Numbered from the stretch's first letter, positions 1-64,000 are shown. The stretch is 64,000 nucleotides of DNA from Polaribacter sp. Hel_I_88 (GCF_000687935.1 NZ_JHZZ01000001.1:3854001-3918000); one strand, 5' to 3'. Made by a program: numbers and translations. The notes: a model not told the origin generated them from the sequence alone.

Positions 1-1
1 C

Positions 2-1309
2 AATCAAAACGAAGTTGAAGCTAGAAAAAAAGCCATAAAACCAGAAGATTTGGCAACTTTAATTTATACATCTGGAACCACAGGAAAACCAAAAGGAGTT
101 ATGTTATCTCACAACAACATCGTTTCTAATGTTTTAGCAAGTCAAAAAAATGTTCCATTAGAGTTTGGGAAAGACAAAGCTTTAAGCTTTTTACCTGTAT
201 GTCATATTTTTGAACGTATGATTTTGTATCTATATCAATATTGTGGTACAGAGATTTATTTTGCAGAATCTATTGAGAAACTTACAGAAAACGCACAAGA
301 AGTAAAGCCAGATGTAATGACAGCTGTGCCAAGATTGTATGAAAAAATTTACGACAAAATTATCTTAAAAGGTGAAGATTTATCTGGTATAAAAAAGAAA
401 CTATTCTTTTGGGCTGTAAATTTAGGTTTAGAATACAAACCTTATGGTGCAAATGGTTGGTGGTATGAAAAACAATTGGGTTTAGCTCGTAAACTTATAT
501 TTTCTAAATGGCAAGCAGCTTTAGGGGGTAATTTAAAATTAATGGTTTCTGGTAGTGCAGCTTTACAACCACGTTTAACAAGAATTTTTGCAGCTGCAGG
601 AATGCCAATTATGGAAGGTTATGGTTTAACAGAAACATCTCCTGTAACTTCTGTAAATTTTATGAATGTAGATGGAGTTAAAGGATTTAGAGTTGGTACA
701 GTTGGTAAAGTTATTGATGGTGTAGAAGTAAAAATAGCAGAATCTGGTGAAATTTTAATAAAAGGACCTAATGTAATGCAAGGCTATTATAAAGATCCTG
801 TAAAAACAGCGGAAGTTCTTAAAGATGGTTATTTTCATTCTGGAGATAAAGGTGAACTTGATAAAGATGGTTTCTTAAAAATTACAGGTAGAACCAAAGA
901 AATGTTTAAAACTTCTGGAGGTAAATATGTGATTCCTCCATTATTAGAAGGAGAGCTAAAACAATCTTTATTTATAGAACAAGTAATGGTTGTAGGTGAA
1001 AATGAAAAAATGCCAGCAGCAATTATTCAACCTAATTTTGAATATTTAAAAGATTGGGCAAAAGACAATAATATTTCTTTTACTACGAATAAAGATTTAA
1101 TTACAAACGAAAAAGTAATAGCAAAAATTCAGGAAGCAGTTGATAATTGTAATTGCCAATTTGGAAAATGGGAGCAAATTAAGCGCTTTGAATTAACGTC
1201 AGATGAATGGTCTATTGAAGGTGGTCATTTAACACCAACAATGAAAATGAAAAGAGCAGTAATCGTAAAAATTTATAACGATTTATATGAAAAAATATAC
1301 AGACCATAA
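2..1309 (+). CDS. Long-chain acyl-CoA synthetase (AMP-binding), 5' end cut off
   Basis: This is the C-terminal part of an AMP-forming fatty-acid--CoA ligase, which activates long-chain fatty acids to acyl-CoA for lipid synthesis or beta-oxidation. The frame is open from base 2, so the gene begins left of the window. The TTG at 50 is only an internal leucine. The P-loop TSGTTGKPKGV lies at the visible N-terminus, followed by the GYGLTETSP adenylate motif and the SGDKGELDKDGFLKITGRTKE hinge region. About 435 residues are visible. Bacterial members of the FAA1/long-chain type are usually near 590-600 residues, so roughly 160 are missing. It is convergent with the next gene and ends before a bidirectional hairpin. 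The exact chain-length preference cannot be told from sequence. Confidence 0.93.
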   Translation, partial: NQNEVEARKKAIKPEDLATLIYTSGTTGKPKGVMLSHNNIVSNVLASQKNVPLEFGKDKALSFLPVCHIFERMILYLYQYCGTEIYFAESIEKLTENAQEVKPDVMTAVPRLYEKIYDKIILKGEDLSGIKKKLFFWAVNLGLEYKPYGANGWWYEKQLGLARKLIFSKWQAALGGNLKLMVSGSAALQPRLTRIFAAAGMPIMEGYGLTETSPVTSVNFMNVDGVKGFRVGTVGKVIDGVEVKIAESGEILIKGPNVMQGYYKDPVKTAEVLKDGYFHSGDKGELDKDGFLKITGRTKEMFKTSGGKYVIPPLLEGELKQSLFIEQVMVVGENEKMPAAIIQPNFEYLKDWAKDNNISFTTNKDLITNEKVIAKIQEAVDNCNCQFGKWEQIKRFELTSDEWSIEGGHLTPTMKMKRAVIVKIYNDLYEKIYRP

Positions 1310-1368
1310 ATTGTAAATAACTAAAATTTAAAGTTGATTTTTTTTTAAAAGACGAACTTTAAAAGCAT

Positions 1369-1402
1369 AAAAAAATCCCAAGTTTTAACTTGGGATTTTT
1401 TA
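1369..1402. terminator. Bidirectional rho-independent terminator
   Basis: A near-perfect hairpin pairs AATCCCAAGTT with AACTTGGGATT, with A-runs on the left and T-runs on the right. It sits between the convergent acyl-CoA ligase (+) and thioredoxin-fold gene (-) and can end transcription from both sides. Confidence 0.85.
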
Positions 1403-1431
1403 TATAGTACCTGTAAGGCTAAAAAAAAATA

Positions 1432-2037
1432 TTACACTTTAATTGAACAACCAATAGCAACAGTTGTTGTTTTCTCTATCTTTTTACCAGTCAATAAAGC
1501 ATCTAAAGCATTTTCTACATATTTTTCTGTTACAGCATCTGCGTCTCTTGAACTGTTATCAATGGCTCCAATATATTGAACTTTCATATCGTTTTTTGTA
1601 ACGATGTAAACATGTGGCGTTTTTGTGGCTCCAAATCTTGGATATACTTTTTGCCCTTCATCTAACAAATAAGGAAAATTAAAACCTTTTTCTTCAGATC
1701 TTATTTTCATTTTCTCAAGACTATCTTCTGGCATCGTAACAGGATTGTTTGGATTGATAGCAATTACAGGATAGCCATAATTTTCATATTTGTCATTTAA
1801 AGCGATTATTCTATCTTCATTGGCAACTGAATATGGACACGTATTACAAGTAAATATGATGACAAAACCCTTGGCATCATCATAATCTGATAATGATAAA
1901 AAATCACCATCTACATTTTTTAATTTAAAGTCTTTTATGGTATCTCCAACAGCATAACCTGCTGCAGGTTTTAACGTAAAAGCTGCTGTTGCAAACGCAA
2001 GCACCGCAAGTAATAATATCGATTTAATTGTTTTCAT
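1432..2037 (-). CDS. Exported thioredoxin-fold/redoxin-like protein
   Basis: This 201-residue protein has a signal peptide (about residues 1-22) and a peroxiredoxin/TlpA-like thioredoxin fold. The likely redox centre is CNTC (C64, C67) at the start of the first helix, followed by PYSVANED. A cis-proline typical of thioredoxin folds is visible in KTPHVY. It probably works in the periplasm as a disulfide reductase or thiol-peroxide reductase. The exact activity is not decided, since the CxxC is unlike a classical WCGPC and a peroxiredoxin Thr/Cys pair is not obvious. It follows the TlpA-like lipoprotein gene by only 3 bases, so the two are very likely one operon serving a shared periplasmic redox role. 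Confidence 0.85.
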   Translation of the reverse strand: MKTIKSILLLAVLAFATAAFTLKPAAGYAVGDTIKDFKLKNVDGDFLSLSDYDDAKGFVIIFTCNTCPYSVANEDRIIALNDKYENYGYPVIAINPNNPVTMPEDSLEKMKIRSEEKGFNFPYLLDEGQKVYPRFGATKTPHVYIVTKNDMKVQYIGAIDNSSRDADAVTEKYVENALDALLTGKKIEKTTTVAIGCSIKV

Positions 2038-2040
2038 AAT

Positions 2041-2574
2041 TTATGGTTTTAAAAAAGTTTTTAATTCAGTTTCTAACATTGTATAATCAAAAGATTGTTC
2101 GTAAAATTTTCTAGTATTTTTATTATAAATTAATGTTGCTGGCAAAGCTCCAGACCAAGTTGAATCGATGGCTTTTATCCAAACATTTTCATCAATATCA
2201 TTTAATAAAACAACCTCAGATTGCAATTGTTTTTTATTGATAAAAGGAATTAGTTTTTTTTCAACTTGTTTTGGGAAATCTAAACTTACTAATAAAACCT
2301 CCACATTTTTAGAAACATAGTCTTGTTTTATATTCTCAAAATACGGTAATTCTTTTACACAGGGTGCACACCAAGTTGCCCAAAAATTTACAATGTAAGT
2401 TGTATCATCATTTTTTTCTAAATAAGGTTTTAACTCCTTATAATTTACTGTTTTTACGGTTGTTATTTTTTGCCAATTATTATCAGTAGTATTAACAACA
2501 TTCGTTTTAGAACCCTCTTTTTTGCAAGAAGAAATTATCAGTAAAATTGAAAATATAAATAGTGCTTTTTTCAT
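2041..2574 (-). CDS. TlpA-like thioredoxin lipoprotein
   Basis: This is a 177-residue membrane-anchored thioredoxin. The N-terminus is a lipoprotein signal ending at C17 (IISSC), followed by a flexible stretch and a TlpA/ResA-like domain. The active site WATWCAPC (C69, C72) is clear, with a cis-proline near ALPATLIY. Proteins of this type reduce disulfides of exported proteins, for example during cytochrome c maturation. The partner here is unknown. It is the first gene of a two-gene operon with the downstream redoxin-like protein. The region over its start codon is repeated 95 bases upstream, see the repeat entries. Confidence 0.9.
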   Translation of the reverse strand: MKKALFIFSILLIISSCKKEGSKTNVVNTTDNNWQKITTVKTVNYKELKPYLEKNDDTTYIVNFWATWCAPCVKELPYFENIKQDYVSKNVEVLLVSLDFPKQVEKKLIPFINKKQLQSEVVLLNDIDENVWIKAIDSTWSGALPATLIYNKNTRKFYEQSFDYTMLETELKTFLKP

Positions 2575-2602
2575 CTTTATAAAATTACATCAATTTAAAA
2601 TA
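2567..2602. repeat. 36-bp direct repeat, copy 1
   Basis: This segment matches 2662-2697 at 34 of 36 positions, including a 25-base identical core (2578-2602 = 2673-2697). The offset is 95 bases. This copy covers the start codon and leader of the TlpA-like gene. Confidence 0.85.
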
Positions 2603-2631
2603 CAACTACAATAATTAACGCATAATTAACA

Positions 2632-2666
2632 AAAAAACCTCGTAACAATTTAGTTATGAGGTTTTT
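2632..2666 (-). terminator. Terminator downstream of the S1/P1 nuclease
   Basis: ACCTCGTAAC pairs with GTTATGAGGT (one G-U pair) around a 6-base loop. On the minus strand the stem is followed by seven T residues, the usual form of an intrinsic terminator. It lies between the nuclease gene and the TlpA-like gene and probably separates the two transcripts. Confidence 0.7.
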
Positions 2667-2697
2667 CATCAATATAAAATTACATCAATTTAAAATA
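2662..2697. repeat. 36-bp direct repeat, copy 2
   Basis: This is the second copy of the sequence at 2567-2602, with two mismatches, in the same orientation. It overlaps one arm of the terminator hairpin. The arrangement suggests a local duplication that copied the leader of the TlpA-like gene. Confidence 0.85.
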
Positions 2698-2783
2698 AGT
2701 TAACAGTCATTTGAAAGTAAACACTTTTAATTTCAAGCAGCTAAAAAGGCAATCATTAACAAATTATAAATGTAAAAGATTTA

Positions 2784-2832
2784 TTTTTTTAGAGCATGAG
2801 TTTTCCCCTTTGGGGAATTAAAGGGGCTTTAG
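2784..2832 (+). repeat. Dispersed GGGG/CCCC palindromic repeat, copy A
   Basis: The segment T-run + AGAGCATGAGTTTTCCCCTT + TGGGGAATTAAAGGGGCTTT is matched, in inverted orientation, by 4594-4642. Shared blocks are AGAGYATGAGTTT, CCCTTTGGG, GATTAA/AATTAA and GGGCTTTA. It lies directly 3' of the nuclease gene. It resembles REP-like intergenic elements common in Flavobacteriia (from memory). Confidence 0.75.
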
Positions 2833-3611
2833 TCGTAAATATCATTCAAAACTTTAGCTAAACGGATTCCGCCTTTTTGTAATTGCGTTCTTACAGTTCC
2901 AAAATGATCGTAAGAATAATTATAACGTAAATTCTCTCCTACTTTTACAGATTTGTAAACTTCTTTGGTAACTTCATGTACCTCATTTACCCAATCAACA
3001 ACAGAACCTTCTTTAATAAATTCTATTTGTTTTTTTGATAAATCATCTGCGTTTTCGGCTAATTCAATATAACTCATATTCCAATCTTCAATCATGTTGG
3101 TGTCCCAAACTCGGTGTAAATTAGATCCGTTTCCAAACCATTGTACTTGCACATCATTACCACCTTTATCTTCTCTTCTTCCAATATGCATTGGCTGGTG
3201 TAAATCGCCAACTAAATGTACTAACATTTTTAAATGAAAAACCTTATCTTCTTCACTACTGTTTTCATCTTTTAAAACTGTTTTACATTTTTCGATTCCT
3301 TGCACTAAATCTCCTTGAGGATTTTTTTCTGCTTCCTCATATGTTTGGTCCAAATCCATATTTACATAATGCCAAACGTTATAATCTCTATATTTTCTAT
3401 CAGATTTAATTTCGTCTGCATAAGTAGAAACAAAGGCTAAACTTTGTCCTTTTAAGAGTTTATCAATACATTTTTTTGTTCTTCTTGTCAAATGCTTTTC
3501 AGCAATTTTTCCAGTAACTCTATGCCCATTTTGTCCCCAGAAATAAGCTTCATCAGTTGAGGAAGTCGTCATCATTAAAAATGGTATTAATAATAAAAGT
3601 TTGATTTTCAT
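2829..3611 (-). CDS. S1/P1-type zinc-dependent nuclease
   Basis: This 260-residue exported endonuclease is of the S1/P1 family, which cleaves single-stranded DNA and RNA and 3'-nucleotides using three zinc ions. The signal peptide ends before the mature tryptophan of WGQNGH. W25 and H30 reproduce the family's N-terminal zinc-ligand spacing. Other ligand motifs are visible in HLVGDLHQPMHIG and NVWHYVNMD. Bacterial members act outside the cytoplasm, probably in phosphate and nucleotide scavenging. The gene stands alone, with its own terminator downstream and a TAnnTTTG motif upstream. No missing ligand was noticed. Confidence 0.93.
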   Translation of the reverse strand: MKIKLLLLIPFLMMTTSSTDEAYFWGQNGHRVTGKIAEKHLTRRTKKCIDKLLKGQSLAFVSTYADEIKSDRKYRDYNVWHYVNMDLDQTYEEAEKNPQGDLVQGIEKCKTVLKDENSSEEDKVFHLKMLVHLVGDLHQPMHIGRREDKGGNDVQVQWFGNGSNLHRVWDTNMIEDWNMSYIELAENADDLSKKQIEFIKEGSVVDWVNEVHEVTKEVYKSVKVGENLRYNYSYDHFGTVRTQLQKGGIRLAKVLNDIYD

Positions 3612-3638
3612 ATGTGTAAATTATATATTTATTTTCAA

Positions 3639-3646
3639 CAAAAGTA
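3639..3646 (-). promoter_or_regulatory. Candidate -7 promoter element for the nuclease gene
   Basis: On the minus strand this reads TACTTTTG, an exact match to the Bacteroidota -7 consensus TAnnTTTG, 28 bases upstream of the nuclease start. A convincing -33 TTG is not obvious. Confidence 0.45.
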
Positions 3647-3666
3647 TAAAAATAAATGCTTAAAAA

Positions 3667-3699
3667 TTTGGAAAAATCAAAAATTAACTTATATCTTTG
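3667..3699 (+). promoter_or_regulatory. Promoter of the SPFH/band-7 gene
   Basis: TTTG at 3667-3670 and TATCTTTG at 3692-3699 are separated by 21 bases. This matches the Bacteroidota -33/-7 pattern (TTG ... TAnnTTTG). The start codon is 37 bases further on. Confidence 0.6.
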
Positions 3700-3736
3700 T
3701 GATATCAATTTAATATCAAACTAAAATCATTTACTT

Positions 3737-4597
3737 ATGAAAGCTGAAAAAATTATCAAACTTGCCAACGGTTACCTAATGTTGTTTGTCGTTTTAATCC
3801 TATTTTTTGGAGGAATTATCATGACTATAGTGCAACAAACACCCGTTTATTTTCCTCTAATAATTATAGGTTTTATTGGTTTTTTTGGATTTATTCTGGT
3901 GAATCCAAATACATCTAAAGTTATTTTATTATTCGGAAAATACGTGGGAACTATCAAAGAAAATGGCTTGTATTGGGCAAATCCTTTGTATAGAAAAAAA
4001 ACAATTTCTTTAAGAGCTAGCAATTTTGATAGTGAGCGATTAAAGGTAAATGACAAATTAGGAAACCCTGTAATGATTTCTACCATTTTAGTTTGGCGTG
4101 TTACCAATACGTATAAAGCAGCTTTTGATGTTGATAATTACGAAAATTTTGTACGTGTGCAAACAGATGCTGCTGTTAGAAAATTAGCAAGTATGTATCC
4201 TTATGATAATTTTGCGGATGAAGGTCATGATGAAGATATCACCTTAAGATCTAGTGTAAACGAAGTTTCTGAAGCTTTAGAAAAAGAAATTGACGAGCGT
4301 TTAACCATTGCAGGAATCGAAGTTTTAGAAGCTAGAATTGGGTATTTAGCCTATGCCAATGAAATTGCTTCTGCCATGTTAAAAAGACAACAAGCAACAG
4401 CTATTGTTGCTGCAAGACATAAAATTGTGCAAGGTGCTGTTGAAATGGTAGAAATGGCTTTAAATGAATTAAACAGGAAACAAATTGTGGAATTAGATGA
4501 TGAACGAAAAGCAGCAATGGTTAGTAATTTATTAGTGATTTTATGTGGAGATAAAGAAGCTTCTCCTGTTGTAAATGCTGGTACTTTAAGTCATTAA
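3737..4597 (+). CDS. SPFH/band-7 (stomatin/prohibitin-like) membrane protein
   Basis: The 286-residue protein has two closely spaced N-terminal hydrophobic segments (about 13-35 and 38-57), followed by an SPFH domain. Features include NTSKVILLFGKYVGT, the FDVDNYENFVRVQ region and the alanine-rich helix RQQATAIVAARHKIVQGAVEMVE. SPFH proteins form large membrane-associated oligomers that organise microdomains and often control proteases. It lacks the long coiled-coil tail of flotillins and is closer in size to slipin/stomatin types. It sits between two copies of a dispersed repeat, divergent from the nuclease gene. No NfeD-type partner was found next to it. Confidence 0.9.
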   Translation: MKAEKIIKLANGYLMLFVVLILFFGGIIMTIVQQTPVYFPLIIIGFIGFFGFILVNPNTSKVILLFGKYVGTIKENGLYWANPLYRKKTISLRASNFDSERLKVNDKLGNPVMISTILVWRVTNTYKAAFDVDNYENFVRVQTDAAVRKLASMYPYDNFADEGHDEDITLRSSVNEVSEALEKEIDERLTIAGIEVLEARIGYLAYANEIASAMLKRQQATAIVAARHKIVQGAVEMVEMALNELNRKQIVELDDERKAAMVSNLLVILCGDKEASPVVNAGTLSH

Positions 4598-4642
4598 AGC
4601 CCATCTTAATCTTCCCAAAGGGAAGAAACTCATACTCTAAAA
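4594..4642 (-). repeat. Dispersed GGGG/CCCC palindromic repeat, copy B (inverted)
   Basis: The reverse complement aligns with 2784-2832 over about 48 bases with a few small gaps. It begins with a T-run and AGAGTATGAGTTT, passes CCCTTTGGG and ends with GGGCTTTA. It lies directly 3' of the SPFH gene, so copies A and B flank the divergent nuclease-SPFH pair in inverted orientation. Confidence 0.75.
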
Positions 4643-4650
4643 AAAAACGA

Positions 4651-4684
4651 ATGTCATTTCGCCTTTATGGAGAAATCTCAACTT
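4651..4684 (+). repeat. GTCATTTCG...GGAGAAATCTCA intergenic repeat
   Basis: The words ATGTCATTTCGCC and GGAGAAATCTCA form a pattern that I recall as a widespread intergenic repeat in Flavobacteriia. Only this one copy is seen in the window, so family membership rests on memory. Confidence 0.45.
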
Positions 4685-4701
4685 TGAAACTAATTTAAAT
4701 A

Positions 4702-5160
4702 ATGGAGAAATTTGTAATGCTAGATGGTTATATTTCTATGGATAACAAACAATTATTCTTAGATATTAATAGAACAAAAAACGATTTAAAATCTAGAGGA
4801 GGCTGGTTAGGTGTATTTTTTGTTTTTGTTTCAATAAGCGTTTTACACACCTTTAGAAAAATGGAGTTATTAAAAAATTTCTTTGACTATTTTGATTTTG
4901 GCTTAAGAATCATTGGGGTACTTGGTATTCTTGCTGCACTTTATTATCTATTTTTTTTAAGAAAATCTAAAAAGAATTTAATTATCAATGAAATCATAAA
5001 AATAAATATTGATAAAAAAGAATTTGAAACAGAAATATCTTTAGTGTTCACCAATAAAAGAGAATATGATATTAGTTTTAGAAACCTAGAAAATCAATTA
5101 GAACCGTTTTTGGAACAAATTAAAAAAAGAAATACAAGAATAATAATTAATGATTTATAG
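4702..5160 (+). CDS. Small two-helix membrane protein, paralogue of the next gene
   Basis: No known family was recognised. The 152-residue protein has an N-terminal beta-like segment (LDGYISMDNKQLFLDI), two transmembrane helices (about residues 37-52 and 68-88) and a soluble C-terminal domain. That domain ends in LEPFLEQIKKRNTRIIINDL. The neighbour at 5150 has the same layout and the same KKRNTRI-type ending, so the two arose by tandem duplication. The 3' end overlaps the neighbour by 11 bases, suggesting translational coupling. The layout resembles small membrane proteins with a PH-like or lipid-facing domain, but this is only an impression. The start could also be the ATG at 4717. Confidence 0.7.
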   Translation: MEKFVMLDGYISMDNKQLFLDINRTKNDLKSRGGWLGVFFVFVSISVLHTFRKMELLKNFFDYFDFGLRIIGVLGILAALYYLFFLRKSKKNLIINEIIKINIDKKEFETEISLVFTNKREYDISFRNLENQLEPFLEQIKKRNTRIIINDL

Positions 5161-5644
5161 CTTGAAAAACTCAAAGTCTTTTAAAATAACTAACGGATTT
5201 CTGATCATAAATAATTCTTATTTAAAAATTAAGTATAGAAAAGGAAAATATGCTTTGGATGTTTTAAAATTCTTTGGTAGTATTTCTTTAATTGCTTTGT
5301 TTCTAGATAAATTGAAAGACTATGAAAACATCATTGGAGTTTACGAAAATGCTAAGTTTTGGTTTTTTGCATTAGCATCTGTATCTTTAATTTACTTGTT
5401 TTTTGAATTTATCTTCAGAAAAAAATGGATAAATACGCTAGAAATAAATGACCTTTTAAAAGTTGAAATTGGTCACAATAAACGTGAAGAAAACATAGAT
5501 GAAGACAGTAAAATTGAAATTACATTTTACACGAACAATGGCAAACAGAAATCAATTGAGTTGAAAAAACAACATAATCAACTGAATCAATTTTTAGAAA
5601 TTTTACAAAAAAGAAATACAAGAATAAAAATAGAACAACTTTAA
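5150..5644 (+). CDS. Small two-helix membrane protein, tandem paralogue
   Basis: This 164-residue protein of unknown function copies the layout of the preceding gene. It has an N-terminal ITNGFLIINNSYLKIKY strand-rich part, two membrane helices (about 43-58 and 74-90), and a soluble domain ending in FLEILQKRNTRIKIEQL. The start codon lies inside the previous gene, and the following glycine-zipper gene begins directly after the stop. The whole stretch from 4702 to about 6681 is therefore tightly packed and probably co-transcribed. Divergence between the two paralogues is large outside the C-terminus, so the duplication is not recent. Confidence 0.7.
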   Translation: MIYSLKNSKSFKITNGFLIINNSYLKIKYRKGKYALDVLKFFGSISLIALFLDKLKDYENIIGVYENAKFWFFALASVSLIYLFFEFIFRKKWINTLEINDLLKVEIGHNKREENIDEDSKIEITFYTNNGKQKSIELKKQHNQLNQFLEILQKRNTRIKIEQL

Positions 5645-5830
5645 ATGAACAATAAACAAATTTATGCAATCGCAATTGGTGTTTCTCTAGGAACTTCTAT
5701 TGGTACAACAGTTGGTGCTGTTACTGGCAACATAGCAATGAGTTCTATTTACGGCTCAATGATTGGAACTATAATTGGAGTTGTTGTGGCATTTACAATC
5801 TTAAATGAAGACAAAAACGAAAACCCATGA
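5645..5830 (+). CDS. Glycine-zipper small membrane protein
   Basis: This 61-residue protein is dominated by one long glycine- and small-residue-rich hydrophobic stretch with regular GxxxG spacing (GVSLGTSIGTTVGAVTG...GSMIGTIIGVVVA). It probably inserts as one or two packed membrane helices. No function can be assigned. Its ATG directly follows the stop of the previous gene. Its own stop TGA overlaps the ATG of the next gene (ATGA), which fits translational coupling. Confidence 0.65.
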   Translation: MNNKQIYAIAIGVSLGTSIGTTVGAVTGNIAMSSIYGSMIGTIIGVVVAFTILNEDKNENP

Positions 5831-5985
5831 AAGAATATAAAGTAGTTACACCAAAATTAGGCTGGAAAAATAGAAACCAAAAATATGAAGATTGTTTAAA
5901 TCAATATGCAAGAGAAGGTTGGACTGTAAATACAATTTTTCAAAATACAGGTGGCATTTTATTTGAAAGAGATAAAAACAGATAA
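5827..5985 (+). CDS. DUF4177 family small protein, copy 1
   Basis: The 52-residue protein begins MKEYKVVTPK and contains the pattern CLNQYAREGWTVNTIFQ...GGILFERDKN. This is the usual DUF4177 layout: an N-terminal KEYKV strand, a helix ending in GW, and a C-terminal strand ending in ERDK. The biochemical role of DUF4177 is unknown. It overlaps the glycine-zipper gene by 4 bases. One base separates it from a second DUF4177 gene, and the two share MKEYK, the GW turn and the ending DKNR. Confidence 0.75.
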   Translation: MKEYKVVTPKLGWKNRNQKYEDCLNQYAREGWTVNTIFQNTGGILFERDKNR

Positions 5986-5986
5986 T

Positions 5987-6154
5987 ATGAAAGAATATAA
6001 GTTTTTAAAACAAAAAATGAGTTGGTCTAATAGTCAAAATAATTTTGAAGATGAAATCAACTCGCATGCAAAACAAGGTTGGAGAGTAATTAATGTTTAC
6101 TGCAACACAAATGGTGGTGTTTATGCACTTTTGGAAAAGGATAAAAACAGATAA
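5987..6154 (+). CDS. DUF4177 family small protein, copy 2
   Basis: This 55-residue protein begins MKEYKFLKQK and has the DUF4177 pattern INSHAKQGWRVINVYCN...GGVYALLEKDKNR. The ATG at 5987 is chosen because it gives the conserved MKEYK start and follows the previous stop by one base. An upstream alternative start at 5951 would lie inside the previous gene. It is a tandem paralogue of the preceding gene, with about one third of residues shared. Function is unknown. Confidence 0.75.
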   Translation: MKEYKFLKQKMSWSNSQNNFEDEINSHAKQGWRVINVYCNTNGGVYALLEKDKNR

Positions 6155-6156
6155 AA

Positions 6157-6681
6157 ATGAAAGTTTTTAAAGAAGAGCAGCGTTTTACGCAAACTTGGCT
6201 AATTATTATTCTAATAATTTCTATTGGTGTTCCGTTTTTATTTGGTGTTTATGGAATTATGCAACAGATAATTTACAAAAACCCTTTAGGACAAAAACCA
6301 ATGTCAGATGCAGGATTGATCATTTTTACAATTAGCATGTTCATCTTAACAGTCCTTATTTTCTTTATAAAACTTACCACAAAAATTGATGAAAAAGGAA
6401 TTCACTATCAATTTTACCCTTTTCATTTATCTGTAAAAACAATTTCTTGGAGCGAAGTTTCCAAAGCTGGTGTTAGAACTTATTTGCCAATTAGTGAATT
6501 TGGTGGTTGGGGTTTAAGAGGTGGTTTTTTCTTCAATAAAGGCAAAGGAAAAGCTGTAAATATTTCTGGAGATATTGGTATTCAATTAATTCTTAAAAAC
6601 GGCAAAAAATTATTAATTGGAACACAAAAGGAAAGTGAAGCAAAAAGTGTTTTAGAAACCTATACATCAAAAATCAATTAA
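6157..6681 (+). CDS. Two-helix membrane protein with PH-like C-terminal domain
   Basis: This 174-residue protein has two membrane helices (about 13-35 and 52-72). A soluble domain follows with alternating strands (TKIDEKGIHYQFYPFH, ISWSEVSKAGVRTY, VNISGDIGIQLILKNGKKLLIGTQ). The order DEKGI...W.EV...G...L.LKNGKKLLIGT resembles bacterial PH-like (DUF6141-type) domains. That assignment is from memory and not certain. The gene starts 2 bases after the DUF4177 gene and is followed by the hydrolase gene after 1 base, so it belongs to the same compact transcript. Confidence 0.7.
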   Translation: MKVFKEEQRFTQTWLIIILIISIGVPFLFGVYGIMQQIIYKNPLGQKPMSDAGLIIFTISMFILTVLIFFIKLTTKIDEKGIHYQFYPFHLSVKTISWSEVSKAGVRTYLPISEFGGWGLRGGFFFNKGKGKAVNISGDIGIQLILKNGKKLLIGTQKESEAKSVLETYTSKIN

Positions 6682-6682
6682 A

Positions 6683-7594
6683 ATGATACGTATTATAACT
6701 TATTTCATCATATCAACTTTTAGTATTGCAATTTCTTTTGCGCAAGTAAAATCCGAAGAAATTACAATCAATAATATGGCAATTCAATTACCAGGAACTT
6801 TAACATATCCATCAGAAAAATCGCCTTTAGTAATTTGGGTGCATGGTTCTGGAGGTGTTGACAGGAATGGAAATCAACCTCAATACATTAAACAATTCAG
6901 AGACAAAATCAATAAAAATAATATTGCCTTTTTTTCTTATGATAAAAGAACAGCCAATCCAAAAAATGCAACTTTTTTACAAGAAGATGGTATTTTAATT
7001 GCTGATTTTGTGAGCGATGTTAAAGAAGTTGTCAATCATTTTAAAGGTGATGAGCGTTTTACAGAAATTATTTTGGCAGGGCATAGTCAAGGTTCTTTAA
7101 TTGCAATGATGGCTTTAGATAATGTTGATAGATACATATCAATTGCTGGTGCAGGAGAAACCATTGATAAAACGTTGGTAAGGCAAGTTACTGCACAAAG
7201 TGCTGAATTTGGTAAACTCACTGAAACGTATTTAAAGGAATTAAAAGAAACAGGAGAAATTACAGAAGTTGATCCAAATTTACTATCGCTTTTTGCAAAA
7301 CCAAATCAACCTTTTTTAACTTCTTGGATCGAGTTAAATCCTTTAGAAGAAATTAAAAATGTAACCATCCCAACTTTACTAATTAATGGTGATAAAGATA
7401 TTCAAGTGCAAGTGTTAGATGCCGAAAATTTAAAAAAAGCAAAACCAGAAGCAACCTTAGTCATCATAAAAAATATGAATCACGTTTTAAAAGATATTCA
7501 AAAAGAAGAAGACAACTTAGCTTCCTATTATTCTGCTGATTTTCCAATTTCAGAAGAATTAATAAAAACGATTGTAGAATTTATCCATAAATAA
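6683..7594 (+). CDS. Exported alpha/beta hydrolase
   Basis: The 303-residue protein has a signal peptide (about 1-20) and an alpha/beta-hydrolase fold. The oxyanion strand is VIWVHGSGG. The nucleophile elbow GHSQGS carries the catalytic serine. The acid is probably in LLINGDKDIQV and the histidine in KNMNHVLK. The family is broad (serine esterases, acyl or peptide hydrolases), and the substrate cannot be told from sequence. Its place at the end of the small-gene operon, right before a ribbon-helix-helix gene, gives no metabolic clue. Confidence 0.88.
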   Translation: MIRIITYFIISTFSIAISFAQVKSEEITINNMAIQLPGTLTYPSEKSPLVIWVHGSGGVDRNGNQPQYIKQFRDKINKNNIAFFSYDKRTANPKNATFLQEDGILIADFVSDVKEVVNHFKGDERFTEIILAGHSQGSLIAMMALDNVDRYISIAGAGETIDKTLVRQVTAQSAEFGKLTETYLKELKETGEITEVDPNLLSLFAKPNQPFLTSWIELNPLEEIKNVTIPTLLINGDKDIQVQVLDAENLKKAKPEATLVIIKNMNHVLKDIQKEEDNLASYYSADFPISEELIKTIVEFIHK

Positions 7595-7626
7595 AATTCC
7601 AATTTAAGGAAGTAAAAAGGAGAAAA

Positions 7627-7791
7627 ATGGCAAAAAAGAAAGCTTTCGCGTTGCGAGTTAATGAAGATATGATCAAAGCTATCGAAAAATGGGCTGCAGA
7701 TGAATTCAGGTCTACAAACGGACAAATAGAATGGATGCTCATGCAAGCTTTAAAAGATGCAAAACGCGAACCTAAAAAGAAAGAAGAATAG
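7627..7791 (+). CDS. Ribbon-helix-helix (Arc-like) DNA-binding protein
   Basis: The 54-residue protein begins MAKKKAFALRVNEDMIKAIEKW, continues with NGQIEWMLMQALKDAKR and ends in a lysine/glutamate-rich tail. The N-terminal basic strand (KAFALRV) plus two helices is the Arc/MetJ ribbon-helix-helix pattern. In such dimers the strand enters the DNA major groove. Similar small Arc-family proteins with a conserved NGQIEW helix are common single genes in Bacteroidota. It may regulate its own or nearby genes. No toxin gene is next to it, so an antitoxin role has no support here. Confidence 0.85.
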   Translation: MAKKKAFALRVNEDMIKAIEKWAADEFRSTNGQIEWMLMQALKDAKREPKKKEE

Positions 7792-7861
7792 AATGTTATT
7801 AAAAATACTTGTTCTATAGAAAAAGACTTTAAAATTTCTGAGAAACAAAAACATTAAATTT

Positions 7862-7896
7862 AAACGCTCATTTTTTATAGAGCGTTTTCTTTTTTA
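7862..7896 (+). terminator. Intrinsic terminator after the small-gene operon
   Basis: AAACGCTC pairs with GAGCGTTT around a T/A-rich loop and is followed by a T-rich run. It closes the transcript ending at the ribbon-helix-helix gene and lies before the sortilin-like gene. Confidence 0.75.
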
Positions 7897-7935
7897 TATA
7901 TTGTTGCCAAATTCAAATTCAATAAATCTTACACA

Positions 7936-10900
7936 ATGAGAAAACTACTAACCTTACTTTTTTTATGTACTACTTCCCTACTCTTTTCTCAAGAGTTTTC
8001 TATGGATTTAGTAAAAAACATGAAACCTAGAAATATTGGACCAGGAGGAATGTCTGGTCGTGTAACATCTATAGATGTTGTAGAATCTAATCCAGAAATT
8101 ATGTATGTAGGTACTGCTTCTGGAGGTATCTGGAAATCTACTTCTGGTGGTGTTAAATGGGAGCCTATTTTCGAAAATGAACTTACAGCATCTATTGGTG
8201 CAGTTGCTATTCAACAATCAAACCCAAGTGTAATTTGGGCAGGTACAGGAGAAGGAAACCCAAGAAATAGTTTAAATGGTGGTTTTGGAATTTATAAATC
8301 TTTAGATGCAGGAAAAACTTGGCAAGCTATGGGTTTAGAAAAAACACGTCATATTCATAGAGTTATTATTCACCCAACAAACCCAGATATTGTTTATGTT
8401 GGTGCAATTGGTTCTCCTTGGGGAGAGCACAAAGAAAGAGGTGTTTACAAAACAACTGATGGTGGAAAGTCTTGGAAACAAATTTTATATAATAATGATA
8501 AAACTGGGGCTGCAGATTTAATTATGGATCCAACAAATCCAAATAAATTAATTGCTGCAATGTGGGAACACAAACGTGATCCTTGGTTCTTTAAATCTGG
8601 TGGAGAAGGTTCTGGTTTATACATCACACATGATGGAGGAGAAAACTGGAAAGAAGTTACTGAAAAAGAAGGTTTTCCAAAAGGTGATTTAGGTAGAATT
8701 GGTGTGGCAATTGCACCTAGCGAACCAAATACAATTTATGCTTTGGTAGAAGCAAAAAAGAATGCATTGTATAAAAGTGAAGATGGAGGTTTTAAATGGA
8801 GAAAAATAAATGATAAATCTGATATAGGAAACAGACCTTTTTACTATTCAGAAATTTATGTAGACCCACAAAATGAAAATCGTGTGTATTCTGTATTTAC
8901 CTATGTAAATGTTTCTGAAGATGGAGGTAGAAACTTTAAGCAATTAATGCCTGCTTATGGAGTAGATAATGGAGTGCATCCAGATCATCATGCTTGGTGG
9001 ATTCATCCAAACAATGGCAAATTTATGATTGATGGTAATGATGGTGGATTAAACATTACCAAAGATGGAGGAAAATCCTGGAGATTTATTGGTAACATTC
9101 CTGTTGCTCAGTTCTATCATATTAATGTAGATAATGAGTTCCCATATAATGTTTATGGTGGAATGCAAGATAATGGTTCTTGGAGAGGCCCTGCTTATGT
9201 TTGGAAAGATCAAGGAATTAGAAACAGTTATTGGCAAGAAATTTCTTTTGGTGATGGTTTTGATGTAGTGCCAGATAAAGATGACTCAAGATATGGTTGG
9301 TCTATGAGTCAGCAAGGATCTGTAGTAAGGTATGACCATATTACAGGTAATAATTATTCTGTAAAACCAACACATAAAGACCCAAATGTAGAATTACGTT
9401 TCAATTGGAATGCAGCAATAAATATGGATCCTTTTGATAATAGTACTCTGTATTTTGGTAGTCAGTTTGTACATAAATCTACAGATAAGGGCTTAACTTG
9501 GGAGGTTATTTCTCCAGATTTAACAACAAACAATCCAGAGAAATTAAGACAATCTGAAAGTGGTGGTTTAACTATGGATGCAACTGGTGCAGAAAATCAT
9601 TGTACAGTTTTAGTAATTGAGCCAACTACTTTAGAAAAAGATGTTTTATGGGCTGCAACAGATGATGGCCAAGTTCATATTACGAAAGATGGTGGTGCAA
9701 ACTGGACAAACGTTGCTAAAAATATTAAAGGACTACCAGAATTTAGTTGGATTACACAAATTAAAGCATCTAATAAAAACAAAGGTGAAGCACTTTTAAT
9801 AGCTAATGATTACAGACGTTTTAACTACACTCCTTATGCGTACAGAACTAAAAATTACGGAAAAACTTGGGAGCGAATTGTAGATGAAAATGATGTACAA
9901 AGTTATACACTTTGTATCATTGAAGATCCAGAAAATGAAAACTTACTATTTTTAGGAACAGATGATGGTTTATACATTTCATTGAATGCTGGTGAAAAAT
10001 GGACAAAATGGACAAATGGTTTCCCAACTGTTCCTGTAAAAGATTTGGTAATTCATCCAAGAGAACACGATTTAGTAATTGGTACTTTTGGACGAGCTGC
10101 TTGGGTTTTAGATGATATTAGACCTTTAAGAGCTTTGGCAAATAAAAATGCAACCGCTAAAAAATTACATTTATTTGAACCTCCAACTTCGTATCAACCT
10201 GCAACGCAACAACCAACAGGAAGTAGATTTGGTGCAGATGCCATGTATCAAGGAGAAAATAGAAATGGTGGTGCCATTATTTCTTATTATGTTGATGTTC
10301 CTAAAGCTGATAAAAAAGAAGAAAATGAAGACAAAAAAGAAGATGATGAAATCCTGAAACAAGTTCAGGATGACAAAAAAGTCAAGTTTGATTCTATTAC
10401 ATTAGAAGTTTTTGATGGTGAAAGACAAATTAGAACGCTAAAATTTAAAGCTCCAAAAGAAAGTGGCGTTCATAAAACCACTTGGTATTTAAGAGAAAAA
10501 GGAGTTGATAGGGCTTCAAGAAGTATCAGAAAATCAACCAGAGAACCATCTGGTGTAGAAGTGAAACCAGGTGTTTATCAATTAAAAATGACTTTTGGTG
10601 ATGTAGTTGCAGAACAATCTATAAAAGTAGAATTCGACCCTAGATTAGAGATTTCTCAGGAAGCTATCAATCAAAAATACAATGCCAGTAAAGAGCTTGA
10701 AACTTATCAAGAAAAAATTGCTGCAATTGTTAAGCAATTGGTTGAAAGTAAAAATACGGCAACTTTTATTAAGTCAGATTTGTCTAAAGAAGATAAAGTT
10801 AAATACAAAGAGGAAATTAAATCATCAACTAAAATTATTAAAAAAGTGGATAGTTTACTAGCAATGTATTTAGGTACAATTGACAAAAGACAAGGGATTA

Positions 10901-11142
10901 CAAGAAATCCAGAAGTTACCGTTAATCAACGTTTTGGGCAGGCAAGTAGATACATTCGTTCTCGTTTTGGAGAGCAAACATCAACAGAGCAAATATTAAT
11001 GAATCAGTTTGTTGAAGAGTTTAAAAAGGCAGTTTCAGAAACAAATACGTTCTTTAATAATGATTGGATTGCTTATAAAAAATCTGTAGAAAATATTAAT
11101 ATTTCTCCTTTTAAAGAAACCAAAATTTATTCAGCAAATTAG
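7936..11142 (+). CDS. Exported sortilin/VPS10-like Asp-box beta-propeller protein
   Basis: The 1068-residue exported protein has a signal peptide (1-18) and a large propeller built from Asp-box repeats. About eleven S/TxDxGxxW-type motifs are visible, for example TTDGGKSWKQI, THDGGENWKEV, SEDGGFKWRKI and TKDGGANWTNV. This matches the VPS10/sortilin N-terminal or glycosyl-hydrolase BNR type often annotated in Flavobacteriia. A C-terminal beta-sandwich and helical part (about 780-1068) follow. Its activity is unknown, since Asp boxes are structural and do not prove sialidase action. At codons 804-813 a dispersed palindrome is read through as a DEILKQVQDD peptide. It leads a small group with a DUF2490 barrel and a DUF819 permease. 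Confidence 0.88.
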   Translation: MRKLLTLLFLCTTSLLFSQEFSMDLVKNMKPRNIGPGGMSGRVTSIDVVESNPEIMYVGTASGGIWKSTSGGVKWEPIFENELTASIGAVAIQQSNPSVIWAGTGEGNPRNSLNGGFGIYKSLDAGKTWQAMGLEKTRHIHRVIIHPTNPDIVYVGAIGSPWGEHKERGVYKTTDGGKSWKQILYNNDKTGAADLIMDPTNPNKLIAAMWEHKRDPWFFKSGGEGSGLYITHDGGENWKEVTEKEGFPKGDLGRIGVAIAPSEPNTIYALVEAKKNALYKSEDGGFKWRKINDKSDIGNRPFYYSEIYVDPQNENRVYSVFTYVNVSEDGGRNFKQLMPAYGVDNGVHPDHHAWWIHPNNGKFMIDGNDGGLNITKDGGKSWRFIGNIPVAQFYHINVDNEFPYNVYGGMQDNGSWRGPAYVWKDQGIRNSYWQEISFGDGFDVVPDKDDSRYGWSMSQQGSVVRYDHITGNNYSVKPTHKDPNVELRFNWNAAINMDPFDNSTLYFGSQFVHKSTDKGLTWEVISPDLTTNNPEKLRQSESGGLTMDATGAENHCTVLVIEPTTLEKDVLWAATDDGQVHITKDGGANWTNVAKNIKGLPEFSWITQIKASNKNKGEALLIANDYRRFNYTPYAYRTKNYGKTWERIVDENDVQSYTLCIIEDPENENLLFLGTDDGLYISLNAGEKWTKWTNGFPTVPVKDLVIHPREHDLVIGTFGRAAWVLDDIRPLRALANKNATAKKLHLFEPPTSYQPATQQPTGSRFGADAMYQGENRNGGAIISYYVDVPKADKKEENEDKKEDDEILKQVQDDKKVKFDSITLEVFDGERQIRTLKFKAPKESGVHKTTWYLREKGVDRASRSIRKSTREPSGVEVKPGVYQLKMTFGDVVAEQSIKVEFDPRLEISQEAINQKYNASKELETYQEKIAAIVKQLVESKNTATFIKSDLSKEDKVKYKEEIKSSTKIIKKVDSLLAMYLGTIDKRQGITRNPEVTVNQRFGQASRYIRSRFGEQTSTEQILMNQFVEEFKKAVSETNTFFNNDWIAYKKSVENINISPFKETKIYSAN
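10345..10374 (+). repeat. Dispersed palindrome inside a coding sequence
   Basis: The core GAAATCCTGAAACAAGTTCA (starting at 10348) continues GGATGAC and contains CCTGAA-N5-TTCAGG. This is the wide-spread CCTGAAACAAGTTCAGG-type repeat of Bacteroidota and other bacteria (from memory). Here it is in frame within the sortilin-like gene and gives the peptide EILKQVQDD in a lysine/glutamate-rich linker. Confidence 0.75.
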
Positions 11143-11143
11143 T

Positions 11144-11812
11144 ATGATTAAAAAACTTGTAGTTCTTTTGGTCTTCACTTTAATGATGTTTAAAGTGAAG
11201 GCTCAAAATGCTGAAAATAAATTAGGGGCTTGGTACATGTACAATGGTTCTCATAAATTAACAGAGAAATATTCGTTGCAAACCATGGCGCATTTTAGGT
11301 ATTTTGAAGTTGCTAGCTCTTTTCAACAGGAGATTTATAGATTAGGTGTTAATTACAAATTTAATCCTAAAATGAATCTAACTTTGGGTGCAAGTTATTC
11401 CACAGGAGATTTGGCTTACGATGTTGAGTCTCCTTTATTATACGAGTGGCGTTTGTATGAAGATTTTAACATCAACAGTAAATGGAGAAAATTTAAAGCA
11501 AGACATCGTTTACGTTTGGAGCATAGATTTATTCATAAAAATATAAATACCGACGAAACTCAAAATTGGTTTCGTTATGATTTAAATGTAAATTACCCCA
11601 TTACCGAAAATTGGAGCGTATATGCTTTTAATGAAATCTTTTTGAACTTAGATAGAAGTGAAATATTTGCTCAAAACTGGACAGGTGCTGGTTTTCTTCG
11701 AAAAATAAATAAAAACTTAAAAGTTAAATTTGGATATTTTCAAATTAAACAAAATAGCAGAACTCTAAAAAGAGTTCGAGTTGGTGTACTTTTAAACACA
11801 GATTTCTTTTAA
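11144..11812 (+). CDS. DUF2490 outer-membrane beta-barrel protein
   Basis: The 222-residue protein has a signal peptide (1-20) and then alternating amphipathic strands (for example YSLQTMAHFRYFEV, MNLTLGASYSTGDLAY, KFKARHRLRLEHRFIHK). It ends in the aromatic LLNTDFF, as expected for an outer-membrane barrel. The layout matches DUF2490, whose function is unknown. It starts 1 base after the sortilin-like gene and precedes the DUF819 permease by 11 bases, so the three are probably co-transcribed. Confidence 0.85.
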   Translation: MIKKLVVLLVFTLMMFKVKAQNAENKLGAWYMYNGSHKLTEKYSLQTMAHFRYFEVASSFQQEIYRLGVNYKFNPKMNLTLGASYSTGDLAYDVESPLLYEWRLYEDFNINSKWRKFKARHRLRLEHRFIHKNINTDETQNWFRYDLNVNYPITENWSVYAFNEIFLNLDRSEIFAQNWTGAGFLRKINKNLKVKFGYFQIKQNSRTLKRVRVGVLLNTDFF

Positions 11813-11823
11813 AATTATATATA

Positions 11824-13131
11824 ATGTCTGAACCCATATTTACAAATGATGCCATTGTTTTTGGTGTTTTAATGATTTCTTTAGGATTTGTTTTTTACAC
11901 AGAAAGTAAAACTTCTGGGTTTTGGTTCAAGTTTTATAAAATTGTGCCAGGTTTATTTATGGCATATTTTATTCCTGCAATTTTTACAACAATTGGTTTG
12001 ATTTCTCCTGAATGGGAAACTACAAATTCAGTTGGCGAAACCGTTTCTGGAAAATCAGAATTATATTATGTTGCAAGTCGTTTTTTATTACCAGCAGCAC
12101 TAGTTTTAATGACGTTAAGTATCGATTTAAAAGCCATTTTTAACCTTGGTTCTAAAGCCTTGATTATGTTTTTTACAGGAACTATTGGTATTGTTATTGG
12201 TGGTCCAATTGCCATTTTATTAATTTCAATTTTCTCGCCAGAAACAGTTGGTGGTGCAGATTTTGATGCTGTTTGGAGAGGACTTTCCACACTTGCAGGA
12301 AGTTGGATTGGTGGTGGTGCCAATCAAACTGCCATGTTAGAAATTTACAAGTTCAACCCTGCAAAATATGGTGCTATGGTTTTTGTTGATATTGTAATCG
12401 CTAATATTTGGATGGCAGTAATATTGATAGGAATAGGCAAAAAAGACAAAATCGATAAATGGCTTGGTGCAGATACTTCTGCAATCGAAGAATTAAAACA
12501 AAAAGTAATTCTTTTTTCTGATAAAGTAAAAAGAAACCCAAGTTTAACAGATTTAATGATTATGCTAGCCATTGCTTTTGGTACTGTTGGTTTTGGGCAT
12601 TTTGCTTCAAAATATTTGGGCGCTTTTTTCAGTGATTTTGTTGCTTCGATTGCCTCTCAAACTTGGCGAAATATTTTCTCATTTTTAGGTTCAAGTTTTT
12701 TCTGGTTGATTAGTATTTCTACAATAGTTGCTATTATTTTATCATTTACAAAAGCTAAAAATTACGAAGGTGCAGGAGCCAGCAAATTAGGAAGCGTTTT
12801 TATTTACATTTTAGTTGCCACCATTGGTATGAAAATGGATTTATTAATGATTTTAGACAATGTTGGCTTAATTGCTATTGGGTTAGTTTGGATGTCGATC
12901 CACGCAGGTTTATTAATTTTGATTGCCAAATTAATTAAAGCTCCTTACTTCTTTTTAGCTGTGGGAAGTCAGGCAAATGTTGGTGGTGCAGCCTCTGCTC
13001 CTATTGTTGCACAAGCTTTTCATCCATCATTAGCCACTGTTGGTGTTTTATTAGCTGTTTTTGGGTATGCTATAGGAACCATTGGTGCAATTGCTTGTAC
13101 TATTTTGATGGAATTATCAGCAACTTTATAA
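11824..13131 (+). CDS. DUF819 family integral membrane permease
   Basis: This 435-residue protein has about ten to twelve hydrophobic segments. Glycine-rich motifs typical of the DUF819 (YjcL-like) family are present, notably the segments WIGGGANQTA (about 160) and GSQANVGGAASAPIVAQAF (about 385-403). These inverted-repeat motifs resemble transporters of the CPA/AT clan and glutamate or malonate carriers. The substrate is unknown. It follows the DUF2490 gene by 11 bases. The family has no firm biochemical annotation that I can cite. Confidence 0.88.
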   Translation: MSEPIFTNDAIVFGVLMISLGFVFYTESKTSGFWFKFYKIVPGLFMAYFIPAIFTTIGLISPEWETTNSVGETVSGKSELYYVASRFLLPAALVLMTLSIDLKAIFNLGSKALIMFFTGTIGIVIGGPIAILLISIFSPETVGGADFDAVWRGLSTLAGSWIGGGANQTAMLEIYKFNPAKYGAMVFVDIVIANIWMAVILIGIGKKDKIDKWLGADTSAIEELKQKVILFSDKVKRNPSLTDLMIMLAIAFGTVGFGHFASKYLGAFFSDFVASIASQTWRNIFSFLGSSFFWLISISTIVAIILSFTKAKNYEGAGASKLGSVFIYILVATIGMKMDLLMILDNVGLIAIGLVWMSIHAGLLILIAKLIKAPYFFLAVGSQANVGGAASAPIVAQAFHPSLATVGVLLAVFGYAIGTIGAIACTILMELSATL

Positions 13132-13170
13132 AAAAAATCAGCATATTTGCACTCGAAAAATAAACATCAA

Positions 13171-13875
13171 ATGAAAAAAATTCTTGCAGTTTTAGCAATC
13201 TCTGTCTTATTATATGCTTGTTCCTCAAAAAAAGATGGAAATATGATTGTAGAAGGACAAATTAAAGGACTTAAAAAAGGAAAATTATATTTACAGAAAA
13301 TGGTAGATACTGTTTTGGTGTCTGTAGATTCTGTTGCTTTATTAGGTACAGATACTTTTAGATTGACTGATAATGTAGACTCACCTGTTTTATATTATTT
13401 AACTTTTGATGGCAATACCACAGATAAAAGAATTCTTTTCTTTGGTGAAGCAGGAACTATTACCATTAATGATAAAGTAGAAGTATTTGGATTTAATCCA
13501 GAAATAAAAGGCTCAAAAAATCAAGAAATTTTAGATAAATATAACTTGGTTAGTAAAAAATTTCAAAGTCAACGTTTAGAATTTATCAAAAAAGATTTTG
13601 ATGCAAAAAGGGCAAACGACAAAGACTTAATTCAAAAACTTGAAGAAGATTACAAAAGAATGGTAAGAAGAAGAGTTTTATACACTACGAATTTTGCACT
13701 TTCAAATGCAGATACAGAGGTTGCACCTTATATTGCTTTAACAGAAATGTATGATGCAAGTTTACAAATGTTAGATACAGTAAACAATAAATTATCTCCT
13801 AGAGTAAAAGATTCTGAGTATGGAAAGCGCTTTCAGGAATATTTAGACAACATAAAAGCGAATCAAGAAAATTAG
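13171..13875 (+). CDS. DUF4369-like lipoprotein
   Basis: The start is placed at the ATG at 13171, giving MKKILAVLAISVLLYACSS, a lipoprotein signal with the acylated cysteine at residue 18. An upstream TTG (13147) lies inside a promoter-like CATATTTG (13142-13149) and is unlikely to be used. The 234-residue protein has an N-terminal beta-rich domain (VEGQIKGLKKGKLYLQKMVDTVLVSVDS) like DUF4369, often found before thioredoxin domains. Here a helical C-terminus follows and no CxxC is present. It is probably anchored in the outer membrane or facing the periplasm. Function is unknown. Confidence 0.82.
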   Translation: MKKILAVLAISVLLYACSSKKDGNMIVEGQIKGLKKGKLYLQKMVDTVLVSVDSVALLGTDTFRLTDNVDSPVLYYLTFDGNTTDKRILFFGEAGTITINDKVEVFGFNPEIKGSKNQEILDKYNLVSKKFQSQRLEFIKKDFDAKRANDKDLIQKLEEDYKRMVRRRVLYTTNFALSNADTEVAPYIALTEMYDASLQMLDTVNNKLSPRVKDSEYGKRFQEYLDNIKANQEN

Positions 13876-13895
13876 ATTTCTTTTATTTTACAAAC

Positions 13896-13936
13896 AAAAA
13901 CGAGGAAGTAATTTTAAATTACTTCCTCGTTTTTTG
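13896..13936 (+). terminator. Intrinsic terminator after the DUF4369-like gene
   Basis: CGAGGAAGTAATT pairs perfectly with AATTACTTCCTCG around a 3-base loop and is followed by a T-run. It is a very strong hairpin. Confidence 0.9.
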
Positions 13937-14185
13937 TTTTTAAGATATTCATGTTACTAAACTGTAGTGCTTTAAATAACACTTAACTAAGTGAGAATCT
14001 TGATAAATAAGTTCTATAAAAAGTATCTTTAAAGTCAAAACAAAAAATGCGTAAAGTAGACTTTAACAAACTTTACAAATTATAATTATGAATACAATTT
14101 TTATAATGTACATCTATTTTAAAAAAAATATAATCCTACTTAATTACAAAACTTGAAATACAGATTACTAGGTTTATTCTAAAAC

Positions 14186-14215
14186 AAAAAAACCGAACAT
14201 TGCTGTTCGGTTTTT
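14186..14215 (-). terminator. Intrinsic terminator of the T9SS-secreted protein gene
   Basis: AAAACCGAACA pairs with TGTTCGGTTTT around a 4-base loop, with A/T runs on both sides. On the minus strand it lies 32 bases after the stop of the 14247-15890 gene. Confidence 0.88.
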
Positions 14216-14246
14216 AAAACTAAAATTTAGTTACAATAACTTATAC

Positions 14247-15890
14247 TTACTGCTTGATAAATTTAGCAGTTCCTGTTGTGTTACCAACATTGTATTTCAC
14301 TAAATAAATACCAGATGATAAGTTAGATATGTTTATTGAAGTTTTTGTGTCATTTACATCTACACTCATTACTTTTTTACCTAAAACATTAAATATATCT
14401 GCATTCTGAATTGTTTCTTTAGCAGAAATATTTAATCTATCAGTTGCTGGATTTGGAAACATTGAGAATCCTAATAATTCATTACTTTCTGTATTAAGAG
14501 TAGAAGCTTTGTAAAAATAAATATTATCAAAATAACCCAGTTTTGTTCTTAAATCTGAAGAAGCACCAATTTTAAACTGAAAAAACGTAGTAACATCAAA
14601 CCCTTTCCCAGCGAAAGTAGCTAAAGGAATATCTATACTTTGCCAAGAATCAAAAACTATAACCTCATCAACCACTTCAGAAGCATTACCTGCACTGCTA
14701 ACAGTAGTTCCAAAACCATAAAAAGCCTCAGAATTTGCTCCACCAGTTCTAGATATCAAATCTAAATAAAATTGATGACCAAGTGAACCTGCTGCCTCAC
14801 TACTAGGAATGAAATAATCAATATGAACCGTATCATAATCAGAAACATCTGTGGTAGTAATTCCTCCAGATGTAATTCCACCTCCCCAACCAATCGCAAG
14901 ATTGATTTTAGCTACATTATTTACTGCTGAAGTTGCATCTAAATCTGGAAAAGTAGGTGTTGCACCAAAAAAATCATCAGCATTCCAGAAATTTGTAAAT
15001 GTACCTGTGTCTGTTATATTATCTTGTAAAGCTAAATGAGTTCCATAAGTTGAAGGTGTTGGAGATGCATTTGGTAACGTAGCCACAATAGATACAGTAT
15101 AAGTTTTAGTATCTGTACCATTTGATGCGGTTACAACTACAGTAGCATCACCTGGCACTGATGTTGCTTGATTTATAACTGCTGATGCTCCAGAGTTTGT
15201 TGTTGTGGCATCTGTAATACTTGGTGCAGTTGTTGTACCTATTTGAACTTCATAAGTATAAGAAGTAGTTGCAGCTGAAAAACCAGATATAGTTACTCCT
15301 TCAACTTTTAAATCGCTTAAAGTAGCATCTTTTAATGGATCAGCAGGTGGCTTTGAAAAGAACAAATTATCGATATAAATTTCATCTGTAGTTCCATTAC
15401 CTCCATCAAATTTTAACTGTCTAATAGTACTTAAATCTGCATTTGGCCATTGAGACAAATCAATCTCTAAAGATTGCCATTCTCCTGGTTTTGCTGCAAT
15501 ACTTACTGCTTGTTCTCCACCAGCCCAAATTAGAGAAAAACCAACAGTTGCATTATTAGTCCAAATATCAATATGTGCCTTTTCAAATCCTACAAGATTT
15601 TGTCTATTATTGTCAAAATCTATACCTTGATAATTAAAGCTTGGTATTTTTATAGCCAAATCACCAGCAATAGCTGGAAATTCTACTCTACCAGAAGTCT
15701 CACCCCAATTAGGGTTTAAATTAGCGGCAATATCAGCATACACTTTTGTATTGGCATCTGTAGTTTGTGTAAAAATTGACACAACATTTGCTGCATCTCT
15801 AGCAGAAGGTGCATCAGGTGCTGTAGTTGGTGCTTGTGAAAACCCAATTGAAGTTATCAATAAGGCTAATAATAAAGTAATTTTTTTCAT
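14247..15890 (-). CDS. T9SS-secreted multi-domain glucan-binding-like protein
   Basis: The 547-residue protein has a signal peptide (1-19). A first carbohydrate-binding-like module covers about 30-180 (NVVSIFTQ...YIDNLFFSK) and a cadherin-like beta-sandwich about 186-270 (LSDLKVEGVTISGF...KTYTVSIV). A second binding-like module runs from about 275 to 461 (...YFDNIYFYK). The type IX secretion C-terminal sorting domain is at about 470-547 (MFPNPATDRLNIS...GIYLVKY). The two modules resemble those in the surface binding lipoproteins of the adjacent laminarin locus. It is probably secreted or attached to the surface and binds glucan without cutting it, since no catalytic motif is visible. It is a separate transcript downstream of the laminarin operon terminator. 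Confidence 0.85.
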   Translation of the reverse strand: MKKITLLLALLITSIGFSQAPTTAPDAPSARDAANVVSIFTQTTDANTKVYADIAANLNPNWGETSGRVEFPAIAGDLAIKIPSFNYQGIDFDNNRQNLVGFEKAHIDIWTNNATVGFSLIWAGGEQAVSIAAKPGEWQSLEIDLSQWPNADLSTIRQLKFDGGNGTTDEIYIDNLFFSKPPADPLKDATLSDLKVEGVTISGFSAATTSYTYEVQIGTTTAPSITDATTTNSGASAVINQATSVPGDATVVVTASNGTDTKTYTVSIVATLPNASPTPSTYGTHLALQDNITDTGTFTNFWNADDFFGATPTFPDLDATSAVNNVAKINLAIGWGGGITSGGITTTDVSDYDTVHIDYFIPSSEAAGSLGHQFYLDLISRTGGANSEAFYGFGTTVSSAGNASEVVDEVIVFDSWQSIDIPLATFAGKGFDVTTFFQFKIGASSDLRTKLGYFDNIYFYKASTLNTESNELLGFSMFPNPATDRLNISAKETIQNADIFNVLGKKVMSVDVNDTKTSINISNLSSGIYLVKYNVGNTTGTAKFIKQ

Positions 15891-16220
15891 AATTATATAT
15901 TTTAAGATTATTAAACAATATTAACCCTAATATACGCAATTTTATCATTTTATACCTCAACAAGAAACATACAACACATAAAATCTGGAGTTATTTTAAT
16001 TAACTTTATTAAAAAAACCCGGTATATAAAGGTTTTTCAAATACATATATAAAATGTTAATTTTTAATCAATTAGAAGGTTTTTTTTTCTTGTATAGGTA
16101 ATGTATGGTTGTAAAAAGAGATGTTGGGTTCTTTAAAAATGAAGTATTGTTTTATGGATAAAAAAACTCTATAAATAATATATCTATAGAGTTTTAAATA
16201 ATATAAGTAGAGTGAAAAAT
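15891..16220. other. Intergenic region downstream of the laminarin operon
   Basis: This 330-base AT-rich gap holds the operon terminator (16162-16199). It should also hold the promoter of the T9SS-secreted protein gene. No exact TAnnTTTG was found on the minus strand. A weak AAAAACC/GGTTTTT hairpin is visible at about 16012-16037. No small gene was seen. Confidence 0.5.
16162..16199 (-). terminator. Terminator at the end of the laminarin operon
   Basis: AAAACTCTATA pairs with TATAGAGTTTT around an AT loop, 22 bases after the last GH17 stop on the minus strand, with T-rich flanks. It marks the end of the long glucan operon. Confidence 0.75.
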
Positions 16221-17159
16221 CTAAAACTTCAATTTTTCATGTTTATCCCAAAGTCCCCAATAAGCACCAACAACACCTTCTGCTCCAACTTTCCAAGATT
16301 CATCAAAAGATGAAAAATAAAATATCTCTATATCATCTTTATTTGCCCAAGCTTGTGAATTGATAAAATATTTCATGGCGTTTTCTTCAGTAGAATGTGC
16401 GCCTCTTAAACTTTCTCCTTGACTTGGCCAGCCTGTTTCAGTAATAATTACTTTTTTTCCATGTCCAGCAGCACTTGCTTGACTAAACATATTTTGCATA
16501 TGATTTAAAGAATGTTCTATACTACAACCTTCCCAATAAGGATAACAGTTTGACAAAATAACATCACAAGCTTCAGTAATATTTGGTCTGTGAGAAAACT
16601 CATAATACGCATCAACATAACCAACAGGAATGTCCATTCCTTTTAAAGCCTCTTTTACTCTGTATATATAAGCTAACAATTGTTCTTCTGTTAAATCTTT
16701 TCTGTACATTACCTCATTACCCACTGCAGCAATATCTACACACCCTTCTTTAGCTAATTGAATTAAACCTTCTATTTCTAGTTCGTTTTTATCCATATCA
16801 TCACCTAACCAAGCACCAACCATGTTTTTTATTCCATGTTTTTTAGCCATTCTTGGTATGTGTTCATTCCCTTCTATACAAGAAAAAGAACGAATCCATT
16901 TTGTGTATGGTTTTAAAATTTTTACTCTTCTTTCTACTTGCTCCTCAGTAATTGTATCTCCTGGTTCTTGACCATCTTCGTACATACTAAAACAGATTCC
17001 ATGCATTCCTTTTGCCAAAGTAGTATTCCAAAGTTTTGCTAAATCTTCAGTTTCCTCGTATTTAGTAAAATCTACTCCAACACTTTCGGTAAAATCTAGA
17101 CTATTAGAATTAGATTCTAAATTTTTAGACGAAAATTTACGTTCTTCTCTATATGACAT
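16221..17159 (-). CDS. Cytoplasmic GH17-family beta-1,3-glucanase/glucosidase
   Basis: The 312-residue enzyme has no signal peptide, so it should act in the cytoplasm on imported laminari-oligosaccharides. It shows the GH17 acid/base motif AAVGNEV (E149) and the nucleophile motif ITETGWPS (E241), 92 residues apart. The family cleaves beta-1,3-glucan with retention, and some members transglycosylate. Its whole length aligns with the C-terminal domain of the upstream MFS-GH17 fusion, with roughly half of residues identical and the same 92-residue spacing. It follows that fusion by 33 bases and is the last gene before the operon terminator. Both probably derive from one ancestral cytoplasmic GH17. 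Confidence 0.9.
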   Translation of the reverse strand: MSYREERKFSSKNLESNSNSLDFTESVGVDFTKYEETEDLAKLWNTTLAKGMHGICFSMYEDGQEPGDTITEEQVERRVKILKPYTKWIRSFSCIEGNEHIPRMAKKHGIKNMVGAWLGDDMDKNELEIEGLIQLAKEGCVDIAAVGNEVMYRKDLTEEQLLAYIYRVKEALKGMDIPVGYVDAYYEFSHRPNITEACDVILSNCYPYWEGCSIEHSLNHMQNMFSQASAAGHGKKVIITETGWPSQGESLRGAHSTEENAMKYFINSQAWANKDDIEIFYFSSFDESWKVGAEGVVGAYWGLWDKHEKLKF

Positions 17160-17192
17160 TATGTTTGGTTTTAATGTGTAATTCTAATATTA

Positions 17193-19550
17193 TTAATTGT
17201 ATTTCATTTTTTCATCTTTATCCCAAATACCCCATCTTGCTCCTAATTCTCCTTCTATTTTAACTTTCCAAGATTCATCAAAAGAAGAGAAATGAAACAT
17301 CGTAATATTTTCATTTTGAGCCCATTCTTGGGTTTGAATAAAGTATTTCATAGCATTTAGCTTTGTAGGATCTGCTTTTTGAACTGCTTCACCTTGACTT
17401 GGCCAACCTGTTTCAGAAATAATAATTTCTTTACCTTTTGCTATTTTTTCTGTTATAGCGTATATCTGTCTTAATTGTAAGAGAGCATCTTCAATACTTG
17501 ATCCTTCCCAAAAAGGATAACAGTTTGCTAGTATAATATCTGAAGCATCTACTAGATTAGGTCTTTTGGAGTATTCATAATAGGTGTCTACATAACAAAC
17601 AGGAATGTTTAAACCTTCTAATTCCTTTTTAACCCTGTTGATGTATTCTATAATTTCTGCTTCAGATACATCTCCTCTTAGTAAAACTTCGTTACCAACA
17701 GCTGCAATATCTACAGCACCTAATTTTGCTAAACGAATTAAGCCTTCTATTTCTTTTTCGTTCCTATTTTTATCTTTTCCAATCCAAGCACCTACAATGG
17801 TTTTTAGTCCTTTTTGTTTTGCAATTTGAGGAATCAACTCGTTACCATTTGTACAAGAAAAAGAACGAATAGAAGTTGTATACGGTTTAATAATATCCAT
17901 TCTTCTACTAATTTGAAGCTCACTCAAAACATCATTAGCATCTTGCCCTTCTGTATAAGGACTAAAGCACAAACCTTTTAAACCATTATGTAAAGTTTTA
18001 GAAAATAAGTTTGCAATTCCTTTTTCTGATAGGTTCGAAAAATCAATACTTTTATAGTCACTTAAAGGGATGTCTAAACCTAATGCCGCTAAATTTCCTG
18101 CTCCATAACCTGATGATGTTTTAGGAGCATTTTTAAGAATTTTTCTTTTTACTAATTCTGCGCTAATTTCTAAAGATCGTTCTTCTGTTAAGTTATACCC
18201 TCTCATAATCAACATGGCTCCAAGAGTTCCCAAAATTGGCAAGCCTGAATAGAATAAACGAATACCTGTAATTGAAGCTTCAGAATTTACGGTATCTGGC
18301 ACAAAACCAACTAAAGTCATAATTGCACCTGTCAACAAACCAGCAATTGCAAAACCAAATTTAACCATCCACCAATAAATTGCTCCGAAAACTCCTTCTC
18401 TTCGTTTTCCTGTGTTTAATTCATCAATATCAATTACATCAGAAGTCATTGACATCATTAAGGTAAATAAACTCCCAATACCAAAAGAGAAAAAAGGCAA
18501 TGCAAACAAAAATAAATAAGGTTTTCCTGGAACAAATAAAAACCAAAGCATTATATATCCTAGTACAGAAATTCCTTGAGAAATCATAAAAGCTTTCTTT
18601 TTACCAACGGTTCCTGATAATTTTGCTACGATAGGTATTACTAAAAAAGTAGTTGATAATGCACCAATACTTCCTAATAATGTTGGCCAAAGACCAGCTG
18701 CACCAGCATCTCCATTAAAAAGATAATAAACAACTATAAAAAATGAAAAACCGGCAACTACGTTAAAAGCATTGTAGATTAAAAATGTTGAGAAACACAA
18801 TTTTCTAAATTGTTCAATTTTAAAAGCTTCTTTAAAATTTTCTATGATTTCTTTTAAGCTTCCTCCTATTGTTTTTAATGTTAAAGGCGTTAGAGTATCA
18901 TCATCTATAGTCGATTTACTTTTAATAAAAAAAGCTGGTATCATTGCACAAACAGCAAAAATAACACCCACCCAAATCCCTAAAGTTCTAGTTGTTTCTG
19001 TGGTATCTCCAAACCAAGAATCATCATACATAACCACCCAAAACCAAGGTGCAATAACCCAAGCCCACTGACCAATCCATTGTGCAGTTGCCATAATATT
19101 TGTTCGTTCATGAAAATCATCACTCATTTCATAACCCATGGCAACATAAGGAACAGAAAAAATAGTTAATCCTAAATAAAAAACTAAAGACCAGATTAAA
19201 AAATAGGTGAAATTATAACTCACACCATCTACCACATACAATTGCCATAGTAATGAAAATGAAATACCCATTATTAAAGCTCCTAGTAAAACATATTGTC
19301 TTCTTCTACCCCAAATAGATCTTGTATTATCGGATATAAAACCCATGATTGGATCTGTAATTGAATCGAAAATACGAGGAAGAAAAAATAAAATTCCCCA
19401 CATCCAAGTTGGGAACTCGTAATTTTGAATTAAAACAACCATAAAAATTCCCAAAGCAGCTGGAAACATTTGATTTGCCAACATTCCTAATCCAAAAGCA
19501 ATTTTTTGTCCCATAGGCACTTTACCTGATTTCGTTTGATTGTTACTCAT
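17193..19550 (-). CDS. MFS (GPH-type) sugar transporter fused to a GH17 domain
   Basis: The 785-residue protein joins a 12-helix transporter (about 1-470) to a GH17 domain (about 505-785). The transporter resembles glycoside-pentoside-hexuronide symporters, with LPRIFDSITDPIMGFISDNT after helix 2 and a charged GRRRQYV loop. With twelve helices both ends face the cytoplasm, so the GH17 domain would meet oligosaccharides as they enter. Catalytic residues are E621 (AAVGNEVLL) and E713 (ISETGWPSQ). The fusion is continuous, with no frameshift or stop at the junction. Neighbours are GH30 upstream (24 bases) and a stand-alone GH17 downstream. Import coupled to hydrolysis is inferred from the topology. 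Confidence 0.9.
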   Translation of the reverse strand: MSNNQTKSGKVPMGQKIAFGLGMLANQMFPAALGIFMVVLIQNYEFPTWMWGILFFLPRIFDSITDPIMGFISDNTRSIWGRRRQYVLLGALIMGISFSLLWQLYVVDGVSYNFTYFLIWSLVFYLGLTIFSVPYVAMGYEMSDDFHERTNIMATAQWIGQWAWVIAPWFWVVMYDDSWFGDTTETTRTLGIWVGVIFAVCAMIPAFFIKSKSTIDDDTLTPLTLKTIGGSLKEIIENFKEAFKIEQFRKLCFSTFLIYNAFNVVAGFSFFIVVYYLFNGDAGAAGLWPTLLGSIGALSTTFLVIPIVAKLSGTVGKKKAFMISQGISVLGYIMLWFLFVPGKPYLFLFALPFFSFGIGSLFTLMMSMTSDVIDIDELNTGKRREGVFGAIYWWMVKFGFAIAGLLTGAIMTLVGFVPDTVNSEASITGIRLFYSGLPILGTLGAMLIMRGYNLTEERSLEISAELVKRKILKNAPKTSSGYGAGNLAALGLDIPLSDYKSIDFSNLSEKGIANLFSKTLHNGLKGLCFSPYTEGQDANDVLSELQISRRMDIIKPYTTSIRSFSCTNGNELIPQIAKQKGLKTIVGAWIGKDKNRNEKEIEGLIRLAKLGAVDIAAVGNEVLLRGDVSEAEIIEYINRVKKELEGLNIPVCYVDTYYEYSKRPNLVDASDIILANCYPFWEGSSIEDALLQLRQIYAITEKIAKGKEIIISETGWPSQGEAVQKADPTKLNAMKYFIQTQEWAQNENITMFHFSSFDESWKVKIEGELGARWGIWDKDEKMKYN

Positions 19551-19574
19551 AATTTTATGATTAAGTTTTGTTGA

Positions 19575-21068
19575 TTAGTTTTTAATTACAAGAGTCTGAA
19601 TTGCTTGTCCTTGAATTGGTATTGTTACATGTTTATCCTTTAAAGATAAATTGATATTTTTAGAAGTTTTTCCTTCATTAAATACAACAACTGCAATGGT
19701 TCCATCTTGGTTTTCTGCTGCAGTTACCATCAAATCATTATCAGAGTTTTCTAGGTTGATAATTGATGCTTCTGGTCTTATAAATCTACTAAAGTGCGAT
19801 AATGTATAATAAATTGGTGTAAAATAAACCTCGTCATTTTCTTCATCAACAATAATTGGAGCCACACACCAGTTTTTAAACCAATTTGGTCCTCCTTGTT
19901 TGTTTAAAACCATATTCCAATCTATCCAACCATCTACATAATTGTTTAAACAACCAATAATATCTCTTGCATATCTGTTTACAGGTGCATATTTTGGGTG
20001 TAAATGTTTGTCTTTTTCTGGAGCCCAATCCCAACCCCAATCTGTTGCTTCTTTTTTCCAATACCATGCATCATCTTTCCATTTTGGAATTTCTGAATCC
20101 ACACAAGCTTCTGACTGAATTAAGTGTTTATTAGGTGCTTTGTTATGCGCATATTGCAATTCCTCTGGAAAAATTTCATACGTACTTGCATACCAATGAA
20201 TAGCTGTTCCATCAAAATATTTTGATGTTTCCTCATTTTTATATTGAGAATCTATCCATTCTTTTAAATGTTCTCTATTTTGATCATAACCTAAAATTTT
20301 TGCTTCTGGATGTGTTTTTTCTAATTGTGGCCCCAAATGGTTTTGCACAAAATTTGTCATTTCATCTGGTGTATAATGCATGGATTCCCAGTTATTTCCA
20401 TTTCCAAGAGGTTCGTTTTCTACTGTAAAACCCCAAATATCAATTCCTTCATTTTTATATGCTTCTGCATATTTCGAGAAAAATAACGCCCAAGTATCAT
20501 AATATTCAGGTAATAATTTACCTCCAACCCATTCTTTGTTATCTTTCATCCAAGGAGAAGCTGTCCAAGGAGAAGACAAAATTTTAAAACCATCTTTAGA
20601 TACTTTCATAGCATCTTTTATAAACGGAATTATATCGTCTTTATCTTCTTTAATTGAAAAATGTTCTAATTCTTTATCATCTTCAATTGGCGCATACGAA
20701 TACTGACTTAATGAAAAATCAGAAGAATTCATGTGAGTTCTTGTTAAAGAGTATTTTGCGCCACTTTCACCAAAATAAGCTTCAATAATGGAGTCTCTAT
20801 TTTTTTTGCTAATTTTGTTTAACAAATACGCAGAAGATTCTGTAAACGAACCTCCAAAACCTGTTATGGTTTGTCTTTTTTCTGCAGGTAATAATGTTAT
20901 TTGAACTAACCCATCTTGATTTTTATCCGAAGAAAAATTAGTTACCTTGGTTAAATTATTTCCACTTGCAGAAGTTTCGTAGACATCTACTTTTAAAGTA
21001 TTGTTTTTTGTGTTACAACTCATAATAATTACGAATAAACTAAAAACTAAAAATTTAATTGTTCTCAT
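19575..21068 (-). CDS. GH30 lipoprotein, likely exo-beta-1,6-glucanase
   Basis: The 497-residue lipoprotein (signal ends at C18, VIIMSC) carries a complete GH30 catalytic barrel and beta-sandwich. Visible motifs are GFGGSFTESSA near the N-terminus, the acid/base in TVENEP (E219) and the nucleophile in IQSEACVD (E320). Related GH30 enzymes in marine laminarin loci remove beta-1,6-linked glucose side chains, as shown for Formosa by published work I recall. The family also includes glucosylceramidases, so the linkage is inferred from context. Lipid anchoring and the neighbouring GH3 and GH17 suggest work in the periplasm or at the outer membrane. It lies 52 bases after the GH17-like lipoprotein gene. 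Confidence 0.92.
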   Translation of the reverse strand: MRTIKFLVFSLFVIIMSCNTKNNTLKVDVYETSASGNNLTKVTNFSSDKNQDGLVQITLLPAEKRQTITGFGGSFTESSAYLLNKISKKNRDSIIEAYFGESGAKYSLTRTHMNSSDFSLSQYSYAPIEDDKELEHFSIKEDKDDIIPFIKDAMKVSKDGFKILSSPWTASPWMKDNKEWVGGKLLPEYYDTWALFFSKYAEAYKNEGIDIWGFTVENEPLGNGNNWESMHYTPDEMTNFVQNHLGPQLEKTHPEAKILGYDQNREHLKEWIDSQYKNEETSKYFDGTAIHWYASTYEIFPEELQYAHNKAPNKHLIQSEACVDSEIPKWKDDAWYWKKEATDWGWDWAPEKDKHLHPKYAPVNRYARDIIGCLNNYVDGWIDWNMVLNKQGGPNWFKNWCVAPIIVDEENDEVYFTPIYYTLSHFSRFIRPEASIINLENSDNDLMVTAAENQDGTIAVVVFNEGKTSKNINLSLKDKHVTIPIQGQAIQTLVIKN

Positions 21069-21120
21069 TATTTATATTTTTTATCCTAAAACCTTAAATA
21101 TTTAAAGTTTGTTTTTCAAC

Positions 21121-22407
21121 TTATCTTGGGTATTCTGTATTTGGTACTAAAACTGTTTTCATTAAAGCATCTTTATCTCCTTTAAAAGTTTTGGTAATGG
21201 ATTTACCTCCTCTTTTTAAACCTTTAAAAGTTCCATTATCAACCAAATCCCAAAGTGGATATTTTGCTTCGCCTTTTAAAGTGAATAATCCAAAGTGATT
21301 TTCTGAACCTTCTGGATTTCCTGCATCTTTCCATTGTTCGTCAAAAGCTTCAAAATAGAAACAGGAAATACCTGATTCTTTTGTCCATTCTCTTAAATGT
21401 TTATAATACAAACCTTGCTTATATTCGTCACTTGCTCTCGAGCCTGGTTCTCCATATTGTCCATCAGAAATAGATGCCCAACCAGTTTCACCAATATGAA
21501 TTGTTTTGGTTGAATCGATACTTTTTACATAATTAGACACATTTTTATATTGTGTTTTTGCAAAATTCAAAGAGCGAATCATGGCAAAATCTATTTTTTC
21601 TTGGTCAGATAATCCTTGTTCATGAGCTGGAACTCCCCAAAATTCTGAATTATAATGTGTGTTATGATACGCATACGTGTGCATAGAAACATAATCTACA
21701 GCTTTAATTAAATCTTCTAAATCTTTAACTCTATAACTTGGGTCTCCTCCACCCCAAGAAGCAAAATCATCTGAACTTGTAATCCATAAGTCTTTAGACA
21801 ACTTGCCTTCTTTTTTAAGATTTTGCAAATGATTTACCCATTTTAAAATTACATTTGGACGCACAAAATAACTTTCTGCCCAACGAATCATGGCTTCGTT
21901 TCCTACAGCAATTACCTTTACAATGTCTGGATATTTGTTTGCCAAAGCAACTGCTCTTTCTATTTCTCCTTTATTTTGTGGGCTTTCAATATCGTGATTT
22001 GGAGCTTTGTTGGTCCAAGCATTTAAACAATCTATCCAAGCACCCAGCATTACGTACATTTCAAAAGTTTCGTCTTCTTTCTTTAATTGGTGAATGGCTT
22101 CTAAAACATTTTTTGCATGAGGTAATTTTGGTTGTACATTATAAGTTCTAATAATTCTGATACCCATGGCATGCATCAATTTTAAATCTTCTTTTAATTG
22201 AGCAATCGTAGGTTGTGCTTCTCTTGATTTTTCTCTGTAACCTCCATAAGAAATTGCTACATATTCTGGATTCCCAAGAATATCTTTTGCTGTTAATGCT
22301 TTCTTCATTATTGTCTTTTCTGCTGTTTTATTTTCTTTATTTGAGTTACATCCAACGCAAATTATCAATACTAAAAGAATTACTATATTTTTTATTGTTG
22401 ATGTCAT
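21121..22407 (-). CDS. GH17-like lipoprotein glycosidase
   Basis: The start is taken at 22407, giving MTSTIKNIVILLVLIICVGC, a lipoprotein signal with C20. An upstream frame extension to 22461 would overlap the GH3 gene and bury the signal. The 428-residue protein has a GH17-like TIM barrel with acid/base E171 (VIAVGNEAM) and nucleophile E307 (IHIGETGWAS). It is clearly divergent from the two cytoplasmic GH17 domains in this locus, with a longer insert (TYAYHNTHYNSEFWG). Related proteins in laminarin loci are annotated as GH17 or as GH-A clan glycosidases. Probably it is a periplasmic beta-1,3-glucan or laminaribiose-releasing enzyme. The product is unknown. Confidence 0.85.
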   Translation of the reverse strand: MTSTIKNIVILLVLIICVGCNSNKENKTAEKTIMKKALTAKDILGNPEYVAISYGGYREKSREAQPTIAQLKEDLKLMHAMGIRIIRTYNVQPKLPHAKNVLEAIHQLKKEDETFEMYVMLGAWIDCLNAWTNKAPNHDIESPQNKGEIERAVALANKYPDIVKVIAVGNEAMIRWAESYFVRPNVILKWVNHLQNLKKEGKLSKDLWITSSDDFASWGGGDPSYRVKDLEDLIKAVDYVSMHTYAYHNTHYNSEFWGVPAHEQGLSDQEKIDFAMIRSLNFAKTQYKNVSNYVKSIDSTKTIHIGETGWASISDGQYGEPGSRASDEYKQGLYYKHLREWTKESGISCFYFEAFDEQWKDAGNPEGSENHFGLFTLKGEAKYPLWDLVDNGTFKGLKRGGKSITKTFKGDKDALMKTVLVPNTEYPR

Positions 22408-22429
22408 TTTGCGAATGTTTTTAATATTT

Positions 22430-24241
22430 TTATATTTTTTTATATGATAAACCAAATCCAAAAGGAAATAATGGTTTTATTGAATTATCCCAAAAATTAG
22501 GGCCATATTTTCCTTTATAATCTTCCACTGATGTTGGCCAAGAATGTGGTAATTTTCCTTTAAAATTATAATCGCCAAAAAGTACTTCTGCTACTCCATC
22601 TCCTTCTGAACCTACTAACCAAGCTGCTACAAAAGCATCTGATTTTTCGATTTGATCTGTTACCACCAAAGGTCTTCCTGAAACTAAAATTACAATCGTT
22701 TTTACGCCTTTTTCTTGGTATGTTTTTATGTATTGTTGATGTGCTGTTGTCAGCATTAATTCCAGTTGATTCGATTCGTGACCAATATCTCCAAAAAATT
22801 CTGCATACGGATTTTCGCCAACTACAATAATGGCTACATCTGCATCAAATTGTTTTTTTGTTGCGTCTTTATCATACACAACTTCGCCTTTTGCCTGTTT
22901 TTTAATTCCGTCTAAAATAGTAGTTGCTCCTTTGTAATTTCCTTTAGTTCCTTGCCAATGAATCGTCCAACCACCAGATTGTAAACCAGCTGAATTTGCG
23001 TGTTCACCAACCACAACAATCTTTTTTGTTTCTTTTGATAAAGGCAAAATTTGTGCATCATTCTTTAACAAAACTAAAGATTCTCTCACTGCTTGTTTCG
23101 CAATTTCCCTGTGTTTTTTCGAGCCAATTTCTTTGATCAAACTTGCATCTGGAAAAGGATTTTCAAACAAACCCAATCTAAATTTCTGACGTAAAATTCG
23201 TCTTACAGCATCATCAATTCTGGCTAATTTTACAGATGCATCTTCAACTCCCGCTTTTAAACCTTTTTGAAAACTATCTAAATCGCCATCAACAGCCATT
23301 ACAACATCTATTCCTGCATTTACAACCTCATTTCCATTGAAACGTGAATAGGCTTTCCAGTCAGAAACAACAATTCCATCGAAATTCATTCCAACCTTTA
23401 ACGTATCCGTTATTAATGCTTTGTGATTATGCATTGAAGTACCTGTAATTGAGTTGAATGAAGACATGACTGCTCCAACATTTTCTTTTACAGCAACTTT
23501 ATAAGGAGCTAATAGTCGTTCTTGTATTTCTTTGGCTGATAAAGAAGTTTCTCCTCCTTCAACTCCAAAATCTGTGGAACCATCACCCACAAAATGTTTG
23601 GCAGTTGCCATGACTGTTTTTGAGTCTGATAAATTTCCTTGATGCCCTTTTATAGAAGCTTTAGTTAACTTTTCTGTTAATGCTGTGCTTTCTGAAAACG
23701 CTTCATAAACACGTCCCCATTTTTCATTATAAGGAATGGCTATACAAGGTGAAAACACCCAATTAAAACCTGTTGCTGCACTTTCTAACGCCGTAATTTT
23801 TGCGATTTCTTCAACCAAATCTGCATTTTGAGTTGCACCCAAACCAATATTATGAGGAAAAATTGTTGCACCTTCAAAAGTATTTTGTCCATGAACAGCA
23901 TCCACAGCAAATAATAAAGGAATGCCCAATCTTGAACTTAAAGCTTTCTTTTGTAATGCTGTAAACCTTTTTTGCCAATCTAAAGCCGTTTTTCCTGGAG
24001 TTGGCCCTTCTGTATGAATAATTGAACCTATAAATTTTTCAGAAACATGAACATCAGCATTTTCTTCAAAATGCCTAATCTGAGACATTTGTCCGATTTT
24101 CTCTTCTAAAGTCATTAACTTTAGAAGAGAATCTATCTTTTGTTCTATTTGAGTTTCTTTACTTGTGTTCATTTTGGTTTTACAGGAAAAAATCAACAAT
24201 AAAAAACAACCAATTACAAATTTGAAATCGCTGTTTTTCAT
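22430..24241 (-). CDS. GH3 beta-glucosidase lipoprotein
   Basis: The 603-residue protein starts at the ATG at 24241, preceded by a TTG that is less likely. The lipoprotein signal ends at C20 (LLLIFSC). GH3 motifs are HTEGPTPG, the GKxxMATAKHFVGDG segment and the nucleophile D294 in GIVVSDWKAY. The C-terminal domain has KNDAQILPL and the end of the family pattern, FPFGFGLSY. It lacks the fibronectin-like third domain of longer BglX types. It probably removes terminal glucose from beta-1,3 or beta-1,6 laminari-oligosaccharides in the periplasm. It follows the GH149 gene by 5 bases. Confidence 0.93.
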   Translation of the reverse strand: MKNSDFKFVIGCFLLLIFSCKTKMNTSKETQIEQKIDSLLKLMTLEEKIGQMSQIRHFEENADVHVSEKFIGSIIHTEGPTPGKTALDWQKRFTALQKKALSSRLGIPLLFAVDAVHGQNTFEGATIFPHNIGLGATQNADLVEEIAKITALESAATGFNWVFSPCIAIPYNEKWGRVYEAFSESTALTEKLTKASIKGHQGNLSDSKTVMATAKHFVGDGSTDFGVEGGETSLSAKEIQERLLAPYKVAVKENVGAVMSSFNSITGTSMHNHKALITDTLKVGMNFDGIVVSDWKAYSRFNGNEVVNAGIDVVMAVDGDLDSFQKGLKAGVEDASVKLARIDDAVRRILRQKFRLGLFENPFPDASLIKEIGSKKHREIAKQAVRESLVLLKNDAQILPLSKETKKIVVVGEHANSAGLQSGGWTIHWQGTKGNYKGATTILDGIKKQAKGEVVYDKDATKKQFDADVAIIVVGENPYAEFFGDIGHESNQLELMLTTAHQQYIKTYQEKGVKTIVILVSGRPLVVTDQIEKSDAFVAAWLVGSEGDGVAEVLFGDYNFKGKLPHSWPTSVEDYKGKYGPNFWDNSIKPLFPFGFGLSYKKI

Positions 24242-24246
24242 CAATC

Positions 24247-27200
24247 TTATTTTATAATTGAAACTTTTATATGCTTTATTTTGTCAGTTCTATCAAATAA
24301 TAATGAACTAGTTGTTTTGTCTAATTCTAACGTATCTAAACTTTTTGTTGAGCCATCGTTAAAAACAATCGCTACATTTTCAGTTTCTGATAACTTATAA
24401 ATTACTGGAACTTGACAGTATGTAAAACACAATTGATTTTTATCGATATTCAATGTTTGTTTATCACCTGAAACAGTTACATATTCAAATACTTGTGCTT
24501 TTTCTAAAAACTCCGATTTTTTTAATAAACGAGGTTTAAAAATAACTTTACTATTTTTTACAAAAACACCTAGTTCACCAAATCTACACACCAAATCTTC
24601 TTTCACTTGACCTGTCATTCCTGGTTGTTGTGCTCCTTTTCCTGCTGGTGTGTGAGAATACGCATCTGTTGGAAAAGCTCCATATAATTTTGGAGATTTA
24701 TGAACGCCAACTCCTGCATTTATTTCGTAATAATGATCAAATAATCGACCAATAATTTCGTCGCTTTCGTTTGTATTTACTGCTAACAAGCAATTCTCTT
24801 GAACTGCCACTAGTAATTTAGAAACCATGTGCCAATAAATAGACCCTAAACCTTCATACCCAAAGAAAGTTCCTGAACGACCTGTAAAAGATTTATGGTC
24901 AAAAATATCTTCGAAAATTGCTAACACTTTTTTGGTGTCTTTTTCAACCAACAATTTATAATCATCAGAAAGATTTTGTAATGCTTTTTTAACGCTTTCT
25001 GCATTGTTAAAGTTTCCATTAAAATGATAATTTCCTAAAACATCTTTTTCTACTAATTGTTTGTTGTTATCTGCAACTAACTTTTGTAATAATTCAGAAC
25101 TTTCAACTTGCTCAGAAGCAATGTTATTTTTATCTGTAAATCTTGGTAAGTTTTTATTCGGATATAAAATATAACTGTATTGATCTGGTCTAAACAAAGC
25201 TGAGGCTTTTAAACCATCTAGTAAAGCTAACGCTTGTTTTGGCGTTAAATAACCAGAACTTAATGCAGAAACTTGCCCTTCTAACATTTCTGATAAATAA
25301 GAAATAGAAACTTCATCCTTATTTTCAATCGTCATTAAATTATACGCATGATACATATTATCCGAACGTTTATTCGCTCTAATACTATGTTCTAAATAAT
25401 TTTTAGTGATGGCAAAAAAGTGTAATAAGGCCGTTTTAGAAACTGCTGATTTTTTTGTTGAAAATCCGTTTTTATAGATAAATTCTCTATACTCACTTGC
25501 AGGTTTCCCTAAACCATCTAAAACTCTTTTGCGTTCGTTATTGGTAACATTTCTTGATAAAATAGTTGCATTGGCATCCAATGTTTTTAAAATATCGTTG
25601 AATAAAGAAGCAACTTCATCAGAAATTTCGATGTTATTTACCTCCGCATTTTCTACAACACCTTCAAAGAAATTGATGAATCTTCGCAAATAATATAAGG
25701 TTACCATAGAAACGCCATTCCCAACCAAAGCGTTGTTGGCGTCATTCCATTCTGGTCTTTGTGTGTTTAACCAAATTCCTCCTTCTGGAATAAAGTTAGA
25801 TACTTTTGCTAAAACAGTTACAAGTAATTTTTCAATTAAATTTACTTTATAAGGCTTGTTATTTTTATCTCTTAACAAAGAACCATCAGCACCAATTTTT
25901 GCTCTTCTTTCTTCGATTTTTGCTTGTAATTGATGATCAAAATCAATCGTGTCTTTTGAGTTTTTTAAAATATCCTCATAACTTTTTATTTTATAAGGCA
26001 CGTTTGCGTATACAAAAATATCATCATTAAATAACTCAGCTAATTTAGCTGGATAATGTTTTTCGATAAACTCTAAAAACTTTAATAAATAGATAATTTG
26101 ATGATCTCCCCAATAACCAATATAACTCCAAGGATCATGTTCTTCAATTACTTCCCAATCAAAACCATCTTTGGTAACTCTGTAAGGATTGTAGCCTTCA
26201 AAAGTAGTTGCGTTTAAGAATTTATGAATCATACTCTCAATAAATTGAGGATATGAATGCGCTAAAACTTCCCAATTCTGAAAAATATCTCTCCAGTTTC
26301 CTTCGTAATCTAAAATTTTAGAACCGTCAATTTCACTTTTTGTGTTGATAGAAAACTTGTTCCAAGGTCTACTTGGATCTCCATGTCTTCTACTAAATTT
26401 TAAGGGTAAATATTCTAAACACAAACGTTTAAAATCTTTATTAGCATCCTTATCTGCTAACTCTTTGATAAAATCTAACGTAAATTCTTTGGGTAAGTTT
26501 TGTAATAACTCTTTTTTATCTGCAAATAATTGTTTGTTTGCTTTTGACAAATAGGTTACAAAATCATCTTTTTCAATGGTATAATTGTCATCAAAAATAC
26601 CACCTCTCATAATATTAAAAAGTGTATTTGAAAAATGTCTTGTGTTGATTAATTTATCATTCGATAATTGTAAACCATCAGAAGACGCTACCAATTCAAT
26701 TAGTTTTTCGGTTCCAATTTCGATACTTTTATTCAGCTTTTCTTCTAAATTATCGTTGTTTTTTATCATTTCTGATAAACGTGCAACATCAGAAACTGTT
26801 TGATTTACGTTGGCAATTTGTAACCAAGATTTTTCTTTTTGAGCAGCTAAATGTATATCTGCATTTAAAAGATAAGCTCCTTTTTCTGCCTTTACATCTA
26901 CTTCCTGTTCTAAATCTATTCCTCTTCTAAAATTATTAATTTGGGTAGAAGACAATAAATAAATTGGATTTTCCAAACCTAAAGACCAGACTAAATTGGC
27001 TTTTAAAGCTTCACTTGGCTCAGCTTTATCAACAATAATAGCACTTAACGCATAAATACCTAAACCTGAATCTTCTTCTAATTCACATTTTTTATAAGCA
27101 TCTACCAAATTACTACGAATTCCTTGAATGTCTGAACCCACTCCATAAGGCAACAAATCTTGAAAACCATCTAACAGAGAAATTTCTAAATTTTCATCAG

Positions 27201-27684
27201 CATTATTTATTAATGTTGCTTTTCTAACAAAACCAAACTCATCACTTGAATTCCATTCATATGTAAAAGTGATGTTTAAATCTTCATTTACTTCTTCAAA
27301 AATAATTTTGTTTCCGTAAATGTTTTTGTATAAATTTCTTTTGATGTTGTAAATCCCTGCTTGTCTTTCAGAAAATGGTTCCCATAAATGGGTTTTATCA
27401 TCTTTGGTAATTCTAAAGATGGACTTACAACCTGTAGTTTCTGCTAATGCTGTAATTTTATCATCTGTATAATAAGGAAAAAGTGAATATTCTGCGTTTT
27501 TTCTACCAGCAGTTAAACCTCCATTACTAGAGATAAACATCCAATGATTGGAATCAGATACAATCGTCATAAAAAAAGGACGCATTGTGTGGCTGTTTGA
27601 TATCTTGTAAAAAGATTCGTTATTTAGGGTTACTAATTCTCCTTTAACCTCTACAGTTGGGTTCTTTGCAATATTGTTACTCAT
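24247..27684 (-). CDS. GH149 beta-1,3-oligoglucan phosphorylase
   Basis: The 1145-residue protein has no signal peptide. It matches in size and pattern the GH149 phosphorylases described from Euglena and bacteria, distant relatives of GH94. The N-terminal beta-sandwich (about 1-300: HTMRPFFMT...NGGLTAGRKNAEYSLFPYYTDD) precedes the alpha/alpha barrel. Key stretches are RHGDPSRPWNKFSINTK (434-449), GYNPYRVTKDGFDWE (497-511) and RPEWNDANNALVG (643-655). The last corresponds to the WND catalytic-acid region of GH94 (D648 here). The reaction is phosphorolysis of beta-1,3-oligoglucan to alpha-glucose 1-phosphate. Cytoplasmic location fits uptake by the neighbouring MFS fusion. A small CATACC/GGTATG hairpin at 27703-27718 lies just before the start codon. 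Confidence 0.88.
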   Translation of the reverse strand: MSNNIAKNPTVEVKGELVTLNNESFYKISNSHTMRPFFMTIVSDSNHWMFISSNGGLTAGRKNAEYSLFPYYTDDKITALAETTGCKSIFRITKDDKTHLWEPFSERQAGIYNIKRNLYKNIYGNKIIFEEVNEDLNITFTYEWNSSDEFGFVRKATLINNADENLEISLLDGFQDLLPYGVGSDIQGIRSNLVDAYKKCELEEDSGLGIYALSAIIVDKAEPSEALKANLVWSLGLENPIYLLSSTQINNFRRGIDLEQEVDVKAEKGAYLLNADIHLAAQKEKSWLQIANVNQTVSDVARLSEMIKNNDNLEEKLNKSIEIGTEKLIELVASSDGLQLSNDKLINTRHFSNTLFNIMRGGIFDDNYTIEKDDFVTYLSKANKQLFADKKELLQNLPKEFTLDFIKELADKDANKDFKRLCLEYLPLKFSRRHGDPSRPWNKFSINTKSEIDGSKILDYEGNWRDIFQNWEVLAHSYPQFIESMIHKFLNATTFEGYNPYRVTKDGFDWEVIEEHDPWSYIGYWGDHQIIYLLKFLEFIEKHYPAKLAELFNDDIFVYANVPYKIKSYEDILKNSKDTIDFDHQLQAKIEERRAKIGADGSLLRDKNNKPYKVNLIEKLLVTVLAKVSNFIPEGGIWLNTQRPEWNDANNALVGNGVSMVTLYYLRRFINFFEGVVENAEVNNIEISDEVASLFNDILKTLDANATILSRNVTNNERKRVLDGLGKPASEYREFIYKNGFSTKKSAVSKTALLHFFAITKNYLEHSIRANKRSDNMYHAYNLMTIENKDEVSISYLSEMLEGQVSALSSGYLTPKQALALLDGLKASALFRPDQYSYILYPNKNLPRFTDKNNIASEQVESSELLQKLVADNNKQLVEKDVLGNYHFNGNFNNAESVKKALQNLSDDYKLLVEKDTKKVLAIFEDIFDHKSFTGRSGTFFGYEGLGSIYWHMVSKLLVAVQENCLLAVNTNESDEIIGRLFDHYYEINAGVGVHKSPKLYGAFPTDAYSHTPAGKGAQQPGMTGQVKEDLVCRFGELGVFVKNSKVIFKPRLLKKSEFLEKAQVFEYVTVSGDKQTLNIDKNQLCFTYCQVPVIYKLSETENVAIVFNDGSTKSLDTLELDKTTSSLLFDRTDKIKHIKVSIIK

Positions 27685-27842
27685 TATAAAATAATTCTAA
27701 AACATACCTTTGGGTATGAAAAACAATGTTTTTATTTTTAAATTTTTATGTACTTGAAAGCTATACTTCCAAATAGATAGTATTTCAATTCAATTAGATT
27801 AATAACTCTTACTTAAAAGTATCATTTCTTAACCTCTTATTT

Positions 27843-28682
27843 TTATTGTTGTATTATATCATCAAAATAATACACATTACCATTACAGACTGCACCTCTG
27901 TTAAAATATATAATCATATTTTGATATGTACCCGTGTTTACATTAGAAAAATCGAAAGTTAATTCTTGCCATTTGCCTATTTCTGTAATACTTGCTACTC
28001 TTTCTTGAAAAGGATTTACGTTTGGAAAAGGTTGAAACTCTAAACGTAAAGTAACATCCGTTAGTTCTGTTGCTGCAAGTACTTTTATTTTAAAAACTTT
28101 ATTAGTAGCTGTTGCAAAATTTAAAGGCACTTTTAACAAAGTTCCTGCACCTGCAAAATCTGCACAGCCAGTAGATCTTGTATATGCAAAAACGTTACAG
28201 CTTGAGTTTACAGCATCTAAAGTTGGGTTGGTTACAATATTACCACCAATATTACCAAACGCGCCAAAAGCAGCATCTCCGTTTGCGTTTAAAAACGTCC
28301 AATTTAAATTGCCATTTGCTGGGTTTATATTTTCTGAAGTTTCATCTACACAACCATCAATAATAATCGAATCTTGAAAAACACTTGTTTCACCAGAATC
28401 ATTTTTTGCAGTTAATGTTATTGTATAACTCCCATTTACATATGTTTTTACAGGGTTTATTAAGGTTGATGTTGTACCATCTCCAAAATCCCAAACATAA
28501 GAAGTTGCATTTTCTGAAATATTGATAAAAGTTATCGTTTTTTTATTTTGAGTTCTTGTAAATCTAGATAACAAGGTTTGATCTACTGTTGTTGTATTAT
28601 CATCTTCATTACAAGATATTACTACTAAAAGTGATACAATTAATAACGAAAAGATGCTTATTTTTTGAATTAAATTTTTCAT
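27843..28682 (-). CDS. PKD-domain surface glycan-binding lipoprotein
   Basis: The 279-residue lipoprotein (C24, VVISC) has a PKD domain at about 45-110 (SYVWDFGDGTTSTLINPVKTY) and a C-terminal beta-sandwich (about 115-279) ending in NVYYFDDIIQQ. The second part has the strand pattern of a carbohydrate-binding module, including NLNWTFLNANGDAAFG and GKWQELTFDFS. No catalytic motif is present. It lies 9 bases after the GH16 gene and 158 bases before GH149. Together with GH16 it probably sits on the cell surface and helps hold beta-glucan. Flavobacterial laminarin loci often pair such PKD lipoproteins with GH16. Confidence 0.82.
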   Translation of the reverse strand: MKNLIQKISIFSLLIVSLLVVISCNEDDNTTTVDQTLLSRFTRTQNKKTITFINISENATSYVWDFGDGTTSTLINPVKTYVNGSYTITLTAKNDSGETSVFQDSIIIDGCVDETSENINPANGNLNWTFLNANGDAAFGAFGNIGGNIVTNPTLDAVNSSCNVFAYTRSTGCADFAGAGTLLKVPLNFATATNKVFKIKVLAATELTDVTLRLEFQPFPNVNPFQERVASITEIGKWQELTFDFSNVNTGTYQNMIIYFNRGAVCNGNVYYFDDIIQQ

Positions 28683-28691
28683 ACTTTTTTT

Positions 28692-29543
28692 TTAATTATA
28701 AACTCTAACATAATCTACTAACATTCTTTGAGGAAAAATGGTGTTTTCATTTGGTGAACCTGGCAAATTACCACCAACAGCCACGTTTAAAATAATATGA
28801 AAAGGTCTATTAAAAACCCATTCTCCAGAACCATTTGTTTCTTCAGAAACATCAGCAGGTGTTAAGGATTGATATAAATCTCCATCTACATACCAGTTGA
28901 TTGAATTTGGACTCCATTCCACTCCAAAAATATGAAAGCCATTATCAAATCTATCATTTGCAATTTCATACTGTTTGGTGATAGAATTTGCTCCAGAAAA
29001 TCCTGGTCCATGTATAGTTCCAAAAACAGTGGTAGGTTCATCACCAAGATATTCCATAATATCAATTTCACCAATTTGAGGCCAAACTAAGGATCCATTT
29101 TCATCATCACCTAAAAGCCAAAATGCTGGAAAAATACCTTTTCCTGTTGGAAGCTTTATTCTAGCCTCAAAACGTCCATATTTTTGATCTAACTTTCCTT
29201 TTGTAGTAATTCTTGCAGATGTGTACGATTTTCCTTCAAAATTTTCTTGTTGTGCTGTGATAATTAAAACACCATTTTGTACAGTAACATTTTCTGTTCT
29301 AGCTGTATAATTTTGTAGTTCGTTGTTTCCCCAACCTGGAATTCCTTGTGCAGTTCCATCGCCTGTTAAAAGGTTCCAATTTGCAGCATCTGGAGATCCA
29401 TCTGTATCAAATTCGTCTTGCCAAACCAAGTTATTTAGTGTTGCTACAGTTTGCGTTTCATCTGTATCGCAACTTGTAAAACCTAGTACACTAAAACAAC
29501 ATAAAGTTAATAGTTGTAATTTTCTTTTATATATATTTTTCAT
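28692..29543 (-). CDS. GH16 laminarinase (endo-beta-1,3-glucanase) lipoprotein
   Basis: This 283-residue enzyme is a lipoprotein (C25, GFTSC) with a single GH16 jelly-roll. The catalytic motif is GEIDIMEYLG, with nucleophile E159 and acid/base E164. W153-E159 (WPQIGEIDIME) is typical of subfamily 3 laminarinases. The conserved IFPAFWLLG and HIFGVEWSP strands are intact. Endo-cleavage of beta-1,3-glucan at the cell surface would provide oligosaccharides for the SusC/SusD pair. It is translated between a binding lipoprotein (19 bases upstream) and the PKD lipoprotein. No appended binding domain is present, so binding functions are supplied by neighbours. Confidence 0.94.
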   Translation of the reverse strand: MKNIYKRKLQLLTLCCFSVLGFTSCDTDETQTVATLNNLVWQDEFDTDGSPDAANWNLLTGDGTAQGIPGWGNNELQNYTARTENVTVQNGVLIITAQQENFEGKSYTSARITTKGKLDQKYGRFEARIKLPTGKGIFPAFWLLGDDENGSLVWPQIGEIDIMEYLGDEPTTVFGTIHGPGFSGANSITKQYEIANDRFDNGFHIFGVEWSPNSINWYVDGDLYQSLTPADVSEETNGSGEWVFNRPFHIILNVAVGGNLPGSPNENTIFPQRMLVDYVRVYN

Positions 29544-29562
29544 TTTTTCTGATTTTATCTTC

Positions 29563-31053
29563 TTAATTTGTATAAAAATACACGTTATCTACCCAAATAT
29601 TAGATACTGTATTGTCTGATATAAAAAACAATTGTCCTAAGTTAGTTCTGCTATTAAAACCAGGAAAACTTGATAAAGGAATATCTAAACTAATCCAACC
29701 ATTAGCATCTGCATTTCTTAAAGCAGTTGCATTTAAGGTAAAAGTTCCTCCAGAAGTAGTTCCTGAACCTGTACCACTTTCTAATTGAATTCTTATAAAA
29801 TCACCATTATCGATATTTTCTCTTACATTAATATCGATATGCAACTTATTGGTTGCACTTACATCTATATTCGAAACAGTTTCATACATCCCTATACTTA
29901 CAAAATTTAAAGAAGTATAATTGATAATATTATCTAAATCTCCATTGGCAAAAGGTGCTTTAATATCTACATTATTTGGATCAGATCCTGCACCACCTTC
30001 TGTAGTTTGAAAAGGAGCAAAAAAACCATTATAATGCCTTACAGGAACATTTGAATAAGCATCACTAAAAATAGATACCACATTATTTGTTGCTGCAGGA
30101 ATTGGTGCGTGAGGAAAATCTCCTTGACCGTTTATAATTAAAGCTCCTGTTGCCATAACATTGGCAACTTCTGCAGTAACTTTTGCTGTTCCTTCTCCTG
30201 TTATGGGTGTTATGATTTCTCCAGCTTCATTTAATCTAAAATTACCTGTTACACTTGAATTATCCGTTTTAAAATCAAAATAATTTGGTGAAATTGTAAT
30301 TGTTTGTGAGTTACCTGTTGGTAAACTATAAATAGCGCCTAAACCTGTAACTCTTTGATTAACTCCTGTAAAAACATTTACGTTAACTTCGTTGCCATTT
30401 TGAATAAAGTAATTCTGTAATTTTAAGGTTCCTAATTTTTCGAATTTAATTTCATCTATCCAAATCGTAAAACCTACACCATCTGTACTTGCTGTACCTG
30501 CAGAAAAAACGAACATACCTCGTTCTTGAGTTAATCTGCTTGCATCAGGAATTGGGATAATTACTTTTCTCCAATCTGTTGATAATTGTTTGTTTGCGAT
30601 GCTAACTGGAAATTGATCTTCTAAAAAATCAGTTCCAAAACCTAATAAATCTACATTTGCTGTTGTGGAACCTTTCATCCAAAAGGTTAAAGCATCGTAA
30701 CCAGATAAATCTCTACCTGCTCCTCGATCTCTAAAAATTCCACCAATAAATCCGCCATTTGGATCGTTAGGTGCTGGCACATCAATTCTTATAGAACTTG
30801 TTCCTTCGTAGGCAACATTATCATCGGTTCCAAAACCTTCAGTATTTGCGCCTCCAGCAGGATCAAAAGAGATAAAAAATTCATCTGTTAGACCTGCAGG
30901 AGCATCTGTAAAAACATTCGGATTTGTTTGAAATGTTGCTAAAACTGCTTCATCAGAAATTTCTCTTTCACAATTTGAAAATAGCAAAAGAAATAATCCC
31001 AATAAGAGTGTTGTTTTTAAGTACGTAAATTTTATTTTTTTCATTGTTTTCAT
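29563..31053 (-). CDS. Surface glycan-binding lipoprotein, paralogue 1
   Basis: The 496-residue lipoprotein carries the cysteine in LLLFSNCEREISDEAV. Three parts are visible. An N-terminal carbohydrate-binding-like sandwich (about 45-210) has YEGTSSIRIDVP and GRDLSGYDALTFWMK and ends in WIDEIKFEKLG. A middle Ig-like domain (about 220-320, TISPNYFDF...KVTAEVA) follows. A C-terminal module (about 325-496) starts with NNVVSIFSDAYSNV and ends in NIWVDNVYFYTN. It is a clear paralogue of the next upstream gene. No catalytic residues are seen. It probably binds laminarin at the surface, judged by context. Confidence 0.83.
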   Translation of the reverse strand: MKTMKKIKFTYLKTTLLLGLFLLLFSNCEREISDEAVLATFQTNPNVFTDAPAGLTDEFFISFDPAGGANTEGFGTDDNVAYEGTSSIRIDVPAPNDPNGGFIGGIFRDRGAGRDLSGYDALTFWMKGSTTANVDLLGFGTDFLEDQFPVSIANKQLSTDWRKVIIPIPDASRLTQERGMFVFSAGTASTDGVGFTIWIDEIKFEKLGTLKLQNYFIQNGNEVNVNVFTGVNQRVTGLGAIYSLPTGNSQTITISPNYFDFKTDNSSVTGNFRLNEAGEIITPITGEGTAKVTAEVANVMATGALIINGQGDFPHAPIPAATNNVVSIFSDAYSNVPVRHYNGFFAPFQTTEGGAGSDPNNVDIKAPFANGDLDNIINYTSLNFVSIGMYETVSNIDVSATNKLHIDINVRENIDNGDFIRIQLESGTGSGTTSGGTFTLNATALRNADANGWISLDIPLSSFPGFNSRTNLGQLFFISDNTVSNIWVDNVYFYTN

Positions 31054-31087
31054 TTTTTTATATTATAATGACAACTTATAGTATTGA

Positions 31088-32491
31088 TTATTTGTAAAAA
31101 TATATGTTATCTAAATAAACATTTCTCAAGGATGAAAAATTAATATTTTCATAGATAATTTGTCCCATATTATTTTTGTTTGCTAAAGTTAAAGGAAACT
31201 CAATAGTAATCCACTCATTAGCAACTATTTTAGATGACTTTCTTACAAATAATTGCTCTCTAGTATCATCTCCTCCACCATCTTTTTGATCAGGTCCAAA
31301 ATCTACCACCGTTATTAAAAAATCGAAATTAGCAGGAACCTGCCCTGGAATGTACATATTTAAATGTAAATTAGACTTTACTGAAACATCTTGAGTAGGA
31401 TTTGAAAACCTATTTCCTACAAAATTGAAGTTTGTATAATTTAAAATTTGATCTCCATTTATATTAAAATCCGCAGATAATGTTGTTTGAAAAGGTTGCC
31501 AATATCCGTTGTAAAAATCAATATTTACATTCTCATAATGATCACTAAAAATTGAAATAACATCTTCTGGATTTCTAGTTGGAGTTGGTGCTAATACAAA
31601 AGCTCCACTAGATTTAATTTCTAAAGAACCTGCAGCATCTAAAGTTCCAAGTTTTGCAGTTATGATTGACGTTCCATCAGAAATTACATTTACCAAACCA
31701 TTTGCATCGATAGTTGCAACACTTGGGTTTGAGGATGAAAAATCGAAATAATTTGGCGATACAGATACAGTTTGATTGTTACCAGATGCTAAATTAAATG
31801 TTTGCGTTAAGCCTGCCACTTGAACATTAACTCCTATATAGGAATCCGTTATAATATTTTGTCCATTTTGAATTGCTGGTCTTGGCTGTGCAATTGTTCC
31901 TAATTTTTCAAATTTTAATTCATCAATCCAAAAAGAATAGCCATCACCATTTTCTGGACCTTCTGAAAACCACATCAATCCGCTTTCTTTCGTAAGTTTG
32001 GATGCTGTAGGAATAGGAATACTATATTTTACCCAATTTGTAGTTAATCTTAAACCATTAATATTGACTTGATATTTATTTTCGCCAAAATCTTGACCGA
32101 AACCAATTTCATTGATGGTTGCTGCTTTTGTAGATTTTGCCCAAAAAGTAAGTGCATCATAGCTCGATAAATCTCTTCCTCCATTATCATCTCTAAAAAT
32201 TGCACCTGCATAAGCACCTTCAGGATCTCCTTCATTTGGCACATCAAAACGCATAGAAGCTGTTCCTTGATATTTTGTTTCTGTATCTACACTAAAAGCA
32301 CTGAATTTAGAATCTAAATAAGGATAATAATCTAACCCTGCACTAAAACCATCGATAAAAACCTCTGGATTGGAAGAAAAAGTTGCTATTACAGCTTCAT
32401 CAGAAATTTCTCTCTCGCAACTTGTTATCATTAAAAATAATACAACAAAAAGAAAAGTAACTTTAGAAGTTAAATATTTTATAGTTTTCAT
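31088..32491 (-). CDS. Surface glycan-binding lipoprotein, paralogue 2
   Basis: The 467-residue lipoprotein (MITSCEREISDEAV) has the same layout as the protein encoded 34 bases downstream. An N-terminal sandwich has YQGTASMRFDVP and GGRDLSSYDALTFWAK and ends in WIDELKFEKLG. An Ig-like domain (SVSPNYFDFSS) follows. The C-terminal module begins EDVISIFSDHYENV and ends in NVYLDNIYFYK. The shared CEREISDEAV segment shows that the two arose by duplication. The C-terminal modules have diverged more, which could give different glucan preferences. No catalytic motif is visible. It follows the glycosidase-barrel fusion by 11 bases. Confidence 0.83.
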   Translation of the reverse strand: MKTIKYLTSKVTFLFVVLFLMITSCEREISDEAVIATFSSNPEVFIDGFSAGLDYYPYLDSKFSAFSVDTETKYQGTASMRFDVPNEGDPEGAYAGAIFRDDNGGRDLSSYDALTFWAKSTKAATINEIGFGQDFGENKYQVNINGLRLTTNWVKYSIPIPTASKLTKESGLMWFSEGPENGDGYSFWIDELKFEKLGTIAQPRPAIQNGQNIITDSYIGVNVQVAGLTQTFNLASGNNQTVSVSPNYFDFSSSNPSVATIDANGLVNVISDGTSIITAKLGTLDAAGSLEIKSSGAFVLAPTPTRNPEDVISIFSDHYENVNIDFYNGYWQPFQTTLSADFNINGDQILNYTNFNFVGNRFSNPTQDVSVKSNLHLNMYIPGQVPANFDFLITVVDFGPDQKDGGGDDTREQLFVRKSSKIVANEWITIEFPLTLANKNNMGQIIYENINFSSLRNVYLDNIYFYK

Positions 32492-32502
32492 CTTTTATGG
32501 CG

Positions 32503-35500
32503 TTATTTTCCAATATTAATGTGGATATAAGTTCTAATTTCCCATTCTGAACCATTTGGAAAACCTACTGGACTTAAGATTGGAGCAGTTGCAAACTCTC
32601 CAGCAGTTTCGTTAGGAGAATATCTTGGTGAAAACTCATTTAACGATCTCCAAGTTCCTCTTAAACCAACCTTCGTATCTGGTAAAATAAACCAACTTGG
32701 TTTTCCTATGGATGTTGAAACATCTAACATTAATTGTAAAGGATATGTTAAGTTAAAATCTCTATGGTAATCAAAAGGTCCCCAGTCGTTCACTTTAACC
32801 ATTCCAGTTATTTTCATTTTATTTAAGATCATTCTTAAATCGGCTCCACCTCTGTAAATAAGTCTTTCACTATCTCCATTTGCTTGCCCTGTTCCATAGT
32901 ACAAATTAGCAATTAAGCCTAAATCTGGATGCACTTTAGACACAATTCTTGAATGTACTTCCCATAAATCTTGTGCTGGTGCAGATTGCTCGAATGGAAA
33001 GAAAGTACGATCTGCTAAGAAACCAATGGCTGCATCTTGTGTTGTTGGTAAACTTCTATATACAAATCCTAAATTCATGGCAAATTTTGCATCTTCTACC
33101 ATATCATTATTAAATTCATACATATAGGTTGCTGGTGTAGGATCGAACGTAAAAAGGATTTCTCCTGCTGTCATTTCTCTATTTCCACCTCTTACAGCAA
33201 AAGGATCATCGATAACATTTCTTAATCTTCCTGGTGCATCACCTCCATTTGGCATGGCAGCAACTAATGGTTTTTGATATAAAAAGTTTGGAGCAATTTG
33301 AAATTTACCACCAAAATTATAAGCAATTCCACTTAAAAAATTTGTCATGTTTCCACTTCCAGAATCTTTTAATTTCCATCCTGTAAAAACTAAAGTTGGG
33401 TCTCCTCCTCCATTTGCAACTAACCCCATTACAGAACCTTGTGCATAAAAGTTAAAACCACCATCAGAAAAAGTTAATTTTGCTTTTCCTCCCCAATTAT
33501 CTTTCGATTGAATTTTATCGTTTACAACTTGTCCGTTTTCATTTATATCTTGATATCTCCTACCATTTAAAGGACTACCACCCCACATTGCACCAAGTGT
33601 AATACCGACTTTACTTATTTTTCTTTCGATAGCAAAAGTTGCTCTTTCAGTTGGCAATGGAGGAATAACCCCAGATCTTGATTGCTCTGGATCTAAAATT
33701 CTACTTCCTGTTGCATCAATTCCACTTCCTTGTACAATATCTTTATGATAAATTGCTGATAAACCATAATTACCAACTTGTTTTTGATATTTTAAAAACA
33801 CTGCTGGGTTTGCTCCCCAAAAAAGTTGTGGTCCAAATGCAGCTTTTAATCCTTCTAAAGCGCCTTTACCATCGACTTCTACACCTAAAATTTCTCCATT
33901 ATAAATATCTAAATTTGGCCCATAATACGCTTCTGGATACAAGTTAAAGAAATCACCTTCATAACTCCAATGATAATGCCCAGTTCTATAAAAACCTCTC
34001 ATATCAAAATCTTTGGCATTCCATTCAAATTCTGCATTATACACTCTTAAGCGATTATTATCTGTAATAGTTGTAACACCATTTGGAGTTTCTACTTGAA
34101 TTGGTCTTCCTACGTTTTCGTAAAAAATATCATCAATTGGGTTTCCTGCAACGTTTCCTAAAATGTTAAAATTAACTTCGGCTTTCATATTTGCAGAAGG
34201 TTGCCCTTTTACACCCACATAATACGATTGCATGTGATCAAACCCACGTCTATCTGGAATAGTTTGTCCTGTTCCGTCTGAAAATTTTGGCGTTGTTAAA
34301 AGAGTACCTCCAGTATTAAAAGTTGTAAATTCTGCTCTTAAGTTACTTATTTGAATTTTTTCTGTACTTCCCATTGATGCTTTATCTCCTCTAGCTCTTA
34401 AAACAGCATCCATTAAGTTGATGTTTTGAAAATGATTTTCAACGGTTATAGGTGTACTTTCGAATACATTCAGTTCATGTGCCTCTTTTAAAGCGTAATA
34501 TGCTGCTCTTGGGTACAAAGTGTATAGACCTCTAATATCTGTTTGTCCTTTTGCAGCAATTCCAAACCATTCCTCATTCATATTTTTGTCATTTGGAGCT
34601 GCTTGATCTCTGCTATATCCATTACTTGCCCAAGATGCTCTTGTATCGTGTACATCTGCATTTTCACGATCATCAAAACCAGCTTTGAACCATCCATCAC
34701 TAGATTGGAATGTAAAACCACCAATAGAGTTTTCCGCTTTTCCTAAACCATAAGCATTTTCATATATTTCTCTCCAATTATTAACCATATAATAGGCTTG
34801 CATTAATTGATCTTCTTTATTGTCTTTTGCATTAAAGGCATCAGAACCAAACTCAGTAAATAAAATTGGCTTGTTAAATTCTTTATCAATTCTAGAAAAC
34901 GCATCAGAAAACGATACTCCTCTATACATATTGGTTCCATAAATGTCTATATTTTTACATTCATCAGCAACAATATCTAAATATAATAAATCTCCATTAC
35001 AAATACCAATTGGATGCGATGTATCTACTTTTTTCATTGCTAATGCAGCATCATTAAAAGTTTTATACATGGCTCTTGCCTCATTTCGTTTTGCAACATC
35101 ATCATCATTAATAATAATACCTTCATCTGTTTCAGAACCTTCCCAAGTTAAATGGTAATTGTTTTCATTACCCAACATAAAAAGTAACAAACCAGGTGTA
35201 TCTTTATATAAATTTAACATGCCTACTGCTTCATCAATAAGATGTTTACGAACCTTTGGATCTGAATACAGTGTTTTTGGATTATATACACCATCTATAG
35301 TAGTTCCATATGCACCAAATTGATGATTGATCATTGTATAGATTCCAAAATTCTCATAGATATACGTAATCCATTTTGGAGGCATACCAATATATGTTCT
35401 AATGGCATTTACACCCATATTTTGCCATAAAGGCATTTCTTCATCTAAACCAGCTTTGATAATATCGTCTGATTTTTCCCAGAATTTTGCATCTAAGACA

Positions 35501-35670
35501 TTGTAGCCAATTGGCACATAATCCCAGTTAATTCCATTTACCATAAATGGTTTTCCGTCAACGGTTAGCATCATTCCTTTAGCATCATTTACAATAGATA
35601 CTTTTTGGGATTGAGAATACATACTAAAAGTGAATAAGAAAAGTAACAATCTTAAAAAAATGTTCTTCAT
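32503..35670 (-). CDS. GH-A clan glycosidase fused to an outer-membrane beta-barrel
   Basis: The 1055-residue protein has a signal peptide (1-19) and a TIM-barrel glycosidase-like domain (about 22-420). That domain contains MLTVDGKPFMVNGINW, GVNAIRTYIG, an acid/base motif LGNEN (E169) and a nucleophile motif LFTEFGSDAF (E273). This pattern fits clan GH-A (GH2, GH5 or GH72-like), and I cannot fix the family. From about 470 to the end the protein is strand-rich, with alternating polar and aromatic residues (YYVGVKG, AEVNFNI, VYNAEFEWN, NFYAQGSVMG, YRGGADLRMIL, YIHINIGK). It reads like a large outer-membrane barrel. The gene leads the second transcript of the locus and has its own long upstream region with a candidate operator. 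Confidence 0.78.
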   Translation of the reverse strand: MKNIFLRLLLFLFTFSMYSQSQKVSIVNDAKGMMLTVDGKPFMVNGINWDYVPIGYNVLDAKFWEKSDDIIKAGLDEEMPLWQNMGVNAIRTYIGMPPKWITYIYENFGIYTMINHQFGAYGTTIDGVYNPKTLYSDPKVRKHLIDEAVGMLNLYKDTPGLLLFMLGNENNYHLTWEGSETDEGIIINDDDVAKRNEARAMYKTFNDAALAMKKVDTSHPIGICNGDLLYLDIVADECKNIDIYGTNMYRGVSFSDAFSRIDKEFNKPILFTEFGSDAFNAKDNKEDQLMQAYYMVNNWREIYENAYGLGKAENSIGGFTFQSSDGWFKAGFDDRENADVHDTRASWASNGYSRDQAAPNDKNMNEEWFGIAAKGQTDIRGLYTLYPRAAYYALKEAHELNVFESTPITVENHFQNINLMDAVLRARGDKASMGSTEKIQISNLRAEFTTFNTGGTLLTTPKFSDGTGQTIPDRRGFDHMQSYYVGVKGQPSANMKAEVNFNILGNVAGNPIDDIFYENVGRPIQVETPNGVTTITDNNRLRVYNAEFEWNAKDFDMRGFYRTGHYHWSYEGDFFNLYPEAYYGPNLDIYNGEILGVEVDGKGALEGLKAAFGPQLFWGANPAVFLKYQKQVGNYGLSAIYHKDIVQGSGIDATGSRILDPEQSRSGVIPPLPTERATFAIERKISKVGITLGAMWGGSPLNGRRYQDINENGQVVNDKIQSKDNWGGKAKLTFSDGGFNFYAQGSVMGLVANGGGDPTLVFTGWKLKDSGSGNMTNFLSGIAYNFGGKFQIAPNFLYQKPLVAAMPNGGDAPGRLRNVIDDPFAVRGGNREMTAGEILFTFDPTPATYMYEFNNDMVEDAKFAMNLGFVYRSLPTTQDAAIGFLADRTFFPFEQSAPAQDLWEVHSRIVSKVHPDLGLIANLYYGTGQANGDSERLIYRGGADLRMILNKMKITGMVKVNDWGPFDYHRDFNLTYPLQLMLDVSTSIGKPSWFILPDTKVGLRGTWRSLNEFSPRYSPNETAGEFATAPILSPVGFPNGSEWEIRTYIHINIGK

Positions 35671-35896
35671 AATTTTCTTTTTTAAATTTAAGATTGTGCT
35701 TTGAGATCAAGGGAATAAAAAAGCAAAATCAATTATACTATTTGAATTGTTAGTGAATTATAAATTTAAAGATTTTTTTTTATCAAATTGACAAAAAAAA
35801 CCTCAACAAAAAATATACATGATAATTTTTCATCTAAAACGTTGCTAATAGTGATATTTAGAGAAAATAAAAAGTGACTCGCAATTAACATTTTAA

Positions 35897-35916
35897 ACAA
35901 TGTTGTGGTATTGTAT
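35897..35916 (-). promoter_or_regulatory. 20-bp candidate operator, copy upstream of the fusion gene
   Basis: ACAATGTTGTGGTATTGTAT (plus-strand reading) is identical to 44142-44161 upstream of SusC and has the same orientation to its gene. It has dyad form ACAAT-N8-ATTGT. A partial copy, TGATGTGGTAT, lies at 35932-35942, 31 bases on (about three helical turns). Confidence 0.65.
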
Positions 35917-36087
35917 TGTAAAATTAGACCATGATGTGGTATATTTTTTAGTATATTTTTTTTGTTGTACTTAAAAATTGACCAAAAAAGTGTTTGATAA
36001 TTATTTTTTAAATTAATTAAGTTGTCAGTTTTAATTCTAATATTCTCAAAAACAACTGTTCTTATATATTGCTGATGGTCAAACTTG

Positions 36088-36111
36088 AATACTTAAAATG
36101 GTTTAAGTATT
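36088..36111. promoter_or_regulatory. Perfect 10-bp inverted repeat
   Basis: AATACTTAAA and TTTAAGTATT pair exactly around ATGG. It lies about 420 bases upstream of the fusion gene and 300 bases after the SusCD terminator, so it is not placed like a terminator. It could be an operator or a hairpin. Nothing else supports a role. Confidence 0.4.
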
Positions 36112-36402
36112 AATTATTGTTGATTATTTATATTTTGTTGTGCAGTCTAGTTTCTATTATAAAGACTTTAAAATTATAAGCAATTAATCCTCTTTGTCCG
36201 TAAAAATTGATACAGACTAGCTACATCATTTAAAATAATAAAAAATAGTGATTAAAAGGAATACTATTGATTCTAAAATATATAGATACTTTTAAAATTC
36301 ATCAGTATTTATGAGTAATTGAAACATACCTCAATTATTCAAATAAAATACTAACTGCAACAATTATAACTATAACAGCTTTTAAAACACAGGAAGTTAC
36401 GA

Positions 36403-36442
36403 ATAAAAAAACCAATAAAGGCAAAAAGTCTTTATTGGTTTT
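36403..36442 (-). terminator. Terminator of the SusCD transcript
   Basis: AAAACCAATAAAG pairs exactly with CTTTATTGGTTTT around a 9-base loop, 31 bases beyond the stop of the last SGBP gene. On the minus strand a T-run follows. It divides the locus into two transcripts. Confidence 0.85.
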
Positions 36443-36472
36443 AAGTTATTTAGAAGTAATACTTATTTTACT

Positions 36473-37387
36473 CTACTCTATTTCAATTATAAACCACCAA
36501 TCAAACTGGTTATTACCATCTGTAGTTTTTAACATTAATTCATTTGGGACATCTCTTGCAAAAATTTCATATTGAAAGTTACCTCCAGTATAATAACCTA
36601 TAAAAGCATTAGAAGATAAATTAATAGTTTCTACACCTCCTGGAGCTGTTAATTGAAAAGAACCTGTATAGTCTGCATAGGCATAATTTTCAATATCGGC
36701 TCCGTTAACAGAACCTGCTGTATTTGGACCTAATCCATTTATTATTAATGGATCTCTCCCAAAAACATCTCCATTTGTAATGTGCATAAAAGTTCCATCA
36801 GAACTGAATACATATCTATCATCATACATACCAACACCCGCTTTTTCATCTGGACCAGCTCCAAAAAACTCTGATGGAATTGTTCCTCCAACTGGACCTA
36901 ACCCAAAATGCTTATCTTTTGATGCTTTAATCTTCCAAGTTCTTGATGTTACTGCGTTTGGATTTGCTGGATCAAAATTAAATAGTTTTGATTTTAACTC
37001 TTCTGGAGCTGAATATGTTGCTAAAACATCTACTTGAATTGTTTTGCTAGAAGATACACCTGCAGTTCCTGAAGCTATTACAGTAACTGTATACGTATTT
37101 AAACCTAAATTGCTAAATATAATATCTTGCTCCCCAGTTAATGTTACATACTCTGTTGCTCCATAAACAAATTTAAATGACAATGCATTGTCTGCAGTTG
37201 CTGTAAATTTTACTTCTCCAGTACCATCTCCATTAGGGTTTGCTGCATCTGCTCCAGCAATTTCTGCTGTAATTTGTATGTTAGATGGCGTTATTATATC
37301 ACCAAATGAATAATCATCTTCTTGACAGCTATACAAAGCAATCATTAAAGAAAATAGAATTATATAACTATTTTTTATGTTTTTCAT
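36473..37387 (-). CDS. SusE-position surface lipoprotein
   Basis: The 304-residue lipoprotein (signal ends at C21, IALYSC) has an N-terminal PKD/Ig-like domain (about 35-125, VKFTATADNALSFKFVYG). A C-terminal sandwich (about 135-304) is rich in glycine and aromatic residues (SRTWKIKASKDKHFGLGP, YDDRYVFSSDGTFMHIT, NQFDWWFIIEIE). The second domain resembles lipocalin-like or jelly-roll modules found next to or fused with flavobacterial GH16 enzymes. It stands where SusE/F proteins stand in starch loci, as the last gene of the SusCD transcript. Probably it is a surface glycan-binding protein. No catalytic motif is evident. Confidence 0.8.
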   Translation of the reverse strand: MKNIKNSYIILFSLMIALYSCQEDDYSFGDIITPSNIQITAEIAGADAANPNGDGTGEVKFTATADNALSFKFVYGATEYVTLTGEQDIIFSNLGLNTYTVTVIASGTAGVSSSKTIQVDVLATYSAPEELKSKLFNFDPANPNAVTSRTWKIKASKDKHFGLGPVGGTIPSEFFGAGPDEKAGVGMYDDRYVFSSDGTFMHITNGDVFGRDPLIINGLGPNTAGSVNGADIENYAYADYTGSFQLTAPGGVETINLSSNAFIGYYTGGNFQYEIFARDVPNELMLKTTDGNNQFDWWFIIEIE

Positions 37388-37430
37388 TTTTATGTTTTTT
37401 TAAGAATTAACTTTTGTTTGATTCGTTATT

Positions 37431-39431
37431 TTAATTGATTGTTAATACAACATTATCAATATTAACTAATCCATTTTCTCCATTTAAATCAAATAAAACA
37501 CGAGCGTCTGTAGCTCCGAAAGTATCTGAAGATAATGTTAGTGTATAATTTGTTCTTGTTGTTGTAATATCTACTGATTTTGAATCATTTGAAAAATCTC
37601 CTCCACTTAGCCCAATACCTCCAATAATAGATCTATCTACATCAGACCAAGCATCAAAAGTTAAAGTATAGGTATTACCTTGTACAATTTCTAATTTCTG
37701 ACTTACATTAACAAGAAATGGCTCATTTGGATTTGCATTTGTAACATTTTCAGAATAATACGTATTTCCTCCAACTGTTACTACTGGTGCTGCACTATTA
37801 TCATCTACACCCACTAACCAAGAGTCACTTCCGTTTTCAAAATCTCCATTGGTTAATAAATTATCTACTTGTAATTTTAAAGAAACATCATCTATATTCA
37901 CTAAGCCATTATCTCCATTTAAATCAAATAGAACACGTGCATCAGCAGCTCCAAAAGAATCTGAAGATAATATTAATTCATATTGTGATTTTGTAGTTGT
38001 AATGTTTACTGATTTTGAATCATTTGAAAAATCTCCTCCACTCAATCCAATACCTCCAATAATAGATCTATTAGTATCTGACCAAGCATCAAAAGTTAAA
38101 ACATAAGTATTTCCTTGAACAATGTTCAATTTTTGACTAACATTTACTAAAAATGGTTGAGTTGGGTTTGCTCCTGTTACATTTACAGAATAATAAGTAT
38201 TTCCACCAACAGTTACAACTGGTGCAGAACTATTATCATCTACACCAACTAACCAAGAATCACTTCCGTTTTCGAAATCGCCATTGGTTAACAATCCACT
38301 ATCAAAAGGGGCAGCTGCTGGTGCTTTATAAAAGTAAAAGTTATCAATATAAACTACGCCTGCAACACCATCTGAATCTATTAATAATTGTGTGATTTTT
38401 TCTTTATTAGATAAATTTCCTCCATCAAAAGCGGCCATATCTATTTCAATACTTTGCCAAGATCCGCCTTCTGTTGTTCCTAAAGAAACTTCTGCTTCTC
38501 CACCATCTACAGTGTTTACAATTTTTACAGACAAACCATTTGTTATTCCTTCTGGCACCCAATAATCAATGTGCATCATTTCCATTGAGGAAACACTAAC
38601 ACCTGTATCATAGTTGGTAACCATTCCTAAAAAATCTAAATTAGTAAGCTTCCAAACATTATTACCATCTATTGTAGTAGCTTCAAAATTTGTAGCTGAC
38701 CAATCTGTTGGTAATTCATTTAGAGTTACGTTTGTATATTTATCACTAAAAATAGACACAACATCTGTTGCCTCTCTATTTCTAGGAGTTGGAGCTGCCA
38801 CCAAAGGTGCTAAAATTTCTGTAACTTCAAAATCTTCTGTATATTCTGTAGTCGCTATTGCACCACCTTTTACAACTACTCTTGTTGTGTAAACCCCAGG
38901 GGTTTGATATTGATAATTAATAGTCTCACCAATATTTGCTGTTGCTGCAGGTTGATTAACACCTGTTTCTCCTGAATAAAACTCATACATTGTAGCAAAA
39001 TCTGCTGTTGCTGTAATGTTTACTTGCTTTGATATTGCTGCATCATTCTCTAGAGTAACGACTACATTTTGTGGCGCTTTAAAAGAAACTACTAAAGGTT
39101 GTGTAACTTCGGTTTCATCCCCTTTTAAATTAGATGCAACAATTGTAACATTGTAAGAACCTTCTGCATAAATTTTCTTTGCATTTTCTCCAGGTAACAA
39201 TGTTACTGAATCTGAATTATCTCCAAAAAGAACTTTAAAACCAGCAGCGCCTTCTGCTGTTGGTGTAATTGTAACTGCTCCTGTATTATCTTGAGTAATT
39301 TCGAAGGTAGCACTAACGTTTGTTGGCGGCAATATTGCATCTGTAAATGATGTATCTCTTAAATCTTCCTCACAAGCTATTACTAAAAATAGTAAGAAAA
39401 AGATTTTGTAAAAGTTTTTAATATTTTTCAT
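37431..39431 (-). CDS. Multi-modular surface glycan-binding lipoprotein
   Basis: The 666-residue lipoprotein (C20, LLFLVIAC) has two PKD/Ig-like domains (about 30-205). A module beginning ATDVVSIFSDKYTNV and ending VYIDNFYFYK covers about 220-372. Two tandem CBM4-like modules (about 380-525 and 530-666) begin LLTNGDFENGSDSWLVGVDD. The tandem modules are nearly identical, differing at a modest number of sites, which points to a recent internal duplication. CBM4-type modules often bind beta-1,3-glucan, supporting laminarin as substrate. It follows SusD by 20 bases. It probably acts with SusC/SusD in capturing the chain at the surface. Confidence 0.86.
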   Translation of the reverse strand: MKNIKNFYKIFFLLFLVIACEEDLRDTSFTDAILPPTNVSATFEITQDNTGAVTITPTAEGAAGFKVLFGDNSDSVTLLPGENAKKIYAEGSYNVTIVASNLKGDETEVTQPLVVSFKAPQNVVVTLENDAAISKQVNITATADFATMYEFYSGETGVNQPAATANIGETINYQYQTPGVYTTRVVVKGGAIATTEYTEDFEVTEILAPLVAAPTPRNREATDVVSIFSDKYTNVTLNELPTDWSATNFEATTIDGNNVWKLTNLDFLGMVTNYDTGVSVSSMEMMHIDYWVPEGITNGLSVKIVNTVDGGEAEVSLGTTEGGSWQSIEIDMAAFDGGNLSNKEKITQLLIDSDGVAGVVYIDNFYFYKAPAAAPFDSGLLTNGDFENGSDSWLVGVDDNSSAPVVTVGGNTYYSVNVTGANPTQPFLVNVSQKLNIVQGNTYVLTFDAWSDTNRSIIGGIGLSGGDFSNDSKSVNITTTKSQYELILSSDSFGAADARVLFDLNGDNGLVNIDDVSLKLQVDNLLTNGDFENGSDSWLVGVDDNSAAPVVTVGGNTYYSENVTNANPNEPFLVNVSQKLEIVQGNTYTLTFDAWSDVDRSIIGGIGLSGGDFSNDSKSVDITTTRTNYTLTLSSDTFGATDARVLFDLNGENGLVNIDNVVLTIN
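37441..38300. repeat. Tandem intragenic duplication of a CBM-coding unit
   Basis: Two units of about 430 bases (approximately 37441-37860 and 37865-38300) encode the same module, with shared DNA words such as TCAAATAAAACACG/TCAAATAGAACACG and CTCCACTTAGCCCAATACCT/CTCCACTCAATCCAATACCT. The unit limits are approximate. Confidence 0.85.
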
Positions 39432-39451
39432 TATAATATTTTTTATAAAAT

Positions 39452-40930
39452 TTAGTAATTAGGATTTTGATCCCATCTATTTCCTGCTAATTGAATTTCT
39501 ATAGCAGGTATTGGAAAAACTTCATGTTTACCAGTTTGAAAACCATCAATTTCTTGAGCAGCTCTTCCTGTTCTAACTAAATCGAAAAAACGATGCCCTT
39601 CACCTACCAATTCTACTCTTCTTTCATTTAATATATTATCATACAAAGTAGTACCTGTTGCTGTAATATTATTAGTTGCGTTTCCAAAAGCTCTGGTTCT
39701 TACTCTATTTAAATACGCCTGTGCTTTTGTATCGTTTGGTGTAGAACTTTTGTTAAAAGCTTCTGCAGCCATTAGCAACACATCTGCAAAACGAATAGCT
39801 CTGTAATTATTAGGGTTTGTTAAGTTCCTATCTCCCTGTGCTGAATTACTTCTTACTCTAGGAATATACTTTCTATTAAAATAACCTGTATGCTCATTTC
39901 CTGTTCCAAATGTTGCTCCTGTACTTGCTGCCCATGCATCAATATCTAAAATTGCAACATCTTTTCTTAAATCTCCAGCTTCGAAAGCATCTACAACTTC
40001 TTGAACTGGTACGTTAAAACTAAATCCTGATGAAAAATCTGGACCTGAATATGCTCTAACTCCATTAAAACCGACTGCTACATTACCTTCACTACATTGT
40101 AAGCAACCAAAACCAGCTCCTTGACCTTCAAAATATTGAACTTCAAAAACAGACTCTATATTATTTTCACCTACTTCTTCAAAAATTGTGTTATAATCTG
40201 AAACTAAGTCATAAGGACCATTTAAAATTAAATCGTCTAAAACAGCTGCTGACTCATTATATTTATTTTGATATAAATACGCTTTCCCTAATAAAGCTTG
40301 TGCAGCACCTTTTGTAACCCTACCTGGTTGAGACTGTATGTATGGAAGATTATTAGCAGCAAAAATTAAATCTGCTTCTATTTGCGCATATACCTCTGCT
40401 TTAGGTGTTCTATCAATTGTAAATTGTTCTCCAAATAAAATTCTTTTATCTACAGCTAATGGAACATCTCCAAACCATTTTACGAGTTCAAAATAATAAT
40501 AAGCTCTTAAAAAAGTAGCTTCTGCAATTATTTGCTCTTTGCCTACAAAATCTGTTTTATCCTTAAATTCAAGAATATAATTTGCTCGGTTCACACCTGC
40601 AAACATCCAATTCCAAATATCTCTTAATTGAGCATTAAGAGGAGTATGAATCATGTCATCTACTTCCTGAATACCAAGAACGTCTGTCGCACTTTCTCCA
40701 CCTGCTAAAGAGTTGTCTGAAGCTATTTCTCCTAACATTACATTTAAATAAGTAGATTGTAACAAATCGTAAGCACCAATAATTGCGTCTTCGTAATCTT
40801 CTTGTGTGTTAAAGAAATCTTCTGAATTGGTTGATGTTGGTTTTACATCAACAAAATCATCACTACAAGAAAAACTAAATCCGGCTACAAGTAGTAGTAA
40901 AGTATATATTTTTATGTTTATTTTTTTCAT
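39452..40930 (-). CDS. susD: SusD-like glycan-binding outer-membrane lipoprotein
   Basis: The 492-residue RagB/SusD protein is a lipoprotein (VAGFSFSC, C22) with the typical start VDVKPTSTNSEDFFNTQEDYEDAIIGAYD. The TPR-like helices include FLRAYYYFELVKWFGDVPL, and RAIRFADVLLMAAEAFNK and NERRVELVGEGHRFFDLVRTG mark the C-terminal part. SusD forms the lid over the SusC pore and helps load oligosaccharides. It lies 10 bases after SusC. Laminarin as ligand is inferred from the surrounding GH16, GH17, GH30 and GH149 genes, since SusD sequence alone does not name the sugar. Confidence 0.95.
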   Translation of the reverse strand: MKKINIKIYTLLLLVAGFSFSCSDDFVDVKPTSTNSEDFFNTQEDYEDAIIGAYDLLQSTYLNVMLGEIASDNSLAGGESATDVLGIQEVDDMIHTPLNAQLRDIWNWMFAGVNRANYILEFKDKTDFVGKEQIIAEATFLRAYYYFELVKWFGDVPLAVDKRILFGEQFTIDRTPKAEVYAQIEADLIFAANNLPYIQSQPGRVTKGAAQALLGKAYLYQNKYNESAAVLDDLILNGPYDLVSDYNTIFEEVGENNIESVFEVQYFEGQGAGFGCLQCSEGNVAVGFNGVRAYSGPDFSSGFSFNVPVQEVVDAFEAGDLRKDVAILDIDAWAASTGATFGTGNEHTGYFNRKYIPRVRSNSAQGDRNLTNPNNYRAIRFADVLLMAAEAFNKSSTPNDTKAQAYLNRVRTRAFGNATNNITATGTTLYDNILNERRVELVGEGHRFFDLVRTGRAAQEIDGFQTGKHEVFPIPAIEIQLAGNRWDQNPNY

Positions 40931-40940
40931 TATTTATTTT

Positions 40941-43900
40941 TTAAAAATTAACATTTATTCCTAATAAGAATGTTTGTGGACTTGGGTAAAAACCTTGATC
41001 TATTCCTCCACCAATTGGAGCTCCATTAGATGTTGTTGGATCATAACCTCTATAATTACTTATTGTAAATAAGTTGGTTGCAGAGACAAATAATCTTACT
41101 TTATCAAACTCTAATCTTTCTAAGGTTTTTTCTCCAACAGTATAACCAAATTGTACACTTTGTAATCTTAAGAAAGAACCATCTTCCACATAAAAATCTG
41201 AAAATAAATTGTTACTAGTTGCTCCTGTTGTAACTCTTGGAAAAGAATTGCTTGTTCCTTCACCTGTCCATCTATCTAAAAAATAAGCTGGTCTGTTTGT
41301 TAATGGTAAAGTTCTTTCATAATTTCTTACGATTTCGTTTCCTAAAGACGCAAATGCGTAGGCGTTAAAGTCGAATCTTTTGTAGTTGAAGGATAAATTT
41401 AATCCCATTGTTATGTCTGCAATCGGATCTCCAATATAGGTTCTATCATCAGGATCTATAACTCCATCTCCATTTGTATCTACAAATCTTAAATCTCCAG
41501 GTGCTGCATTTGCTTGTGTTGCATGTGCATTTACTTCTGTTTGATTTTGAAACAATCCATCTGTTTGGTATCCGTAAAAATATCCGATAGGAAAACCAGC
41601 TTCCATTCTTGATGGTGGTTCTTGACCAACTCCAAAACTTCCACCTTCTATTATTCCTGTTTGATTTCCAACAAAAGTAACTTCGTTATTCAGCTTTGTA
41701 AAGTTGTAGTTTACATTGTATCTAAAATCTTCAGAGATATTGTCTTTGTAACCCAAAGAGAATTCAAAACCTTTATTTACTACAGTTCCTGCATTAATTA
41801 CTGGAACAGAAGAACCTGGAGCAGCAACTCCAATAATCCCTGATGTTTGTGCAGAAACTAATAAATCTTCAGTAGTTTTCTTAAAGTAATCCATAGTAAG
41901 GTTCACTTTATTAAAAAGCTCTAAATCTAAACCAAAGTTTAACGGAATTTGTTGCTCCCATTTAATTTCTGGGTTTGCGATTGGTCCAATTGCTAAACCT
42001 TGTGATAATTGATTATCAAATACATATTCTGCTTCACCATTTAGAATAGAAACAAATCTAAATCCAGGAATCCTATCATTACCGATAATACCATAACTTG
42101 CTCTTAATTTTAAGAAACTGATTGTTTCAGACTCCTTTAAAAAATCTTCTTCTGAAGCTACCCAACCTGCAGATGCTGTTGGAAAAAAACCAAATTTATT
42201 TTCAGGTCCAAAGTTTGAAGAACCATCTCTTCTTATAACTGCAGAAAATAAGTATTTCCCATCAAAAGCATATTGTAATCTAGCAAAATAAGATAACAAA
42301 CGGCTATCGAATACTAAATTACTTCCATTATTATTATTTTTAAAAATTTCTAAACCGTTACCATTTTCAATTACACCATTTACACTCAAATCGTTTACAG
42401 TAGTTCCTATAGCATTGCTTGTTAAATTTCTTTCGAATCTACTAGTACTTTTAAATACAGAGGTACCAATCATGGCTTTTACATCATGCACATCATCATA
42501 CACTCTTTCATATTTAGCGAAAGTATCAAAAGTATAATCAAAATAACTTTGTTTAAAATCAGAAAACGTTGCAACTTCGTTATTAAAAACATTTCCAATA
42601 CCATAATTAGCAATTGGATTAAAGGTGTTTGAATTTACTAAAGAATAATTTGCTTGAAATCTAGTTTCTACTGAAAAGTAATCTAAAAAGTTATAATTTA
42701 AACCATAACTTCCTGAAATCTTGTTAATCCATGTTCTATTCTCTGCATTATCTATTTGTGCCAAAGGATTTGCAACTTCAATACCTGTACCAATAACTGG
42801 TGGTAGAGAAAAGTCTCCACTTGCATTTCTAACAGGTGTTGTTGGCGGCATGTTAACAGCATTAAACAAGATAGAACCTAATGTATTTTCTATAAGATTT
42901 CTTTTGTTTGTGTTTGTATATATTGTTGATGATGTAAACTTTAAATTATCTAAAATATCTGTGTTGTAATTAAATCTTAAATTACTTCTGTTAAAGTTCG
43001 CTTTATCTCCACCTACAATTCCATCTTGACTTAAAACTGCCAAACCAAAAGAATAGGTAGATTTTTCTGTTCCTTTGTTTAAAGTATAATCAATATTAAA
43101 TGTTGGTGCGTTTTCAAAAACTCTACCTTGCCAATCAGTACCTTGTCCAAGTCCGCTAATATTTGAAAATGGTAAAACTTCACCATTTGCTGCAAAAGCT
43201 TCATTTGCTAGCAAAGCATATTCAGTTGCATTCAACATAGGAATTTCTCTTGTAGTTTGTTGAAAACCATACTGCATATTTAAAATCGATTTAAAATCTG
43301 AGTTTTTTCTACCTGTTTTAGTAGTTACTAAAATAACCCCATTTGCTGCACGTACTCCATAAATACCAGCAGAAGCATCTTTTAAGATGTTTATAGACTC
43401 AATATCTGATGGATTTACAACACTTAAATCCTCAATAACTCTACCATCTAATAAAATTAAAGGTCTGCTATCGCCATTTGTAGAAACACCTCTAATTCTT
43501 ATATTAGAAGCTGCTCCTGGTGACCCAGAATTTTGTGTAATATTTACACCTGCAACTTGCCCTTGTAAAGCTTGCTCTATCCTTGTTGGTTTTAAATCGT
43601 CTATAGTTGCACTAGAGACTACTGCAACTGCACCAGTAACTTCCTTTTTTTTCTGTGTACCATACCCGATTACAACAATTTCATCTAAAGCTTCTGTAGA
43701 TTGCTCTAAAGAAACATTAATTGTTTCTGTATCTACTACAACTTCCTTTTTCTTATATCCTAAATAATTAAAGACCAAAACTGATCCTTTTGCAATTTTA
43801 GAAAAACTGTATAAACCATCAAAATCTGTTTCTGTACCAGAAATGGTTCCTTTAATACTAATACTTACTCCTGGTAAAACCTCTCCAGAAAGGGCATCTT

Positions 43901-43985
43901 TAACAACTCCATTTACATTTATTGTTTGAGCACTGGCTAAAACCGTAAAGAATGTAAATAACAGTAATGTGATTTTTTTTCTCAT
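40941..43985 (-). CDS. susC: SusC-like TonB-dependent oligosaccharide transporter
   Basis: The start is set at the ATG at 43985 (MRKKITLLLFTFF...). A GTG at 44015 in the same frame overlaps the promoter -7 motif and would hide the signal peptide. The 1014-residue protein has a CarboxypepD-regulatory-like domain (NGVVKDALSGEVLPGVSISIKG) and a TonB-box-like region (EIVVIGYGTQKKKEVTGAV). A plug domain (ALQGQVAGVNITQNSGSPG) and a 22-strand barrel complete it. It imports oligosaccharides across the outer membrane with energy from TonB. It is the first gene of the SusCD transcript, next to the locus regulator and a candidate operator. Confidence 0.95.
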   Translation of the reverse strand: MRKKITLLLFTFFTVLASAQTINVNGVVKDALSGEVLPGVSISIKGTISGTETDFDGLYSFSKIAKGSVLVFNYLGYKKKEVVVDTETINVSLEQSTEALDEIVVIGYGTQKKKEVTGAVAVVSSATIDDLKPTRIEQALQGQVAGVNITQNSGSPGAASNIRIRGVSTNGDSRPLILLDGRVIEDLSVVNPSDIESINILKDASAGIYGVRAANGVILVTTKTGRKNSDFKSILNMQYGFQQTTREIPMLNATEYALLANEAFAANGEVLPFSNISGLGQGTDWQGRVFENAPTFNIDYTLNKGTEKSTYSFGLAVLSQDGIVGGDKANFNRSNLRFNYNTDILDNLKFTSSTIYTNTNKRNLIENTLGSILFNAVNMPPTTPVRNASGDFSLPPVIGTGIEVANPLAQIDNAENRTWINKISGSYGLNYNFLDYFSVETRFQANYSLVNSNTFNPIANYGIGNVFNNEVATFSDFKQSYFDYTFDTFAKYERVYDDVHDVKAMIGTSVFKSTSRFERNLTSNAIGTTVNDLSVNGVIENGNGLEIFKNNNNGSNLVFDSRLLSYFARLQYAFDGKYLFSAVIRRDGSSNFGPENKFGFFPTASAGWVASEEDFLKESETISFLKLRASYGIIGNDRIPGFRFVSILNGEAEYVFDNQLSQGLAIGPIANPEIKWEQQIPLNFGLDLELFNKVNLTMDYFKKTTEDLLVSAQTSGIIGVAAPGSSVPVINAGTVVNKGFEFSLGYKDNISEDFRYNVNYNFTKLNNEVTFVGNQTGIIEGGSFGVGQEPPSRMEAGFPIGYFYGYQTDGLFQNQTEVNAHATQANAAPGDLRFVDTNGDGVIDPDDRTYIGDPIADITMGLNLSFNYKRFDFNAYAFASLGNEIVRNYERTLPLTNRPAYFLDRWTGEGTSNSFPRVTTGATSNNLFSDFYVEDGSFLRLQSVQFGYTVGEKTLERLEFDKVRLFVSATNLFTISNYRGYDPTTSNGAPIGGGIDQGFYPSPQTFLLGINVNF

Positions 43986-44014
43986 AAAAAAAAGTTTAAA
44001 TTTTGATTCATTCA

Positions 44015-44022
44015 CAAAAATA
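44015..44022 (-). promoter_or_regulatory. -7 promoter element of SusC
   Basis: The minus strand reads TATTTTTG, an exact TAnnTTTG. It ends 30 bases before the chosen SusC start. No strong -33 TTG is visible, which fits a promoter that needs an activator. Confidence 0.5.
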
Positions 44023-44141
44023 ACGCTTCTTATTTATTAAAATCACAATAAAAGCCACAATAAAAAACATACAAAAGAAAATAAGTGCACAAACCCTTAC
44101 AAACACTACTGTTAAGGAAAGCTTAAAAAAAACTAAAAAAC

Positions 44142-44161
44142 ACAATGTTGTGGTATTGTAT
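44142..44161 (-). promoter_or_regulatory. 20-bp candidate operator, copy upstream of SusC
   Basis: The sequence ACAATGTTGTGGTATTGTAT (plus-strand reading) is identical to 35897-35916. It lies about 157 bases upstream of the SusC start, between the regulator stop and SusC. The ACAAT-N8-ATTGT dyad suits a dimeric helix-turn-helix regulator. Confidence 0.65.
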
Positions 44162-44187
44162 AGGTTTTTTTTGGGGTGATTTATATT

Positions 44188-46989
44188 TTATATTTCTAAA
44201 ATATAATTTGTTAAGTTCTCATCATGAGGCAAATCCATTTTTTTTCGGAGCCTATAACGTTTTACTTCTACGCTTCTAGGTGAGATATTTAAAAGCGGTG
44301 CTATTTCTTTAGATGCTAGGTTTAATCGAAGATAAGCACACAATCTTAAATCGTTTGGAGTTAGTTCTGGGTGCTTACTTTTTATCTTTTTCAAGAATTT
44401 TTTATCAGCATTGTTAAAAGCTTCTTGAAACATTTTCCAGTCGTCTGTATTGTTTAGGTTTTTATCAATTATTTTTACAACCTTATCAATACTGGATTTT
44501 CCTTTTGATGTTAGCTCTGTTTTTATAGTATTTAAGAATTCGTTTTTCTTAATTATACTCATAGTTGAAGTAGCTAATTCCCTATTTTTACTTTCAATAT
44601 CGCTCCTTAACTTATCATTATTTAGTTTGATGATTTTTTGGGAGCTTTCTAGTTCTTTTAAGGCTAATTTTCTTTGTGTTTTCTCTAACAATTCTTGTCT
44701 TTGCCTTTTATAATAAGCCTTAGAGGCAATGTGTAAAGCATAAAACAATACCATAAAAAAGATGATGTAAATACCAATAAAAACATTTGAAACATACCAA
44801 GGTTTGGATATTGTAAAAGAATATTCAGCAATATTTTCACTTAATTTATTATCAATGGAAGCCCTAACTTTAAAAGTATAATCACCAAAAGGTAAATTCT
44901 CAAACAGGAGGGAATTATTTTTAGAAAGTTTACTCCATTTAGAGTTTAATCCTTCCAATAAATATTGGTATTGTATTGATGAAGTTTTATTGTAATTGGT
45001 TACACTATAAGAAAACTCAAAGTTATTTTCTAAATTCGTAAAAACTTTAGGCTCCAGTAAACTTACCTTTTTTTGTGCCTTGTCAGTCTCATTGTTATAG
45101 ATTCTGTTAATTTGTATTACAAAATCTTTAGGTTCTATAATTTTATTTAAATCAAGCGTTAAATAACCATCAGAAGTACCTATTAAATACTTTTTATCCT
45201 CTAAAAAAATCATATTCTCATAACCAGATGCTCCCTTTTGCATTGTTCTATTAATAGGAATTATTTCCAAATCTGGCTTTTCACTAAATTTACCTGGTGT
45301 TAAATAACGAATATCATTTCTAGTAAACGACCATAACTTATTATTTACGTCATCAAATATTAGCTTTGCCGATAAAAAATTTTCTTCTGGAATTAGTTTA
45401 CTAAAAACAGAATCCACTTTAAAGAGATCTTCTTTTTCTGAGTATTTAAAAACACCTTTTTTAGAAGCATAAAAAATATCATTTTGGTATTGTAGTAAGC
45501 TTGAATGGATACCCTTTTGCACAGATGAGTCTTTAACAATTTCTGTTATAGTTCTAAAATCCTCATCTACTTTAAGTTTAAAAACACCTTTATATTCATG
45601 ATTTACGAAAATATTTTTTAAATCTTTCAACACAAAATATCTACTAGATGTAGAAAAACCGTCTATTTTATTTCTTAAAACCCAAGAATTATTTTCCTTT
45701 TTTAATATATATAAGCCATCATAACTGCCTTCAATAATTGTATTTTCATCTATTTTCGATACGCCCCAAGTTCCATCAGCACCATTAATCAACGTTGCAT
45801 TGTTATCTTTAACTACAAAGGTTCCTGAATCATGACTGCAAAATAATGTGTTATTTACTTCTTGTAAATTCCAAACTTGGCCTTGTGTATTATTTACAAG
45901 TTCAAACTCATCATTAGAATTTTTTCTTTTATAATACAACCCTTGATTTGTCCCTAAATATAAATTATCATCAAAAAGTATGGAAGCATAAATTGTACCC
46001 CAAAAATTAGTTCTTTTAACAAACGATTTAAATGGCGAATTAAAATTGATTGTGTTAATACCATTATCTAAACCAAGCCATATGTTAGAATCTAAATCTT
46101 CAAAAATAGTTAGTACTGTATTATTACTTAAACCAGATCCTTGAGTTATGTAATAAATAATATTACCATTGTTATCTAATTTTATTAAACCATTGGCAAT
46201 TGATCCTAAAACGATACTTCCGTTCTTAAGCTGTTTTGCACTATAAATAGTTTTCTTTGATAAAAAATCATCTGCTGTTACTTTCCATTTTTTTACTTCA
46301 TTATCGTCTAAATAATAAAATCCATTCTTTTGGGTTAAAATAAACAGCTTATTATCTTTTAAAAAAAATGCGACTATTTTATTGTCTTTTAAAACTGAGT
46401 CTTCAGAAATTAATTTAGGAATTCCGTTTTCTATCATAAAAACGCCTTTTCCTAATTCTTGAAAATAAATAATATTTTCTACTTTAGATAGTTTTGTAAT
46501 GTTCTTCTCAGCTTCTATTATTTTTAAAGATTTAGTTTCTAAATTGTAGAGATAAATTCGTTGTAAAGACTTAAAAAGCATCCAGCCATCCAGTTCAGCA
46601 ATTTCCCATATTTGCTCGTCTTCTAGCATTTTTATGCCTTTTTCTTGTGCTATGGAAGTAAATTCTAAAAAACCAAATTCGTTTTTTTTCCAAAAGCCAA
46701 AATCCATGTAAAAACCTGTATAGATTTTTCCTTTAAAAGATTTAACGGAACGCATTATAGTTTCGTTGGGAGTTGTATATAACTGCCAATCTGCACCATT
46801 AAACTCTAATAAACCTTTATTATTAGCAACATAAATGTATTTGTTTGAGGATTGAGAAATGCCCCAATTTTGATTTTCAGCACCATAATCTTCCGCAGAA
46901 AAAATATTAATTGGCGGCACTTCTTGAGATAACAAAAGCGGACAAAAAGTAAAAAAAGCTATAAGAAATATTGAAATTTTCTTAAACAT
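44188..46989 (-). CDS. Membrane one-component regulator (propeller, Y_Y_Y, LuxR-like HTH)
   Basis: The 933-residue protein starts with a signal peptide (1-21). A periplasmic sensor with two-component-regulator propeller repeats covers about 25-640 (SNKYIYVANNKGLLEFNGADW, NIWLGLDNGINTINF). A Y_Y_Y domain (about 650-735, FEFSYSVTNYN...NLPFGDYTFKVRA) precedes one membrane helix (about 738-760). A coiled coil and a C-terminal LuxR-type HTH (about 870-933, LTPNDLRLCAYLRLNLASKEIAPLLNISPRSVEVKRYRLRKKM) follow. Unlike hybrid two-component systems it has no histidine kinase or receiver, so the signal must pass directly through the membrane to the DNA-binding part. It sits just upstream of SusC in the same direction and is the likely activator of the laminarin locus. 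Confidence 0.88.
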   Translation of the reverse strand: MFKKISIFLIAFFTFCPLLLSQEVPPINIFSAEDYGAENQNWGISQSSNKYIYVANNKGLLEFNGADWQLYTTPNETIMRSVKSFKGKIYTGFYMDFGFWKKNEFGFLEFTSIAQEKGIKMLEDEQIWEIAELDGWMLFKSLQRIYLYNLETKSLKIIEAEKNITKLSKVENIIYFQELGKGVFMIENGIPKLISEDSVLKDNKIVAFFLKDNKLFILTQKNGFYYLDDNEVKKWKVTADDFLSKKTIYSAKQLKNGSIVLGSIANGLIKLDNNGNIIYYITQGSGLSNNTVLTIFEDLDSNIWLGLDNGINTINFNSPFKSFVKRTNFWGTIYASILFDDNLYLGTNQGLYYKRKNSNDEFELVNNTQGQVWNLQEVNNTLFCSHDSGTFVVKDNNATLINGADGTWGVSKIDENTIIEGSYDGLYILKKENNSWVLRNKIDGFSTSSRYFVLKDLKNIFVNHEYKGVFKLKVDEDFRTITEIVKDSSVQKGIHSSLLQYQNDIFYASKKGVFKYSEKEDLFKVDSVFSKLIPEENFLSAKLIFDDVNNKLWSFTRNDIRYLTPGKFSEKPDLEIIPINRTMQKGASGYENMIFLEDKKYLIGTSDGYLTLDLNKIIEPKDFVIQINRIYNNETDKAQKKVSLLEPKVFTNLENNFEFSYSVTNYNKTSSIQYQYLLEGLNSKWSKLSKNNSLLFENLPFGDYTFKVRASIDNKLSENIAEYSFTISKPWYVSNVFIGIYIIFFMVLFYALHIASKAYYKRQRQELLEKTQRKLALKELESSQKIIKLNNDKLRSDIESKNRELATSTMSIIKKNEFLNTIKTELTSKGKSSIDKVVKIIDKNLNNTDDWKMFQEAFNNADKKFLKKIKSKHPELTPNDLRLCAYLRLNLASKEIAPLLNISPRSVEVKRYRLRKKMDLPHDENLTNYILEI

Positions 46990-47150
46990 GTATCGTTCAA
47001 TTTGCTACGAATTTAGCAAAATATAAACATGATTTCGAAAAGAATTTTAAATTTCATTAAAAAAAATACCTTTTTTGCTAAAATTGCATTCGTATTAAGA
47101 AAAATTTCATTTGAATTAACAATTTTTTAAGGTTTTTATGAGTTTTTTAG

Positions 47151-47158
47151 TAAATTTG
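47151..47158 (+). promoter_or_regulatory. -7 promoter element of the small membrane gene pair
   Basis: TAAATTTG is an exact TAnnTTTG, 25 bases before the ATG at 47183. The region is divergent from the regulator gene. Confidence 0.5.
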
Positions 47159-47182
47159 TAAAAACAATAATTTAAAATATTG

Positions 47183-47362
47183 ATGAAAAATTTAGGTGTA
47201 GCAAACATTTTAATGTTGTTATTATGTTTACTTATTATAATTATTGCAGAATATTTGTTTTTAACTGGCGATAAATTACATGGTATTTTTATAGGCCTTT
47301 GGGCTCCTACTTTATTAGGAGTAATGATTTATCTAAAATTGATTACGAATGAGCGCAAATGA
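47183..47362 (+). CDS. Small two-helix membrane protein
   Basis: This 59-residue protein (starting MKNLGVANILMLLLCLLIIII) has two hydrophobic helices (about 7-27 and 33-53) and a short charged tail NERK. The ATG at 47183 is preferred over a TTG one codon earlier. A promoter motif lies 25 bases upstream. I do not recognise a family. It is the only plus-strand gene pair within the otherwise minus-strand glucan island and lies between the beta-glucan regulator and the alpha-glucan operon. Confidence 0.6.
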   Translation: MKNLGVANILMLLLCLLIIIIAEYLFLTGDKLHGIFIGLWAPTLLGVMIYLKLITNERK

Positions 47363-47456
47363 TATTGTTTTATACTTTTCCGGATTCGTAGGAATATGTG
47401 TAGTTATTTGGGCATATTTTATGATACGCGCCTTTGATAAAGCCAGTAAAGGCTAA
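47349..47456 (+). CDS. 35-residue single-helix membrane peptide
   Basis: The frame starts inside the previous gene (14-base overlap) and reads MSANDIVLYFSGFVGICVVIWAYFMIRAFDKASKG. It has one hydrophobic helix with a positively charged end, as in small subunits such as CcoQ/CcoS. That likeness is only in shape. The stop overlaps the 3' end of the GH97 gene on the other strand by 3 bases. The overlap with its neighbour and the clean hydrophobic profile support a real coupled gene, but the short length keeps confidence moderate. Confidence 0.5.
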   Translation: MSANDIVLYFSGFVGICVVIWAYFMIRAFDKASKG

Positions 47457-49567
47457 ATTTTCTTTATACTAATTGCTAAACCTCCACCTTCAACTAAATT
47501 AAAGGTTAATTTGTTGTTTTTATTTATTTCTAAGGTTTCATATTCTATTGCCAAAGGATTCTCATTCCAATGCGCATTTTTACCATCTTTATAAATTTTT
47601 GCTTCATACTTAGTATTTTCATCTAAAAAACTAAAATCAACGTTAATTTCTCTTGCATTTTCATCTGTTATACTTCCTAAAAACCAATTATCGGTTTCTC
47701 GTTCTTTTCTAGCAATCGTTACAAATTCACCAACTTCTCCATTTAAAACTTTGGTTTCAGACCAATCTACACCAACATCTTTTATAAATTCTAACGGTTT
47801 TGGATTCGCCTCATAATGCTCAACCAAATCAGCAGCCATTTGCACTGGAGAATAAATAACAACATACAAAGCCAGTTGATGAGCCAAAGTCGTATTTACT
47901 TGATTCTCTTTTTTATATTCGTTAAACTTAATATTAAAAATACCAGGTGTAAAATCTATAGGCCCTGCCAACATTCTTGTAAAAGCAACAATTGATAAAT
48001 GTTCTGGCGGATTTCCTCCATCATTAGACCAAGCATTAAATTCTTGACCACGCAAACCTTCTCTAGAAATTATATTAGGGTAGGTTCTTCGTAAACCTGT
48101 TGCCTTTATAGGTTCATGCGCATTTACAGCCACTTGATATTTTGCTGCTTTTATGGCTGCATTATTATAATGATTCACCATATATTGGCCATGATGATAT
48201 TCTCCTTTTGGTAAAATTTTACCAACATAACCAGATTTCACAGCATGTATTCCATATTTCTGCATTAAAGCATATGCAGTATCTTGTTGTTTCTCATAGG
48301 TTTCTGTGGCAGCAGAAGTTTCATGGTGCATAATAATTTCTACTCCTTTTTCTTTGGCATAAGCTGTAACTTCTTCAAAATCATAATCAGGATAAGGAGT
48401 TACAAAATCGAAAACACCTTCTCTATCTTCAAAACCAATCCATTTTTCCCAACCAGTATTCCAACCTTCAACTAAAACACCACCAATATTATTTTTTGCA
48501 GAAAAATCGATAAAGCTTTTTACGTTTTCTGTAGTTGCTCCATGTCTTCCATGTGCTTTTCCAGTGTCTGTCCATTTTCCATCAACCATTTCCATTCCAT
48601 AATCCCAGGAAGATTTTCCTAAGTGCATTTCCCACCAAACACCTGTATATTTCATGGGTGTAAACCAAGAAACATCGCCTAATTTATTGGGTTCATTTAA
48701 ATTGACAATTAAATTAGATTGAATTAAATCTGGTGCATTTTCGGTAATCTGAATCGTTCTCCAAGGTGTGTGAAATGGTAATTCTCTTTTTACTTTGTAA
48801 GCTGTATTTCTAGAACCTACCAAATTGCTTTTAAAAGCCAGATTCTCTGTATCTACTTGTAAAGTCATTCCTGAATAATCTACTAATGCTGCTTCATGAA
48901 AACTTAAATGAATTCCATCTTTACCAACCATCGTAACAGGAGTATTTACAGCATTTTCTGGAATATAACTTTGTGCTAAATTGGTTTTTGGAATGTATGA
49001 TTTTGCATCAATTTCTGATACTTTAGTTGTACTGTATAAATGCTCATAAATATCCCAATCTCCTGGAATCCAGAAAGTTTTATAATCTTCATTTAAATTA
49101 AATTCAGTGTTTTCTTCAGCAATTAAAACTTCTTTTAAATTATCTTGTGCTGGAAACTCGTATCTAAACCCAACACCATCATTATATACTTTAAAAACAA
49201 TGTTTAATTTTCGTTTTAAATCTTCTTTTTCTTGCAGTTCAATTTTAACTTCATTGTAATGATTTTTAACCTCTAACTGCTCTCCCCAAGGCATTTGCCA
49301 TGTTTCGTTTATTTCTTTTGACTCTAAAACTCTGGCAATAAATCCTTTTTCTAAAGGTGATGCATTAGTAAACTGAAATCCAACAAAAGAAGTATCAATA
49401 ATTGCTTTTTCTTTATAATTGATAGTATAAAAAAAACTTCCTTCTTCATTTAAATGAAAATTCACTTCAATATTTTCATCTGGTGATTTTATAGCCGATG
49501 ATTTTACATCACATGAAAAAAAACTTAAAATAAATAAAATAAAAAATAAGGAAGCTGCACTTTTCAT
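47453..49567 (-). CDS. susB: GH97 alpha-glucosidase, SusB-like
   Basis: The 704-residue lipoprotein (FILSFFSC, C19) is a GH97 enzyme. Motifs include GWNTGWEKW, IMHHETS and HAVKSGYVGKILP. It also has VNAHEPIKATGLRRTYPN and SREGLRGQEFNAW. The glycine in VKSGYVG, where retaining GH97 enzymes carry the nucleophilic aspartate, and the HEP glutamate point to the inverting SusB type. That reading comes from published SusB work I recall. It would release glucose from maltodextrins and branched alpha-glucan in the periplasm. It is the last gene of the alpha-glucan operon, 2 bases after the GH13 gene. Confidence 0.93.
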   Translation of the reverse strand: MKSAASLFFILFILSFFSCDVKSSAIKSPDENIEVNFHLNEEGSFFYTINYKEKAIIDTSFVGFQFTNASPLEKGFIARVLESKEINETWQMPWGEQLEVKNHYNEVKIELQEKEDLKRKLNIVFKVYNDGVGFRYEFPAQDNLKEVLIAEENTEFNLNEDYKTFWIPGDWDIYEHLYSTTKVSEIDAKSYIPKTNLAQSYIPENAVNTPVTMVGKDGIHLSFHEAALVDYSGMTLQVDTENLAFKSNLVGSRNTAYKVKRELPFHTPWRTIQITENAPDLIQSNLIVNLNEPNKLGDVSWFTPMKYTGVWWEMHLGKSSWDYGMEMVDGKWTDTGKAHGRHGATTENVKSFIDFSAKNNIGGVLVEGWNTGWEKWIGFEDREGVFDFVTPYPDYDFEEVTAYAKEKGVEIIMHHETSAATETYEKQQDTAYALMQKYGIHAVKSGYVGKILPKGEYHHGQYMVNHYNNAAIKAAKYQVAVNAHEPIKATGLRRTYPNIISREGLRGQEFNAWSNDGGNPPEHLSIVAFTRMLAGPIDFTPGIFNIKFNEYKKENQVNTTLAHQLALYVVIYSPVQMAADLVEHYEANPKPLEFIKDVGVDWSETKVLNGEVGEFVTIARKERETDNWFLGSITDENAREINVDFSFLDENTKYEAKIYKDGKNAHWNENPLAIEYETLEINKNNKLTFNLVEGGGLAISIKKI

Positions 49568-49569
49568 AA

Positions 49570-51222
49570 TTATAATTTTTCTAATAAAACAACATCAAAT
49601 TCCGAATCTAAACTTACTTTTCCTTCTTTAACTTCTACAGTTTGATTTGAATAAGAATCATGTATTTGATCTCCATTTTTAAAGATTGATGCAACTTCTA
49701 TTTCTTTTTTTCCTTTTGATAAATTAATCCCAACAACAACTTTGTCATCATTCCTAATTCTAGAAAAAACCAACCCATTTTCACTAGAAATTAAAGCATG
49801 TTTTCCTGCACCAACAGCTGGATGATTTGCTCTAAACTGCCCCAGTTTTTGCCAATGATTTAAAACTTCTTTGGTTTTTTCATCCGAAGAAATTGCATCC
49901 CAATTCATGTTAGAACGTAAAGTTGCATCGCCAACTGTACCTTCAATTGTTAAATCTCTAGCAGACTCATCTCCATAATACACTTGCGATGTTCCTGGCG
50001 TTAACAATAACATGGTTGCAGTTTTGTATGCCATTTCTCTCTCTTTATCAAAAGGTTGTCCATCATCATGAGATGTCATGTAATTTAAAATTCCATATCC
50101 TTTTAATTCCGTATTTAAAAGCGAATCGTATTTTGTAAAAACATCTTTTTCAGCCATTTGTTTTACATTCCATTTTAGTTCAAAATTGATTAAACTATTA
50201 AACGCTTTATCAAAATAATTGACTTTTTTATCACCAAAATTAAAAGCTTTTCCATGAGAAATGGCATAATTATACACTTCTCCAACCAAATAAAAGTTGT
50301 TATCATCTAATACTTTTTCTGGATTATTATTCTTGTAATCTTCAAAAGCTAAATCGCACGTTTCTTTAAATTCTTGCCAAACAAATTCTTCTGTATGTTT
50401 AACAGTATCAACTCTATAACCATCAATTCCAAATTCTGTAATATAATCTGTTAGCCATTTCATAATATAAAAACGAGGTGCTCTTGGATGCCCAGTTTTT
50501 GCGAAAAAGGCATCTAATTCTTTCACTTCTTGCTCATATCTTCCTTCAGCTTTCCATTTTGCAACTAATTGAGGAGGCAATTCTACAGCTTCATTACTTT
50601 CGGTTCTAATGTCTGGCAGATTTTCTACTAACGTACAATTAACAGTGGTTGCATAATCTTGATAGGTACAAGCAGGTTGCGTTCTGACCCAATCACTTGG
50701 CCAAACAGGATCTTTTTCTGTAACTGGTCCTGTATGATTAATTACAGCATCCAACAATACACGAATTCCGTTTTTATGTGCCAAATCTACCAACTCTTTT
50801 AAGTCTTCTTTGGTTCCGTAGTTTGGATCGATTTTCGTCCAATCTTTTGCCCAATATCCATGATAACCATAAGACAAACCTGTGCCTTCATCTGTTCCAC
50901 CATGAATTTGTTCTACAACTGGCGTCATCCAAATAGCGTTGATTCCTAGTTTTGTAAAATACCCTTCTTTTATTTTTTGAGTGATTCCCTTAATATCTCC
51001 ACCTTCAAAACCTCTTAATTTTCCAGCTTCTTCAGTTCTATCAAAATTAATGTCATTGCTTTTATCTCCATTATTAAAACGATCTGTTAATAAAAAGTAG
51101 ATGTTTGCTCCTTCCCAAACAAATTCTTTTTTAGCTGTTTCCTTGGTTTCTTTTTTAGATGATGTATTTTCTTGACAGCTAAAAATGGTTGCAAATGATA
51201 ATAAGAACAATATTTTTTTCAT
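49570..51222 (-). CDS. GH13 alpha-amylase lipoprotein (MalS-like)
   Basis: The 550-residue lipoprotein (ATIFSC, C16) has the four GH13 regions: DAVINH, GIDGYRVDTVKHT (nucleophile Asp), FYLVGEVYNY (acid/base Glu) and MTSHDDGQ (transition-state Asp). The start YFLLTDRFNNGD and SYGYHGYWAKDWTKID resemble periplasmic MalS-type amylases. Two cysteines near TQPACTYQD and TTVNCTLV may form a disulfide. It probably cuts maltodextrins in the periplasm or at the surface. It lies 55 bases after the next upstream GH13 gene. A short beta-domain forms the C-terminus. Confidence 0.93.
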   Translation of the reverse strand: MKKILFLLSFATIFSCQENTSSKKETKETAKKEFVWEGANIYFLLTDRFNNGDKSNDINFDRTEEAGKLRGFEGGDIKGITQKIKEGYFTKLGINAIWMTPVVEQIHGGTDEGTGLSYGYHGYWAKDWTKIDPNYGTKEDLKELVDLAHKNGIRVLLDAVINHTGPVTEKDPVWPSDWVRTQPACTYQDYATTVNCTLVENLPDIRTESNEAVELPPQLVAKWKAEGRYEQEVKELDAFFAKTGHPRAPRFYIMKWLTDYITEFGIDGYRVDTVKHTEEFVWQEFKETCDLAFEDYKNNNPEKVLDDNNFYLVGEVYNYAISHGKAFNFGDKKVNYFDKAFNSLINFELKWNVKQMAEKDVFTKYDSLLNTELKGYGILNYMTSHDDGQPFDKEREMAYKTATMLLLTPGTSQVYYGDESARDLTIEGTVGDATLRSNMNWDAISSDEKTKEVLNHWQKLGQFRANHPAVGAGKHALISSENGLVFSRIRNDDKVVVGINLSKGKKEIEVASIFKNGDQIHDSYSNQTVEVKEGKVSLDSEFDVVLLEKL

Positions 51223-51277
51223 GTTTTTATATTTTAAATAATATTTAAAAGGTTTTTAAGCCAATTGATATTTAGTT

Positions 51278-53152
51278 TTATTGTAATTTTAAAATAAAAG
51301 ATTCTAAAGGTTTTACATCAATTCTAATTTTTGCTTTATTATTTTCAACTATTAAAGTTGATGAATATTCGTTGTACAACTGATCTTTAAATTGATATTC
51401 TCCCCCTTTTAAATTCCATTTTTTGATGATATCAGTTGGGATTTGCAACTCAAAACCATATTCATTTTCGGCATTAAAATTAGAAATAATTATCAATTTC
51501 TCATCATCTGAATAACGAACAAAAGACAACACTTTTTCATTGTACCATTCTGTATGTTCTCTATTAAATTGATGAATATCTTGATATTCGCCCATCAAAG
51601 CATCACTATTAATTGTGAAGTTTAGCAAACGTTTGTAGAAATCTCTCAACGATTTTTCTTCTTTGGTAGATTGTCCTCCATCAAATTTTTTGTCATTTAC
51701 CCATCTTTGCAAACTTGGCACTCCAACATAATCAAAAATTGATGTTCTACTTGGACTCCCAAAACCAGGGTTTTCTGAGCCATCTTCACCAAATTCTTGA
51801 CCAAAATAAACCATGGTTGGTGCTGTAGAAATTGTTGTAGAAACCACCATTGCTGGTTTTCCTTTTAAAGCGTTTCCTGCAAATTCTGGACTTGCAATTC
51901 TCTGTTCATCATGGTTTTCTAAGAAATGTAGCATATTGTGCTCAATATCTTTTAAATCCTCTTGAATTTGTGGAATATTATCGGTTAAACCATACCCTTG
52001 CATTACATGTTTTATGGTATCATACAACTGAACTTTGTCATACAAATAATCCATTTTTCCTTTTTTGATATAATCTCTGTACAAACTTGGATTGTAAACC
52101 TCTGCTAATAAAAAAGCATCTGGATTTTTCATTTTGATGTTTGAATTTAGATAACTCCAAAACTCAACTGGCACCATTTCTGCCATGTCAAACCTGAAAC
52201 CATCCACGCCTTTATCTAGCCAATACAAAGCAATATCTCTAAATTTTATCCAAGAATTGGGAACCGTTTTATCTTGCCAAAATTCAAAATGCTTTTTATA
52301 ATCTTCGTTTTCAAAACCTACTGGCAATTCATCAAAATCTTTTTTCCCATCTGGTGAAACTCCATAATTAACCTTTACAGTTTCATACCAATCATAAAAA
52401 CTTGGTTTTGGTGCACGTGATCCATTACCTGTCCATTTTGCAGGATTTTCATCAAACTTACCATCACTTAAAGGATTTTTTTCTCCACCCAAAGGTTTGT
52501 ATCCATTTTCGAAGTCTGGAACTTCAAAAGCATTATTTGGCACATAATAAAAGTTATTATTTACATCATATTCCAAAGTTGTATCATCATCTGCACCAAA
52601 ATCTTTAGTGCCTTCAGGATTTGTTAAACCTTCGTAATTTCTTGCTACGTGATTAGGTACAATATCAATAATTACTTTCAAATCTGCTTTGTGAGAACGC
52701 TCAATTAATTCCTCAAATTCTTGTAACCTATTGTTAACATTTACTGCCAAATCAGGATTTACATTGTAATAATCTTTTACTGCATAAGGACTTCCTGCTC
52801 TACCTTTTACAACATCTGGATCGTCGTTTGAAATGCCAAATTCAGTATAATCTCGAATTACATCATGATGAGGAACTCCTGTATACCAAATATGCGTAAC
52901 TCCTAAATCTTTAATTTCTGACAAGGCTTTATCAGTAAAATCATTAAATTTTCCAACACCATTTTCCTCAATAGTTCCCCAAGGTTTGTTGGTGGTATTT
53001 GTATTGCCAAACAAACGTGTAAATACTTGATACACTACTTCTTTCTTTTTAGAATTCTCTTGCATTACTGTCTTTTCTTCTTTTTTTTCGGGTGTACAAC
53101 CTATTACTATTGATAAAATTAAGGCTGATAAAAGGCTATATATTTTTCTCAT
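51278..53152 (-). CDS. GH13 alpha-amylase family lipoprotein
   Basis: The 624-residue lipoprotein (LSIVIGC, C19) has GH13 motifs DIVPNH, VDGFRFDMAEMVP (nucleophile), AFLLAEVYN (acid/base) and FLENHDEQR (Asp). The N-terminal catalytic barrel begins with VVYQVFTRLFGN. Long inserts between strands 3 and 4 (SFYDWYETVKVNYG and neighbours) set it apart from the two other GH13 proteins here, so the three are unlikely to be recent duplicates. It probably hydrolyses alpha-1,4-glucan at the surface or in the periplasm, like SusG or related enzymes. Subfamily is not assigned. It follows GH31 by 9 bases. Confidence 0.92.
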   Translation of the reverse strand: MRKIYSLLSALILSIVIGCTPEKKEEKTVMQENSKKKEVVYQVFTRLFGNTNTTNKPWGTIEENGVGKFNDFTDKALSEIKDLGVTHIWYTGVPHHDVIRDYTEFGISNDDPDVVKGRAGSPYAVKDYYNVNPDLAVNVNNRLQEFEELIERSHKADLKVIIDIVPNHVARNYEGLTNPEGTKDFGADDDTTLEYDVNNNFYYVPNNAFEVPDFENGYKPLGGEKNPLSDGKFDENPAKWTGNGSRAPKPSFYDWYETVKVNYGVSPDGKKDFDELPVGFENEDYKKHFEFWQDKTVPNSWIKFRDIALYWLDKGVDGFRFDMAEMVPVEFWSYLNSNIKMKNPDAFLLAEVYNPSLYRDYIKKGKMDYLYDKVQLYDTIKHVMQGYGLTDNIPQIQEDLKDIEHNMLHFLENHDEQRIASPEFAGNALKGKPAMVVSTTISTAPTMVYFGQEFGEDGSENPGFGSPSRTSIFDYVGVPSLQRWVNDKKFDGGQSTKEEKSLRDFYKRLLNFTINSDALMGEYQDIHQFNREHTEWYNEKVLSFVRYSDDEKLIIISNFNAENEYGFELQIPTDIIKKWNLKGGEYQFKDQLYNEYSSTLIVENNKAKIRIDVKPLESFILKLQ

Positions 53153-53161
53153 AATGATTGT

Positions 53162-55585
53162 TTATTGTAAGGTTATTTTTACTTTTAATTCTTTTTTAGG
53201 ATTCCATTGTACAGGAATTGTAAGTGTATTTTCTACTGATGAAATTCGTTTTCTTTTTCCGTTAACTTTTATCTTTTTAGGATTCCAATTCATGTTATGA
53301 ATAATTAAGGTAATTTCTTTTTCTGATGAATTCCAGTTTTCCCCAAGTTCTGCTTCAAAATCGATTTCTAAATAGCGCTTGGAAAATTCAGCTTCGAATT
53401 CTAATATTTCATAATTTCCTTTTTCGAAAGCATTTGCAGTCAAGCCATCATCATTATAAAAAGTTCTTTCCGAATTTTCTTTTTCATCAAAATAATAGTG
53501 CAACTCTAATTGATCTGCTTTGTAATGATCTGTTGTTTGCACCAATTCACTCATCAAAATAAAAGAACCTCCTCTAACAAAAGTCGGAATTCTATCTTCT
53601 TCAACTTTAACTATTTCTGTTTGTCCGCCTTCGATTTTTTCATCCGTATAAAAATCAAACCAATTTGCCGTTTTTGGAAAGTAAATTTGTTTCGTTTTTA
53701 CTGAATCTTTTAATATTGGTGTGATTAAAAAATCTTTTCCCCATAAATAGCTTTCTGAATTTTCAAGTAAATTTTCATCCTCTTCTTCAAAGAAAATAGG
53801 ACGCATTAAAGGTGTTCCTTTTTGATTGTTCTCAAAAGCCAAATTGTAATTATAAGGCAACATTTTATAACGTAATTCAATAGACTTTTTGGCTAATTGT
53901 TTTGTTTTATCGCTTCTAAAAACAGGCTCACTTGCAACATCTTCTTGTGCATGAGGTCTATAAATTGGCTGAAAAACTCCATATTGCAACCATCTTGTAT
54001 ATAAATTATCGTCTAAATTTGCGCCTGCAAAACCACCTAAATCAGAGTGCATATACCCCAAACCTTGCATGCCCATTTGTAAGGCAATTTCTGGTTGAGA
54101 TTTTAAACCACCCCAAGTTCTGTTTACATCTCCAGACCAAGGAATCATTCCAAAACGCTGTGAACCAGAACTTCCAGCACGCATTAAAATAAAAGGACGT
54201 TCATTTGGATATTTTTTTTGATAGCCTTCAAAAATTAATCTTGCCCAGTCATGCCCATAAATATTATGAATTTCATCTGCTTTTTGAGTTTCATTAAAAG
54301 TAACCCATGCAGGTAAAACTTCTGGTTCACCTAAATCTCCCCAAAAACCTTTTGCACCTAAATCGTAAATTTCTTTATAGATATTCCAAAACCAATCTTT
54401 TCCATCTTTTTTATAAATATCTACAATTCCAGTATTACCAAAATAGAAATCATATTTTGCTGAATTACCAACAGAATCTTTTGCTAAAACTTCCTTTTCA
54501 TCTGCTTCTTTCCATTTTTTAGAATTTGATAAAATAAAAGGCTCTGTAATTAACACAGTTTTAATGCCTTTGTCTTTAAATTTAGAAATCATTCCTTTCA
54601 TATCTGGGAAAGAATCTTTGTACACTTCTAAATTACCCATAGTTCCTTGAATGCCTTTTCCAAACCAATACAAATCTAGAATTACAGCATCCACAGGAAT
54701 TTCTTCCTCTTTAAATTTTGCAATGGTTTCTTCTGTTTCTTTTTGAGAATGATACCCAAATCTGCTTGAAAAATTCCCTAAAGTCCATCTTGCTGGCAAA
54801 GGTTGTTTTCCTGTTAAGTTAGTATAATTATCTAGTAAATCTTCCCAAGAATCGCCAACAATTAACTGATAGGTTTTTCTACCAGAAATAGTTTCATAGG
54901 TTAATGAATTGTCTTTTTTACTGTCTAAATCTAAATAACCAATTGGAGCGTTATCAAAATGAAGCATGTATTTTTTTGAAGAAATTACCAGTGGAATTGT
55001 AAAATTCATCAACTCTGCATGCGTTTCATAACCATATTGAGCTCTATTATACAAAGGCAATCTATAACCTCTTCTATTCATTCCTAAAGCTCTTGCTCCT
55101 CCTCCAAATAAAACTTCATCTTCAGTTAAATTGAATTCGATTTTCTCAGTTTCATCAGCAACAATATTTCCTTTTACCAAATCCATTGGTTCATGTTTGG
55201 ATTTGAAATAACCTTGTTTTTCTGATGTAACTAACTTATCTTTATAATAGTATGAAATTTGGAATGGCAATTTTTGGACTTTTACTGAAACACCTTCTGA
55301 TTTGTAATTTATTTCTGAATTTGTTTCATTTATAGTAATATGAGTTTTTACAGATGACAAAACTACAGCATGAGTTTCTTTTTTATAAGTTTCATTATCA
55401 GGAATAAAAGTTGTTTCAATGATTTTAGAATTAAAAAAATTAATAAAATAAGTTCCGTCAGAAACTTCAATTTTAAAACGATTTTCCTTTAAAAATTCTG
55501 CACTTTTAAAAACCCTTTTTGAGTTTTGAGCAAACGAAAAAACTGAGATAAATAGGAATAAAAAAAGAATATTATAATTTTTCAT
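53162..55585 (-). CDS. GH31 alpha-glucosidase
   Basis: The 807-residue exported enzyme has an ordinary signal peptide (1-20, FSFAQN) and GH31 architecture: N-terminal beta-sandwich, barrel and C-terminal sandwiches. The nucleophile motif is GFWGDLGEPE, and RFGMIPWSGDVNRTWGGLK marks the acid/base region. DAVILDLYWFGKGIQG and LGGFAGANLDDNLYTRWLQYG are typical. It lacks a lipobox, so it is probably soluble in the periplasm. It likely removes glucose from maltodextrins or alpha-1,6 branches. It follows the esterase gene after a 59-base gap that contains a near-perfect palindrome. Confidence 0.94.
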   Translation of the reverse strand: MKNYNILFLFLFISVFSFAQNSKRVFKSAEFLKENRFKIEVSDGTYFINFFNSKIIETTFIPDNETYKKETHAVVLSSVKTHITINETNSEINYKSEGVSVKVQKLPFQISYYYKDKLVTSEKQGYFKSKHEPMDLVKGNIVADETEKIEFNLTEDEVLFGGGARALGMNRRGYRLPLYNRAQYGYETHAELMNFTIPLVISSKKYMLHFDNAPIGYLDLDSKKDNSLTYETISGRKTYQLIVGDSWEDLLDNYTNLTGKQPLPARWTLGNFSSRFGYHSQKETEETIAKFKEEEIPVDAVILDLYWFGKGIQGTMGNLEVYKDSFPDMKGMISKFKDKGIKTVLITEPFILSNSKKWKEADEKEVLAKDSVGNSAKYDFYFGNTGIVDIYKKDGKDWFWNIYKEIYDLGAKGFWGDLGEPEVLPAWVTFNETQKADEIHNIYGHDWARLIFEGYQKKYPNERPFILMRAGSSGSQRFGMIPWSGDVNRTWGGLKSQPEIALQMGMQGLGYMHSDLGGFAGANLDDNLYTRWLQYGVFQPIYRPHAQEDVASEPVFRSDKTKQLAKKSIELRYKMLPYNYNLAFENNQKGTPLMRPIFFEEEDENLLENSESYLWGKDFLITPILKDSVKTKQIYFPKTANWFDFYTDEKIEGGQTEIVKVEEDRIPTFVRGGSFILMSELVQTTDHYKADQLELHYYFDEKENSERTFYNDDGLTANAFEKGNYEILEFEAEFSKRYLEIDFEAELGENWNSSEKEITLIIHNMNWNPKKIKVNGKRKRISSVENTLTIPVQWNPKKELKVKITLQ

Positions 55586-55599
55586 GTTTTATGCTTTTC

Positions 55600-55632
55600 A
55601 GACCTGACAGGTTTTAAAAACCTGTCAGGTCT
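55600..55632. repeat. 33-base near-perfect palindrome
   Basis: AGACCTGACAGGTTTT is followed by its reverse complement (AAAACCTGTCAGGTCT with one extra A). It lies between the GH31 and esterase genes. It is one of four palindromes in the gaps of this operon with the theme ACCT-N(2-4)-AGGT. Confidence 0.9.
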
Positions 55633-55644
55633 TGGATACTATTA

Positions 55645-56604
55645 TTATTTTTTCAACAAAAAAGCAAGTGGAAATTCCAATCTTTTTTGCCATGATTTTT
55701 CTGAATGATCTGTACCTTCAAAATATAAATTTTTGAAATTTGCATCATCATAACCTCCATTTTTAAAAATAGCATCTACTTTTGGTGCATATTGTGGATA
55801 AAAAGCATCCAACGTTTTGTTGCCATAATCAAAATACATTTTGTGCGTTTCTGAATCTGGTAAATTGGCTTCTAAATAGTTGAAAATTGCAACTGGTAAA
55901 GGGTTATTCTCTTTCGGACTTCCTCCAACCCAATGTGTAGAAAAACATGCTGCTCCTCCAAAAATGGTTGGATATTCTGCAACTGCATACATACTCATTA
56001 AACCTCCCATTGATGAACCTGCAACAAACGTGTTTTCTTTATTTGTATATACAGAATAGGTTTCGTCTATATAAGGTTTTAATTCTTTTACTAAAAATTG
56101 TAGATACTCATCTCCTTTTAGATCAACGCTAAAGTTACTTTTTTTAGCTTCGTCATAAATTGCTTCTTTGTCTTCTTTTGATAAAAAATCCATTGCTTTT
56201 TCTGGATACAAATCTTGCCAACGAATTTTAGGAATGTTATGAATGCCAACAACTATAAAGTCTTTTACAGTTCCCTCGTTCATTAATTTAGTTGCATTTT
56301 CATCAATCATCCATTCTTGTTTGTTCCAGGTTGTGGTGGCATCAAATAAATTTTGTCCATCATGCATGTATAAAACTGCATATTTTTTTGTTGATGAATA
56401 GTTTTCTGGCAACCAAACATCTACAGATCTTGGAACTATATTTTTAGATGGAAAAGAATCTACTCTAATGAGTTTTCCACCTGCTAAAACTGCGTTTTCT
56501 AAAGGTTTTGCATCAATTGTAGAAAATTTAGATTTTGCATCTTGTTTTTGAGATTTACAAGAAATTACAAGTAATATCGAAAAAATTAATAGCAAATTTT
56601 TCAT
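55645..56604 (-). CDS. Esterase-fold (CE1/Fes-like) lipoprotein
   Basis: The 319-residue lipoprotein (LLVISC, C16) is an alpha/beta hydrolase of the putative esterase/Fes type. The nucleophile elbow is VAGSSMGGLMSMY. The oxyanion region is YAVLYMHDGQNLFD, and the histidine is probably in EGTDHSEKSW. Members include feruloyl and acyl esterases, enterochelin esterases and starch-linked proteins of unknown role. It lies inside the alpha-glucan operon between cyclomaltodextrinase-like GH13 and GH31. It may remove acyl groups from modified glucan, but this is inference. Palindromes flank it on both sides. Confidence 0.85.
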   Translation of the reverse strand: MKNLLLIFSILLVISCKSQKQDAKSKFSTIDAKPLENAVLAGGKLIRVDSFPSKNIVPRSVDVWLPENYSSTKKYAVLYMHDGQNLFDATTTWNKQEWMIDENATKLMNEGTVKDFIVVGIHNIPKIRWQDLYPEKAMDFLSKEDKEAIYDEAKKSNFSVDLKGDEYLQFLVKELKPYIDETYSVYTNKENTFVAGSSMGGLMSMYAVAEYPTIFGGAACFSTHWVGGSPKENNPLPVAIFNYLEANLPDSETHKMYFDYGNKTLDAFYPQYAPKVDAIFKNGGYDDANFKNLYFEGTDHSEKSWQKRLEFPLAFLLKK

Positions 56605-56621
56605 ATTTTAGGATTTTCCAA

Positions 56622-56650
56622 ACCTCACAGGTTTCAAAAACCTGTGAGGT
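56622..56650. repeat. Palindrome in the esterase-GH13 gap
   Basis: ACCTCACAGGTTT and AAAAACCTGTGAGGT pair around one base. It is the same kind as the element at 55600, with CTCACAG in place of CTGACAG. It could act as an attenuating hairpin or RNA-stability element. Confidence 0.88.
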
Positions 56651-56666
56651 CTATTACGTTTAAAAA

Positions 56667-58598
56667 CTACTTTTTTGTTGTTAAAATGATACTTCCTTTT
56701 TCAGTTAATTCAATTTCATTTCCCCAAACAAACTCATTACCAGAAATAATATTTTTTAAGGTTTTTCCATCTAAACCTGCTTCTTTATATCTTTTTAAAT
56801 CGATAGTAATTGGTTTATCATTTTTGTTGATGATATGCACAACTGTTTCATCTTTGTGAGTTCTAAATAAAAAATAAGTACCCATAAAAGGTGCAAAATG
56901 AATTGTTTTTCCTTTATGAATTGCATCGCTATTTTTACGATAATTCAACACTTTTTTGGTAAAATTCTGCATTTCTTTTTTTTCTGATGATAAACCTTCA
57001 CCTGTAAATGCGTTAATTTTATCGCCATTCCAACCACCAGGAAAATCGGTTCTAATTAATCCATGATCTCCTGGATTTGCAGTATCGTCCATTAAAATTT
57101 CTGTTCCGTAATAAATTTGTGGAATTCTTGGCAACATCAACATGTAACTCAAAGCCATTTTTACATTTGTAGCATCTTCATTTAAAGCTGTAAATACTCT
57201 GTATTCATCATGATTGTCTAAAAAAACCATCAAATCTTTTGGAGTTGTATAATGGAAATCATTTGCCAAACCTTCATACATTTTTACCAAACCTGTTCCC
57301 CAAGTTTCTTCTTCTTTAATGCCTTCTACAATGGCTTTTTGCATTGGAAAATCCATGGTAGACTTTAAGTTGCTTTCATAACCGTCTTTGTTTTTTGCGC
57401 CTTTTTGCCAATAACCAACCAATAACGGATTGTAACTCCATTCTTCACCAACAATAGAAAAATTAGGATATTCGTTCATAATAGAACCTGCCCAATTTGC
57501 CATAAATTCCTTGTCTGGATAAGGATAGGTATCTTGACGAATTCCTCCTAAACCTAAAGTTTCAATCCACCAAATAGAATTCTGAATGATGTACTTTGCC
57601 ATAAAAGGATTTCGCTGATTTAAATCTGGCATTGTAGAAACAAACCAACCTTCGTTATTTCCTTTTCTATCGATTTCAGCTGTATACGAATCTTGATTTG
57701 TAGTTCTTCTGTGATTAGAATTGATATTTTTATCATTTCCCCATGAATCGATATTGTCTTCGTAATTTTTTTGATTGTTTACCCAATCTTCAAAAGGCAA
57801 ATCTTTCATCCACCAATGTTCCAAACCACAATGATTTGCAACTTGATCCATGATTAATTTCATGTCTTTTTCGCGTAATTTATCCGCTAAATTTTTATAA
57901 TCTTCTAACGTTCCAAAACGTGGATCTACTTGATAGTAATCTGTAATTGCATAGCCATGATAAGAACCTTTTGGCATATCATTTATTAAAACTGGAGTTG
58001 GCCAAACTGCTGTAAAACCTAAGTCTGCAATGTAATCTATGTGGTTTGTAATTCCTTGTAAATCTCCTCCATGACGTTTGTAACCATCTGTTCTGTCAAT
58101 CGTAGTTTCTTTTAAATTTTGGTTGATGTCATTCGTTTCATCTGCATTTGCAAAACGATCTGGAGTAATTAAATAAATTGCATCAGCACTATCAAAACCT
58201 TTGTAATCTTCAGCAGGTTTTTGTCTTTCTTTAAGTTCGTAAGTATGTGTTTTTTTAGTGTCATCATTAAAAGTAAAAATGATGTCGAATTTGCCAGGTT
58301 TTGTAGATTTATCAATCTTTAAATCGATAAAAAGATAATTTTCGCTTTTTGCTTTGTGAACTTTTTCGATGGAAACTCCATCATAAGAAATTGATGGTGT
58401 TGAGTTGCCAATATTGACTTCTTTTACTAATAATTGTAGTGAAGTATCTTTAAAATTTACCCACCAATTTGTAGGTTCTACTCGTTCTAATGAAGTATTT
58501 GAAATAGAAACATCAGCAATAGGTGATTTTACCTCTTCATTTTTACATGAAAAAATAAAGATGAAAGTTAGTAAGAAAAGTTGCTTTAAATATTTCAA
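56667..58598 (-). CDS. GH13 cyclomaltodextrinase/neopullulanase-like lipoprotein (SusA-like)
   Basis: The 643-residue lipoprotein (IFIFSC, C18) has an N-terminal Ig-like domain (about 25-125), a GH13 barrel and a C-terminal beta-domain. Motifs are DQVANHCGLEHWW, GIRQDTYPYPD (nucleophile), FSIVGEEWSY (acid/base) and FLDNHDEYR. The N-terminal domain and DAIYLITPDRFANAD are typical of cyclomaltodextrinases and SusA. It probably cleaves maltodextrins or cyclodextrins in the periplasm. The start codon appears to be TTG at 58598, since no ATG gives a signal peptide in this frame. The gaps on both sides carry inverted repeats. Confidence 0.92.
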   Translation of the reverse strand: MKYLKQLFLLTFIFIFSCKNEEVKSPIADVSISNTSLERVEPTNWWVNFKDTSLQLLVKEVNIGNSTPSISYDGVSIEKVHKAKSENYLFIDLKIDKSTKPGKFDIIFTFNDDTKKTHTYELKERQKPAEDYKGFDSADAIYLITPDRFANADETNDINQNLKETTIDRTDGYKRHGGDLQGITNHIDYIADLGFTAVWPTPVLINDMPKGSYHGYAITDYYQVDPRFGTLEDYKNLADKLREKDMKLIMDQVANHCGLEHWWMKDLPFEDWVNNQKNYEDNIDSWGNDKNINSNHRRTTNQDSYTAEIDRKGNNEGWFVSTMPDLNQRNPFMAKYIIQNSIWWIETLGLGGIRQDTYPYPDKEFMANWAGSIMNEYPNFSIVGEEWSYNPLLVGYWQKGAKNKDGYESNLKSTMDFPMQKAIVEGIKEEETWGTGLVKMYEGLANDFHYTTPKDLMVFLDNHDEYRVFTALNEDATNVKMALSYMLMLPRIPQIYYGTEILMDDTANPGDHGLIRTDFPGGWNGDKINAFTGEGLSSEKKEMQNFTKKVLNYRKNSDAIHKGKTIHFAPFMGTYFLFRTHKDETVVHIINKNDKPITIDLKRYKEAGLDGKTLKNIISGNEFVWGNEIELTEKGSIILTTKK

Positions 58599-58614
58599 AA
58601 TGTAAATTTTATAG

Positions 58615-58668
58615 AAACCTCAAAAGAATTATCACTAAATAAAATTCAGCATAAAACTTTTGAGGTTT
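58615..58668. repeat. Inverted repeat in the GH13-GH65 gap
   Basis: AAACCTCAAAAG and CTTTTGAGGTTT are exact reverse complements, 30 bases apart. It fills most of the 86-base gap and is the third element with AACCT/AGGTT ends in this operon. Confidence 0.85.
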
Positions 58669-58684
58669 TGTTACTATATTGCTG

Positions 58685-60991
58685 TTAAGCAGTTTGTAAG
58701 TTATTTGGCGAAATTGTAGTCATTTCTCCATTTACTAAAATTTTCACTTCATTTTTGCCTTCCAACTCAAAATGAGTTCCTTTTTTAGAAACTTTTACAG
58801 TAATTACTTGGTTTCTAAAATTGACTTTAAACGAATAAGAATCCCATTGATTTGGTATTTTTGGCGAAAAAGAAAGTGTGTTATTTTGCACTCTCATACC
58901 TCCAAAACCTTCTACAATACTCATCCAAGTTCCAGCCATAGAAGTGATATGTAGACCTTCTTCAACTTCGTGATTGTAATCATCTAAATCCAAACGTGAA
59001 GTACGTAAATAGAACTCATAAGCTTGATCCATTCTGTTTAACTTTGCTGCTTGAATACTGTGTACACAAGGAGAAAGCGAACTTTCATGCACTGTAAATG
59101 GTTCATAAAAATCGAAATGACGTTCTAATTCTTCCGTAGAAAAATCATTTTCGAACATATAAAAACCTTGCAAAGTATCTGCTTGCTTTATGTATGGTGA
59201 ACGTAAAATTCTATCCCAACTCCATTTTTGGTTGATAGGTCTTTGGCTTTTATCTAAGTCTGCAACTGTAATTAATTCCTTATCAAGGAAACCATCTTGT
59301 TGTAAAAATACATCGTGCTTTTCTGAATAAGGAAAATACATATTATCAGCAACTTTTTTCCAAGAAGCTAACTCATCATCTGTAAAGTTTACTTTTTCTT
59401 TAATTCTGATATAATCAGAAATATGATCCACTTTTACAGTTTCAATATTTTCTAAAGCATAATTAATACACCATTTTGCAATGTAATTTGTGTACCAGTT
59501 ATTGTTGATGTTATTTTCATATTCATTAGGACCAGTTACTCCTAACATTACATATTTATTTTTATCGGTAGAGAAATTTACTCTTTGATGCCAAAAACGT
59601 GCAATTCCGATTAAAACTTCCAACCCTTTTTCTGGAATGTAAGAATAATCGTCTGTAAATCTGAAATAGTTAAAAATTGCAAAAGCAATGGCACCATTTC
59701 TGTGGATTTCTTCAAAAGTGATTTCCCATTCATTATGGCATTCCTCACCATTCATGGTAACCATTGGATATAATGCTGCTCCGTTTTTAAAACCGAGTTT
59801 GGCTGCATTTTCAATCGCTTTTTCTAAATGATTGTATCTGTATTCCAACAAAGTTCTTGCAACTTTTTGGTCTTTGGTTGCCATATAAAAAGGAATACAA
59901 TACGCTTCAGTATCCCAATATGTACTTCCTCCATATTTTTCGCCAGTAAAACCTTTTGGGCCAATATTTAAAGAAATATCAGTTCCTAAATAGGTTTGAT
60001 TTAGTTGAAAAATGTTAAAACGAATTCCTTGTTGCGCTTTTACATCACCATCAATTGTAATGTCTGACATTTTCCAGATTTCTGCCCAAGAATTTATTTG
60101 TGTCTCCAACATAGCTTCAAAACCAAAGCTTACAGCTTTGTCTAAAATATCTTTTGCAGCTTCAATTAAAGCATCCTTTTTGTGATTTCTATCAACCACA
60201 TACCCACCAAATTTATGAATTGTGTAGGTTTCGTTTTTTTTGATTTCTTGTTTGTAAGCACAAATAGTCGTTTTATCTACATTAGAATTTTCACAATCAA
60301 ATTCAATTTCTTCTTTGTTTACAAACAAACGAGACTGCATAAACGTACACGTATAAAAATGCGTTTTCATGGTTCTTGCTTGTATAAAAGATTGTTGCTT
60401 GTTTTGTGTAACTTCTAAAACATCCCAAAATTGATCATCCCAATTGGTATCTTCATTCGTTATTCCTGCATCTAAATATGGTAAGAATGTAATTTTACAG
60501 TCTGAATTTAATGGAGTTACATTGTATTCAATTGCACCCACTTCATCCAATTCTAAACTTAAAAAACGTTTGGTATCCACTTTAATTTTGATGTCGTTTG
60601 GCAACACAGCTTCAAAACTTCTTGCCAACCAACCTTCTTTCATGTTGAGTTCTCTTTTAAATTTTGAAACAGATTTACAAGTATGTAAATCTAATTCTTC
60701 TTCGTTAATTTTAACGTTGATACCAATCCAGCTTGGTGCATTTAAAACTTTTGCAAAGTATTCTGGGTAGCCGTTTTTCCACCAACCAACTCGTGTTTTA
60801 TCAGGGTAATAAACACCTGCAATGTAACTTCCTTGAAAAGTTTCTCCTGAATATTTTTCTTCAAAATTAGCACGTTGGCCCATGGCTCCATTACCAATAC
60901 TGAATAAACTTTCTGAAGATTTCACCATTTTCGGGTCAAATCCTTCCTCTAGGATAGACCATTCATTTGGTATGATATAATCTTGATTCAT
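58685..60991 (-). CDS. GH65 disaccharide phosphorylase, probably maltose phosphorylase
   Basis: The start is set at 60991 (MNQDYIIPNEWSILEEGFDP). An upstream ATG (61012) lies in the palindrome-rich leader and gives a less typical N-terminus. The 768-residue cytoplasmic enzyme has the N-terminal sandwich (ESLFSIGNGAMGQRANFEE), an alpha/alpha barrel with catalytic acid E490 in VTGPNEYENNINNNWY and the region VTMNGEECHNEWEITFEEIHRNGA. These patterns fit maltose phosphorylases, which give glucose and beta-glucose 1-phosphate. Kojibiose or trehalose phosphorylase is less likely given the GH13, GH31 and GH97 neighbours. The pgmB gene directly upstream supports this role. Confidence 0.93.
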   Translation of the reverse strand: MNQDYIIPNEWSILEEGFDPKMVKSSESLFSIGNGAMGQRANFEEKYSGETFQGSYIAGVYYPDKTRVGWWKNGYPEYFAKVLNAPSWIGINVKINEEELDLHTCKSVSKFKRELNMKEGWLARSFEAVLPNDIKIKVDTKRFLSLELDEVGAIEYNVTPLNSDCKITFLPYLDAGITNEDTNWDDQFWDVLEVTQNKQQSFIQARTMKTHFYTCTFMQSRLFVNKEEIEFDCENSNVDKTTICAYKQEIKKNETYTIHKFGGYVVDRNHKKDALIEAAKDILDKAVSFGFEAMLETQINSWAEIWKMSDITIDGDVKAQQGIRFNIFQLNQTYLGTDISLNIGPKGFTGEKYGGSTYWDTEAYCIPFYMATKDQKVARTLLEYRYNHLEKAIENAAKLGFKNGAALYPMVTMNGEECHNEWEITFEEIHRNGAIAFAIFNYFRFTDDYSYIPEKGLEVLIGIARFWHQRVNFSTDKNKYVMLGVTGPNEYENNINNNWYTNYIAKWCINYALENIETVKVDHISDYIRIKEKVNFTDDELASWKKVADNMYFPYSEKHDVFLQQDGFLDKELITVADLDKSQRPINQKWSWDRILRSPYIKQADTLQGFYMFENDFSTEELERHFDFYEPFTVHESSLSPCVHSIQAAKLNRMDQAYEFYLRTSRLDLDDYNHEVEEGLHITSMAGTWMSIVEGFGGMRVQNNTLSFSPKIPNQWDSYSFKVNFRNQVITVKVSKKGTHFELEGKNEVKILVNGEMTTISPNNLQTA

Positions 60992-61005
60992 AATGTATGT
61001 TTTTT

Positions 61006-61083
61006 CCTGCAAGGTCTTTGATACCTTGTAGGTTTGTTGTTTTTTAATTTAATAAACCTACAAGGTTTTTGAAACCTTGCAGG
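61006..61083. repeat. 78-base nested palindrome in the GH65-pgmB gap
   Basis: CCTGCAAGG...CCTTGTAGGTTT on the left pairs with AAACCTACAAGG...CCTTGCAGG on the right. Each arm also contains a smaller imperfect hairpin. It is the most elaborate of the four palindromes in the operon. Confidence 0.88.
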
Positions 61084-61097
61084 ATTTAGCAAACTTT

Positions 61098-61751
61098 CTA
61101 TTTGTCTATTAACTCTTGAATAAAACTGATACTGATTTCTGTAAAATCATTAAATATATAGTCAGCTTCATTTAAAATATTTTTTTCTCCAATACCAATA
61201 CTTACCATTTTGGCAGCATTTGCAGCTTCAACACCTGCAACTGCATCTTCAAATACGATACAATCAGTAGCATTTACACCTAAATGTTTGGCTGCCAATA
61301 AAAATACTTCTGGATCTGGTTTTGCTTTTGTTACGTTATTTCCGTCAACAATAGCATCAAAATAATGTAGTAAACCAACTTTTTCTAAAATAGGTTGCGC
61401 GTTTTTACTTGCAGATCCTAAAGCAATTGGAATGTTATTCTCTTTTAAATATTTTAAAATTTTTGGAACATCAGGTAGTATTTCTGAGGCATCCATATTT
61501 TCGATATACTTTAAATAATCTACATTTTTTTCAACCATCCAAGTATCGAACTCTTGTTGTGTTGCTGTTCTGTTACCAATTTCCAACAGAATTTCTAAAC
61601 AGCGCTTTCTGCTAACCCCTTTAAATAATTCGTTTTGTTCTTTTGTAAACTCAAAACCTAATTCGTTTGCTAACTTTTTCCAAGCTAAATAATGATATTT
61701 GGCTGTGTCTACAATAACACCATCCAAATCAAAAATAAATCCTTTTTTCAT
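61098..61751 (-). CDS. pgmB: Beta-phosphoglucomutase
   Basis: The 217-residue HAD-superfamily enzyme has the motif FDLDGVIVDTA (D8 nucleophile, D10 acid/base), the cap segment FKGVSRKRCLEILLEIG, LGSASKNAQPILEKVGL (motif II) and VFEDAVAGVEAANAAKM (motif IV). These are specific for beta-phosphoglucomutase, which turns beta-glucose 1-phosphate into glucose 6-phosphate. That is exactly the product of the neighbouring inverting GH65 phosphorylase. It lies 6 bases after the MFS transporter gene. The protein is cytoplasmic. There is nothing odd in the sequence. Confidence 0.95.
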   Translation of the reverse strand: MKKGFIFDLDGVIVDTAKYHYLAWKKLANELGFEFTKEQNELFKGVSRKRCLEILLEIGNRTATQQEFDTWMVEKNVDYLKYIENMDASEILPDVPKILKYLKENNIPIALGSASKNAQPILEKVGLLHYFDAIVDGNNVTKAKPDPEVFLLAAKHLGVNATDCIVFEDAVAGVEAANAAKMVSIGIGEKNILNEADYIFNDFTEISISFIQELIDK

Positions 61752-61757
61752 ATACTC

Positions 61758-63131
61758 TTAAATCTCTTCTTCTTGATAACTAATTGCGTTCTTATTAGTA
61801 ATTAACAAGTTACATAAACCTGCAATTACCAAACTAATTCCTGCTACTGTCATAGCATTTATAGCTTCATCTCCTAATAAACTTGATACATAATTGATGC
61901 CACCTAAAGCTGCAATAATTTGCGGAATTACAATAAACATGTTAAAAATCCCCATAATTACACCCATTTTCTTTGGATCTACAGAGCTAGATAACATTGC
62001 ATAAGGCATAGATAAAATACTACCCCATGCAAAACCTACTAAAACAAAACAGTATTTTAAATTTTCAGGAGATGCGTAACTCATTGCTAAAAAACCTATT
62101 CCACCTAAAATTAAAGAAAACATATGAACATATTTTCTATTGATATTTCTCTTAGATGTATATAAGGTAAGTAACAATGCAAATGCCATAGATGACAAAC
62201 CATAAATTCCCATTGCAGAACCAACTGAATTCGAGGATTCTTGGAATTTAGTATTGGCAACTCTAAACGATTCTGCTTGTACAGCATCTGCCATATTATA
62301 AGCAGTTTCAATTGGTGCAGGAGTTGCAAAAACGTGCTCTGTTAAAGCAGGATTTGCTAAAGACCACATGGTAAAAAAAGCAAACCAAGAAAAAAATTGA
62401 ATTACACCCAATTTTTTCATGGTTGTTGGCATACTACCAATATTGTTTAAAATATCTGGAATAAAATTATTTTTCTTCGCCTTTTCAAGTTCAAACTCCT
62501 CCATATCTTCTGGAGGATATTCATCTGTTGTAAAAACAGTATACAATATACTCGCTAAAAAAACAAAAGCTCCAATTCCAAAGGCAACTTTTACAGACAT
62601 TGGTACAACACCAGATGCAGCTTCATTACTAACTCCTAATTGAGAAACCATCCATGGTAAATTACTTGCAACCCAAGTTCCAATACCAATAATTAATGTT
62701 TGCACAACAAAACCATAAGATCTTTGAGACTGTGGTAATTTATCTGCAACTAAAGCTCTAAATGGCTCCATAGAAACGTTTATAGACGCATCTAAAATCC
62801 AAAGAAAACCAGCAGCAACCCATAATGCAGGAGAATGTGGTACAAAAAATAAGGCTAACGAACTAAAAACAGCACCTACTAAAAAGTAAGGTCTTCTTCT
62901 ACCCCATTTTACACTCCAAGTTCTGTCACTCATATAACCGATTATGGGCTGTACAAGTAAACCAGTTAAAGGAGCTGCAATCCAAAGCATAGGAATATCT
63001 TCCTTTCCTGCTCCTAAAGTTTGAAAAATTCTTGACATAAATCCACCTTGAAGGGCGAATCCAAATTGTATTCCTAGAAATCCAAAACTCATGTTCCAGA
63101 TTTGCCAAAAGCTTAATTTACGCTTTTCCAT
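61758..63131 (-). CDS. MFS sugar transporter (maltose/maltodextrin type)
   Basis: The 457-residue protein has about twelve membrane helices and GPH/SUC-like features: FALQGGFMSRIFQTLGA, PLTGLLVQPIIGYMSDRTWSVKWGRRRPYFL and the loop after helix 6 with PPEDMEEFELEK. Flavobacterial homologues stand first in maltose operons, before pgmB and GH65. It probably brings maltose and short maltodextrins across the inner membrane by cation symport. A hairpin (63131-63166) directly precedes the start codon, and a TAnnTTTG motif lies about 100 bases upstream. This transporter has no enzyme fusion, unlike the beta-glucan one at 17193. Confidence 0.92.
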   Translation of the reverse strand: MEKRKLSFWQIWNMSFGFLGIQFGFALQGGFMSRIFQTLGAGKEDIPMLWIAAPLTGLLVQPIIGYMSDRTWSVKWGRRRPYFLVGAVFSSLALFFVPHSPALWVAAGFLWILDASINVSMEPFRALVADKLPQSQRSYGFVVQTLIIGIGTWVASNLPWMVSQLGVSNEAASGVVPMSVKVAFGIGAFVFLASILYTVFTTDEYPPEDMEEFELEKAKKNNFIPDILNNIGSMPTTMKKLGVIQFFSWFAFFTMWSLANPALTEHVFATPAPIETAYNMADAVQAESFRVANTKFQESSNSVGSAMGIYGLSSMAFALLLTLYTSKRNINRKYVHMFSLILGGIGFLAMSYASPENLKYCFVLVGFAWGSILSMPYAMLSSSVDPKKMGVIMGIFNMFIVIPQIIAALGGINYVSSLLGDEAINAMTVAGISLVIAGLCNLLITNKNAISYQEEEI

Positions 63132-63166
63132 TATCGAATATTATTATAAAATTAATATTTCGATAA
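63131..63166 (-). promoter_or_regulatory. Leader hairpin overlapping the MFS start codon
   Basis: TTATCGAATATT and AATATTTCGATAA pair (one unpaired T) around 11 bases. It is the last part of the 5' leader and touches the first base of the start codon. It could hide the start in mRNA or serve as an operator. Confidence 0.5.
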
Positions 63167-63233
63167 GTGTTTTAGACTTATCAACTATTATAAATTGTGG
63201 AATGTAATTTATTGATAAATCGTATTAAGGAAA

Positions 63234-63241
63234 CAAATATA
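63234..63241 (-). promoter_or_regulatory. -7 promoter element of the alpha-glucan operon
   Basis: The minus strand reads TATATTTG, an exact TAnnTTTG, 102 bases upstream of the MFS start. It gives a leader of about 95 bases. No clear -33 TTG was found. Confidence 0.55.
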
Positions 63242-63279
63242 GGTTTATTTTATGATATTGATAAAAAACAGCAACTATT

Positions 63280-63346
63280 TTTACGACGACGGTTTCGTAA
63301 AATCTTCGTAAAACTAAAAATTTACGACGACGTTTTCGTGGATTCT
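63280..63346. promoter_or_regulatory. Cluster of TTTACGA/TCGTAAA half-sites with a 26-base direct repeat
   Basis: TTTACGACGACGGTTTCGTA (from 63280) and TTTACGACGACGTTTTCGTG (from 63321) begin a 26-base direct repeat with 22 matches, offset 41. Half-sites TTTACGA and TCGTAAA occur in both orientations between them. The second copy includes the stop and last codons of the LacI-type gene. CG-containing dyads are usual in LacI-family operators. Confidence 0.5.
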
Positions 63347-64000
63347 CTGAGCTTTAAATCACTAGAAATCACAATTTTTTTAGGCTTATAAACCTCTGAT
63401 TCTTTTTCGATTTTATCTATTAAAAGTTCTACGGCTTGTTTACCCATTGTAAAACCATGCTGTGCCATTGTTGTGATTGTTGGTGATGAATATTCAGAGA
63501 TTAAACCGTCTGTAAAACCAATAATAGACAATTCATTTGGCACATGCAAACCCCTCTCTTTAGCTATTTTCATTGCGTTTGCTGCATATATTTCGTTTAC
63601 AGCAAAAACCCCATCTATATCTTTATTAAAAACTTTTTCAATTTGCTCTTTAATATCGTTGTTTTCATCAATTTCAACTATTAAACTGGCATCTGTTTTA
63701 ATGTAATTTTCTATCAAAGCTTTCTCATAACCTTGTCTTCTTAATGCACCTACATTTACATGGTTAGGAGTTGTAATTAAAGCTATTTTTTTAACACCAT
63801 TATCTAACAAATATTTCGTTGCTTTATACCCAGCACCAACATCGTCTACGACTACTTTATCACATAAAATTTCGTCTACAACTCGATCAAAAAGCACCAA
63901 AGGAATCTCTTCTGAAACCAAATCTACAAAATGTTTAAAGTCTTTATTCTTAAGGGTTTCATTAGCTATAGAGACAATAATACCATCTACACTTCCATTC
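63322..64000 (-). CDS. LacI-family transcriptional regulator, N-terminus outside the window
   Basis: The frame is open to the end of the window, so the DNA-binding helix-turn-helix is not visible. The TTG at 63919-63921 is an internal leucine. About 225 residues of the sugar-binding domain are seen: NGSVDGIIVSIANET, IPLVLFDRVVDEILCDKVVVDD, the NGVKKIALITTPNHVNVGALRRQGYEKAL segment and DGVFAVNEIYAANAMKIAKERG. IIGFTDGLISEYSSPTITTMAQHGFTMGKQAVELL completes it. This is the classical LacI/GalR effector domain. Its place directly upstream of the maltose transporter, in the same direction, suggests control of the alpha-glucan operon by a maltose-derived signal. Confidence 0.93.
   Translation of the reverse strand, partial: NGSVDGIIVSIANETLKNKDFKHFVDLVSEEIPLVLFDRVVDEILCDKVVVDDVGAGYKATKYLLDNGVKKIALITTPNHVNVGALRRQGYEKALIENYIKTDASLIVEIDENNDIKEQIEKVFNKDIDGVFAVNEIYAANAMKIAKERGLHVPNELSIIGFTDGLISEYSSPTITTMAQHGFTMGKQAVELLIDKIEKESEVYKPKKIVISSDLKLRESTKTSS

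Follow-up and report, generated by a model that had tools for sequence, protein, structure and literature searches.

A glycosidase fused to an outer-membrane beta-barrel in the laminarin locus of Polaribacter sp. Hel_I_88, a candidate TonB-independent glucan porin

Laminarin, a major store of carbon in the sea, is thought to be imported by Bacteroidota via SusC/SusD. In these importers an outer-membrane barrel is encoded directly beside the gene of a surface lipoprotein within a polysaccharide utilization locus (PUL). Up to now, an atypical, SusC/D-independent cellulose PUL has been described in Cytophaga hutchinsonii (CHU_1276-1280), in which an endoglucanase accompanies an outer-membrane barrel and a lipoprotein that is SGBP-B-like and contains a CBM11-like domain (PMC12016534). 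A transporter-glycosidase fusion, FbGH17b, is known from a laminarin locus of Formosa (PMC6246565), and laminarin loci of a layout similar to that analysed here have been published from Formosa (PMC6246565) and Muricauda (PMC13188888). The gene at the corresponding position of the Muricauda locus is called a GH2 glycosidase, with no mention of a barrel (PMC13188888); judged from gene order, it is presumably the same gene as the fusion described below. No report of an outer-membrane barrel or porin fused to a glycosidase was found in the open-access literature.

The window, a stretch of 64,000 nucleotides of the Polaribacter sp. Hel_I_88 genome, contains such a fused gene, which resembles each of these systems in part. 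As with SusC/SusD, a barrel is encoded next to a surface glycan-binding lipoprotein (SGBP) in a PUL, and structure searches with the barrel list SusC chains among its neighbours; however, this barrel has no detected plug or Pfam match and carries its own glycosidase, and its partner is an SGBP of the CBM/Big_2 type. Unlike the C. hutchinsonii system, the locus concerns beta-1,3-glucan and not cellulose, and barrel and enzyme are joined where that system is described with separate genes, the two barrels being compared by description only. FbGH17b, of which the same gene type is found in the window, differs by its location in the inner membrane, its other transporter and its other enzyme family.

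The fused gene is present as a single copy in this genome and its ORF is intact, with the ATG at 35670 and the stop codon at 32503-32505, encoding 1055 amino acids. This confirms the fusion given in the original prediction and adds its orientation on the minus strand (Table 1). Fused homologues lack a lipobox, except for one pattern match within a signal peptide (locus L016), and a T9SS_sortase_N match (E=0.05) covers the signal peptide only. The linker spans from the last TIM helix, which is common to the enzyme-only homologues, to the first barrel strand. Upstream, the SusC/D/SGBP genes are followed by a terminator-like 15-bp hairpin with a T-run and then by about 740 bp of AT-rich DNA; as far as can be read from sequence, the fused gene thus appears to lead a second transcript of the locus, as had been proposed. 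A recurring gene order is observed, with the fused gene followed by the SGBP lipoprotein, GH16, GH149, GH17, GH30 and MFS(-GH17), and a SusC/D pair adjoins the fused gene in the window and in many Polaribacter loci. The gene run ends, on the minus strand, with a second GH17 gene (16221-17159) and a Por_Secre_tail type IX secretion protein (14247-15890). Past a regulator, GH97 and alpha-amylase genes (47453-51222, minus strand) form an alpha-glucan locus that abuts the laminarin locus.

Table 1. Features of the fused gene and its neighbourhood, in positions of the window
Feature	Position	Strand	Basis or match
Whole gene: signal peptide, GH-A TIM barrel and outer-membrane beta-barrel	32503..35670	(-)	homologues at full length ~53-82% identity
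Signal peptide, residues 1-20, MKNIFLRLLLFLFTFSMYSQ, without lipobox cysteine	35611..35670	(-)	sequence
GH-A TIM-barrel glycosidase domain, residues 22-427	34390..35607	(-)	Pfam, Foldseek, Z-scores
E169, predicted acid/base, NE motif after beta4	35164..35166	(-)	aligned with LGNE of GH158(Pro) and GH2
E273, predicted nucleophile, TEFG, beta7	34852..34854	(-)	aligned with TEFG of GH158(Pro)
Linker, residues 428-437	34360..34389	(-)	alignment with L024, L027; enzyme-only C-termini
Outer-membrane beta-barrel, residues 438-1055, ~22-24 strands	32506..34359	(-)	models, structural neighbours, strand polarity
Near-invariant long loop, residues 564-592, GHYHWSYEGDFFNLYPEAYYGPNLDIYNG, conservation 0.95	33895..33981	(-)	
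Near-invariant loop, residues 962-977, DWGPFDYHRDFNLTYP, conservation 0.95	32740..32787	(-)	
Terminator-like hairpin with T-run, between SusC/D/SGBP transcript and fused gene	36408..36442	(-)	sequence
Partner SGBP lipoprotein, CEREISDEAV after lipobox, Big_2, CBM11/CBM30-like N-part (profile level)	31088..32491	(-)	
Second, paralogous SGBP lipoprotein, CBM11-like (E=7.7e-5)	29563..31053	(-)	
GH16 laminarinase-like lipoprotein, acidic export-type N-terminus CDTDET	28692..29543	(-)	
GH149 beta-1,3-oligoglucan phosphorylase, no signal peptide seen	24247..27684	(-)	full-length match to 6hq6, E=0
GH3 lipoprotein, CKTKMN, without acidic export signal	22430..24244	(-)	
GH17 lipoprotein, CNSNKE, without acidic export signal	21121..22461	(-)	
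GH30 lipoprotein, CNTKNN, without acidic export signal	19575..21068	(-)	
MFS_2-GH17 fusion, 785 aa, inner-membrane transporter-enzyme	17193..19550	(-)	same type as FbGH17b, PMC6246565

In the full-length AlphaFold model (mean pLDDT 56.7, with the TIM part at about 80), E169 is located just past beta4 (161-166) and E273 on beta7 (269-274), and by this model the enzyme is placed in clan GH-A, where an Asn-Glu pair after beta4 and a Glu on beta7 are found. Both glutamates are invariant in all fused (62/62) and all enzyme-only (8/8) homologues, hence in 70 of 70, with N168 preceding E169; twelve further checked positions are invariant in the 62 fused proteins, and among the eight enzyme-only proteins one position differs once. 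The GH-A barrel with its LGNEN (E169) and FTEFG (E273) motifs, first noticed in the sequence, is therefore upheld by the dyad geometry of the model and by this invariance. Assignment to a family is a different matter. Foldseek gives GH158(Pro) as the top match of the TIM part (E=1e-11), and the family profile aligns LGNE169 and TEFG273 with the GH158(Pro) motifs and LGNE also with a GH2 enzyme. A GH158 profile match (9oro, E=6e-4) covers residues 134-276 only, a weak Pfam GH72 signal is seen in 6 of 22 family members (best E=1.2e-4), and the VIA-align Z-scores for GH5 (26.1), GH158 (25.8), GH2 (25.0) and GH157 (24.7) are nearly tied, so that the enzyme can be assigned to the clan but not to a family. 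With the GH158 endo-beta-1,3-glucanases BuGH158 and GH158(Pro) the enzyme shares the NE/E dyad and a beta-1,3-glucan context, but it is only about 20% identical to them and the solved GH158 members have no such barrel. In BuGH158 the residues with equivalent roles are N136-E137 and E220, and mutants in them are inactive (PMC7157763). From the gene context, the predicted substrate is beta-1,3-glucan oligosaccharides. Distant, barrel-less GH-A enzymes with the same NE/E dyad and 22-24% identity to the TIM domain (loci L093, L094, L147 and L148) are located near GH16, GH149 or GH17 genes.

The C-terminal half has the features of an outer-membrane beta-barrel, namely a signal peptide on the protein, amphipathic strands and connections that alternate between long (mostly 16-39 residues) and short (mostly 2-6), as seen in a low-confidence model. 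The alternation of strand polarity, which had been claimed for this strand-rich part, is borne out with a mean of 2.46 vs 1.41 +/- 0.21 in shuffled strands. Modelling the barrel alone brought no gain in confidence (mean pLDDT 52.6), and with both models this weak the number of strands can be given only approximately, as about 22-24. Soluble beta-sandwich domains, named beforehand as the outcome that would speak against a barrel, were absent from the Foldseek and VIA-align lists for this low-confidence barrel-only model, which contain transmembrane barrels only, among them the FimD usher (Z 13.7), LptD, OprD/Occ porins, BtuB, FepA, SusC and VDAC. At the sequence level no PDB relative of the barrel was found. 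The signs of a TonB-dependent transporter are lacking, with no Pfam Plug in the protein and no Pfam family matched by 26 barrel-only sequences even at E=10, whereas the SusC of the window does match Plug by Pfam. Among 42 representatives of <80% identity, the barrel is conserved (0.71) like the enzyme (0.73), and its two near-invariant loops are rich in aromatic and acidic residues.

The fusion is kept across many Bacteroidota families. A scan of contigs yielded 27 loci, mostly with full-length fusions, some clipped by contig ends and two enzyme-only. With the whole protein as query, matches were obtained in 20 of 395 genomes of the class, two of them weak, and with the barrel as query in 35 of 395 genomes of the phylum, the same 35 being recovered by a profile search. 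That profile search revealed no barrel outside the fusion in the 395 phylum genomes, barring contig-end or broken fragments. A frame-broken fused gene in a draft genome (L112, 1271-2197 and the following frame) may reflect assembly error or decay. Enzyme-only forms occupy three places on the best tree (three changes), of which at least two are forced by well-supported branches, and their grouping in a single clade is rejected (AU p=0.0007).

Of 59 fused loci, 58 have an SGBP lipoprotein gene as the next gene on the same strand, in most cases overlapping or no more than about 50 bases away; this is the arrangement of SusC/SusD, with a partner that is not SusD. In all eight enzyme-only loci the next gene is GH149. 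The sole fused locus without an adjoining SGBP (L106, 11253-13703) has a rearranged gene order, with a GH18 chitinase-like gene next. A direct comparison is provided by two loci of one genus, L084 (genome G245) and L092 (genome G063), where a 3.5-kb block with the barrel and the SGBP is present only in the former and the two are otherwise syntenic, sharing SusC-SusD-SGBP-GH16-TIM and GH149-GH17-GH30. Barrel and SGBP change together on the tree, with a link that is not significant there (sign test p=0.25) because there are at most three independent changes. The SGBPs mostly begin with a C-E-R-type N-terminus followed by acidic residues, which suggests a position at the cell surface, and contain Big_2 and, in some, CBM11/CBM30-like domains. 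Their strongest PDB matches, to teneurin-like proteins, were disregarded as they cover the Ig-like domain only.

In 41 of the 59 fused loci neither SusC nor SusD was recognised within the flank examined, mostly 8-9 kb. Using PF07980 (E<=1e-5) and PF14322 (E<=0.01), no SusD was detected in six genomes of 99-100% completeness (G390, G010, G433, G445, G504 and G601), a plain count with no enrichment claimed, and in G390, G010, G445 and G601 no SusC exceeded the TIGR04056 cut-off. The locus of G433, G445 and G601 consists only of the fused protein, the SGBP, GH16, an MFS transporter and a regulator, which we take by the look of its sequence to be ROK-like, and no other large barrel was recognised near the fused gene in these three. 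Because the SusD-less genomes do carry other TonB-dependent receptors elsewhere, the absence of SusC/D is suggestive and not proof. Three reduced loci of this gene content, from genomes in which SusD was undetected (L108, 3351-12657; L109, 8455-18707; L110, 7972-17468) would make good minimal systems.

These observations bear on whether the barrel is a mere membrane anchor in place of a lipid anchor, with SusC/D or another receptor performing the import. Such a role is unlikely, even if it would fit the enzyme-only homologues, which are lipoproteins so that the fusion exchanges one anchor for another, and the SusC/D pair next door in the window and in many Polaribacter loci. A barrel of 620 residues, conserved like the enzyme and bearing near-invariant long loops, is more than an anchor needs; moreover, barrel and SGBP come and go jointly, and the operon occurs in some genomes without detected SusC/D. 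The conservation, the loops and the gain and loss with the SGBP thus make a channel function likelier than that of an anchor. Of the original prediction that the glycosidase is anchored by its own barrel, the fusion and the missing lipid anchor, unlike in the neighbouring lipoprotein enzymes, stand, but the barrel probably does more than anchor the enzyme. The further suggestion of a new kind of glucan-processing pore in the laminarin locus is supported as a possibility by the barrel conservation, the near-invariant loops and the co-occurrence with the SGBP.

In known outer-membrane barrels, long connections are outside and the C-terminus is inside. With an even strand count of 22 or 24, the N-terminus would therefore be inside as well, and the fused enzyme probably resides on the periplasmic face of the barrel. 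As the preceding TIM helix ends the enzyme-only homologues, no more than about 10 residues remain for the linker, too few for the enzyme to have been threaded through the barrel. An acidic export signal has been defined for surface lipoproteins (PMC5080379). Acidic N-termini occur in the window on SusD (CSDDFV), SGBP3 (CQEDDY), PKD-CBM4 (CEEDLR), PKD (CNEDDN) and GH16, and non-acidic ones on GH30, GH17 and GH3. Seven of the eight enzyme-only homologues are lipoproteins, and their N-termini, CAKK, CAQQ, CAQH, CAPM, CTQH or CQAS, are non-acidic, which suggests that the fused enzyme belongs with the periplasmic set. On topology the first reading is thus amended, in favour of a probable periplasmic location of the enzyme over one at the cell surface. 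Display at the surface, with the TIM domain threaded through the barrel like an autotransporter passenger and acting outside, has a precedent in autotransporters, with their N-terminal passenger and C-terminal barrel, and such loci commonly hold surface enzymes; nevertheless it is improbable, as the linker could not cross the membrane and free the domain outside, the enzyme-only forms lack the surface-export signal, and autotransporter barrels are about half as large as this one. Assignment to the type Va autotransporters was likewise rejected, with about 620 residues and 22-24 strands vs about 12 strands.

Least weight is given to two further readings. That the protein is an ordinary periplasmic GH2-like beta-glycosidase of the laminarin PUL, whose C-terminal extension is of no interest, would agree with its top Pfam and NCBIfam matches, both to GH2, the only Pfam match being the GH2-type TIM domain PF02836 (residues 35-282, E=1.3e-6), and with the name of the Muricauda gene (PMC13188888); it is very improbable, since the C-terminal 620 residues look like a membrane barrel and the TIM domain starts at residue 22 right after the signal peptide, without the N-terminal jelly-roll/Ig-like sandwich domains of GH2 beta-galactosidases and beta-glucuronidases, for which reason GH2 membership was also rejected. 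An exporter in the outer membrane that works with a glycosidase of the periplasm, like the exopolysaccharide systems PgaA/PgaB and BcsC/BcsZ, would likewise pair such an enzyme with a barrel, and structural comparison of the model also lists PslG, among its weaker matches, but this is highly implausible given conserved neighbours of catabolism and import (GH16, GH149 phosphorylase, GH17, GH30 and an MFS sugar transporter), no synthase gene recognised among them, and a published Formosa locus of similar gene order that is laminarin-induced (PMC6246565, as compared in PMC13188888).

The reading that is held to be somewhat on the probable side is that of a TonB-independent outer-membrane porin for glucan which carries its own periplasmic glycosidase and functions in the manner of SusC/SusD, with import and activity suggested by gene context and architecture. 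The signal peptide would direct the protein to the periplasm, where its C-terminal half would insert as a barrel of 22-24 strands, with the conserved long loops facing outside and the short turns inside, and the GH-A domain would be tethered at the periplasmic mouth by the linker. The adjoining lipoprotein, with its CBM-like and Big_2 domains, may form a complex with the barrel and would bind beta-glucan at the cell surface above the pore, while the surface GH16 would cleave laminarin into fragments. The resulting oligosaccharides would cross the barrel with no energy input from TonB, as the lack of a detected plug domain suggests, and the fused enzyme would cut or trim them as they emerge, so that an inward gradient is kept. 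GH17, GH30, GH3, MFS-GH17 and the cytoplasmic GH149 would complete the breakdown, and in the window the system would operate alongside the SusC/SusD pair.

A wider form of this proposal is offered tentatively and may well not hold, namely that the protein is an enzyme-coupled TonB-independent importer in which uptake is driven in one direction by the protein's own periplasmic glycosidase, that the surface lipoprotein is the counterpart of SusD, and that the system can replace SusC/SusD for laminarin in some Bacteroidota. If true, these bacteria would have a second route of glucan uptake, with passage and cleavage united in one chain that annotation has filed as 'GH2'. Thus, a testable question is raised, whether catalysis at the pore exit can replace the energy of TonB.
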